This document shows, in pieces, positions 1 to 32,780 of a stretch of DNA of 32,780 nucleotides; position 1 is the first letter of the stretch; each line of letters opens with the position of its first letter. A program made the position numbers and the translations under genes. Location of the stretch: positions 1-32,780 of the forward strand of contig SXIK01000044.1 of NCBI GenBank assembly GCA_005772855.1, given 5' to 3'. This DNA comes from Planctomycetia bacterium (lineage in GTDB: Bacteria; Planctomycetota; UBA8108; SXIK01). The notes beneath the pieces are model-generated. The model was not told the DNA's origin. It saw only the letters and a list, made by a program, of their open reading frames with translations, and ran no database searches.

Positions 1-263
1 GGCGAGCTGGCGGAGCCGCAAACGGCTCGGAGGGAGCCGGCGCCAGCGAGAGCTGGCGGCTCCCGAGAGCCTGGCCCGGAGGCGCACGCGCAGCGTGCGA
101 CCGGAGGGGCCGCGTGTCGTTGTTGCCTCCACCCTCGCTCCGCTCGGAGGCGAGCCGTCGTGGGGGAGGGTCCGCCTCCCCCACCAGCAGAAACGAGCAG
201 CAGACTTGAGATGGTCCTCCTCTGCCCATTCGGAATGTCTCACGTGTGGGCGCGCGAGGTATA
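1..263 (+). repeat. Multi-hairpin dispersed repeat, copy R1 (truncated by window edge)
   Basis: This GC-rich block is repeated almost base for base at 25335-25717 (same strand) and, inverted, at 29538-29706 and 32455-32780. It folds into serial hairpins: 13-28 (GAGCCG/CGGCTC, loop CAAA), 32-64 (13 bp stem with a 3-nt bulge, loop GAGA), about 134-155 (CTCGC-TCCG against CGGAGGCGAG) and 160-184 (perfect 10 bp stem GTGGGGGAGG/CCTCCCCCAC). The right end reads CACGTGTGGGCGCGCGAGGTATA. It stops one base before the stop codon of the leftward signal peptidase gene. Open frames across it do not resemble any protein, so I treat it as non-coding. The left part of the element lies outside the window. Confidence 0.9.
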
Positions 264-264
264 G

Positions 265-804
265 TCACCTCACAAAGCCGAGCCTGGGCCAGGGCCACAC
301 GACCGCGATTACCTTGCCGCGCAAGAACTCCGAGCGGATCGGACCCCAGACCCGGCTGTCCCTCGAGAGGTAGCCCCCATCGCCCAGCAAGAAATACTCG
401 TCCTTCCCGAGCTGGACAGGACCCCTTCCAAACGCTCCCTTGCTCACGAGGGTACGGATGCGAAGCGGCGCGGGCAACTGAATCACTGCGTTGTTCACGA
501 GGAGGTTGCCGTCACGGATCTCGAGTGTTTCACCAGGCAACCCCACCACTCGCTTGACGTTCTCCTGCCCCTCGTGCTGGATGACGGCGACGTCCCATCG
601 CTCGGCGCCGCCTGTGAGGTACGCAAGACGGCTCACCAGGACGATGTCCCCCACGGCACGGTCACCGTGCCCGGAGTCGAGCAACGTCGGCTCCATTGAC
701 GGGCCCGAGACACGGTAGGGAACGAGCACCCAGTGGAGAACCGCGAATAGCGCTCCCGCCACCGCGAGCCCGGCCCCCAGTAACTTTCTGGCTCGGGGCC
801 TCAC
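265..804 (-). CDS. lepB: Signal peptidase I (type S26 leader peptidase)
   Basis: Membrane-bound serine protease that removes signal peptides from exported proteins on the outer face of the cytoplasmic membrane. The 179-residue product has one N-terminal membrane segment (about residues 8-29). It then has the catalytic serine in SGPSMEPT (Ser36), the general-base lysine in ENVKRVVGLPGE (Lys84) and the C-terminal box GDGGYLSRDSR (about 141-151). These are the hallmark S26A motifs. I chose the GTG at 804 because it overlaps the stop of the upstream gene as GTGA and gives a normal short N-terminus. A longer frame upstream is a shadow of the lipoprotein gene. The protein is short for LepB but complete in its motifs. 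It is the last gene of a three-gene leftward operon and ends directly against repeat R1. Confidence 0.93.
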   Translation of the reverse strand: MRPRARKLLGAGLAVAGALFAVLHWVLVPYRVSGPSMEPTLLDSGHGDRAVGDIVLVSRLAYLTGGAERWDVAVIQHEGQENVKRVVGLPGETLEIRDGNLLVNNAVIQLPAPLRIRTLVSKGAFGRGPVQLGKDEYFLLGDGGYLSRDSRVWGPIRSEFLRGKVIAVVWPWPRLGFVR

Positions 805-1562
805 TGCCCTGGTGTCTCCTCGCCGGCTTCGGGCAGCTCGAGCCTCCGGGCGGCCTCGGTGGAGTTGAGGAACTTCACTCCTCTGAGCTCCTCCTTGAAG
901 AGTGAGCTCCTTCGCAGGAGCGCGATACGTGCCTCCCCCACCTCGACGTAAGAGTCGAACGTCACCCAACGGGGCTCACCCAGAGCAAAGGGATGCCGAG
1001 GGAGATAGGTAAGCCGTGAAAGCAGGCCGGTCCGGGGATCCTCTTCAAGCAAGCAGGGGCCCACCGCCGACGACGAGTCGAGAGGGGCGGCCTCAAAGAG
1101 ATCTCGGGTCTCCACGTCACCTGGCGCGAGGAGCCTGCGGAACTCCCACCGCCCCCGAGCTGAGGCCACGGGCACCGAGAAGAGATATCGCAGAGTGTGG
1201 AGAGCGCAGCCCATCGCGTTCGAGCCCTCCCACTCAAGCATTCTTGAGAGATCAAGGCGCGTGAGCTTCTCCTCCCCTTCCTTGCGGACCCACAAGTACC
1301 GGTAATGGTCAAGCTGGAATGCCACCTCCGCGAAAAGGGTCTTCTCGGAGTCCCTCAAGCTTTCGACGGAGTAGCTGAAGCTCACTGCAGCGTGCCTCTT
1401 CCATGCCTCCGGGCTGCCATGAGCGCTCCAGAATGCCTTCACGCTCGACCCGGTGCCCGAGCTTGCAACCGGTCCGCTGCCCCATCGCTTCGGTTGCGAT
1501 CCGCAGGATGCGGAGAGAAAAAGCAGCGATCCGAGCAGGATCAGTGGTCCTCGATTCTTCAC
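801..1562 (-). CDS. Predicted lipoprotein, function unknown
   Basis: The 253-residue product starts VKNRGPLILLGSLLFLSASC. This is a short basic head, a hydrophobic core and a cysteine at residue 20 that could be lipidated. The residue at -3 is Ser instead of Leu, so the lipobox is imperfect. No conserved domain was recognised in the rest, which is a soluble mix of hydrophobic strands and charged stretches (for example QLDHYRYLWVRKEGEEK). The GTG start at 1562 overlaps the stop of the TIGR02757 gene (GTGA). The gene's own stop overlaps the lepB start in the same way, so the three genes are almost certainly co-translated. A longer upstream in-frame extension would run inside the TIGR02757 gene and is rejected. 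Role unknown; envelope location is inferred from the signal sequence. Confidence 0.75.
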   Translation of the reverse strand: MKNRGPLILLGSLLFLSASCGSQPKRWGSGPVASSGTGSSVKAFWSAHGSPEAWKRHAAVSFSYSVESLRDSEKTLFAEVAFQLDHYRYLWVRKEGEEKLTRLDLSRMLEWEGSNAMGCALHTLRYLFSVPVASARGRWEFRRLLAPGDVETRDLFEAAPLDSSSAVGPCLLEEDPRTGLLSRLTYLPRHPFALGEPRWVTFDSYVEVGEARIALLRRSSLFKEELRGVKFLNSTEAARRLELPEAGEETPGQ

Positions 1563-2494
1563 TTCCTCACGGTCCCTTCGGGTGGCAGTTGATGCCGCCG
1601 CGCAGCCTTGCAAATGGTGCGGATGGAGCAAGCGCCACAGACCTCCGCCACCCATCGTCCCCGGCAGCGCTCGGAGATGCCAATGTGGCTCAGCGGAAAA
1701 TCGAACCAAAGCGGGTCGTCCGGCTCCAACTTCCGCAGGCTTGCTGTCACTTCCTCGGCCGCTATCCAGTCATTGGTTCGACGTTTTCTGAGGCCGATCA
1801 ACGTCGCAATCCGCCCAACATGCGTGTCGAGCGGCATCACAAGCTCGGCGGGGCGCACCCGGCTCCAGATTCCAAGGTCAACGCCGTCAGCACGGCGCAC
1901 GACCCAGCGGAGGAATAAATTCCAGCGTTTTGATGCCCCGCCCAGGCCCGGATCAGAGGCGAGGTGGCGATAACTCCGTGGATAGGTCCTCCGAGCCGTG
2001 ATGGAGAACGGATCCTCCCGATAGAATAGCTGTGCGAACGCGGCGAGGCGGGCATGGAACGTCGTGTTCCCTCCCGCGGCGAGGAAAGCATCCTCGAGAG
2101 TCTCGAACTCCCCGAGGATTCTCCTCAGGTTCCAGAAGAGCAGACGAAGATCCTCTCCTGTATAAATACGAGAGCGAAAGTTCCGAAAAAATCTCCGGTT
2201 GCACGCCGGGTCGTAGCTCAACACATAGTCTCGGGGCGAGCGTCCCATCACCTCCAGTACGCTCTGCACTTTCGGTAAGAAGGCCCTGACCTTGCCGAAG
2301 GCCAGTAGCGCGGAGACCAGGGCGACAACCTCCTGGTCCGCCGTCCGCGAATAGAGGTGCACAAACTTCACTGGGTCGTTCTCGAAGTATCCCTGACGCG
2401 GATTCCTCGCGGCCGCAAGCAGTGTGTTTCGAACGTTTTCAGGAACTCGAGGCAACTGGAGACTCCGTGGAACGTTATTCGGGGACGAGATCAC
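1559..2494 (-). CDS. TIGR02757 / DUF2400 family protein
   Basis: The 311-residue product carries the features I associate with the TIGR02757 (DUF2400) family: an N-terminal DPVKFVHLYSR..DQEVVALVSALLAFG block (residues about 40-70), a central KRWNLFLRWVVR..DGVDLGIW block (about 190-210), then LDTHVGRIA. A C-terminal cysteine group (CRGRWVAEVCGACSIRTIC) resembles the Cys cluster of helix-hairpin-helix DNA glycosylases, to which this family is distantly related. Biochemical function is not established. The GTG at 2494 has no clear ribosome binding site, and a TTG about 13 codons further in is an alternative. First gene of the leftward operon; it faces the rightward operon across only 44 bases, so both promoters must lie within or overlap the coding starts. 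Confidence 0.85.
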   Translation of the reverse strand: MISSPNNVPRSLQLPRVPENVRNTLLAAARNPRQGYFENDPVKFVHLYSRTADQEVVALVSALLAFGKVRAFLPKVQSVLEVMGRSPRDYVLSYDPACNRRFFRNFRSRIYTGEDLRLLFWNLRRILGEFETLEDAFLAAGGNTTFHARLAAFAQLFYREDPFSITARRTYPRSYRHLASDPGLGGASKRWNLFLRWVVRRADGVDLGIWSRVRPAELVMPLDTHVGRIATLIGLRKRRTNDWIAAEEVTASLRKLEPDDPLWFDFPLSHIGISERCRGRWVAEVCGACSIRTICKAARRHQLPPEGTVRK

Positions 2495-2538
2495 CGGAAC
2501 GATTGAGCTTTGCGAGGAGAAACTATAGACTCAGTGCC

Positions 2539-2979
2539 GTGAAGCGTCCACGGTCGTGCGACTCCATCTTGCTCTTCTGCGTGGTCCTTTCCCTGGCTCT
2601 GCTCCTGAGCTGCAGCTCTACCACCGAGCCGTCCAGTGGTGACCCCAGGGTTGACTTGAGGAGTGAGGATCCGAGAATCCGAATCCACGGCGCCCGGGCT
2701 GCCGCCGAGGCGAGCCGTATAGATCTACTGGAGGACCTTTCGCTCACTCTTTCGGATCCTGACCCCGCCGTGCGCATGTTCGCAGAAATAGCGCTCAGAA
2801 AGATCACAAACAAGGACTTCGACTTCAAGCCGCACGGCACGGCGACCGAACGTGAGGAGGCGAGAGCCAGGTGGGTCGAGTGGATCGCATCTCAAAATAA
2901 ACTGCCCGACAGTGGCGTGAAGGACCCGAGTACCGCACGAAAGGAGGAGCCGCAGGATGGCTCAATCCAGAGGTCGTGA
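2539..2979 (+). CDS. Small lipoprotein with HEAT-like repeats
   Basis: The 146-residue product starts at a GTG that gives a well-formed lipoprotein signal (residues 1-25, ending LALLLSC; lipobox LLSC). It is followed by a short Ser/Thr-rich linker. Residues about 35-95 look like two HEAT-type helical repeats (DPRIRIHGARAAAEA... and DPDPAVRMFAEIALRKIT). The following FDFKPHGTATEREEARARW stretch resembles the tail often seen in planctomycete HEAT proteins. The C-terminus is charged and probably disordered. The last 23 bases overlap the start of the anti-sigma-type gene, so the two are likely co-transcribed. An ATG frame starting at 2422 would add 39 residues without a signal peptide and is less likely. 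Probably an envelope protein-protein interaction partner; specific role unknown. Confidence 0.75.
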   Translation: MKRPRSCDSILLFCVVLSLALLLSCSSTTEPSSGDPRVDLRSEDPRIRIHGARAAAEASRIDLLEDLSLTLSDPDPAVRMFAEIALRKITNKDFDFKPHGTATEREEARARWVEWIASQNKLPDSGVKDPSTARKEEPQDGSIQRS

Positions 2980-3445
2980 GGCAGGGCCCTCGCGAGTCAA
3001 GACAGCGTGCGGCGCCAGGGCTCCGCTCGAGCTGCGCTTTGCGAGCTGCCCGGAGTACCTTTCTCTCTTGCGCCACACGGCCAGGTGGTACGCGAAGCGC
3101 TGCGGCTTCGACGACAAGGAGTGCGGACGAATCGTGCTCGCCCTGGTGGAGGCCGTGACCAACATCATCCGGCACGCCTACGATGGCGACGAGAACCAGC
3201 TGATTACGCTCAGGATTGGAGAGTGCGCGGGCGGAATCGAGCTGGAGCTGCTCGATCAAGGCAAGACCGTTCCCCCCTGCGCCCTCGAGAAGCCGCCTCG
3301 CGGCAAGCTCGAACCGGGCGGACTTGGAGTTCAAATGATGAAAACCTGCATGGATCACTTTCAGTACGAGCCGCAGCCTGGCGGTGGGACGCGCCTCGTT
3401 TTGAGGAAGCTCAAGGGACGCGATGGTCAGGAGACTTCGCCTTGA
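2957..3445 (+). CDS. RsbW/SpoIIAB-like anti-sigma serine kinase (GHKL ATPase)
   Basis: The 162-residue product is a single GHKL (HATPase_c) domain of the anti-sigma factor/serine kinase type. N-box: ALVEAVTNIIRHAY (Glu65, Asn69). G1 box: LDQGK (Asp100, Gly102). G2 box: GGLGVQMM (121-128). The C-terminal strand is GGGTRLVLRK. Family members bind a sigma factor or another target and phosphorylate a STAS-domain antagonist. The gene directly downstream encodes exactly such a STAS protein, sharing a TTGA stop/start overlap, so the pair is a complete partner-switch module. No sigma factor gene lies nearby. Instead the next genes encode MlaE, MlaF and MlaD, which suggests the module may act on lipid transport (inference). 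An AGGAG lies just upstream of the ATG. Confidence 0.9.
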   Translation: MAQSRGREAGPSRVKTACGARAPLELRFASCPEYLSLLRHTARWYAKRCGFDDKECGRIVLALVEAVTNIIRHAYDGDENQLITLRIGECAGGIELELLDQGKTVPPCALEKPPRGKLEPGGLGVQMMKTCMDHFQYEPQPGGGTRLVLRKLKGRDGQETSP

Positions 3446-3747
3446 AGCACAAGCTTTGGGCGCAAGCGAACCAGGCCTGCCTTGTCATCGAAGGTGACAT
3501 CGACATGCACGTGGCGGCCGAGCTCAGGGTGCTGCTCAAGGAGGCGGCGTCGTCGAAACCCACGGTGCTTCTGGTCGACCTCGCCGGCGTATCCTTCATC
3601 GATTCATCGGGCATCGCCACGATCGTGGAGGCCCTGAAGATCGTCAGGAAGTGGTTTGGCAAGCTCATCGTGAAGAACTGTCAGGAGGCCGTGAGCGACA
3701 CCTTCGAGATCGCAGGCCTCACCGAGATTTTGGGGATCGAGAGATGA
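3442..3747 (+). CDS. STAS-domain protein (anti-anti-sigma / MlaB-like)
   Basis: The 101-residue product is one STAS domain. The strand GDIDMHVAAELRVLL is followed by LLVDLAGVSFIDSSGIATIV, containing the DSSG signature. The first serine after Asp54 (Ser55) aligns with the residue phosphorylated in SpoIIAA/RsbV. The start is a TTG at 3442 that overlaps the preceding stop as TTGA, with CAGGAG about 8 bases upstream. The long frame that begins at 3007 is a shadow of the kinase gene. In the Mla system of Proteobacteria a STAS protein, MlaB, binds MlaF. Position immediately before mlaE makes an MlaB-like role as plausible as an RsbV-like one. Both may be true: a phosphorylatable MlaB. Confidence 0.9.
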   Translation: MKHKLWAQANQACLVIEGDIDMHVAAELRVLLKEAASSKPTVLLVDLAGVSFIDSSGIATIVEALKIVRKWFGKLIVKNCQEAVSDTFEIAGLTEILGIER

Positions 3748-3763
3748 TGGACGCATCGCCACC

Positions 3764-4561
3764 ATGAAAAGTCTCCTCGCACTTGCGGGCGGCCAGGTTC
3801 TCGGTTTGTTTGACTATTTGGGTGGCCTCGTCCTCCTCTTGTGGGACAGCCTCTGGTGGATGACGCTCGGTCCGCTGAGACGCAGCGGCAGGCTCCGGGT
3901 GGATGAGACCTTCTACCAGATGGAGCGCCTTTGCGTACGGTCCTTCTGGATTGTGTCGCTCGTCATCTTCTTCGTCGGGATCATCCTGGCATTTCAGATG
4001 GCCTACGTGCTCCGCACTCTGGGCGTGACCGAGTACGTCGCCAATATCACCGGCGTTGCCATGACCCGCGAGATGGCTCCGCTCCTGGTGGCCATGGTCA
4101 TGACGGGTTACGCCGGGGCAGCGATCACCGCAGAGATTGGAACCATGGTTGTCTCCGAGGAGATCCTTGCCCTGGAGACGGGGGCCATGAACCCCGTCAG
4201 GTTTCTCGTTGTGCCTCGCGTACTCGCGGCGATGGCCGTGATGCCCTTCGTGACGCTGGTAGCGACCTACATTGGCATTCTGGGGGGCTTCTTCGTCGGA
4301 AATGTGCTGCTTGGGATCGAGGCCGAGAAGTACTTGAACCGTACTCTCGAGTCCCTCAAGTACAAGGATGTCTTCACCGGGCTCGTGAAGGCAGAGGCTT
4401 TCGGCGTGATCGTGGCCCTGATAGCCTGCCAGGAGGGGCTTCGGGTCACCGGTGGAGCCGAGGGGGTCGGACGAGCCACCACCAACTCGGTCGTCCGCTC
4501 CATCGTGGCCATCATTATCTGTGACATGTTCTTCACAGCCCTTTTTTACTACATGCTCTGA
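3764..4561 (+). CDS. mlaE: MlaE-family ABC transporter permease
   Basis: The 265-residue inner-membrane protein matches the MlaE/YrbE permease family. An amphipathic N-terminal region precedes a hydrophobic segment at about 65-90. The family-typical block NITGVAMTREMAPLLVAMVM with AGAAITAEIGTM (about 100-130) is followed by VLALETGAMNP-like and FLVVPRVLAAMAVMP elements and two further membrane spans. These proteins are the membrane part of lipid importers/exporters that move phospholipids or other lipids between membranes. The gene is followed by mlaF with a TGATG overlap and by mlaD. The length is typical for the family. It begins 16 bases after the STAS gene, so the two are very likely co-transcribed. 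Confidence 0.93.
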   Translation: MKSLLALAGGQVLGLFDYLGGLVLLLWDSLWWMTLGPLRRSGRLRVDETFYQMERLCVRSFWIVSLVIFFVGIILAFQMAYVLRTLGVTEYVANITGVAMTREMAPLLVAMVMTGYAGAAITAEIGTMVVSEEILALETGAMNPVRFLVVPRVLAAMAVMPFVTLVATYIGILGGFFVGNVLLGIEAEKYLNRTLESLKYKDVFTGLVKAEAFGVIVALIACQEGLRVTGGAEGVGRATTNSVVRSIVAIIICDMFFTALFYYML

Positions 4562-5406
4562 TGCAAGGCGCCCCCCCACAAGTGACCGCTCCCAGGAAGC
4601 GAAGGCGTCTGACCGACGAGGTCGTCATTGACGTACGAGACGTGCACGTCTCGTACGACGAGCGCTCCATCCTTGCGGGAATCAACCTGGTGGCCTATCG
4701 GGGCGAGATCCTCGTTATCATGGGCGGCTCCGGTTGTGGCAAGTCAACGCTCCTGAGGAGCATCGTCGGGGCCGAGGAGCCCCTGAAGGGCTCGGTCCAG
4801 ATGCTCGGTGAGGAGATCTACAAGCTCGAGGAGGCGCCCTTGAACACGCTCCGGAAGCGCTTTGGGATTCTCTTCCAGTCAGGCGCTCTCTACAACTCGA
4901 TGTCGGTGGGCGAGAATGTCGCACTGCCCCTCAGGGAGCACACCGACCTCGACGACGAAATCATTCGAATCATGGTCAAGATGAAGCTCGAACTCGTGGG
5001 CCTGAGGGACTTCGAAAATCTCCGGCCGGCTCAGATCTCGGGCGGCATGAAGAAGCGGGTCGGGCTGGCGAGAGCGCTGGCGCTCGATCCCGAAATCATC
5101 TTTTATGACGAGCCTGGCGCCGGGCTCGACCCTGTCGTCGCGGGTGTTATTGACAAGCTGATCATGGACCTCTCGCAAAAAGTAGGTGTCACGAGCATCG
5201 TCGTGACGCACGAGATGGGGAGCGCGTTCCGCATTGCCGACCGCATGATCATGCTCCATGAGGGCCGAGTGGTCGCCGAGGGCACCCCCGAGGAGATGCG
5301 CACCTCAACCCACCCGCTTGTGAAGCAGTTTATCAACGGCGAGCCCGACGGGCCAATCCCGCTACGGCGCTCCCGTATCGACTACGCCGAAGACCTCCTC
5401 GCCTGA
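4561..5406 (+). CDS. mlaF: MlaF-family ABC transporter ATPase
   Basis: The 281-residue ATPase has all ABC motifs: Walker A GGSGCGKST (about 55-63), Q-loop FQSGALYNSM (Gln106), signature ISGGMKKRVGLARAL (159-173), Walker B IIFYDEPGAGLDP (179-191) and the switch histidine in VVTHEMG (His217). The 'ISGGMKKR' signature and GAGLDP are typical of the MlaF branch, not of importers of small solutes. An N-terminal basic stretch (PRKRRR) precedes the domain. The ATG overlaps the mlaE stop (TGATG), giving tight translational coupling. It energises the MlaE permease; in known systems a STAS protein binds this subunit. The C-terminal tail of about 40 residues past the ABC core could be the contact surface. 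Confidence 0.95.
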   Translation: MQGAPPQVTAPRKRRRLTDEVVIDVRDVHVSYDERSILAGINLVAYRGEILVIMGGSGCGKSTLLRSIVGAEEPLKGSVQMLGEEIYKLEEAPLNTLRKRFGILFQSGALYNSMSVGENVALPLREHTDLDDEIIRIMVKMKLELVGLRDFENLRPAQISGGMKKRVGLARALALDPEIIFYDEPGAGLDPVVAGVIDKLIMDLSQKVGVTSIVVTHEMGSAFRIADRMIMLHEGRVVAEGTPEEMRTSTHPLVKQFINGEPDGPIPLRRSRIDYAEDLLA

Positions 5407-5421
5407 TGGAACGGACCCCCA

Positions 5422-6561
5422 ATGCCCCGAAAAAAGCGTAATGAAATTCTCGTGGGTGGCTTCGTAGCCGGCGCCACTCTCCTGTTCTTCCTGCTCCTCT
5501 TCCTCATGGGGTCGCTCGACAGCCTCCTGGTCTCATCCACCACGGTGGACGCAGATTTTGGCAATGTGCAAGGCCTGCAAGTCGGAGATCCGGTCTGGCT
5601 CTTCGGCAACAAGGTGGGAAAGGTGGCGGCAATCACGCTGCTTCCCAAGGAGCCTGGCAAGCGCGCCCAGGTCCGGGTGAGCCTGCGGATCCCCAGGGCA
5701 GCCTTCGAATATCTGCGCAAGGACTCGATTGTCAAGATTGACAAGCAGCTCACGGGCAATATCAGCGTCATTATCCAGGAGTCCGACGGCGAGCCTTTGC
5801 TGGATGGCGGTCGGCTCGCTGGAACGGCGACAGCCGACTTCGCCACCGTGACGCAGAAGGCGAGCAGCCTGCTCGAGGAGGCGCAGAACGTGGTTCGCAC
5901 GGTGTCAAGGCTCGTGGGCGAGATCGAGTCGAAAGGTGAAATCGAGAAGTCCCTCACGGCGGCAAGGGCCCTACTTGAAAACTTGAACACTCGCTTCGTC
6001 CCCCTCGGCGAGAAGCTCAGCACAGCGATGGAGCAGCTCCAGGGGATCCTCGATGAAAATCGCATCGACATCCGACACACCGTGGCCAACCTGCGCGAGA
6101 CTTCGGGCGCCGCCAAGGGCCTCCTGGAGAAGCTCGTGTCGACTCCCGAGCAGATCGCGCGAAGCCTGGACGAACTGGAGAAGGCGGGAGCCGCGATCGG
6201 CGGCCTCGTGAAGGAGAACCGTTCGAGCTTCGACATGATCGTCGGTGACCTGCGCCAGGTGATGACCAATGCCTCGAACCTCACGTCGGAGGTCAAACGA
6301 AGGCCCTGGCGCCTCCTCTACCGCCCCAACGAGGCGGAGCTCAAGGCCATGGACCTTTACGACGCTGCGTGGGCCTACAACCTGGGCGCAACCGAGCTCA
6401 ACCGTAGTATCCGCGACTTCACCTCGCGCCTTGAGGCTGACCCGGCGGGTGCAAAGCAGCCCGAGTTGCTGGAGGAGGCGAGACGACAGATGGCGCAAAG
6501 TCTGAGGCGTCACCGCGAGGCCGAAGAGCAGTTCTGGACGAGGCTCAAGGCCTCGCAATAG
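5422..6561 (+). CDS. mlaD: MCE-domain substrate-binding protein (MlaD-like)
   Basis: The 379-residue protein has a short cytoplasmic head (MPRKKRNE), one membrane anchor (about residues 9-31) and an MCE domain (about 40-120; DADFGNVQGLQVGDPVWLFG, then KVGKVAAI). A long helical, probably coiled-coil region follows (about 130-375), rich in Leu, Glu, Lys and Arg. MCE proteins form hexameric rings that pass lipids from the MlaEF complex into the periplasm. The extended C-terminal helical part may form a tube or needle, as in longer MCE proteins, instead of a plain MlaD ring. It follows mlaF by 15 bases. No MlaC or MlaA homologue was seen, so the periplasmic carrier and outer-membrane partner, if any, are elsewhere. 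Confidence 0.92.
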   Translation: MPRKKRNEILVGGFVAGATLLFFLLLFLMGSLDSLLVSSTTVDADFGNVQGLQVGDPVWLFGNKVGKVAAITLLPKEPGKRAQVRVSLRIPRAAFEYLRKDSIVKIDKQLTGNISVIIQESDGEPLLDGGRLAGTATADFATVTQKASSLLEEAQNVVRTVSRLVGEIESKGEIEKSLTAARALLENLNTRFVPLGEKLSTAMEQLQGILDENRIDIRHTVANLRETSGAAKGLLEKLVSTPEQIARSLDELEKAGAAIGGLVKENRSSFDMIVGDLRQVMTNASNLTSEVKRRPWRLLYRPNEAELKAMDLYDAAWAYNLGATELNRSIRDFTSRLEADPAGAKQPELLEEARRQMAQSLRRHREAEEQFWTRLKASQ

Positions 6562-6611
6562 GAGGGCGTGCTGGCAATGCAACAACCCCACGGCACGAAT
6601 TGCCCAGGCAA

Positions 6612-8402
6612 ATGAAGGACTCGGACCCGCCCACATCGCCCGAGAGCCGGCCGGGCCCAGGAGTCGCACTCGGGTTTTATGTCCTCGCCGCCATCTTGCT
6701 GACCTGGCCGCTGGCAGGGCACCTGACCGACCGACTGCCCGCTGGCGACAACGACCTCTGGCAGAACTACTGGAACTTTGATTGGTGGCGAACCGCTCTG
6801 CTTGAGCGGGGGCGCCTCCCCTATTCGACCGACGTTCTCTATCAACCCGGCCCTGTGTCGCTCGCGTTCCATACCCACTCCGAAGCCAACGTCCTCTTGA
6901 CGATGCCCGTCCAGCTCGCGTTGGGCGTGCCCGCAGCCCTCAACACGGCCCTGCTCTTGAGCTTTATTCTGTGTGGCTGGGGCGGGTACTTCCTCGCCCG
7001 CGATGTCGTGCACGATTCCGGGGCCGCTCTTGTTGCGGGGCTCGTGCTCATGCTCTACCCGCAAAGAATCGAGCAGTCGCTCGAGCACCTGAACCTCGTC
7101 AGCTTTCAAGCGATGCCGTTCTTCCTCTGCATTTTCTTGCGGCTTCTTCGCAGGGGAGGAGCGCGCCACTCGATCGCGGCCGGACTACTCTATGCCACAA
7201 ACGCGCTCTATTCCTGGCACAACGGGCTCCTTGTGCTGCCCTTCGCGGTTGTGTTTTTTGTGCAGGCCCTCTGGCGTGGCGAGCAGCCGCGCCTTCGAAT
7301 GACGCTCGATGCCGTGTTTGCCGGCCTGGTCGCCTTCGCCGTCTTGCTGCCCTTTGCGTGGCCCATGATCCGGGAGATTTTGGCGGGCGAAACCTACTTC
7401 CTGAAGCCCCCCGTCAACCGCGCAATCGATCCGCTCTTCTTGCTGGTCCCATCCGAGGTACATCCCTTCTGGGGCGGACTTTTCTCCGGGCTCTACGCGA
7501 GCTTCAGAGGCTATGCCTCGGCCGGCTTCACGTGCTACGCGGGGCTCGTGGCGCTCGCGCTCTGGCTCGCGGGCGGTTACTTGAGCCGGATGCGACCCTC
7601 GTGGAGGCTCTGGTCAGCACTCCTTGCGCTGGCGGTCGTGCTCGCGATGGGCGACACCTTCTCCACGGGAGGTTGGGATACAGGTCTGTGGCTTCCATTC
7701 TCGGGCCTTCGCTCGGTACCGATTCTCAGCACGATTCGCATTCCGAATCGTTTCATGGTTCCCGCAATGATCGCGCTTTCCGTGCTCGTTGCTATCGGTA
7801 CTCGCGAGCTGGCCCGGCTGGCGGAAGCCCGGCGCTCTGGCGCCGCCCCGTGGGTCGTCTGCGCCACGGGAATCCTGATCGCCATCGATTTTCTTGCCGT
7901 GCCGTTTCCCCTGCGTGAGCTGCCGCGGCCCAAATGGCTCGAAGCGCTCCGCCTCGAGCCCGAGGGGTTGCTGCTCGATGTTCCCGGAGGCTTCCGGGCC
8001 CGCGGCGCCGAGGACCTGTATTTCCAGACGATCCATCGTCGGCCGATCGTCGGCGGGTACACGTCCTGCGTGCCGCCCGGGGTGGAGAATCGGATCGCCT
8101 CTCTCCCGTTCCTCGGGCTCGTCTTCGAGGGAAGGCCGAAGGCGCCGGTGGACGTCGCCGCCGGGGTTGCCCAGGTGCTCGAGAGCCTGCCCATCCGTGT
8201 CGTGGTCGTTCACCTCGATCGCAAGCGAGAGCGGCTCGAGCAGAGGGCAAGAGCCGTGGCCGGCACGCGCCGGGCCCGAGTCGTAAACCCGGAGCGCGGC
8301 ACCAAGGCGGAGGTAATCGATGCGACTCGAGAGACGCTGCGGCGGCTCTGGGGCGAGCCCGTGTTTGCTGACGCGGACGCCGAGGTGTTCGTGCGGAGGT
8401 GA
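6612..8402 (+). CDS. Polytopic membrane protein, GT-C glycosyltransferase-like
   Basis: The 596-residue protein has a long series of hydrophobic segments (roughly ten, over residues 15-430) followed by a soluble C-terminal domain of about 170 residues. The first extracytoplasmic loop contains DRLPAGDNDLWQNYWNFDWW and the later HTHSEANVLL. An acidic, aromatic first loop like this is typical of GT-C-fold glycosyltransferases that use polyprenyl-linked sugars. Such assignments from sequence alone are weak, so treat it as a membrane protein of probable GT-C type. The ATG at 6612 was preferred over the TTG at 6600 because no better site is visible. It lies 50 bases after mlaD on the same strand and may belong to that operon; a role in envelope glycan or lipid modification would fit. 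Confidence 0.6.
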   Translation: MKDSDPPTSPESRPGPGVALGFYVLAAILLTWPLAGHLTDRLPAGDNDLWQNYWNFDWWRTALLERGRLPYSTDVLYQPGPVSLAFHTHSEANVLLTMPVQLALGVPAALNTALLLSFILCGWGGYFLARDVVHDSGAALVAGLVLMLYPQRIEQSLEHLNLVSFQAMPFFLCIFLRLLRRGGARHSIAAGLLYATNALYSWHNGLLVLPFAVVFFVQALWRGEQPRLRMTLDAVFAGLVAFAVLLPFAWPMIREILAGETYFLKPPVNRAIDPLFLLVPSEVHPFWGGLFSGLYASFRGYASAGFTCYAGLVALALWLAGGYLSRMRPSWRLWSALLALAVVLAMGDTFSTGGWDTGLWLPFSGLRSVPILSTIRIPNRFMVPAMIALSVLVAIGTRELARLAEARRSGAAPWVVCATGILIAIDFLAVPFPLRELPRPKWLEALRLEPEGLLLDVPGGFRARGAEDLYFQTIHRRPIVGGYTSCVPPGVENRIASLPFLGLVFEGRPKAPVDVAAGVAQVLESLPIRVVVVHLDRKRERLEQRARAVAGTRRARVVNPERGTKAEVIDATRETLRRLWGEPVFADADAEVFVRR

Positions 8403-8664
8403 GCGCAGCGCCCTGTCGGTCATGGCAAGCTGGCCGCGGCAAACCCAACTTCTACCCCTGCCCCCTTGACAAACACAGTGAGCGCCGTTAGCGTCGAGCC
8501 CCACATAAAGCTTGAATTCATAGGGTTTTCCTCGAGGCGAACCCCACGGTCACCGGTTCGGGACTCATCAGGGTCGACCACATTGTTGTCGATAACGCTG
8601 TTGTCCAGCACGGTGGCGGAGTCATTGCGTTTCATCCTCAATGTCAGCGCATAGGAGTGCCAAC
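8403..8664. other. Intergenic region before MFS gene
   Basis: No convincing gene on either strand. A TTGACA at 8466-8471 could be a -35 element, but the hexamer 17 bases on (TAGCGT) is a poor -10. A leftward open frame (8420-8641) encodes a segment that reads like beta-helix repeats ([12 protein letters not shown]) but has no ribosome site and no continuing domain; it could be a fossil fragment. AGGAG at 8653-8657 is the likely ribosome binding site of the MFS gene. Confidence 0.4.
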
Positions 8665-10287
8665 ATGACCGTGAACGTTGCTGCCAGTGGCCAGAGCACC
8701 CGGGACAAAGTGCTTTTCTGGGGTTGTTTCATCGCCCTGATAACAACCGCGTTCAGTTTCATCGGACGAATGTTCCTCATCAACACCTGGGCAGTCGAGT
8801 TCAAGCTGGATCCCGCGCAGGCAGGTCGCCTCGCGGGTATCGGGATCTGGCCCTTCGCCGTGAGCATCATCGGCTTCAGCCTCATCATCGACAAGATCGG
8901 CTACAAGGTCGCCATGGTGTTCGCGTTCCTCGGACATCTCATCTGGGCAGTCCTTGGCTTTGCCGCGTACAAGATCTCGCTCGGCGGCGACACCAAGACC
9001 GCCTATCAACTGCTCTACTGGGGCAGTCTCGTCGTCGCCCTGGCGAACGGCACTGTGGAATCCTTCATCAACCCGGTGGTGGCCACCATGTTCAGCCGCG
9101 AGAAGACGAAGTGGCTCAACATCCTTCATGCGGGATGGCCAGGAGGGCTCGTGGCCGCCGGAATACTTCTGATCAACCTCGATCACATCCCCTGGGGCTA
9201 CAAGGTTGGAATCATAGCGATCCCGGCCTTCGTGTACTTTCTGATCCTCCTGCCGTGTAAGTTTCCGGTCCAGGAGCGGGTTGCTTCTGGAGTCAGCTAT
9301 CGACAAATGCTCAGCGAGTTCGGCACTCTCGGGGCCCTGATCGTGGGCTTTCTCGTCACACTACAGCTCATGGATTTCTTCAGCCAGGGGGCCAGCCTGT
9401 CCGGGACCCAGAAGAGCCTGTTCGTGGCGGTGGGTATCGCCATCGTTGTGGGCTTTGGAGCCTACACCCGCGCTCTCGGACGCCCGCTCATGTTCTTGCT
9501 CGTGCTGATCATGATGCCGCTGGCCACCACCGAAATTGGCACCGATGGCTGGATCACCGGGATCATGGAAGGCATCGCCAAGAAGTACGAATTTCACCCC
9601 GGTTTGATCCTCGTCTACACGTCGGCGATCATGATGGTCCTGAGATTCTTCGCAGGGCCCATTGTTCACAAGCTCTCGCCGCTCGGGCTTCTCGCGGTCA
9701 GCTCTTTTCTCGCAATTCTTGGGCTGTGGACGCTCTCTTCCGCGACCGGGGTCATGATTTTTGTCGCCGCAACGCTCTATGGGTTCGGGAAGACGTTTTT
9801 CTGGCCCACCATGCTTGGAGTGGTCGCGGAGCAGACTCCCAGGGGAGGCGCCTTGACCCTCAATGCCATCAGCGGAATCGGAATGCTGGCGGTCGGGACG
9901 CTGGGATTCCCCTACATCGGAGCCCTGCAGGCGGACAAGGAAATTGAGGCTCTGACCTCCAGCGCCGAAGTACGAGCGATGGCTCCCGGCCTCGTCAGGG
10001 GCGACAAACTCGCAGCGGTCACGGAGAAGAGAATTTACGAAATTATCCCCTATGAGGCCATCGACAACGACAAGCTGAACGCCGAGCTCAAGGCCATCCC
10101 GGATACGAAGACGCGGGAACAGGCTCAAACAAAGGTTGAAGAGCTTCGCAAGCATAGTAGTCAGAAGGCGTTAAAGAGCATGGTGATCTTCCCCTTGATC
10201 ATGCTCGTGGGTTACCTGTTCCTCATGGGCTACTTCAGATCCCAGGGTGGCTACAAGCAGGTGCACCTCGAAGAGGGTGGAGTGTAG
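8665..10287 (+). CDS. Major facilitator superfamily transporter
   Basis: The 540-residue product has about twelve hydrophobic segments in the arrangement of an MFS secondary transporter. The loop between helices 2 and 3 reads [12 protein letters not shown], a degenerate version of the MFS A-motif, and membrane segments are rich in Gly, Ala and Leu. Between the last two membrane segments lies a charged loop of about 85 residues (nucleotides about 9935-10180; many Lys, Glu and Asp). This is unusually long for the family, and only then does the final helix follow ([20 protein letters not shown]). The ATG at 8665 is preferred over 8641 because AGGAG sits 7 bases upstream. Substrate unknown; neighbours give no clear hint. 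Not obviously in an operon with the genes on either side. Confidence 0.85.
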
Positions 10288-10604
10288 TACCGTGATCCAC
10301 AGCTTCGTTCCTTGAGAAAAGGTTGCTTGCGTGGGACGGGGCTTCGCGGGTAGCTCCGGGAGCCAGTGAGCGCCTTTCCCCCTTTGCACGAAGTCCCATC
10401 GGGCACGCTCGGCCTCATTTCCCACCCGAGGGCACATCACCCCTTATACTTTGTGGGTACTCAATCGAACGCCACGGCAGGTCGCAGGCCTGAGTTGTGC
10501 GTTCTCTTACTTGCCTTGAGGCTACTTGATGTGCACCGCTGCTGCCCTCCACGGAGCGGAGCCAGATTGCGGAGCGGAGCCAGAAAGATGGAACTGTCGA
10601 TCTC
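10288..10604. other. Intergenic region upstream of the giant secreted protein
   Basis: About 320 bases without a recognisable gene. It contains GGGCACATCACCCCTTATACT (TTATACT resembling a -10 element near 10443-10449) and a direct repeat of CGGAGCGGAGCCAGA at 10552-10566 and 10570-10584, just before the start codon. No convincing terminator for the MFS gene is visible. Confidence 0.4.
10552..10584 (+). repeat. 15-bp direct repeat upstream of start codon
   Basis: CGGAGCGGAGCCAGA occurs twice, 18 bases apart, ending 20 bases before the ATG at 10605. Each copy itself contains GGAGCGGAGC. It could be a regulator binding site in the leader, or a simple slippage duplication. Confidence 0.6.
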
Positions 10605-13600
10605 ATGAATGGGTCGTCACGATTCACGCAGAAACCCGCGGCAGCCGGCGGCTTGAGTCGTTCTCTCCTGCGGCTAATGTTTTTGGCCCTGGGACTCATT
10701 GCCGCCCCGTCTCTCAACGCCGTGATCGTGATCTCGGAGATCCAGTACCACCCTCGAGGGAATGACTCCGAGCTCGAGTACATCGAGCTTCACAACGAGA
10801 CGCCGGATCCCATGGACCTGACCGGCTACTTTTTTTCAAGGGGCATAGATTTTACGTTCACGGACCGGACCTTCCTCGACCCGGGTGCCTACCTTGTCGT
10901 TTGCGCCAACAAGGACAGGATCGCCGCCGCGTACGGCATCACCAACGTCGTGGGGAATTGGTCCCCGGAGACTTCGCTGAAAAACTCGGGCGAATCGATC
11001 GAGCTCTCGAATCCGGCCGGCGTGGTGGAGGCGCGTGTGACCTACAATGATCGAGGAAAGTGGCCCTCGGGCGCCGACGGCACCGGGCACTCGCTCGAGC
11101 TCAAGGACGTCTACGCCGACATGGACGACCCGGACCACTGGGCCCTGAGCGGCAAGATGGGCGGTTCACCGGGCCAGCCGAACAACACCTTGCCTGGCGC
11201 AGTCTCGGTGGTCATCAATGAGGCCCTCCTGACGGGTAATTCGGGCGAACGGTGGATGGAGCTATACAACCACGGAAAGGACGACGTCGATCTCTCTGGT
11301 TTTCACGTTTCGAACAATCAAGACGACCTCAGCAGGGCCACGCTCGCGGCCGGAACGACCCTTGCCGCTGGCAAGTGGCTCGTCCTGAGCGACAGACTGA
11401 CCGGGCTCGACTTTGGCCCCGACAAGAGCGGGCGGTCCTTTCTCGCGCTCGTGAGCCCCACCGGTGATCGCGTGATCGACGCACGCACCTTCGAGCCGAA
11501 TACCCTCTACCCCGGCCTGAGCGAGGCCAGGATCCCGGACGGCGATTCCTTCTTTTCGAGCTCCGCCGACCCGACACCCAACGCGGCCAACCAGATCACG
11601 GTGCAATCCGATATCGTGATCAATGAGATCTTCTACCATCCGATCGATGGCGACCCGCGGGGGGAGTTCGTCGAGCTTTACAACCGTGGCTCGCAAGCGA
11701 TCGACCTGACAGGTTGGAGCGTCTCCGACGGCGTGCGCTTCGAATTCCCGGACGGAACCGTGGTCGACGGCCATGGTCACCTCGTCGTCGCCCGAGACCC
11801 TGCAAACATCCGGGCCGTCTACGGCCTTCCTGCCACGGCGGTGCTCGGCCCGCCAGATGACAGCGATGCACTCGATCGTTTCGGTACGTTGGCCGATTCG
11901 GGAGAACGAGTATCCATTTCTGATGCCCGAGGAAACATTGTCGACACGGTCCGCTACTTTGACGGCGGCGAGTGGCCCCGCTGGGCCGACGGCGGCGGCT
12001 CTTCCATGGAGCTCATTGACCCCAACCAGGACAACTCCTTCGCGCAGGCGTGGGATTCATCCGACGAGTCGCAAAAATCAGAGGCCACCCGGTACTCCTA
12101 CAAGGGCACGCTTTCGAGCAGCACCACTTTCGCAGACCCTCCGGAGTTCCACCTGGTGATGACGGGCTCAGGCATTACGGTCGTCGATGACCTCACCATG
12201 GTTTCCCGGGTGAGTACTTTTACGCCCGAGACGATTTATGTCACGAGCAATGACACGTGGAAGCTCAAGAAGGGCACGGAGGAGGCTTCCGTGCCGGTCA
12301 CGGCGTGGCGAGAGCTCGAGTATGACGACAGCGCCTGGACCGATGCGCAGGCGATTATTGGATTTGGTGAGTTCGACGAGACGACCGTTCTTGACGACAT
12401 GAGGAAGTTCGGCGTCAACCCGGGGTATGCCTCTTTCTTTGTTCGCAAGACCTTCCAGGTTGCCGACCTGGCAGCCTTGAAAGACCTCGTCCTCGAGATC
12501 CAGTATGACGATGGCTTCGTCGCCTATCTCAACGGCGTTGAGGTTGCTTCGGGCAACATGGACCTGAAGGATCGGGCATACAAGTCCCTGGCCTTGCTCG
12601 TCAGGGAGAAACAAAAAGACCTTGTCGACCTCGCGGCCTGGAAGCCTGTGTTGCGCGCCGGTCGCAACGTGCTCGCGATCCAGGTGCACAACCAATCGCT
12701 GGTCTCAAACGATGCCCGCTTTTCCGCGCAGCTCGCGAGTGGGACCATCAGCACCGAGGAGGGATCAAATTTGTTCAAGGATGGCTCGTTCGAGACCGTC
12801 CCCGACAAGCCAGCTTGGGTCCTGCAGGGTACCCACGTTCGCTCCGGCCGCACGACCGCCGAGGCAATCTCCGGCGAGGGATCGCTCAAGATTGTTTCCA
12901 CTGGCGGCGGCGACAACAAGGTGAACCGAATCGAAACCTCCAACACGGGCCTCACGGCCCCCAGGGTGAGGACTGTCTACGATATTTCGTTTTTGGCGAA
13001 ATGGATTTGTGGTACGCCAACTCTCCTGACGCACGGCTCTTATCAGGGCTCGGACCCACCGAGCTACGCCGCCTCGACCCCACTGATGGTGCCGAGAAAT
13101 CTGGGCACTCCAGGCGCTCCCAACAGCGTCACGCTGCGTCAAGTCGCCGAGACCGGCTCGAGTAGTAACCTCGGTCCCGTGATCAAGCAGGTGAAACATG
13201 CGCCCTCGCTCCCGGCAGCGAATGAGGCCGTGACGATCGAAGCGCGCATTTACGACCCCGACGGGGTGTCGAGCGCAGTGGTCAAGTACAGCCTGGATAC
13301 GCCGAAGGTCCCGGGTGACCCGGCGCTCCTCGAAGTGCCCATGACCGATGAAGACGGCGACGGCGTCTACACGGCACAGATTCCGGGCCAGGCCCTCAAG
13401 AAGAAGGTTGTCTACTGCATCGTGGCCAGGGACTCAAGAGGTCAGTTGGGCCGTTGGCCGCTTGACCACGTCCACAGAACGAACCCGCTCATCCTCGATC
13501 CTTCTCTGGCAGGTGCCAACGACGACCAGTACGCCGTCTACCGCCATGACACCCCCTTTGCGGGCAAGCCACAATCCTTCCGTTTCTGGATGCACGGTGC

Positions 13601-15539
13601 CAACGAGCAGTACCTCTCCTCGCGGCCGCTCCACTCAAACGACCTTGTCGCTGGCACTCTATTGTTCCAATCCCGCGACGTTTATTACAACGCCGGAATC
13701 CGCTTCTCCGGGAGCCCTTTTGCTCGTCAAGCCTGGACGGAGAGTTACCGCATGCGGCTGCCAAAAGACAATCCGCTACAGGGTACGATCGAGAGTTTCA
13801 ACATGGAGGACCACCAGGATGGCGGCGCCGTTTCCGCCAAGGAGCGGATCTCGAATTACCTCCTGCGTTGGCATCAGGGACAGACCATTGGTCCCTACTC
13901 GCTCCAGTGGTACGTTCAGTTGCAGGTGAACGATCGGGTCAACGAGCTTCGGGAGCTGGTCCAAACACCCAACGCGGAGTTCATTGGCCGCTGGTGGCCC
14001 GGGGACGACCGAGGGTCTTTCTTTGAAATGGATGATCGTCACACCTTTACCGACGATGGCAGTCGTGAGAACTCGGTGGACGCAGTGCTCCTCTACCCCC
14101 CCTACGGCGCTTCTGGCCTGGGCGGTGACAAGGAGCAGTACCGCCACTACTTCAATCTGCGTCTCAAGGAGGAGGAAGATGACTTCTCCGAGCTGATCAA
14201 ACTGGCGAGACTCTTGACAACCTCCCAGACTCCCGACAACGAGTTTGATCGGCTGGTGTGGGATCAAGTCGACGTCGAATCGTTTTGCCGTTACTGGTCG
14301 ATCCGCATGAACACCGACGACTGGGATTGCTGGGGCACGAATCGCGGCAAGAACTGCTATCTTTACCGGCCCGAGGGTGCCGGCAAGTGGTACCTGATTC
14401 CGTGGGATATGGAGCTGACCTACACGAATTCGTCATCTTTTCTTCCGCCCGCGTTGACGGCAACTTCAAATTCCACTTATCTGAACACCTTCGCGGAGGT
14501 GACCCGCTTCATCAATCGCCCGCGGATCAAGCGCCTCTACTATGGCATCCTGAAGGAGATGATTGACAGACAGTTTCAATCATCCTTCCTGCTCCCTTAC
14601 ATGCAGAAACTGGATGCGGTGGGCGCCCAGTGGACCGATATCGGCAAGCCAAAGGGGTTCATCGATACTCGACGCAAGATGCTGCAAACGGTCGTCAAGG
14701 GAGTCACGATGCCCACGATCAGCTTCACCATCACGACCAACGGCGGCCAGCCCCTTGAGATTGAGTGGACACAGCTTGAGCTCAAGGGCAAGGCGCCCGT
14801 GGAGATTCGGGATATCGTCGTGAGGATCGACGGCAAGGACCCCACACCGCCGTGGAGAGTCGAGTTCTCCTCCACGGACCTTCTCGGCTGGACAGTCAGT
14901 GGCAGCTTGAGCCTTGGGGAGCACACAGTCGAGCTCGTCGGATTCACCAGTGACCTTGCGGTTGTGGCCTCCACTTCGATCACCGTGACCGTATTGCCCG
15001 CCGTCCCACCCGTCATCTCCGCAGTGACACCGCTCAAGGCGGTTGTGGGCGAGCTCGTGACGATCACCGGGACAGGATTCAGGGCAACTTCCAGGGTGCT
15101 CTTCGGCGAAGTCCAGGCCGCGCAGGTGACCTTCAACCCTGAAGCGAGCCAACAGATTGTGGCCGCGGTCCCCGCGGGTGTTCCGCTCGAAATGGTCGAG
15201 GTGCGCGTGGAGAACCTTGGAGGGATTCAATCGGATCCCTTCGCAATTCAGGTGGTCGCAGAAAAGAAACGATTCCTTCGTGGTGACAGCGATCGAAGCG
15301 GCCAGGTGAATCTGACGGACGCCCTTTACTCGCTGGATTTCCTCTTCCAGCAAGGCCAACTACCGCTCTGCATGGACGCCGGCGACGTGGATGACGACGG
15401 CAGCTTGAACATCACCGACGCGATCGTTCTCCTGCGATTCCTTTTCCAGGGAGGCGCTCAGCCGCCGGCCCCGTTTCCCGAGGTAGCTGAGGATCCGACT
15501 CCACTCGACCCGCTCACCTGCGCAATCGGTGTCGAGTAG
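10605..15539 (+). CDS. Giant secreted lamin-tail / CotH / dockerin-like protein
   Basis: The 1644-residue product has an N-terminal signal peptide (about 1-38, ending APSLNA). Three lamin-tail domains follow, each starting near a 'VI[SN]E' strand (about 39-165, 200-300 and 337-465; for example SEIQYHP and INEIFYHP). Next is a jelly-roll-like region (about 547-703, ELEYDDSAW and GFGEFDE), a putative carbohydrate-binding region (about 722-842), an Ig-like strand domain (about 858-966) and a CotH domain (about 975-1365; includes WDCWGTNRGKNCYLY and LIPWDMELTY). An IPT/TIG domain (about 1467-1552) and a dockerin-like tail (about 1557-1644, RGDSDRSGQVNLTDAL and DVDDDGSLNITDAI) complete it. CotH is a kinase-like fold known to phosphorylate spore-coat proteins; activity here is untested. 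The C-terminal tandem calcium-loop module is a planctomycete hallmark, probably a surface or secretion tag. Confidence 0.9.
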   Translation: MNGSSRFTQKPAAAGGLSRSLLRLMFLALGLIAAPSLNAVIVISEIQYHPRGNDSELEYIELHNETPDPMDLTGYFFSRGIDFTFTDRTFLDPGAYLVVCANKDRIAAAYGITNVVGNWSPETSLKNSGESIELSNPAGVVEARVTYNDRGKWPSGADGTGHSLELKDVYADMDDPDHWALSGKMGGSPGQPNNTLPGAVSVVINEALLTGNSGERWMELYNHGKDDVDLSGFHVSNNQDDLSRATLAAGTTLAAGKWLVLSDRLTGLDFGPDKSGRSFLALVSPTGDRVIDARTFEPNTLYPGLSEARIPDGDSFFSSSADPTPNAANQITVQSDIVINEIFYHPIDGDPRGEFVELYNRGSQAIDLTGWSVSDGVRFEFPDGTVVDGHGHLVVARDPANIRAVYGLPATAVLGPPDDSDALDRFGTLADSGERVSISDARGNIVDTVRYFDGGEWPRWADGGGSSMELIDPNQDNSFAQAWDSSDESQKSEATRYSYKGTLSSSTTFADPPEFHLVMTGSGITVVDDLTMVSRVSTFTPETIYVTSNDTWKLKKGTEEASVPVTAWRELEYDDSAWTDAQAIIGFGEFDETTVLDDMRKFGVNPGYASFFVRKTFQVADLAALKDLVLEIQYDDGFVAYLNGVEVASGNMDLKDRAYKSLALLVREKQKDLVDLAAWKPVLRAGRNVLAIQVHNQSLVSNDARFSAQLASGTISTEEGSNLFKDGSFETVPDKPAWVLQGTHVRSGRTTAEAISGEGSLKIVSTGGGDNKVNRIETSNTGLTAPRVRTVYDISFLAKWICGTPTLLTHGSYQGSDPPSYAASTPLMVPRNLGTPGAPNSVTLRQVAETGSSSNLGPVIKQVKHAPSLPAANEAVTIEARIYDPDGVSSAVVKYSLDTPKVPGDPALLEVPMTDEDGDGVYTAQIPGQALKKKVVYCIVARDSRGQLGRWPLDHVHRTNPLILDPSLAGANDDQYAVYRHDTPFAGKPQSFRFWMHGANEQYLSSRPLHSNDLVAGTLLFQSRDVYYNAGIRFSGSPFARQAWTESYRMRLPKDNPLQGTIESFNMEDHQDGGAVSAKERISNYLLRWHQGQTIGPYSLQWYVQLQVNDRVNELRELVQTPNAEFIGRWWPGDDRGSFFEMDDRHTFTDDGSRENSVDAVLLYPPYGASGLGGDKEQYRHYFNLRLKEEEDDFSELIKLARLLTTSQTPDNEFDRLVWDQVDVESFCRYWSIRMNTDDWDCWGTNRGKNCYLYRPEGAGKWYLIPWDMELTYTNSSSFLPPALTATSNSTYLNTFAEVTRFINRPRIKRLYYGILKEMIDRQFQSSFLLPYMQKLDAVGAQWTDIGKPKGFIDTRRKMLQTVVKGVTMPTISFTITTNGGQPLEIEWTQLELKGKAPVEIRDIVVRIDGKDPTPPWRVEFSSTDLLGWTVSGSLSLGEHTVELVGFTSDLAVVASTSITVTVLPAVPPVISAVTPLKAVVGELVTITGTGFRATSRVLFGEVQAAQVTFNPEASQQIVAAVPAGVPLEMVEVRVENLGGIQSDPFAIQVVAEKKRFLRGDSDRSGQVNLTDALYSLDFLFQQGQLPLCMDAGDVDDDGSLNITDAIVLLRFLFQGGAQPPAPFPEVAEDPTPLDPLTCAIGVE

Positions 15540-15605
15540 AGGGAAAGTCACTGGATGCGACTCGCCAGAAGCACTGCCGGCTCGCCACCCACCACGCGGA
15601 GCTGA

Positions 15606-16673
15606 TCAACGGGTCGTTAGCCGAACGGGTCGGCCTTCTCGCGCAGACTTGTAAATTGCACAGATCACCTCCACGGAGCCCCTGGCATCAAGACCCGAGC
15701 AGCAGGGTTGCGTACCCGTCTGGACGGCCCGCACGAAGTCCTCGAACTGCCTCCGGTGCCCTTCGAACGAGATGCCCCTCGGGTCCGCCGCACCGCCGTC
15801 CGGGAGGCCCTCCCGTGGTCCGTGTTTCCTGCGGATCTCCTCGTCCTGTGGCTCTTCGGTGTCGAACTTCCACGTGACGATGACGTCGTCCTCAAGGACC
15901 GCCGTTCCCTTCGAGCCGCAGACCTCCAGTCGCATCTTTGCACCCGGCCAGGCGCCCGTGGTCCCCTCGATCGAACCCAGCGCCCCGTTGTGGAAGCGCA
16001 CGGCTACCGTGGCGGTGTCTTCGACCTCGATCCGTTCGTGGGCAAGGGTTGAAGTGAAGGCCGAAACCTCTGCCACCCCCCCGAGGCACCACTGGAGAAG
16101 GTCGATTCCGTGGATTCCCTGATTCATGAGGACGCCGCCCCCGTCGAGCTTCCACGTGCCCCGCCAGACGCCCGTGTCGTAATACTCCTGGGTTCGGAAC
16201 CACTTGATGTGGACATCCCCGAGTACGATGCGGCCAAAACGCCCCCGGTCGATCGCCTGCTTCAGGGCGCGGCTGGACTCCTGAAACCTTCTCGGGAAAA
16301 TCGCCCCGAGAAGCACCCCCGCCTTCTGGCACGCCGCGATGATTTGATCCACGCGCTCGGGAGTGATTTCGAGCGGCTTTTCGACAATGACGTGCTTTGA
16401 GGCCCGCGCGGCCAGAAGCGCGATCTCCAGGTGAGCGCCGCTCGGAGTGCAGATCGAAACGCAATCGACCTCGCTCGAAGCCAGCAGGTCCTCGAGGCGC
16501 TCAAAGGCCGGCGCCCCGAACTGCCGGGCTCGCCTGTGGGCGGACTCGGGGGTGCGATTGTAAAAGCCCGCAAGCCGGGCTCCGCCGAGTGCCTGAATGG
16601 CCTGGCTCTGAAACTCGCTGATCATCCCGCAGCCGACAATGGCGATGCCGAGGGGGCTTGCGTTATTTTTCAC
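15606..16673 (-). CDS. Gfo/Idh/MocA family NAD(P)-dependent oxidoreductase
   Basis: The 355-residue product has a Rossmann N-terminal domain (IAIVGCGMIS, about 10-19). The family-typical KHVIVEKP follows (EKP at 98-100), then the C-terminal alpha/beta domain with GGGVLMNQGIHGIDLLQW (His188 and Asp191, positions usually catalytic or substrate-binding). Members oxidise or reduce sugars, inositols or related polyols. The precise substrate cannot be told from sequence. Starts at GTG 16673, reading away from the lipoprotein operon that begins at 16850. Ends 66 bases from the end of the giant secreted protein, so the two are convergent. Gfo/Idh/MocA genes are very numerous in planctomycetes, so its presence here carries little functional context. 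Confidence 0.92.
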   Translation of the reverse strand: MKNNASPLGIAIVGCGMISEFQSQAIQALGGARLAGFYNRTPESAHRRARQFGAPAFERLEDLLASSEVDCVSICTPSGAHLEIALLAARASKHVIVEKPLEITPERVDQIIAACQKAGVLLGAIFPRRFQESSRALKQAIDRGRFGRIVLGDVHIKWFRTQEYYDTGVWRGTWKLDGGGVLMNQGIHGIDLLQWCLGGVAEVSAFTSTLAHERIEVEDTATVAVRFHNGALGSIEGTTGAWPGAKMRLEVCGSKGTAVLEDDVIVTWKFDTEEPQDEEIRRKHGPREGLPDGGAADPRGISFEGHRRQFEDFVRAVQTGTQPCCSGLDARGSVEVICAIYKSAREGRPVRLTTR

Positions 16674-16849
16674 GTGACAGCTCTCTTCCGATAACGAGGC
16701 CTGGGTTGAATACGACCACCTGAGTCATCGTAATTGGAATTCGCAATGGAGGAAGACCCGGCGCCTTGATAATCCGTTCGGTTCCCACCAAGATACGGGC
16801 CATCTCTGAAAACCTGAGCAAAGCTTGTTTCGAAAGGATATCCACAGGA

Positions 16850-17419
16850 ATGCGTAAACTCCTCTCAGCACCATCTCTTCTCGCCCTGCTCTGGGCCCTG
16901 CTCCCGGGTTGCTCCGGCGTCGCGGTCACCTCAAACCCGGCGCTTCGAAACCCCACGGACACGACCAGCACCGTGGGTGGCACGGACGACATTTACGACT
17001 CCACGCAACAGGCGATTCGTTCGCTACTCCTGAGCGAGAACGTTCGCCAGCACCTCGAGGCGAAGAAGGGAAACCGCGTTGTCCTGAACAAGGTCCTCAA
17101 TGAGACCGGCATTCCGGGCTACGATGAGACGATTATTTATAACCGTCTACTCGCCGGCCTCATCAACAACTCGGGCGGTCGCTTCATCTTCCTCAAGCGC
17201 GACGGTGGAACAAAACGGGAGCGAGACCTTCAACTCTCGGGCCAGGTGAAGTCGAGCGGCGTGGATGCGGTCCCCGCTGGAGCGGACATGATCCTTGACT
17301 TGCAGCTCCGGCAGATCTCGAGCCCCAAGTCGAAGGCCATCCAGTACACTTTCTCGCTCACAAACCTTGCGGACGAGATCCTCTGGTCCGACAGCTTCGA
17401 GATCCAGAAAAGGACCTGA
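16850..17419 (+). CDS. lpoB: LpoB-family lipoprotein (PBP activator-like)
   Basis: The 189-residue product has a lipoprotein signal (residues 1-21, lipobox LPGC). The mature part resembles the LpoB family: an N-terminal flexible stretch, then NRVVLNKVLNETG, DETIIYNRLLAGLINNSGGRFIFLKR and a C-terminal GADMILDLQLRQISSPKS..QYTFSLTNLADEILWSDSFE. In E. coli, outer-membrane LpoB reaches through peptidoglycan to activate PBP1b; that role here is unproven. The ATG at 16850 was chosen because AAGGA lies 11 bases upstream and it gives a clean signal peptide; the upstream in-frame ATG at 16766 would add 28 residues before it. First gene of a six-gene lipoprotein operon. A 176-bp divergent region separates it from the oxidoreductase gene. 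Confidence 0.8.
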   Translation: MRKLLSAPSLLALLWALLPGCSGVAVTSNPALRNPTDTTSTVGGTDDIYDSTQQAIRSLLLSENVRQHLEAKKGNRVVLNKVLNETGIPGYDETIIYNRLLAGLINNSGGRFIFLKRDGGTKRERDLQLSGQVKSSGVDAVPAGADMILDLQLRQISSPKSKAIQYTFSLTNLADEILWSDSFEIQKRT

Positions 17420-17432
17420 CCCCCAGGCGAGG

Positions 17433-18029
17433 ATGCCGATTCTCCCCCACAGCACGCAGGTCCGCCGTTGTCTCCAGCTTGTCCTGGCAGCCCTGGCGAT
17501 GAGTTGCGCAAGTGCTTCCACTCAAGGCCTTCTCGACCCGGACGCCATTGGCACGGACCAGGGCACGCTGGTGTCCCTCGGGGACATTCGGTCGGTGGCG
17601 ACGGAGATGGTCCAATCCATGAATGCCAGCACGACTCTGGGTCGCATCAGGGCGGAGCAGAAGCCCGTTCGCGTGCTCGTCGGCCATTTCAAGCAGCGCA
17701 CGAGTATCGCAATCTTTGACAAGGATCTGTTCGTGAACCGTGTTCTCGCCAGTCTCCTCAATGCAGACACGAGCGGTGCCTATGCCTTCATCCGGCGGGG
17801 GTCGGTGCCCGCCGAGGATGCCCGTGAGCTTTCCACGGGCGCCGATTTGATCCTGACCGGCGAGGTTCGTGAGCTCCTTCATCGGGAGGCCACGCCCCGG
17901 GGGGGTGAGCTCGAGCGGCGCACGGTGCAATACACGCTGGCCGTCACGCGCGTCTCGGACGACGCAATCATCTGGACAGACTCGAAGGAAGTTGTGAAGC
18001 AGCAAATCACGGGAGCGGTCTACCGGTGA
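17433..18029 (+). CDS. Second LpoB-like lipoprotein
   Basis: The 198-residue product starts 13 bases after the first LpoB-like gene. It has a signal sequence (residues 1-25; LAMSC, a weak lipobox with Ala at -3). The mature part follows the same plan as the previous protein: RVLVGHFKQRTSIAIFDKDLFVN, RVLASLLNADTSGAYAFIRRG, then GADLILTGEVRELLHRE and QYTLAVTRVSDDAIIWTDSKE. The shared GAD-[LM]-IL and 'W(T/S)DS' elements mark the two as tandem paralogues. The earlier in-frame start at 17295 lies inside the first gene and is rejected. The GTG start of the next gene overlaps this stop as GTGA. Confidence 0.75.
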   Translation: MPILPHSTQVRRCLQLVLAALAMSCASASTQGLLDPDAIGTDQGTLVSLGDIRSVATEMVQSMNASTTLGRIRAEQKPVRVLVGHFKQRTSIAIFDKDLFVNRVLASLLNADTSGAYAFIRRGSVPAEDARELSTGADLILTGEVRELLHREATPRGGELERRTVQYTLAVTRVSDDAIIWTDSKEVVKQQITGAVYR

Positions 18030-19378
18030 CTTGCCGCCACTCACCCGGCCATGGCGCATGGATCAGCCTACTGGCAGCCGCCATCTCCGGTTGCGCCGCT
18101 CGGTACTACGACACCGCCGATGACGGCTACTGGCGTAACGATGCGGGCTCGATGGTTGAGGCGTACCGGAGTGCTGTGGACGACACGGGCCCCAACGCCC
18201 TCCTGGGCGTCGAGCGACTCCTGAGCGCCGCTCTGCTGCAAAATGACTGGAGGACCGCGGAGGCTCTTGCGGTTCGCGCATCCACGCTCTGCAACATCTT
18301 CGTGGCCGACGAGGGCGGCGAGCGCGATGCGATCTCGTTCTTCGGTCAGGAGAAGGACAAGCCGTTCAAGGGCGAACCGCACGAACGGGTCATGGTCGAC
18401 CTCTACCTTGGCCTCCTGCGCTTTCAGAAGCAGGACTTCGAGGGGGCTCTCTCGGCCTTCAGGTCTGCCATGAACAAGGACCGTGGCTCCTACTGGATTC
18501 CGGTTGAGCGGCATCTTGCGAAAAGAGGCTCGGACAACGCAGACCGATATCTGTTCGAGGACGACTGGCCGCTCCTCCAGATCCTCTGCGCCAAGTGCCA
18601 TCAGCTCCTGGACGAACCCGAAGAAGCAAGAAAATACTTCGAACGCGCCTCGACCACTTTGCCCGTAATGAAGCCGCTCTTCGAGGATCTGCTCGACCCC
18701 GAGACGAACGTCCTCGTGATTGTCGAGAGCGGCCGGGCGCCCTTGAAGCGGAAAACCGGCCCCCACGGCGCCGAGCTGGGCTACGTGCAAGGGCCGCGAG
18801 CGACGGTGGACGGCGTCTGGTTGGGCGAGAGCGAGCTCTCGACCGGCACTTGCGAGGATCTCCACTACCAGGCGACGACTGTCGGTGGACGCGAGGTCGA
18901 CAAACTGAACCAACTCAAGGCCGAGCGTCGTGAGGTTCTCCAGGCGGCCGGCTTTACCACCGCGGTTGCAGGCTACATGCTGCTTGCGGCAGGCTCCGGC
19001 GGCCACCGAAGAGCCGACCGAAACATCCAGATGGCCGGTCTCTTCGCGCTGGCAGCCGGAATCGCCGCCATGATCATCGCCGACCTGGTGATCGACCCCA
19101 GCGCAGACGTGCGCTCGTGGGCCACCCTGCCCGGCCAGATCAGCCTTGCGGTCGGTCGTGCGATGCCGGGTGGGCGCGCTCGCCTCTTGGTTCGAGGCCG
19201 AGGCGACGTACAGGATCTCTCGCAGGAGTGGCTGGATGTACCTGTCGAAAAGGGCATGAATCTGTACTGGACTCGTCTTCTACCCGGAAGGAAAGGCGGG
19301 TCCTGGGAGCAGCCGCGCGAGGACCAGGTGGATGGCCACGGCAAAGCTCCCAATGAGAATGAATTTAACTCGAACTGA
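18026..19378 (+). CDS. COG3014-like lipoprotein with TPR region
   Basis: The 450-residue product has a lipoprotein signal (residues 1-23, lipobox ISGC) and an alpha-helical, TPR-like N-terminal half (about 40-225). Recognisable parts are NALLGVERLLSAALLQNDWRTA, VDLYLGLLRFQKQDFEGALS and PEEARKYFERAS. The second half contains VLVIVESGRAPLKR and a glycine/alanine-rich hydrophobic hairpin (about 315-355; AGYMLLAAGSGG and GLFALAAGIAAMIIADLVID). This arrangement fits COG3014, an uncharacterised family commonly found next to lpoB and ycfL genes. Begins with GTG overlapping the previous stop. Functions are unknown; envelope biogenesis is the usual inference from context. Confidence 0.75.
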   Translation: MTCRHSPGHGAWISLLAAAISGCAARYYDTADDGYWRNDAGSMVEAYRSAVDDTGPNALLGVERLLSAALLQNDWRTAEALAVRASTLCNIFVADEGGERDAISFFGQEKDKPFKGEPHERVMVDLYLGLLRFQKQDFEGALSAFRSAMNKDRGSYWIPVERHLAKRGSDNADRYLFEDDWPLLQILCAKCHQLLDEPEEARKYFERASTTLPVMKPLFEDLLDPETNVLVIVESGRAPLKRKTGPHGAELGYVQGPRATVDGVWLGESELSTGTCEDLHYQATTVGGREVDKLNQLKAERREVLQAAGFTTAVAGYMLLAAGSGGHRRADRNIQMAGLFALAAGIAAMIIADLVIDPSADVRSWATLPGQISLAVGRAMPGGRARLLVRGRGDVQDLSQEWLDVPVEKGMNLYWTRLLPGRKGGSWEQPREDQVDGHGKAPNENEFNSN

Positions 19379-19390
19379 CTCGTCCCCAAG

Positions 19391-19397
19391 AAAGGAG
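19391..19397 (+). promoter_or_regulatory. Ribosome binding site deciding the YcfL-like start
   Basis: AAAGGAG lies 6 bases before the ATG at 19404. It rules out the earlier in-frame start at 19332, which lies within the preceding gene. Confidence 0.75.
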
Positions 19398-19403
19398 CTC
19401 CAA

Positions 19404-19811
19404 ATGCAATTGAAGTTTACACGCGCAGGGTTCGGGCTGACCCTCCTGGTACTTTCGGCTTGCGAATCGCCTGGCCCCGTTTCTCCGAATCTGACCGATT
19501 CACCCCAGACCGCAGTCACTCTTTCGAGCGATCTCAAGGAAGTGCTGGCGGTTCCAAACATCCAGGGTCCTCAAATCTACACGTACACTGCCGATGGTCT
19601 GCTTCAGTACCAGTTCCAGCTTCAAAACAACTCGGATCAAGGGTTCTTCATTCAAGTCCGGCCGACCTTTTTCGACGACCAGGGAGTGGCTGTCGACAAC
19701 CCTCCTCCCTTCCGCGAAGCGTTTGCTGCGCAGGAGATCAAGACCCTTCGCGTCGTTTGCGGCAACAATCGAGGCCGCCGTGTGCGTGTTCAGATCTCGC
19801 CAGCCCGCTGA
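19404..19811 (+). CDS. YcfL / DUF1425-like lipoprotein
   Basis: The 135-residue product has a lipoprotein signal (residues 1-20, lipobox LSAC) and a small beta-rich domain. Its core is LQYQFQLQNNSDQGFFIQVRPTFFD followed by FREAFAAQEIKTLRV. A 'polypeptide strand with NNS, then wide pause, then strand' pattern fits DUF1425/YcfL, a family usually encoded next to lpoB in Gammaproteobacteria. The ATG is preceded by AAAGGAG at the ideal distance. Function unknown; conservation of linkage to LpoB suggests a role in cell-envelope synthesis. The stop TGA overlaps an ATG (TGATG) that could start the next gene, although a later GTG has the better ribosome site. Confidence 0.7.
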   Translation: MQLKFTRAGFGLTLLVLSACESPGPVSPNLTDSPQTAVTLSSDLKEVLAVPNIQGPQIYTYTADGLLQYQFQLQNNSDQGFFIQVRPTFFDDQGVAVDNPPPFREAFAAQEIKTLRVVCGNNRGRRVRVQISPAR

Positions 19812-19840
19812 TGTCATCCGCAACAAGGAGTCCTCACCCC

Positions 19841-20869
19841 GTGCCTGTTTTTCGCCGCATCTCGTCTCGTACCAGCCATGCTCTCTTCGTTCCCACCCTG
19901 GCCTTCCTCGTCGGTTGCTCGACGGGATTGCCTGTAATTGAGCCAGCGCCGCCGCCCCCTCCTCGAGCCGAGCCCCCCCCGGTGAATCAGTTCGCCATCT
20001 TTGACGCGAAGGAGCCGGAGGCTCCGCCGCTCGCCCAGCTTCCCCTGCCCGCGAGGAAAGTCGCCGTGCTCGTGCGGGAAACGGTCAGCGGCCGGACGAC
20101 GGCGGAAGACACGGCGTCCGAGGCTGTCGTTGCGAATGCGCTCCTGGCAGGAAGGGTCGTTGAACCCGGGGATCTCTCCCGCCCGCCGCTTCCGCGGATC
20201 GAGGTCTTGAATCGGTCGGTCTACGAGAAGACGATCGGTCGCGACCTCAAGGCTCTACTGACACGCCGCGAGGACGTGAGCGCCGAGGTGCTCAGGAATC
20301 TTTCGGACGTGGGTTGCGAGTTGCTTGCGATGGGCGAGGTGACGATCGAAAGCAGCGACCCTGCGGTCGTCGGCAAGGAGATCCGCGACATGAGCCACCT
20401 CGTGCAGGCCAACGTGAGCCTGATCAGGGTCGACGATGCCGTGACACTCGGGAGCGGAACGGCCACCGCCCGCAAGCCAGTGGCGGTCGACGCCAAGCGA
20501 GACGCGCTCGAGAAAGCAACTGACGACGCACTCAGGAGCTTTTACGAATACCGCGATGTTCCAGCATCCCAGGTGGTGCTCACCGTCGAAGGTCTTCGCT
20601 CGGAAGCCGAGGCGGCAAGGGTCGAGAAGGCCCTCCAGTCCACGAAGGGCGTGCTCTGGGTGAAGGATGTGCGCTTCCAGCTCGGCCCCGAGGGAACTCC
20701 GTCGAGCACGGCGAGGTTTGATGTCGGCTGGAGCGGCAAGTCGGACGATCTCAAGCAGATCTTGCGAGAATGGGACCTGGGCTTTCGACTGGCGGGCACG
20801 AAGATCGAAGGGAACCGATGGACGTTCCGTGCGCAGCAGAACCCCGCGGGCGAGGAGGAGAAAAAATGA
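19841..20869 (+). CDS. Lipoprotein with Pro-rich linker, paralogue A
   Basis: The 342-residue product begins at a GTG with AAGGAG 10 bases upstream (19825-19830), giving a clean signal (residues 1-26, lipobox LVGC). The ATG at 19811, coupled to the previous stop, is the alternative. Directly after the cysteine comes a linker containing PVIEPAPPPPPRAEPPP. The globular part contains KVAVLVRETVSGRTTAEDTA, LLAMGEVTIES, VQANVSLIRVDDAVTLGSGT and DALEKATDDALRSFYEYRD. The 'novel strand then ALEKATDDA' style is reminiscent of the CsgG/FlgT/LPP20-type lipoproteins, but no firm family match is possible by eye. A sister of the next gene. The Pro linker probably lets the domain reach across the periplasm or peptidoglycan. 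Confidence 0.65.
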   Translation: MPVFRRISSRTSHALFVPTLAFLVGCSTGLPVIEPAPPPPPRAEPPPVNQFAIFDAKEPEAPPLAQLPLPARKVAVLVRETVSGRTTAEDTASEAVVANALLAGRVVEPGDLSRPPLPRIEVLNRSVYEKTIGRDLKALLTRREDVSAEVLRNLSDVGCELLAMGEVTIESSDPAVVGKEIRDMSHLVQANVSLIRVDDAVTLGSGTATARKPVAVDAKRDALEKATDDALRSFYEYRDVPASQVVLTVEGLRSEAEAARVEKALQSTKGVLWVKDVRFQLGPEGTPSSTARFDVGWSGKSDDLKQILREWDLGFRLAGTKIEGNRWTFRAQQNPAGEEEKK

Positions 20870-21762
20870 GACCTTGCCGACTCCCGAGCAACTATCTTTC
20901 GTTGCTCCTGGTCCGTTTTTCGGGTGCGGTCACTCTTGCGAGCCTCATCGCTGCGTGCGAGAGCACGCTCCCCGTGATCGAGTCACCGCCACCTCCCCCA
21001 CCTCGAGTGACGGGTGAAGGATCAGGGCCGCTTGCGAGCCCGCCTCCGGGTCGAACGATCGGCACCTTGCCGCAGATGCCGGTGCCTCGCTTCGCTGTCA
21101 GCCTTTTTGCGTTCCCGCAGACGGGCTCTGCAACGGAGGCTGCCTACTCCCCCGAGTGGTCGTCCCGTGTTGTGACCCGACTGGACCTGAATCACGTGAC
21201 AGCTCTTGCGCTTTCCCGGAGCACCCTCCCTGCGGGGGACCTCGAGCAAGCCACGGCGGCACTCGTCGAGCAGTCGGGCGCAGGAGTGGCCGATGTTCTC
21301 CTTGCTGGCACCATCCTCCCGGGCAATAACACACAGGTCCGTCTCTTCGCCAGGGACACCCGGGACGGCCGCCTCATTGCCCGCAGCGAGTTCGAGGGCA
21401 AGGCCGACACAACTCTGTCCATCGCCACCGATGACGCCTTCGCCCAGGTAAATCGCTACTGGTTCGAGCTCGCCCGGGGGCAGCTCTCGCATCTCCGCAT
21501 GGAAGTGAAGGGGCTTCGCACCGACCCCGAGATTGGACTCCTGCAGGGCTCGCTCGTGATGGTCCCCGGTGTGCGGGCAGTGCGCCACGAGGAGACCCGT
21601 GTGGAACGTGAGGAGGCTCAGGCTGCCTTTCGTCTGACCCACGAGGGCGTGCCCGAGGTGGTCCTCGATGGTATTGCCAGGCTGACGTGGGTAGCAGGCG
21701 GAAAGACTGCGCGGCTCGAGCACGTCGAGGGCTTCACGTTCCACGCCCGGTACGTGGATTGA
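20866..21762 (+). CDS. Lipoprotein with Pro-rich linker, paralogue B
   Basis: The 298-residue product starts at an ATG overlapping the previous stop (ATGA), with GAGGAGG upstream. It has a lipoprotein signal (residues 1-31, lipobox IAAC). The residues after Cys, STLPVIESPPPPPPR, match those of the previous protein almost exactly. The globular part has FAVSLFAFPQTGSATEAA, GVADVLLAGTILPGNNTQV, TDDAFAQVNRYWFEL and LRMEVKGLRTDPEIGL, the last lining up with VLTVEGLRSEAEAAR of paralogue A. The two are therefore tandem duplicates that have diverged. Last gene of the six-gene lipoprotein run. It ends 37 bases from the convergent DUF971 gene. Confidence 0.65.
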   Translation: MRPCRLPSNYLSLLLVRFSGAVTLASLIAACESTLPVIESPPPPPPRVTGEGSGPLASPPPGRTIGTLPQMPVPRFAVSLFAFPQTGSATEAAYSPEWSSRVVTRLDLNHVTALALSRSTLPAGDLEQATAALVEQSGAGVADVLLAGTILPGNNTQVRLFARDTRDGRLIARSEFEGKADTTLSIATDDAFAQVNRYWFELARGQLSHLRMEVKGLRTDPEIGLLQGSLVMVPGVRAVRHEETRVEREEAQAAFRLTHEGVPEVVLDGIARLTWVAGGKTARLEHVEGFTFHARYVD

Positions 21763-21799
21763 ATCGCTCATCGAGGCCTATTCGTGGGGCCCGAGCCCT

Positions 21800-22144
21800 T
21801 CAACTCCCAGGGCTCTCGCCGGAAGCTGCCTTCACACATTCCCCGCAAGGACAGATCGCTCGCAAGTGGTCGAAGCTGTAAATACCGCTCGAGTGACCAT
21901 CGGACCACGCGAAGTGAAGCGCGTAACGGCCGACGGGCTCGATGCGGACAGGCTTCACATCCTCGGGGACCGCTTCCGGCCGGAGGGTACGCTCTCCGGT
22001 CCACTCGTCCACGCACGCGGCGCAACGGCAGGATCTCCGCAGGTACACAACCGGGTAAGTGCTCACGTGGCCGTCTGTCCACGTGATCTCGAGGTCCTTC
22101 GGTCCAACCTGGCGCATGTTCGTTGGGGAAACCTTCTCTGCCAT
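21800..22144 (-). CDS. DUF971 domain protein
   Basis: The 114-residue product is a single DUF971 domain: LEITWTDGHVSTYPVVYLRR, then CRCAAC (Cys39, 41, 44), later LHFAWSDGHSSGIYSFDHLR and CPCGEC (Cys98, 100, 103). The domain is also found at the N-terminus of gamma-butyrobetaine hydroxylase-like enzymes. The clustered cysteines suggest metal binding. Starts at ATG 22144, four bases after the Mrp stop. DUF971 and Mrp genes are often neighbours or fused, suggesting a joint role in iron-sulfur metabolism (inference from the family's usual context). A longer frame (to 22423) inside the Mrp gene is rejected. Confidence 0.88.
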   Translation of the reverse strand: MAEKVSPTNMRQVGPKDLEITWTDGHVSTYPVVYLRRSCRCAACVDEWTGERTLRPEAVPEDVKPVRIEPVGRYALHFAWSDGHSSGIYSFDHLRAICPCGECVKAASGESPGS

Positions 22145-22148
22145 GGGG

Positions 22149-23270
22149 TCACTTCCAATCGATCGGACCCGGCATGATGGGCGCATGCGGCAAGCTCTTT
22201 CCGCCCGACTCGGCCAACATGGAGAGCTGTGCGGCCACCTGCCTCGCGAAGGCTGTGTAGGCCTGTGCGGCAGGAGAATCCGGTTTTTCGCGAACGATGG
22301 GGTTCCCCAGATCTCCACCCACCGGCACCGAGGGATCGATCGGGATCTCCCCCAGGAACGGCACGCCCAACTCCTCGCTCGTCTTCTTGCCTCCTCCGTG
22401 CCGGAAAATCTCGGTGCGTTCACCGCAGTGAGGGCACAGAAAGTAGCTCATGTTTTCTACAATCCCGAGGACAGGCACGCGAAGCTGCCGGAACATGAGG
22501 AGGCCCTTGCGGGCGTCAAGCAGGCTCACATCCTGCGGCGTCGTAACGATCACGGCGCCGGAGAGAGCGATCGCCTGTGAAATCGACAGCTGTGCATCCC
22601 CTGTACCCGGAGGAAGATCGACTACCAGGTAGTCAAGCTCGCCCCAGGCAGAGTCGCGCACGAGCTGCTGGATCGCCCCGTGCACCATCGGCCCGCGCCA
22701 GATGACCGGCGTATCAGGCCCCGAAAGGAATCCCATCGAGATCACCTTGATGCCGTGGGCATCGATCGGGACGATCTTGCGGTCCTCGGTTACCTCGGGC
22801 CGACTGTTGATCCCAAACATCATGGCCATGCTGGGCCCGTGGATGTCAGCGTCAAAGAGGCCAACGCGGGCGCCTGAAACCTTCAGCGCCATGGCCAGGT
22901 TCGCCGCTGTTGTGGACTTGCCAACGCCGCCCTTGCCGCTGGCGACTGCAATGATGTTCTTGACGCCCTGGAGCACCGCAGTGGCGGCACCGACGTTCAT
23001 GCGGCGGACCTGGGCGGTCATTTCGATGTCGACCTGCTCGACGCCGACGATGGCACTGACCTTCTGATGGCACTCTGCCTTGAGCTGCTCCTTGACCGGG
23101 CAGGCGGGCGTCGTGAGCTCGACCTTGAAGCTTACCTTGCCCCCTTCAATCTTGAGCTCCTTGATGAAGCCAAGGGAAACAATGTCCCGGTGCAAATCGG
23201 GATCTTCAACCGTCCTCAAGGCTTCGAGGATCTTGCTCTCATCGACCGTCTTCTTCGCGCGTCCAAACAT
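22149..23270 (-). CDS. mrp: Mrp/NBP35-type iron-sulfur carrier ATPase
   Basis: The 373-residue product has an N-terminal MIP18/DUF59 domain (about 12-90; LRTVEDPDLHRDIVSLGFIK, ACPVKEQL). The P-loop ATPase domain follows with the deviant Walker A GKGGVGKST (112-120), ADIHGPSM and DLPPGTGDAQLS (about 218-230). A CPHC motif (Cys279, Cys282) is the Fe-S binding pair found in this family, and IPIDPSVPVGGDLGNP closes the domain. Members bind and pass on [4Fe-4S] clusters to apoproteins. Length and motifs are typical. The gene is followed directly by DUF971, and faces a UbiD-family gene on the other strand across about 225 bases. Confidence 0.95.
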   Translation of the reverse strand: MFGRAKKTVDESKILEALRTVEDPDLHRDIVSLGFIKELKIEGGKVSFKVELTTPACPVKEQLKAECHQKVSAIVGVEQVDIEMTAQVRRMNVGAATAVLQGVKNIIAVASGKGGVGKSTTAANLAMALKVSGARVGLFDADIHGPSMAMMFGINSRPEVTEDRKIVPIDAHGIKVISMGFLSGPDTPVIWRGPMVHGAIQQLVRDSAWGELDYLVVDLPPGTGDAQLSISQAIALSGAVIVTTPQDVSLLDARKGLLMFRQLRVPVLGIVENMSYFLCPHCGERTEIFRHGGGKKTSEELGVPFLGEIPIDPSVPVGGDLGNPIVREKPDSPAAQAYTAFARQVAAQLSMLAESGGKSLPHAPIMPGPIDWK

Positions 23271-23316
23271 ACGGGGAGAACTCCCTCCGATTCCAAGAAA
23301 CTTTCAAAGGCGATCA

Positions 23317-23329
23317 GGGGACTGTCCCC
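23317..23329. repeat. Palindrome GGGGAC-T-GTCCCC
   Basis: A perfect 6-bp inverted repeat around a single base lies between the divergent mrp and UbiD genes. It could be a binding site for a dimeric regulator or a short extragenic palindrome of REP type. No second copy was noticed in the window. Confidence 0.5.
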
Positions 23330-23483
23330 ATTTCTGCGGTACATTACTCCCCCATGACGTTCACCGCAATTCTCCTGGCTGCATTTGACCCCCCTTCAAT
23401 GGAGCAGAGCTGCCAAGTTTGGAGGCATGTCGACACCAACCCTTGCGCCACGAGCTGGTGCCGGCGCGATCGAACTCTCAAGT

Positions 23484-23488
23484 AGGAG
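23484..23488 (+). promoter_or_regulatory. Ribosome binding site deciding the UbiD start
   Basis: AGGAG lies 7 bases before the TTG at 23496. That TTG gives a product beginning (M)HDNLQEYLEALEQAGEL, which is where UbiD homologues normally begin, and it rules out the earlier in-frame starts at 23385 and 23427. Confidence 0.7.
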
Positions 23489-23495
23489 TGACACC

Positions 23496-25271
23496 TTGCA
23501 CGACAATCTGCAGGAATACCTCGAAGCGCTGGAGCAGGCCGGGGAGCTACGCCGGGTCCGGGTCGAGGTTGATCCCGAACTCGAGATCACCGAGATCGCC
23601 ACTCGAGTCGTCAAGGCGCGTGGGCCGGCCCTTCTCTTTGAGCGAGTGAAGGGATCGCCCTATCCACTCGCGATCAACGTGTTCGCGAGCGCGAGGCGAC
23701 TGGAGATCGCATTCGGGCGCACGCCGGAGGAGATCGGGCAGGAGATTGCGGAGACCATCGTTCGCCTCAATCCTCCGTCACTCAAGGGCCTCTGGCAGAG
23801 TCGGCACTTCCTGTGGCGAGCAACCCACATGCGCGTCAAGCGTACTCACAACGCCCCGTCGCAGGAGGTGATCGAGGACCCCGATCTCGACCGGCTGCCC
23901 ATTCTCAAGTCCTGGCCGGGTGATGGCGGCCGCTTCATCACGTTTCCACTCATCATCACGACCGGCAAGGGCGGCCGTGAGCGTAACCTCGGCCTCTACC
24001 GCATGCACGTCTACTCGAAGCGCGAGACCGGCCTCCACTGGCAGATCCAGAAGGGCGGCGGCTTCCACTACCACCAGGCGGAAGCTCGAGGTGAGCCGCT
24101 GGAAGTCGCCGTGGCCATCGGAGCCGATCCCATCCTGACCATGGCTGCCATGTGGCCACTTCCTGAAGGCCTCGACGAGGTGGCCTTCAGCGGATTGATT
24201 CGTGGTCGCCCTGCTCGCATGACGCGAGCTGCCTCGCTTTCGATGGATGTCCCTGCCGACGCGGAAATGGTGCTCGAGGGCATCGTGCCTCCAGGAGCTC
24301 GCCGTCTCGAGGGCCCCTTTGGCGACCACTACGGCCACTACTCGCACGCGGCCGATTTCCCGGTGTTTCAGATCAAAAAAATAACGCGGCGCAAGAATCC
24401 CGTCTACCTCGCCGCCGTTGTCGGCAAGCCGCCGCAGGAGGACATGTACCTCGGGAACTCCGTACAGGAGATCTTCACACCCCTGGCGCGCATGACTCGC
24501 CCCGAGATTCGCGACCTCTGGAGCTTCTACGAGGGCGGCTTCCACACGCTACTGGCCGTGTCCATGGAGTCGAGATACAAGAAGGAGGGGCTCAAGTCGG
24601 CGCTGAGTCTCCTTGGCGAAGGGCAACTCTCGCTGTCAAAGGCGGTCGTTGTTGTCAACCACGAAACGAACGCACGCGACTTTCGCTCTCTCCTGCGTGC
24701 CATCGGCCAGCGCTTCAAGCCATCTCGAGATTTCCTCCTTCTGCCTGGAACGAGCATGGACACGCTCGACTTCGCCGGGCACGGCCTGAACCTCGGAAGC
24801 AAGATGATTATCGACGCAACGGGCGACCTGGGCCCCTTTCCGCCCCCCGGCGGGGTCCCCTCGCAGCTGCCCGATCCTCACGAGGGCGAGCCGGAGGCTC
24901 TCGCACATGCCTACCTGGAATCGACGCTCCTCGTTGTGAAGACTGGGCGCGGTGAGCCAGGTCGGGCCCGCAAACTTCTCGATCGCCTCCTCCACCGGCC
25001 CGAGCTTGGCTTTCTGAAGCTGATAGCTGTCGTGAGCGAGGATGTCGACATCCAGGATCTCGAGAGCGTGGTGTGGGGGATCTTCACGCGATTTGACCCG
25101 GCCCTGGACGTTACTTTTCGTACTTGTGAGCTCAGGGGAGCTGCGCCGATCTACAACGGTCCGATGGGCATTGACTCGACGATGAAACCGGGCTATCCGG
25201 AGCCCCTCGTGATGGACCCCCACATCATCGACAGGGTCAACCGACGGTGGGGAGAGTACGGAATCGAGTAA
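23496..25271 (+). CDS. UbiD-family prenylated-FMN decarboxylase
   Basis: The 591-residue product matches the UbiD family: an N-terminal LRRVRVEVDPELEITEIATR, a middle region with IGADPILTMAAMWPLPEG, then the family motif ARRLEGPFGDHYGHYS. KNPVYLAAVVGKPPQEDMYLG and a C-terminal block with FDPALDVTF follow. UbiD enzymes reversibly decarboxylate aromatic or alpha,beta-unsaturated acids using prenylated FMN made by UbiX. No UbiX gene is visible in the window. The substrate cannot be told from sequence; in a ubiquinone or menaquinone pathway it would be a polyprenyl-aryl acid. The start is a TTG (see ribosome site). It is the last rightward gene before repeat R2. Confidence 0.9.
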   Translation: MHDNLQEYLEALEQAGELRRVRVEVDPELEITEIATRVVKARGPALLFERVKGSPYPLAINVFASARRLEIAFGRTPEEIGQEIAETIVRLNPPSLKGLWQSRHFLWRATHMRVKRTHNAPSQEVIEDPDLDRLPILKSWPGDGGRFITFPLIITTGKGGRERNLGLYRMHVYSKRETGLHWQIQKGGGFHYHQAEARGEPLEVAVAIGADPILTMAAMWPLPEGLDEVAFSGLIRGRPARMTRAASLSMDVPADAEMVLEGIVPPGARRLEGPFGDHYGHYSHAADFPVFQIKKITRRKNPVYLAAVVGKPPQEDMYLGNSVQEIFTPLARMTRPEIRDLWSFYEGGFHTLLAVSMESRYKKEGLKSALSLLGEGQLSLSKAVVVVNHETNARDFRSLLRAIGQRFKPSRDFLLLPGTSMDTLDFAGHGLNLGSKMIIDATGDLGPFPPPGGVPSQLPDPHEGEPEALAHAYLESTLLVVKTGRGEPGRARKLLDRLLHRPELGFLKLIAVVSEDVDIQDLESVVWGIFTRFDPALDVTFRTCELRGAAPIYNGPMGIDSTMKPGYPEPLVMDPHIIDRVNRRWGEYGIE

Positions 25272-25334
25272 AAGTATCTTCAGGCCCGCCTGAGAGCCTG
25301 AGCAATATACCTCACGCGGGCAGTGATGAGATCT

Positions 25335-25717
25335 TTTGCAGCCTGCGAAAGGTTGCGGCTGCTCGCGCCAGAGGCGCCCGGCGCCCATCAGGCGCCGAGG
25401 AGTGGGTTTGCGGCGAGCTGGCGGAGCCGCAAACGGCTCGGAGGGAGCCGGCGCCAGCGAGAAGCTGGCGGCTCCCGAGAGCCTGGCCCGGAGGGGCCGC
25501 GCAGCGTGCGACCGGAGGGGCCGCGTGGCGTTGTTGCCTCCGCCCTCGCTCCGCCCTCGCTCCGCCCTCGCTCCGCCCTCGCTCCGCCCTCGCTCCGCTC
25601 GGAGGCGAGCCGTCGTGGGGGAGGGTTCGCCTCCCCCACCAGCAGAAACGAGCAGCAGGCTTGAGATGGTCCTCCTCTGCCCATTCGGAATGTCTCACGT
25701 GTGGGCGCGCGAGGTGT
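25335..25717 (+). repeat. Multi-hairpin dispersed repeat, copy R2 (full length)
   Basis: The only copy fully inside the window, about 383 bases, between the convergent ends of the UbiD gene and the TPR protein gene. Left end TTTGCAGCCTGCGAAAGG matches (inverted) the right end of copy R3; right end GGGCGCGCGAGGTGTA matches the other three. From left to right it holds a GGCGCC-CATCA-GGCGCC hairpin and the GAGCCG/CGGCTC, bulged 13-bp and GTGGGGGAGG-type hairpins described for R1. It differs from R1 by an 11-bp tandem expansion (25541-25595). No target-site duplication or obvious terminal inverted repeat was seen. Confidence 0.9.
25541..25595 (+). repeat. 11-bp tandem repeat (5 units) inside R2
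   Basis: Five head-to-tail copies of CGCCCTCGCTC. The other element copies carry a single unit at this place, so this is a copy-number expansion, most simply by replication slippage. Confidence 0.9.
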
Positions 25718-25937
25718 AGACCACGGCTCGCCTTCGGCGGGCCGAGACACCCCCTCAAATCTCCCTCTGAAGGGGGCCACGCTGCCCCCCTCACACTCCC
25801 CTTGGCGAGTACCGCACACGAGCTACATTTTCAGGCCCTAACTTACGGTGCGTGGTACTGCGCCTGTTGGCCCTTCGCTCGGCCTCGGATCGATGGAGAG
25901 AATTTTGGGATAGGCTCCCGGTTGCCAGACGCTTGCT
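25718..25937. other. Intergenic stretch with two hairpins
   Basis: No gene seen. A UUCG-like hairpin (GCTCGCC-TTC-GGCGGGC, 25726-25742, one G.T pair) and a GGGGGC/GCCCCC hairpin (25772-25789, 6-nt loop) lie between convergent gene ends. They could act as transcription terminators, but neither is followed by a T-run. Confidence 0.4.
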
Positions 25938-28919
25938 CTATCCCTGAATCGCCTTCGCGATCTCCTCACGCATGTCGGCGGGCATGCTCGTTTGCTTCTG
26001 GCCAAAAAGGCTCCTGGCACGCTCCACGTTGCCCTCCTGGAGAAAGGATTGAACGAGGTAGTAGTAGATCTCACCTTCGGGCAAAGTACCCTTGCTCTCC
26101 TTGAGGGCTGCTTCAAAACGCTCCCGGGCATCGACCTGCTTTCCCGCAAAGAAAAGGGCGAGGCCGAGGTTGTACAGGACGATGGGGGCGGACTCGATAG
26201 CTGCGGACTTACGCAAGACCTCCTCGGCCTTCTGAAACTGCCCCTCGCGGATGCAAGCCGCTCCGAGGTCGTTGAGTGCCCAGAGGTGATCGGGCTTGAT
26301 CTCAAGGGTCTTCTCGAGCCACCGGGCCACGAGAGCGGCACTCTTCTCACCATCCGTCCTGTTCAGGAATTGCGCCAGGCCATAAGTTGCGTGATAGTTG
26401 CTTGCATCGACCTTCAGGGCCTTTTCGTACGCCGCGATAACGCTCTCTTGCAGTCGCGCAAGCTCCGATGCGCCCGACGTCCCCGCCTCCGTGGCCACGA
26501 AGAATTTTTGCGCCAGCTTCTGGGCCTGGTCTGACTCGAAGATTGAGTCCTCCTTGATGCGCACCACAGTTGGCATCACGGCGCTGCCGCCACTGATGGT
26601 GAAGGGCGGCGAGATGTCCTCGCCCAGGACCTTGCCCTTGCGAAGGATCCGCACGCGAAGCCGGTGCTCCTCGCCATCTCCCGCGGGGAGGTCCCAGTAA
26701 ACATCGCTCCTGGGCGCCAGCTTGTCGTGAATCATGACCCAGTTGGCGGCTCGGCTCGGCTGGTGCGCAATGTCCACCGTGAGCTCATCGGCAACCTCCT
26801 GGGCGACGGGGTGGAGAGACCAAGAGATCTTCTCGCTGTCGCCTGCGGCGTACACCTTGCCATCCGTAAACGCTCCAAGCCTCACAGCTGACTCCACGGC
26901 GTGTCGGCCGACATCCCCAATCGCCTTGTTTCCGGCCGAGTCCGTCACACTGAAACGCACGTGATATTGTGAAATTCCGGCAGGCACGATGAAGGCAAAG
27001 CCGGTCTGGTCCGGTGAGACGCTGGCCCACCGACCTAGCTCATTCCACGAGCCATCCGGCTCCTCGGCTTCCAGGACCAGAGGCGGAACGCCATCGGTCC
27101 AATCGACCTCGACTGAGAGCTCTGTCGGGAATCCAGCCACCCAGGCGATCGGCCCCGGCCGTACACGGATCGAGGGGGGCGTACGATCGAGGCGGAAGCG
27201 GCCCACTGGGTCTTGCGAATCGCTCAGTTTGAACGGTCCAGCCTCTGCGGACGGCGCACGGGAGCTGTTGCCAGCCTTGTCAAACGCCATGAGCCAGAGG
27301 TCGTAGCTGTCCTCGACCTGATCCGAAAGATCGACTTCGATGGCGTCACCCTGAACGCGCATCCGCGCCACGTCGATTTCTTGCCAATCTTTCGAGCTCG
27401 CTCTTCTGAGGAAGAGCGCCAGGCGATCGACCCCGGAGCCAGCGCCATCGCTACAGCTCACCGTGAGCCTGCCTGCTGAGGCCAGTACCTCGGGCAGATC
27501 CACGAACTTCACCCGGGGTGGGTCGGCGTCCACGGAGAATGTCTCCTTCGCGACTGCCTCCAAGCGTGTGCCATCGGGAAGGGTTGCACTGAGCCGCACC
27601 AGGCCTCTCGACACCGTCCTGCCAGGCAACGTCCACTCCACCTTCCCGTTTGCGAGCTGGCTCTGCCCAACCGCCACCCATGTCTGGCCCGAGTCATCGC
27701 TCGTCTCTGCCTTTACCAGGATCTCGCTCGCCGAGCCGAGTAGTGCAGCAATTGGATTCCAAACCACCGAGGCCGTGGAGCCGGGGGCGCGGCCCCCCCT
27801 CGGCGAGGAGAGAATTTCGATCGTCTGCGATCCGTTGACCGGGCCTGCCGGCAAGGGGCCTGCAGTCTCATTCGGGGGCGATCCATCAAGTGGTGCCACG
27901 GTGACCCCCGGAGGGGTTGATGTCTCAATCTTGCCTGGTGATGCAGTCGCGCCACCGGCCACCACGGATCCTGTCGCAGCCGGGGCCGCGATGGCAGGAT
28001 TCGGTTCCGACTTGCCGGGCTCGTTGGGTACGCTGGCCTGCACCAGGCCCGGGGTGGAGGGCTCGGCCAACTGCTTCGGCTCTCTTGTGTCCTCGTCGCC
28101 CACGGCCGTGGGCATTGCGATCGCCGGGCCAGCGGAAGTCACGCTCCCCGGATACGTGAGGGCCAGGGCGGCCAAGGAGTCGTGCCCGGCCATGTCTCGT
28201 GATGAGATGCGGACCAAGATGTTGCTCGAGACTTCGGAGGGTAAACGCCACCTGTATCCCTGCGGCCCGTAAGCCACGGGCACCTCGGCAATGGGCTTCC
28301 ATGTGTTGCCTCGATCGGAGCTCCACTCAAGCCGGGCCTTCGCGTCGCCAAATTGCACCTCGTTCGTGGACCACTTGAGATCGAGCGATCGCAAACCGCG
28401 GATCGGGCTCTCGGCCATCGGTGAAATCCACGTAATCGCCGGCGGCGTTCGGTCGACGCAAAGCCAGACGGCAGGCTCGTCATTCGAAGATGGTACCAAT
28501 CTCTCGCGTCCGTCTGCACAGGTCACTGAGGCCCTGAGGCCGTGCACTCCCTCTGTTGGCTGAATGTGGAGCTGTGGTGCATTCGTGGAGGCAGCGCCGA
28601 TTTTTCGCCAGGTCCTGGTCGCTCCGTCAAGACTCCAGAGATGGTAGCCCGTTATCTGAGTGAGGTCGATGAGCTGTGGGTCAAAGTAGAATTTCACTGC
28701 CACGGAATCGGCCGCGGTGACAAGCCGCTTGGGGTACTGGCCCAGGCGCGTCATGAGAATCGGCACCTCCCCGTCCTTGACGAGTTGCCCTCTTGGCCCC
28801 TGTGTGGACGCTTGTCGACTCAGCCCTCGGCAAGACAGGCCAGAGGCCACCATCGCGAAGATCCATGTGCAAAAAACACAGCCACGCAACACCACCATCC
28901 ACACGCTTTTCGTGCGCAT
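25938..28919 (-). CDS. Large secreted Ig-like / TPR protein
   Basis: The 993-residue product has an N-terminal hydrophobic segment with a cysteine (about 8-30, ending SGLSC, a weak lipobox), so it is exported and may be lipidated. From about 155 come beta-rich, Ig-like units (DRTPPAITWISP, LDLKWSTNEVQFG, RLEWSSDRGNTWKP). A Pro/Ala/Ser/Thr-rich stretch without structure (about 260-370) is followed by further Ig-like units with DADPPRVKFVDLP and DRTPPSIRVRPGPIAWV. The C-terminal part (from about 815) is a TPR array (for example LKVDASNYHATYGLAQFLN and LEIKPDHLWALNDLGAACIR). The ATG is preceded by GGAGG. Reads leftward away from the OMF remnant. A protein-protein or envelope scaffold function is inferred; no enzyme domain seen. 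Confidence 0.8.
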   Translation of the reverse strand: MRTKSVWMVVLRGCVFCTWIFAMVASGLSCRGLSRQASTQGPRGQLVKDGEVPILMTRLGQYPKRLVTAADSVAVKFYFDPQLIDLTQITGYHLWSLDGATRTWRKIGAASTNAPQLHIQPTEGVHGLRASVTCADGRERLVPSSNDEPAVWLCVDRTPPAITWISPMAESPIRGLRSLDLKWSTNEVQFGDAKARLEWSSDRGNTWKPIAEVPVAYGPQGYRWRLPSEVSSNILVRISSRDMAGHDSLAALALTYPGSVTSAGPAIAMPTAVGDEDTREPKQLAEPSTPGLVQASVPNEPGKSEPNPAIAAPAATGSVVAGGATASPGKIETSTPPGVTVAPLDGSPPNETAGPLPAGPVNGSQTIEILSSPRGGRAPGSTASVVWNPIAALLGSASEILVKAETSDDSGQTWVAVGQSQLANGKVEWTLPGRTVSRGLVRLSATLPDGTRLEAVAKETFSVDADPPRVKFVDLPEVLASAGRLTVSCSDGAGSGVDRLALFLRRASSKDWQEIDVARMRVQGDAIEVDLSDQVEDSYDLWLMAFDKAGNSSRAPSAEAGPFKLSDSQDPVGRFRLDRTPPSIRVRPGPIAWVAGFPTELSVEVDWTDGVPPLVLEAEEPDGSWNELGRWASVSPDQTGFAFIVPAGISQYHVRFSVTDSAGNKAIGDVGRHAVESAVRLGAFTDGKVYAAGDSEKISWSLHPVAQEVADELTVDIAHQPSRAANWVMIHDKLAPRSDVYWDLPAGDGEEHRLRVRILRKGKVLGEDISPPFTISGGSAVMPTVVRIKEDSIFESDQAQKLAQKFFVATEAGTSGASELARLQESVIAAYEKALKVDASNYHATYGLAQFLNRTDGEKSAALVARWLEKTLEIKPDHLWALNDLGAACIREGQFQKAEEVLRKSAAIESAPIVLYNLGLALFFAGKQVDARERFEAALKESKGTLPEGEIYYYLVQSFLQEGNVERARSLFGQKQTSMPADMREEIAKAIQG

Positions 28920-29198
28920 TGTTCCTCCACTTCACATTCTGTCGAACGAAACTTCTTTTCTTCTCTGCGTGGCGACCTCCCCACGCTCTTTCCTCTTCGA
29001 GGCCGCATTCGCGCCGGAAACGCCGGCCCGAATGGAAGCCGCATTATCGGCAGTTGCGGCCGGCGGGGCAAAGACATTCTTGGACAATGCTACGAGCGGG
29101 GGCGCGGCATTCGGGCTGCCGAGGGTGCCCTGCATGCCTGGAAGGCACGCGGGCGACTCGGTGCAGATTCCTGCCAAGGGCTCCCGGGGTGGGCCAAG

Positions 29199-29480
29199 AA
29201 AGTGGAGTGCCAGAGTACGCCGGGGAGAGATGGTTTGAAGACGTCCTGTCGTGTGGAACTCCCTGGCAAGCTCGAGCGCCCGGCGATTCATGGCCACAGC
29301 TCGTGTTGGCGACGCTCACCGGGTCTTCTCTCGTCCGTAGCTCACCAAGGCGTTCTCAACATCCTCGAACGTTTCGAGCGCCTCTTTTTCGTGGAGCATG
29401 AGAGCCTCCGCGTGCCTCGCCTCGAAGCGACTCACGTTGGCGAGGAGACTTCCCGCGGCGGTACCACGACGGACAGGCCG
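29199..29480 (-). pseudogene. Decayed TolC/NodT-type outer membrane factor fragment
   Basis: On the minus strand the reading frame gives AAGSLLANVSRFEARHAEAL, then EALETFEDVENALVSYGREK, a TGA, and in the same frame RAVAMNRRALELAREFHTTG followed by RLQTISPRRTLALHF. This matches, in order, the C-terminal half of RND-type outer membrane factors: 'GRLRANV..', 'ALEEVENALVAY.RE', 'AV.ANRRALELARELY..GL', 'V..AQRTL'. The in-frame stop and the loss of all sequence before and after make it a remnant. A frameshift is likely just upstream at about 29460, where another frame reads GLSVVVP before AAGSLL. No partner RND pump genes are visible. Confidence 0.65.
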
Positions 29481-29537
29481 CCCCTGGGGTCGTGCCGCTC
29501 GATCCATCTCGGGTAGCTGCGCCGCAGATCCGCCGTA

Positions 29538-29706
29538 TATACCTCGCGCGCCCACACGTGAGGCATTCCGGATGGGCAGAGGAGGACCTTCTCAAGTCTG
29601 CTGCTCGTTATTGCTGGAGGGGAAGGCGGACCCTCTCACTCCCCGGCGCCTGATGGGCGCCGGGCGCCTCTGGCGCGAGCAGCCGCAACCTTTCGCGGGC
29701 TGCAAA
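29538..29706 (-). repeat. Multi-hairpin dispersed repeat, copy R3 (internally deleted)
   Basis: Inverted relative to R1/R2. It retains both ends: the ACCTCGCGCGCCCACACGTGA end at 29542 and the GGCGCGAGCAGCCGCAACC-TTTCGCGGGCTGCAAA end. The middle of about 200 bases, containing the bulged hairpin and the GTGGGGGAGG hairpin, is missing. It lies 30 bases from the end of the haloperoxidase gene and about 60 bases from the outer-membrane-factor remnant. Confidence 0.88.
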
Positions 29707-29736
29707 TGGCCTCTTCAATGCCTGCGTGCGATATAA

Positions 29737-31290
29737 CTACCGCTCGGGCGGGGGGGCTGTGCCGTTGAAGTAGGACTCGTACTTTGGCCAGCTGTAGTCT
29801 GCGACTTTGCGACCCAGAATCAGGCCTACATCATTGTCCGTGCGTATGTGGTAACCGCCCCAAAGACGTGAGACGGCGGCCATCTCCGCAGTGGCGGTGA
29901 ACGTGGGCAGATCCAGGCGAACTTCCTTGGATTCCGGGACGTTTTCGGCTGGCTTACCATCAACCGCCTGCATTTGAGACGTGGAGAATTCGTCTTCGGT
30001 CAGCATCCCCACCCTGCGGATGGAGATTGCTCCGAAACGGTCGCTGCCGGTGAAGTGTTCCAAAATCCGTGCCGCACTTCCGCTGGCCGTGGCATGACCG
30101 GACGGGTAACCGGGAAATGGAGGCGTGACGAAGGTGTCCGGTGAGTAGGGGTGCCACTTATCAGCCGCGAGGGACGCCACGCCCTTCCCCGGTCCCGCCC
30201 AACCGCGTACTTGCTTGCCAGGGTAGTACATCCGCACCCACCAGTAGGGACGCGAGGTGTCGTAAAATCGCTTCGTCTCCCAGCTGGCGATGAACGCATC
30301 AAACACGATATTCGAAACTGAAAAGAAGAGCTTCACGTCTTGGTCCAGGCCGTAATGGTCGCGGCGTGAGACGTCCTGGGCAAAGCGCAGCCAGTGCCCC
30401 GATTGCCCCGTGGAACGGGGTCCGTCACGCATGAACTCGACAACGGCTTTCTGCTCGAGCGTGAGGTTTGCGTTGAACTCGATGCACTCGTCGACCTCTT
30501 TCTTGAGCTGCGCCGAGCCCCACAAGGGCGGTGGGCCGGGACGGAACTGGTCCCCACGTTCCAGCGCGAAGGGCTTGACACGATACCAGTGCGCTGTGAG
30601 GAAGCCGGGCGAGAATGTGCCCCCCTTGCCGTCGTTGAACGGAATGGGCATCCAGCAGGTCTCGTCCAGGCACTTGTCCGGTTTGTTGATCGGGCGGTAA
30701 AACGTGTAGTCCTCATAGGGTTTTCCGTTTCCGCCTGGCTCGTCTCCCAACTGGTTCGCCCCGTCGTGGTGGCGATGAGCAATGACCGCAGCCGCCGCGA
30801 CGTTGCCCACCCCCGCAGGTGTTGTGATGTCCTTGGTATTGTTATCGGGGTCAAATCCCATCTTTTGCATTTGGCCCCGGAGCCAGACCGCGTCTTCCGC
30901 ATAGACGTCGGTCAAGGAACGGTAGGCGGCATAAGCGATCGCCGTCTCCTTGTTGGCTTGGGTCCGCTCGGCCAGTGGTCGGCGCAGTTTTTCTCCCAGC
31001 CGCGTGCCAACCGCCTTGGCGTCGTAGGCGGCCCAGGCGTCATACATTGAGGTCAGGACGATCGCCATTGTCCGGGAAAGAATTGTTGGTCGTGCCCTAT
31101 TGCGGTCCACATCACGGCCGCTGGCTTCCAGGGTGATTTCCAACCACTGATAGGCTGCAGTTGGGTTGGGATTGGGCGCCTGATGGATCAACTCCGCCGT
31201 GGTTGTCTGTCGTTCGTCTGCCCTTCCACGGGCGAGCGACAAGAGTCCAGCACCTGTCACCAAGAGCAGCAGTAAACCGCGACGATTCAT
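29737..31290 (-). CDS. Vanadium-dependent haloperoxidase (PAP2 superfamily)
   Basis: The 517-residue exported protein (signal peptide about 1-24, ending LARGRA) carries the vanadate-binding residues of this family at the right spacing: Lys340 and Arg347 (KRFYDTSRP, seven apart), Ser397-Gly398-His399 (YPSGHATASG) and Arg475 with His481 (SRLWGGYHIRTD, six apart). The CiVCPO enzyme has the same spacings. Such enzymes oxidise halides with hydrogen peroxide or, in the acid phosphatase branch, remove phosphate. The ATG is preceded by AAGGA about 8 bases upstream. The gene follows the 12-residue-repeat protein on the same strand. It sits between element copies R3 and R4. Halide versus phosphate activity cannot be told here. 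Confidence 0.92.
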   Translation of the reverse strand: MNRRGLLLLLVTGAGLLSLARGRADERQTTTAELIHQAPNPNPTAAYQWLEITLEASGRDVDRNRARPTILSRTMAIVLTSMYDAWAAYDAKAVGTRLGEKLRRPLAERTQANKETAIAYAAYRSLTDVYAEDAVWLRGQMQKMGFDPDNNTKDITTPAGVGNVAAAAVIAHRHHDGANQLGDEPGGNGKPYEDYTFYRPINKPDKCLDETCWMPIPFNDGKGGTFSPGFLTAHWYRVKPFALERGDQFRPGPPPLWGSAQLKKEVDECIEFNANLTLEQKAVVEFMRDGPRSTGQSGHWLRFAQDVSRRDHYGLDQDVKLFFSVSNIVFDAFIASWETKRFYDTSRPYWWVRMYYPGKQVRGWAGPGKGVASLAADKWHPYSPDTFVTPPFPGYPSGHATASGSAARILEHFTGSDRFGAISIRRVGMLTEDEFSTSQMQAVDGKPAENVPESKEVRLDLPTFTATAEMAAVSRLWGGYHIRTDNDVGLILGRKVADYSWPKYESYFNGTAPPPER

Positions 31291-31351
31291 GGGTACATTC
31301 CTTCAAAGATAGTAGGGAGGCTATGTTTATCGAGCGCCGAGGATGGGGAGG

Positions 31352-31397
31352 CAGCCGCCTCACGGCTGTTGCGGAGGAAAGCTTGCTCCCCCGCAAG
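31352..31397 (-). terminator. Two hairpins between repeat protein and haloperoxidase genes
   Basis: CAGCCG-CCTCA-CGGCTG (31352-31368) and CTTGC/GCAAG (31382-31397) lie in the 161-base gap between the two leftward genes. Neither is followed by a strong T-run, so they may be attenuation or RNA-processing structures instead of a full terminator. Confidence 0.35.
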
Positions 31398-31451
31398 GAG
31401 TAATCTTACATAAGTTCCATCAATTGGTACCATGCGCCCTGGAGACCGAAC

Positions 31452-32057
31452 CTACCGCTGAGCGGACTTCGTGGTCTGATCTGCGGGTCGGGCCACCACC
31501 ACTTGGGGTAGCGCTTTCACGTGGGCTGCGATTGACACTCCGTTGACCATCGCCTCGACGCGATCCACGGACATCTTCACGCCCTTCACGTCGTGTACCA
31601 CACCGGCGGGTGAGATGGCCTTCACGCCGTAGAATTCGCCGTTGGGCGCAATCGCCTTGATGTGAAAGATGCTTCCAGAGCGGCTGACACCCTTCACGTC
31701 CAATTTCTCTCCGCTGGGGGTCAGGGCCTTGATGTCGAAGATTGTACCGTCCTCGGCGATCGCCTTGACCGGAGCGTGCTTGTCTTCGCTTGCCAAAATC
31801 TTTACCGGCAATTTCTTTTCCCCGACGAACACCTTGATGTCCATCACGTGCAGATTGCCGGCCTCTTCGATGGCCTTCACATTGTAGATCTTACCCGCCT
31901 TGTCCAGAGCCTTGACATCAAGGAGCCTGCCTTCCGGATGAATCGCCTTGATATGCCACAGGATCTCGTCAGCTGCAGAAATCTTCGGAGCCACAAACGC
32001 TATCAATGCCCCGAGGGCCAGCAAGCCTGCGATCCGTCTCGCTACTGTTCTTTCCAC
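31452..32057 (-). CDS. Exported 12-residue 'VKA' repeat protein
   Basis: The 201-residue product has a signal peptide (about 1-29, ending KISAA), then eleven tandem repeats of about 12 residues from 35 to about 163. The consensus is [DHNPG]-[VI]-K-[AGIV]-[ILVF]-x-x-x-G-x-[ILV]-[FYLH]. Examples are HIKAIHPEGRLL, DVKALDKAGKIY, PVKAIAEDGTIF and HIKAIAPNGEFY. Unit 3 has two extra residues and unit 4 one fewer. One degenerate HVKAL follows near 179. The regular polar/hydrophobic alternation predicts a repetitive beta structure such as a solenoid or propeller. No enzyme motif is present. The GTG start has AAGGA 8 bases upstream. I do not recognise a named family for it. Neighbouring haloperoxidase is on the same strand. 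Confidence 0.8.
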   Translation of the reverse strand: MERTVARRIAGLLALGALIAFVAPKISAADEILWHIKAIHPEGRLLDVKALDKAGKIYNVKAIEEAGNLHVMDIKVFVGEKKLPVKILASEDKHAPVKAIAEDGTIFDIKALTPSGEKLDVKGVSRSGSIFHIKAIAPNGEFYGVKAISPAGVVHDVKGVKMSVDRVEAMVNGVSIAAHVKALPQVVVARPADQTTKSAQR

Positions 32058-32088
32058 TGTGTTTTCCTTTCGAAAAAGCTTTCAAATA

Positions 32089-32253
32089 TTACTGGGGGAG
32101 CTGCCATGCGGCCACGAAGTTGCCGACAACCGCTCCATCCTTGGCGGTCAGAGTCTTGTTTCGCGACCCTTGGGTGCAGAGCGTGGGCCTTTCGTCTTCA
32201 GGAATCAAATTCGGCTTCAGGAATTCAGAAATACAGCCCAAAGCTGACGGCAT
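32089..32253 (-). CDS. Possible 54-residue open frame or gene remnant
   Basis: An ATG-initiated frame reading MPSALGCISEFLKPNLIPED..., ending AVVGNFVAAWQLPQ, sits 31 bases upstream of the repeat-protein gene. There is no convincing ribosome site and no recognisable domain. It may be a small peptide gene, the tail of a lost gene, or chance. The rest of 32058-32454 holds nothing else that I can support. Confidence 0.2.
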   Translation of the reverse strand: MPSALGCISEFLKPNLIPEDERPTLCTQGSRNKTLTAKDGAVVGNFVAAWQLPQ

Positions 32254-32454
32254 GACTTCCGGTCTGCTAGATCAGAAGCCATTACAAGAAAAAGCCCCCA
32301 AGGTGCTGAAAAATCCACATCCCTGAGGCATCTTCTTGACCCCAGTGGCTGTCTTTCCCGACGTACCTGACCGCAAACAACTGAAGACTAACTTCCCCAC
32401 TATCCAGCGTCCACTCAGAAATGATTATGGGCACTCTCTGTGGTTTACGTCAAT

Positions 32455-32780
32455 TATACCTCGCACGCCCACACGTGAGACATTCCGAATGGGCAGAGGA
32501 GGACCATCTCAAGTCTGCTGCTCGTTTCTGCTGGTGGGGGAAGGCGGACCCTCCCTCACGACGGCTCGCCGTCCGAGCGGAGCGAGGGCGGAGGCAACAA
32601 CGCCACGCGGCCCCTCCGGTCGCACGCTGCGCGTGCGCTTCCGGGCCAGGCTCTCGGGAGCCGCCAGCTCTCGCTGGCGCCGGCTCCCTCCGAGCCGTTG
32701 GCGGCTCCGCCAGCTCGCCGCAAACCCCCTCCTCGGCGCCTGATGGGCGCCGGGCGCCTCTGGCGCGAGCAGCCGCAACC
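32455..32780 (-). repeat. Multi-hairpin dispersed repeat, copy R4 (truncated by window edge)
   Basis: Inverted relative to R1/R2. Starts at TATACCTCGCACGCCCACACG and contains the full middle including the bulged hairpin and a single 11-bp unit. It ends at the window edge within the GGCGCGAGCAGCCGCAACC end. The long GTGGGGGAAGG stem has two substitutions that weaken pairing compared with R1. Confidence 0.9.

Follow-up and report, generated by a model that had tools for sequence, protein, structure and literature searches.

A serine kinase and a STAS protein encoded ahead of mla lipid transporter genes in Planctomycetota and other phyla: a proposed partner switch

Gene content and organization of the locus

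The stretch of DNA analyzed here (the window) comprises positions 1 to 32,780 of contig SXIK01000044.1 from a Planctomycetia bacterium (assembly GCA_005772855.1). Positions 2957–6561 of its forward strand hold five genes in the order SpoIIAB/RsbW-like kinase, STAS, mlaE, mlaF, and mlaD (Table 1). All five had been placed at these positions by an earlier reading made from the sequence alone (the sequence-only reading), and each scores above its Pfam cut-off. The TTGA coupling that this reading described between the first two genes is also present, with the STAS gene starting at a TTG and sharing 4 bp with the end of the kinase gene. The mlaE and mlaF genes overlap by 1 bp, and the gaps between STAS and mlaE and between mlaF and mlaD are 16 and 15 bp, respectively. 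Between positions 2300 and 6800, terminator-like sites are no more common than in shuffled sequence.

The unit as first described began at the kinase and was one gene short, the gene for a HEAT-repeat lipoprotein having been missed. This gene overlaps the kinase start and is part of the conserved unit: of the 115 Mla-linked loci, 84 have a homolog immediately ahead of the kinase gene. A lipobox pattern is found in 70 of 89 upstream HEAT ORFs, based on a loose pattern accepted at any position of stop-to-stop ORFs.

A single operon with members of the MlaE, MlaF, and MlaD families, all above their Pfam cut-offs, meets the test for an Mla/MCE lipid ABC transporter. The MlaF homolog remains below the cut-off of the equivalog PRK11831 (263 vs. 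441 needed); its top PDB matches are the MlaF proteins of P. aeruginosa, Acinetobacter, and E. coli.

Table 1. Features of the kinase-STAS-mla locus (positions in the window).
Feature	Position	Strand	Evidence
HEAT-repeat lipoprotein	2539..2979	+	GTG start, lipobox-like LLSC; HEAT_2 E 6.4e-05, under Pfam cut-off
Kinase ribosome-binding site AGGAGG	2942..2947	+	Sequence inspection
SpoIIAB/RsbW-like serine kinase, 162 aa	2957..3445	+	Pfam HATPase_c_2, 86.8 bits (cut-off 27.4)
STAS protein, 101 aa, TTG start, proposed MlaB equivalent	3442..3747	+	Pfam STAS, 59.9 bits (cut-off 22.6)
Ser55 codon, predicted phospho-site in DSSG	3604..3606	+	Aligned to E. coli MlaB Thr52
MlaE permease	3764..4561	+	PF02405, 240.1 bits (cut-off 22.5); TIGR00056, 213.8 (cut-off 212.2)
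MlaF ATPase	4561..5406	+	ABC_tran PF00005, 102 bits (cut-off 25)
MlaF C-terminal helix DYAEDLLA	5380..5406	+	Y275/L279/L280 = E. coli MlaF Y261/L265/L266
MlaD, MCE domain and long C-terminal part	5422..6561	+	PF02470, 35.7 bits (cut-off 25.1)

Distribution of the gene order

Among 392 Planctomycetota genomes, 53 were counted as having this kinase class (the top 53 by score, at least 117 bits). Kinase matches were taken at E <= 1e-15, and the cut at the top 53 was chosen after the list had been viewed. An mlaE or mlaF gene lies within 1.6 kb downstream of the kinase in 46 of these 53 genomes, and the whole mlaE-mlaF-mlaD set is found downstream in 13. The remaining seven have neither gene directly downstream; one kinase is at a contig end (G168), two have mla genes nearby (G130 and G096), and four have none (G288, G329, G077, and G145). 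The same kinase-STAS-mla arrangement is found in Desulfobacterota, KSB1, Caldithrix, Nitrospirae, and gammaproteobacterial MAGs among the best 80 of 294 contigs, which were retrieved with a query derived from Mla-linked kinases. In 72 of these best 80 contigs, from several phyla, mlaE or mlaF is at most 1.5 kb downstream. This count includes L146, whose MlaE match is only partial (36 bits) and located at its contig end, and which was excluded by a stricter threshold from the set of 115 Mla-linked loci. The other eight contigs comprise two contig ends (L168 and L174), one kinase at a contig start with no STAS gene found in the next 6 kb (L210), two with mla genes rearranged nearby (L170 and L203), and three with none (L158, L197, and L199). 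Five of 17 lower-scoring kinase regions are also Mla-linked (L105, L107, L108, L116, and L119).

In the phylum to which the L189 genome belongs (recorded as Syntrophobacteraceae), the kinase class was found in 4 of 198 genomes at E 1e-30 and is thus sporadic outside Planctomycetota; one kinase of this second phylum (L277) is at a contig end. Viral contigs scanned with the kinase yielded no relative. In many genomes, mlaF is placed elsewhere. When Mla linkage is mapped onto a tree of 147 kinases, 9 changes are needed, compared with 27.5 in shuffles, although this is a quick tree with long branches. Several profiles (including those for the 46/53 linkage, the STAS phospho-site, and the upstream HEAT genes) were self-built from few seeds that include the window. 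The locus sets overlap in genomes and were merged only where kinase segments were identical (149 to 142).

HATPase_c_2 and STAS genes are common, with eight matches each in this genome, such that unrelated genes might have become neighbors by chance. However, this genome has four MlaE loci and the kinase accompanies only one of them, and the order is kept in the Planctomycetota genomes and best contigs counted above. A chance arrangement is thus ruled out for practical purposes. The sequence-only reading, which had proposed looking for the same order in other planctomycetes, would have been refuted by an order found only here, and that is not the case.

The kinase and the STAS protein

The kinase has a HATPase_c_2 domain with N-box residues E65/N69, G1 residue D100, and G2 motif GGLG at 121–124, thereby meeting the test for a SpoIIAB/RsbW kinase. 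Its PDB matches include RsbW (E 6.1e-12) and SpoIIAB (E 2.1e-08), and its scores are below the SpoIIAB/RsbW equivalog cut-offs (PRK04069, 55.9 vs. 145; TIGR01925, 54.4 vs. 135; TIGR01924, 48.1 vs. 155).

The STAS protein retains the DSSG serine that the sequence-only reading had pointed out, and this Ser55 aligns with Thr52 of E. coli MlaB. Overall, the protein is nearer to RsbV/SpoIIAA than to MlaB in both sequence and fold. Its single-chain AlphaFold2 model (pLDDT 96.1) matches RsbV with Z 18.1 and SpoIIAA with Z 16.3, compared with Z 13.0 for P. aeruginosa MlaB (7cha_K; rmsd 2.0, 96 aligned) and Z 11.6 for E. coli MlaB (6xbd_K). Similarly, it passes TIGR00377 (ant_ant_sig; 72 bits, cut-off 53.45) and fails the MlaB equivalog NF033618 (22.2 bits, cut-off 90). 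Filing it as MlaB by profile is excluded by the latter score, and only an MlaB-like working is therefore claimed. At one position the protein sides with MlaB: Ala59, after the phospho-site, is present in 47 of 48 Mla-linked STAS proteins as in E. coli MlaB, whereas SpoIIAA, RsbV, and TM1442 have Gly.

The C-terminal helix of MlaF

In E. coli, a C-terminal MlaF helix with Y261/L265/L266 is described as docking at the MlaF-MlaB groove (PMC7367683). The corresponding helix is found in 10 of 11 linked MlaF homologs by a strict pattern and in all 11 by a relaxed one, compared with 0 of 16 unlinked MlaF homologs from the same genomes (Fisher p 1.3e-6). The sample consisted of the window and ten genomes already searched for unlinked mlaE, picked from 46 linked tails; unlinked loci with a frameshifted or no MlaF match were dropped (L237, L251, L259, L260, and L263). 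The association is less uniform beyond this sample. The first helix pattern matches 26 of the 46 linked tails overall and is rarer among those outside the sample, and in several phyla the linked MlaF homologs have YLxxLV-like or other C-termini. The motif DWEQDIL of L286 and L287 lies just beyond the 36-residue scan range and was consequently scored as missing; the trans MlaF homologs L288 and L289 lack the helix pattern.

Being encoded with a helix-bearing MlaF (DYAEDLLA), the STAS protein meets one of the tests for MlaB membership; two others are satisfied by its fold, which resembles MlaB of known structure, and by Ser55 at the position of Thr52. The best reading is that the STAS protein is functionally the MlaB of this transporter. 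Its binding to MlaF is inferred, and no binding data are available.

Phosphatase genes and conservation of the predicted phospho-site

A SpoIIE-type PP2C gene is located upstream of the kinase in 17 of the best 80 of 294 contigs, and the complete PP2C-kinase-STAS-MlaE-MlaF-MlaD operon is present in 10 of them. These operon-linked phosphatases carry GAF or HDOD sensors. The operon in the window has no PP2C gene and does not satisfy the phosphatase criterion for a partner-switching module. Three SpoIIE-type genes occur elsewhere in this genome, none of them seen beside a kinase match. A phosphatase for this operon would thus have to be encoded elsewhere in the genome and act in trans, which is an inference only.

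An adjacent phosphatase is absent from most Planctomycetota copies, and the G1 Asp is kept in 111 and lost in 4 of the 115 Mla-linked kinases. Both patterns would fit a STAS protein that is a constitutive structural subunit, with the kinase acting as a chaperone or scaffold without regulated phosphorylation. However, the N-box Glu and Asn and both G2 glycines are invariant in all 115 kinases, the phospho-site residue is Ser or Thr in all 107 Mla-linked STAS proteins (104 Ser and 3 Thr), and a dedicated PP2C is encoded in the 17 contigs mentioned above. This possibility is accordingly considered very unlikely.

Sigma factors

The absence of a nearby sigma factor, stated in the sequence-only reading, holds for the window: two sigma queries from this genome detected no sigma-like ORF in it or in 152 other loci, although such a scan would probably miss ECF types. 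In addition, no SigB/F/G-type sigma factor above the curated cut-off was found in this genome or in 14 others with the operon. The STAS protein therefore does not satisfy the sigma-factor criterion for an anti-anti-sigma factor, which asks for a cognate sigma factor nearby or SigB/F/G in the genome, and a plain annotation as RsbW/RsbV controlling SigB is not accepted.

It remains conceivable that a distant sigma factor is bound by the kinase and freed by the STAS protein, and that these genes are merely co-transcribed with mla. The sequences and folds are closest to RsbW/SpoIIAB and RsbV/SpoIIAA, the genome does have sigma factors (one reads like the FliA type), and the Chlamydia RsbW has been described as acting on the main sigma factor (PMC4552016, as far as the available text goes). 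Nevertheless, this explanation appears improbable given the sigma searches, the linkage to mla kept across phyla, and the separate kinase-STAS pairs of a different sequence class, some of them beside a PP2C gene, in the same genomes.

Proposed mechanism and significance

Taken together, the operon probably encodes a self-contained partner switch with a lipid ABC transporter, rather than a sigma factor, as its output. The gene content, the gene order and its conservation, the catalytic and phospho-site residues, and the MlaF helix are observed, whereas the binding, the phosphorylation, the direction of the switch, and the role of the lipoprotein are inferred. The direct phospho-control of lipid transport that the sequence-only reading had suggested is supported by these observations, by the lack of any SigB/F/G above the curated cut-off, and by the SpoIIE-type phosphatase genes of the other contigs. 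Against it stand the lack of binding or phosphorylation data, the lack of an adjacent phosphatase, and the failure of the STAS protein to reach the MlaB equivalog.

In the proposed mechanism, the unphosphorylated STAS protein would occupy the MlaF helical subdomain, where the C-terminal helix from the neighboring MlaF would clamp it in place. This state would hold MlaF on MlaE and keep transport on. The kinase would bind the STAS protein on the same helical face that contacts MlaF and phosphorylate Ser55; lying at the center of the MlaF interface, the phosphate would block binding and thereby switch off transport. It would be removed by a SpoIIE-type PP2C that carries a GAF or HDOD sensor and whose gene opens the operon in several other phyla; in Planctomycetota this place is taken by the HEAT-repeat lipoprotein, which may report the envelope state. 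In this detailed form, with the STAS protein as an effector alternating between kinase and MlaF, the sensor-phosphatase and kinase gating lipid transport, and the lipoprotein replacing the phosphatase in Planctomycetota, the proposal could equally well prove right or wrong.

The available text on E. coli describes MlaB as required to keep MlaF on MlaE and the phosphomimetic T52E as weakening MlaF binding (PMC7367683). On the other hand, MlaB T52A is described as retaining MlaF binding with ATPase activity abolished (PMC5016091), which leaves room for a role of Ser55 beyond blocking the interaction. Such a role of the hydroxyl in the bound state would also be compatible with phosphorylated STAS being the active form, in which case Ser55 phosphorylation turns the transporter on or tunes its ATPase without release. 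This alternative is unlikely, though not negligible, given the lower MlaF association of T52E and the binding of SpoIIAA, RsbR, and RsbS, which is described as disrupted by phosphorylation (PMC7367683). Loss of binding upon phosphorylation remains the preferred reading.

Our literature search found no published report of a kinase-STAS-mla operon. Phosphorylation of MlaB Thr52 has been proposed as a form of regulation, with no kinase identified in the available portions of two eLife papers (PMC5016091; PMC7367683), one of which regards it as unresolved how active MlaB is regulated. The operon offers, as neighboring genes, candidates for the kinase, the phosphatase, and the phospho-site of this long-suspected but still undemonstrated on/off control of Mla, and the question thereby becomes testable with purified proteins. 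If the proposal is true, partner switching controls a membrane transporter directly, and several phyla can switch outer-membrane lipid traffic rapidly at the post-translational level. More broadly, what is annotated as an anti-sigma kinase-STAS pair may control something else.

Comparison with known systems

A survey of Mla systems describes MlaB as only sparsely distributed, based on a profile built from NF033618 (PMC10665443, available in part). Because the STAS protein here fails that equivalog, kinase-STAS-mla operons could have been missed. The Veillonella Mla system in the same source shares the MlaEFD core and an MlaF with a short C-terminal extension, but is described there as having no STAS protein.

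For E. coli MlaFEDB, the similarities are MlaE, MlaD, an MlaF with the docking helix, and a STAS protein with Thr or Ser at the same site (PMC7367683; PMC5016091). However, the E. coli operon has mlaC and, as far as the available sources state, no known kinase, whereas here the kinase gene precedes the STAS gene and the STAS gene precedes mlaE. The STAS sequence here is also nearer to RsbV/SpoIIAA. The SypE-SypA system of Vibrio fischeri is likewise a kinase-STAS pair outside the classical Bacillus sigma switches and is discussed in the control of biofilm formation, but the available description gives no link to a transporter and calls the SypA target unknown.

The SpoIIAA-SpoIIAB-SpoIIE and RsbV-RsbW-RsbU systems of Bacillus share with this operon the three protein families, the DSSG phospho-site, the catalytic residues of the kinase, and, in several phyla, a SpoIIE-type phosphatase gene upstream of the kinase. 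In contrast to them, the operon lacks a sigma factor and has lipid ABC transporter genes downstream, and its proposed output would be exerted by the STAS protein itself rather than by the kinase.

Organization and conservation of the kinase-STAS-mla operon

The sequence-only reading had placed genes for an anti-sigma-type kinase and a STAS protein directly ahead of mlaE, mlaF, and mlaD, and this five-gene arrangement is confirmed. The STAS gene has a TTG start at 3442 that overlaps the kinase stop, and an AGGAGG site lies 9 bases upstream of the kinase start. HATPase_c_2 is matched eight times in the genome, which also has four MlaE loci; the two are found together only in this operon. The observation also extends to other phyla and to three further features, namely a phosphatase, a HEAT-repeat lipoprotein, and an MlaF docking helix.

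Features annotated in the window
Feature	Position	Strand	Remarks
HEAT-repeat lipoprotein gene	2539-2979		Sixth member; immediately precedes the kinase and overlaps its start
SpoIIAB/RsbW-like kinase, STAS, MlaE, MlaF, MlaD	2957-6561		Single direction, almost gapless
1644-aa protein	10605-15539		Three lamin-tail domains, CotH kinase domain, TIG domain
GBBH-like N-terminal domain (DUF971 type)	21800-22423	minus	
ApbC/Mrp-like iron-sulfur carrier gene	22149-23270		
Dispersed repeat, ~170 bp	87-264, 25498-25719, 32455-32719	minus	

Among the other features of the window, the frame of the GBBH-like domain overlaps the end of the ApbC/Mrp-like gene. The dispersed repeat is present on both flanks and has 41 matches in this genome, many of them close to contig ends; it probably breaks the assembly.

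A kinase profile was searched across 392 Planctomycetota genomes, and the kinase neighbourhoods of the top-scoring class (53 genomes) were retrieved and annotated. The gene order recurs in these planctomycetes, with mlaE or mlaF within 1.6 kb downstream of the kinase in 46 of the 53. The entire mlaE-mlaF-mlaD set is present in 13 of the 53; in other genomes mlaF is located elsewhere, and nine of ten such genomes have an MlaF relative with an E value of 1e-45 or lower. The HEAT-repeat lipoprotein is a conserved first gene in Planctomycetota. Its homologues lie directly upstream of 84 of the 115 distinct Mla-linked kinases, and the remainder are preceded by a SpoIIE-type PP2C phosphatase gene (16), a contig end (2), or something else (13). 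Upstream of the 27 kinases not counted as linked, PP2C was found in 15 and the HEAT gene in five; the STAS proteins of these five are of the Mla-linked type. The HEAT gene thus occupies the place held by the phosphatase in other phyla.

Distribution in other phyla and the phosphatase

For a scan of named genomes, the best 80 of 294 relatives were taken, and 72 of these 80 have mlaE or mlaF no more than 1.5 kb downstream of the kinase. Records from outside Planctomycetota include Syntrophobacteraceae, Desulfarculaceae, KSB1, Caldithrix, Nitrospirae, Omnitrophota, and Tectomicrobia, as well as gammaproteobacteria (e.g., Thiohalobacter and Chromatiales). A PP2C phosphatase gene is immediately upstream of the kinase in 17 of the best 80, with mla genes downstream in 14 of those 17 loci, and the complete order PP2C-kinase-STAS-MlaE-MlaF-MlaD occurs in 10 of the 80. 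All three partner-switch enzymes are thus encoded with the transporter where the phosphatase precedes kinase-STAS-mla. The upstream phosphatases bear GAF domains or, in two cases, HDOD. Two sigma queries picked up no sigma-like ORF in these loci. In the phylum to which the L189 genome belongs, few genomes have this kinase class (4/198). Loci L096 and L098 have natural kinase-SpoIIE phosphatase fusions near mla genes (open frames of 583 and 573 aa, respectively), the former with a GAF domain between the two parts. The genome studied here has three SpoIIE-type genes, two on contig C231 and one on C50, with GAF domains in two of the three. None was seen beside a kinase match, and one of them may serve as the phosphatase of the operon.

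Phospho-site and kinase residues

Ser occurs within a D-S-[SA]-G motif in 104 of 107 Mla-linked STAS proteins, and the other three have Thr in GTPG. In the latter (L163, L193, and L201), GTPG replaces DSSG, such that Thr is at the phospho-site with no Asp before it. The phospho-site aligns with Thr52 of E. coli MlaB, and Ser55 is invariant across a 48-member STAS alignment. Forty-seven of the 48 have Ala at position 59, as does MlaB, whereas SpoIIAA, RsbV, and TM1442 have Gly. A different motif, SSAGAGV, is present in 11 of 19 STAS proteins not counted as linked. For the kinases, the N-box Glu and Asn and both G2 glycines are kept in all 115 Mla-linked homologs, and the G1 Asp is kept in 111; the four lacking it (L107, L108, L049, and L103) have intact N-box and G2 motifs. 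The Mla label clusters strongly on a tree built from 147 kinases, where it takes 9 changes vs 27.5 in shuffles.

The MlaF tail and the proposed switch

According to the E. coli MlaFB crystal structure report (PMC7367683), the MlaF C-terminal extension wraps around the neighbouring MlaF, and Tyr261, Leu265, and Leu266 insert in the MlaF-MlaB groove. Thr52 is the centre of this interface, T52E weakens binding to MlaF, and MlaF fails to stay on MlaE without MlaB. The window MlaF ends in DYAEDLLA at the position of E. coli DYHADLLPGS, an ending missing from two other MlaFs of this genome. A strict helix pattern was found in 10 of 11 kinase-operon MlaFs, compared with none of 16 other MlaFs (eleven genomes); the 16 were drawn from this genome, from the ten genomes that had been searched, and from two with mlaF in trans. 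For nine trans-encoded MlaFs of kinase-STAS-mlaE genomes, the pattern was counted in five; of the other four, two have the helix just beyond the range scanned and two lack it. Because a first, looser test flagged 26 of 46 linked MlaF tails, the exact helix residues are not universal. Separately, locus L258 (G047:C9) has a weak STAS match just before MlaE inside a 403-residue open frame, which, judged from sequence, is perhaps a STAS-MlaE fusion without a kinase.

The kinase-facing surface of a STAS protein and the MlaF-facing surface of MlaB are both centred on one and the same residue, and the two contacts are therefore expected to be mutually exclusive. Unphosphorylated STAS would keep MlaF on MlaE, phosphorylation of Ser55 by the kinase would break the STAS-MlaF contact, and the SpoIIE phosphatase would re-establish it. 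The switch may possibly run in the opposite direction, because MlaB T52A remains bound yet lacks ATPase activity (PMC5016091). The kinase-STAS phospho-switch on lipid transport, as the sequence-only reading had proposed, is a strong inference. MlaB phosphorylation was hypothesised by Thong 2016 and Kolich 2020 (PMC5016091, PMC7367683), and the latter states that experimental evidence for it in MlaB is absent and leaves the matter to future study. No description of a kinase-STAS-mla operon was found in the titles and abstract starts of the open-literature papers listed by searches on MlaB, which largely exclude subscription journals and preprints.

Comparison with known STAS proteins

The predicted STAS structure (pLDDT 96.1) best matches RsbV from the RsbV-RsbW complex (Z 18.1), followed by SpoIIAA (Z 16.3), and the protein matches the anti-sigma antagonist profile (72 bits vs a cut-off of 53.45). 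With MlaB, it shares the aligned phospho-site and a fold likeness (Z 13.0 over 96 residues, rmsd 2.0, against MlaB of P. aeruginosa MlaFEBD), but assignment as MlaB by profile is ruled out (22.2 bits vs a cut-off of 90). The STAS protein is RsbV-like in looks and MlaB-like in placement.

Follow-up and report, generated by a model that had tools for sequence, protein, structure and literature searches.

The window, by which we mean the whole 32,780-nucleotide stretch of planctomycete DNA that was analysed, contains a tight operon of six consecutive plus-strand open reading frames, named A to F in this work (Table 1). The junctions A/B, B/C, C/D, D/E and E/F were 13, -4, 25, -1 and -4 bases, in agreement with a preliminary description of this DNA in which most junctions were said to overlap or to be shorter than 30 bases. 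The operon was taken to comprise these six genes only, because the genes on both sides are encoded on the opposite strand. A promoter and terminator scan gave no signal above that of shuffled sequences.

Table 1. Coordinates of the operon, of other features in the window and of selected loci in other genomes.
Feature	Position	Strand	Description
Mla-type cluster	window 3007-6561	+	STAS-MlaE-ABC ATPase-MlaD (Mla-type lipid transport), ~10 kb upstream of the operon
1644-aa protein	window 10605-15539	+	lamin-tail-like and dockerin-like stretches by eye
Upstream flanking gene	window 15606-16673	-	
Operon A to F	window 16850-21762	+	six consecutive open reading frames
Gene A	window 16850..17419	+	189 aa, LpoB-family (PF13036) predicted lipoprotein, short Pro-poor linker
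Gene B	window 17433..18029	+	198 aa, second LpoB-family predicted lipoprotein
Gene C	window 18026..19378	+	450 aa, GTG start, COG3014-like predicted lipoprotein, TPR region
Gene D	window 19404..19811	+	135 aa, YcfL/DUF1425-like predicted lipoprotein
Gene E	window 19811..20869	+	352 aa, predicted lipoprotein, no Pfam/NCBIfam family
Gene F	window 20866..21762	+	298 aa, predicted lipoprotein, architecture as in E
Downstream flanking gene	window ~21800-22160	-	DUF971-like by eye
517-aa protein	window 29737-31290	-	matches to DUF6851 and a vanadium chloroperoxidase (PAP2-superfamily) domain
Sphingomonas/Marinobacter plasmid cassettes	L104 3065-6443; L105 1-2045 with L106 3366-4466		LpoB-COG3014-YcfL and a ~275-aa gene with no assigned family
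Glycine-zipper predicted lipoproteins	L047 8999-9496; L049 9482-9910; L046 6313-7086		Pro-rich linkers; directly after YcfL

All six products begin with a hydrophobic signal that terminates in a lipobox-type Cys according to a home-made rule, and the run of six predicted lipoprotein genes that had been noticed earlier was thereby recovered in full. The lipoboxes were LLPGC, LAMSC, AISGC, VLSAC, FLVGC and LIAAC for A to F, with an atypical residue at position -2 in A (Pro; LPGC) and B (Met; AMSC). When the same rule was applied to neighbouring genes outside the family, 26 of 307 (8.5%) were positive. The run of six is therefore far beyond chance, with a probability of approx. 4e-7 if independence is assumed. 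On the basis of the lipoboxes we infer that all six products would be lipidated.

The proteins A and B, which had been described as LpoB-like, both passed the cut-off of the Pfam LpoB family (PF13036; 22.3 bits) over the full-length profile, although narrowly, with 23.5 bits for A and 29.4 bits for B. The equivalog model TIGR02722, which represents LpoB as PBP1B activator, was not reached by either protein (27.6 bits for A and 27.2 bits for B against a cut-off of 110.55). The score of D against PF07233 (DUF1425) was 25.0 bits, just below the cut-off of 28.3, and one planctomycete homologue exceeded this cut-off. These weak Pfam scores are backed by profiles built from the planctomycete loci, because the planctomycete LpoB HMM recovered E. 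coli LpoB at 4.8e-12 and the HMM seeded with D recovered E. coli YcfL at 1.5e-10. The earlier mention of a YcfL-like member was supported in this way, as was that of two LpoB-like proteins. In a tree of LpoB sequences A and B were sisters with a clade support of 100/99, to be read with caution on account of long branches.

C has no named Pfam family. It gave a TPR_2 match of 2.5e-05, below the Pfam cut-off, and has one internal hydrophobic segment at residues ~334-359. It is homologous to the protein encoded between LpoB and YcfL in Marinobacter, Sphingomonas and other loci. Against solved structures, the COG3014-like profile retrieved designed proteins, TPRs and chance matches only, and the LpoB profile retrieved only an ABC-transport auxiliary lipoprotein (0.0035). 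We regard the homology of A to D as shown. To our knowledge both YcfL and COG3014 are uncharacterised, and our literature search found no mention of COG3014.

The last two genes had been announced as additional paralogues with Pro-rich linkers, and this was borne out. Homology between E and F was detected by sequence comparison (BLASTP 3e-4; hhalign probability 96.5%, E=9.7e-10), and their linkers contain ~30% Pro compared to 2-4% Pro after the Cys in A and B. In E, the lipobox Cys36 is followed by the Pro-rich linker (~37-80), a domain of predicted LpoB/PelC/CsgG fold (~82-248) and a C-terminal beta-alpha-beta domain (~253-342), and F has the same architecture. Neither protein gave a significant Pfam or NCBIfam match. 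Membership of the LpoB family by sequence was considered and rejected, as there was no match to Pfam LpoB and hhalign found both proteins unrelated to the planctomycete LpoB, YcfL and COG3014 profiles, with 1-6% for the LpoB profile. AlphaFold2 models were built from two-sequence alignments and reached moderate confidence (pLDDT 69 for E and 70 for F). In both models a middle alpha/beta domain and the C-terminal beta-alpha-beta domain were seen. The nearest Foldseek neighbours of E were the LPHT ring, PelC, CsgG, FlgT and GNA1162 (target TM up to 0.64, for PelC), and those of F were TolB, PelC, LpoB and GNA1162 (target TM up to 0.44, for LpoB); E-values ranged from 4e-6 to 1e-3, with a probability of ~1.0 for the top matches. 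The TolB-N/LpoB/PelC/CsgG fold is therefore predicted for the middle domain of both E and F, and according to the models the same broad fold is probably present in four of the six products (A, B, E and F).

Searches of 392 planctomycete genomes placed the operon in a wider context. LpoB was found adjacent to COG3014 in 54 genomes, that of the window included, and COG3014-like matches, many of them weak, occurred in 101. The order LpoB-COG3014-YcfL is conserved across many planctomycete families, and LpoB-LpoB-COG3014-YcfL and LpoB-COG3014-YcfL-LpoB were also among the observed arrangements. The doubled LpoB was rejected as a feature unique to the window, since two copies are present in several other families; in the LpoB tree, which calls for long-branch caution, those pairs derive from a separate and older duplication than A/B. 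The combined E and F profile gave clear matches in only two of the 392 genomes, other matches being short and marginal. These two are the window's own genome and a groundwater Planctomycetota MAG of the same family (G001), in which the end of C is followed by D, E and F in the window order, with E 48% and F 40% identical and with the downstream opposite-strand gene kept. The affiliation of this relative agrees with the planctomycete origin given in the preliminary description. By these profile matches only E and F are lineage-specific within the operon.

The same core order was also found outside the phylum, on one Sphingomonas and one Marinobacter plasmid (alpha- and gammaproteobacteria). The Marinobacter cassette agrees with the earlier statement that a related locus exists in Gammaproteobacteria. 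The fourth, ~275-aa gene of these plasmid cassettes was tried as a relative of E and F and rejected, as no relation could be detected. In Sphingomonas, the signal peptides of the LpoB and YcfL homologues lack a lipobox, which means that the cassette does not depend on lipidation. Shortly downstream of the cassette on the Marinobacter plasmid are Flp pilus genes. In E. coli, the glycine-zipper-family gene ycfJ (PF05433) is located a few genes from lpoB. We concluded that the core LpoB-COG3014-YcfL is not new and that the window holds an expanded form of a known, uncharacterised cassette.

The structural neighbours of E invite the idea that E and F, perhaps joined by A and B, assemble into an oligomeric outer-membrane ring like PelC, CsgG or the flagellar LP-ring, which exports or anchors a surface polymer or appendage. 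The best structural matches of E, namely the LPHT ring, PelC (a dodecamer) and CsgG, do indeed form rings, and the pilus genes next to the Marinobacter cassette would fit. However, the fold also occurs in proteins that are monomeric or form no ring (TolB, LpoB). Next to the window operon we saw no genes for secretion, polymers or pili, and the other planctomycete neighbourhoods had no consistent export genes. We consider a ring of this kind rather unlikely. A module for envelope stress or outer-membrane maintenance, acting as a sensor or tether and unrelated to wall synthesis, seems doubtful to a similar degree. The patchy and plasmid-borne distribution in Proteobacteria suggests an accessory role, and some of the planctomycete loci continue after YcfL with a glycine-zipper lipoprotein, but no conserved regulator or stress-response gene was seen beside the locus.

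The preliminary description had connected the locus to the activation of cell-wall synthases, and had proposed that co-occurrence with PBP1-type synthases be checked across planctomycetes. Such a role, in which a PBP1-type (class A) synthase of peptidoglycan is activated by A and B in the way that PBP1B is by LpoB in E. coli, would be in line with the PF13036 assignment of A and B and with the YcfL neighbour known from E. coli ycfL-lpoB. The genome data did not support it. No match to GT51 (PF00912), the class A PBP domain, was obtained in the window's own assembly, which is 96.3% complete. This absence could be an assembly gap, because G001, which thus has both the locus and the domain, and most other members of the window's order carry GT51. 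Among the 392 planctomycete genomes GT51 was present in 52, and no association with the locus was detected (Fisher p=0.39, phylogeny not corrected): of the 54 locus-positive genomes nine had GT51 and 45 lacked it. The latter include several that are at least 97% complete (G215, G235, G245, G255, G343, G391, G083 and G149). It has been reported that planctomycetes can be without class A PBPs (PMC8406291).

The docking site of LpoB on PBP1B is the UB2H domain (PMC3060616, PMC9593243). No UB2H match was found in the window's genome, and elsewhere the domain was matched only in frames of 1141-1213 aa located away from PBPs, whose size suggests Mfd. Typas et al. placed the co-evolution of LpoB and UB2H in enterobacteria (PMC3060616). 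Together with the large distance of A and B from the TIGR02722 cut-off, we regard these observations as having largely refuted class A PBP activation for the phylum, and for A and B themselves it appears very improbable. In the literature we found no description of LpoB-family loci persisting in planctomycetes without class A PBPs.

Other parts of the wall machinery were present. The window's assembly gave two class B-type transpeptidase matches and two FtsW/RodA matches. FtsW/RodA was near-universal in the genomes tested, and MreB, which was considered as a discriminating correlate, was rejected with a presence in 391 of 392 genomes. Neither therefore discriminates the locus-positive genomes.

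The reading we favour, at roughly even odds (about 0.5), is that the operon is a lineage-specific expansion of the widespread LpoB-COG3014-YcfL cassette, and that it encodes an outer-membrane-anchored lipoprotein complex acting without a class A PBP. The six lipidated products would for the most part sit at the periplasmic side of the outer membrane and assemble into a single complex. In this complex the TPR protein C could serve as scaffold with D (YcfL) as its partner, while the short-linker LpoB-fold subunits A and B would stay near the membrane and the Pro-linker LpoB-fold subunits E and F would extend inward. The complex may then act on an inner-membrane or wall-level partner other than a class A PBP, for which RodA/FtsW-class B PBP pairs would be the most natural candidates. 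For the process served, we infer regulation of SEDS-class B PBP synthesis, a PelC/CsgG-like ring and outer-membrane maintenance as candidates. A more far-reaching proposal, which we put forward as speculation, is that planctomycete LpoB-family proteins belong to an old outer-membrane LpoB-COG3014-YcfL complex controlling SEDS-class B PBP synthesis, or another envelope process, without a class A PBP. Activation of PBP1B in enterobacteria would then be a later re-use, and E and F would be two gained LpoB-fold arms reaching into the periplasm.

LpoB is known from enterobacteria, as a PBP1B activator that evolved recently. As the syntenic cassette occurs across Planctomycetota and most of the genomes that carry it lack class A PBPs, the label "PBP activator LpoB" is probably misleading for the planctomycete proteins, and the LpoB family probably has another, perhaps older, role. 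Such genomes also offer a PBP1B-free background in which the roles of YcfL and COG3014 can be tested.

Compared to known systems, the E. coli ycfL-lpoB locus, which encodes the PBP1B activator, belongs to the same sequence families as A, B and D, and the genes are likewise adjacent. It differs in that no COG3014-like gene is present there and in that ycfL precedes lpoB, whereas in the window LpoB comes first and YcfL is last of the core. The E. coli LpoB-PBP1B pair also contrasts with the window's genome, where neither a class A PBP nor a PBP-linked UB2H was detected. E. coli LpoB reaches PBP1B with an unstructured N-terminus of 54 aa (PMC9593243), while A and B have no long Pro-rich linker. 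The other planctomycete cassettes and those of the Sphingomonas and Marinobacter plasmids share the core gene order of the window. In the planctomycete ones E and F are missing, with nothing, a second LpoB or a glycine-zipper lipoprotein in their stead, and in the plasmid ones the ~275-aa protein is found and E and F are missing. The lipoproteins and domains of the TolB N-domain, PelC, CsgG and GNA1162 type resemble E and F in the predicted fold of the middle domain, with no detectable sequence relation, and compared to them E and F add the C-terminal beta-alpha-beta domain and the Pro-rich linker.
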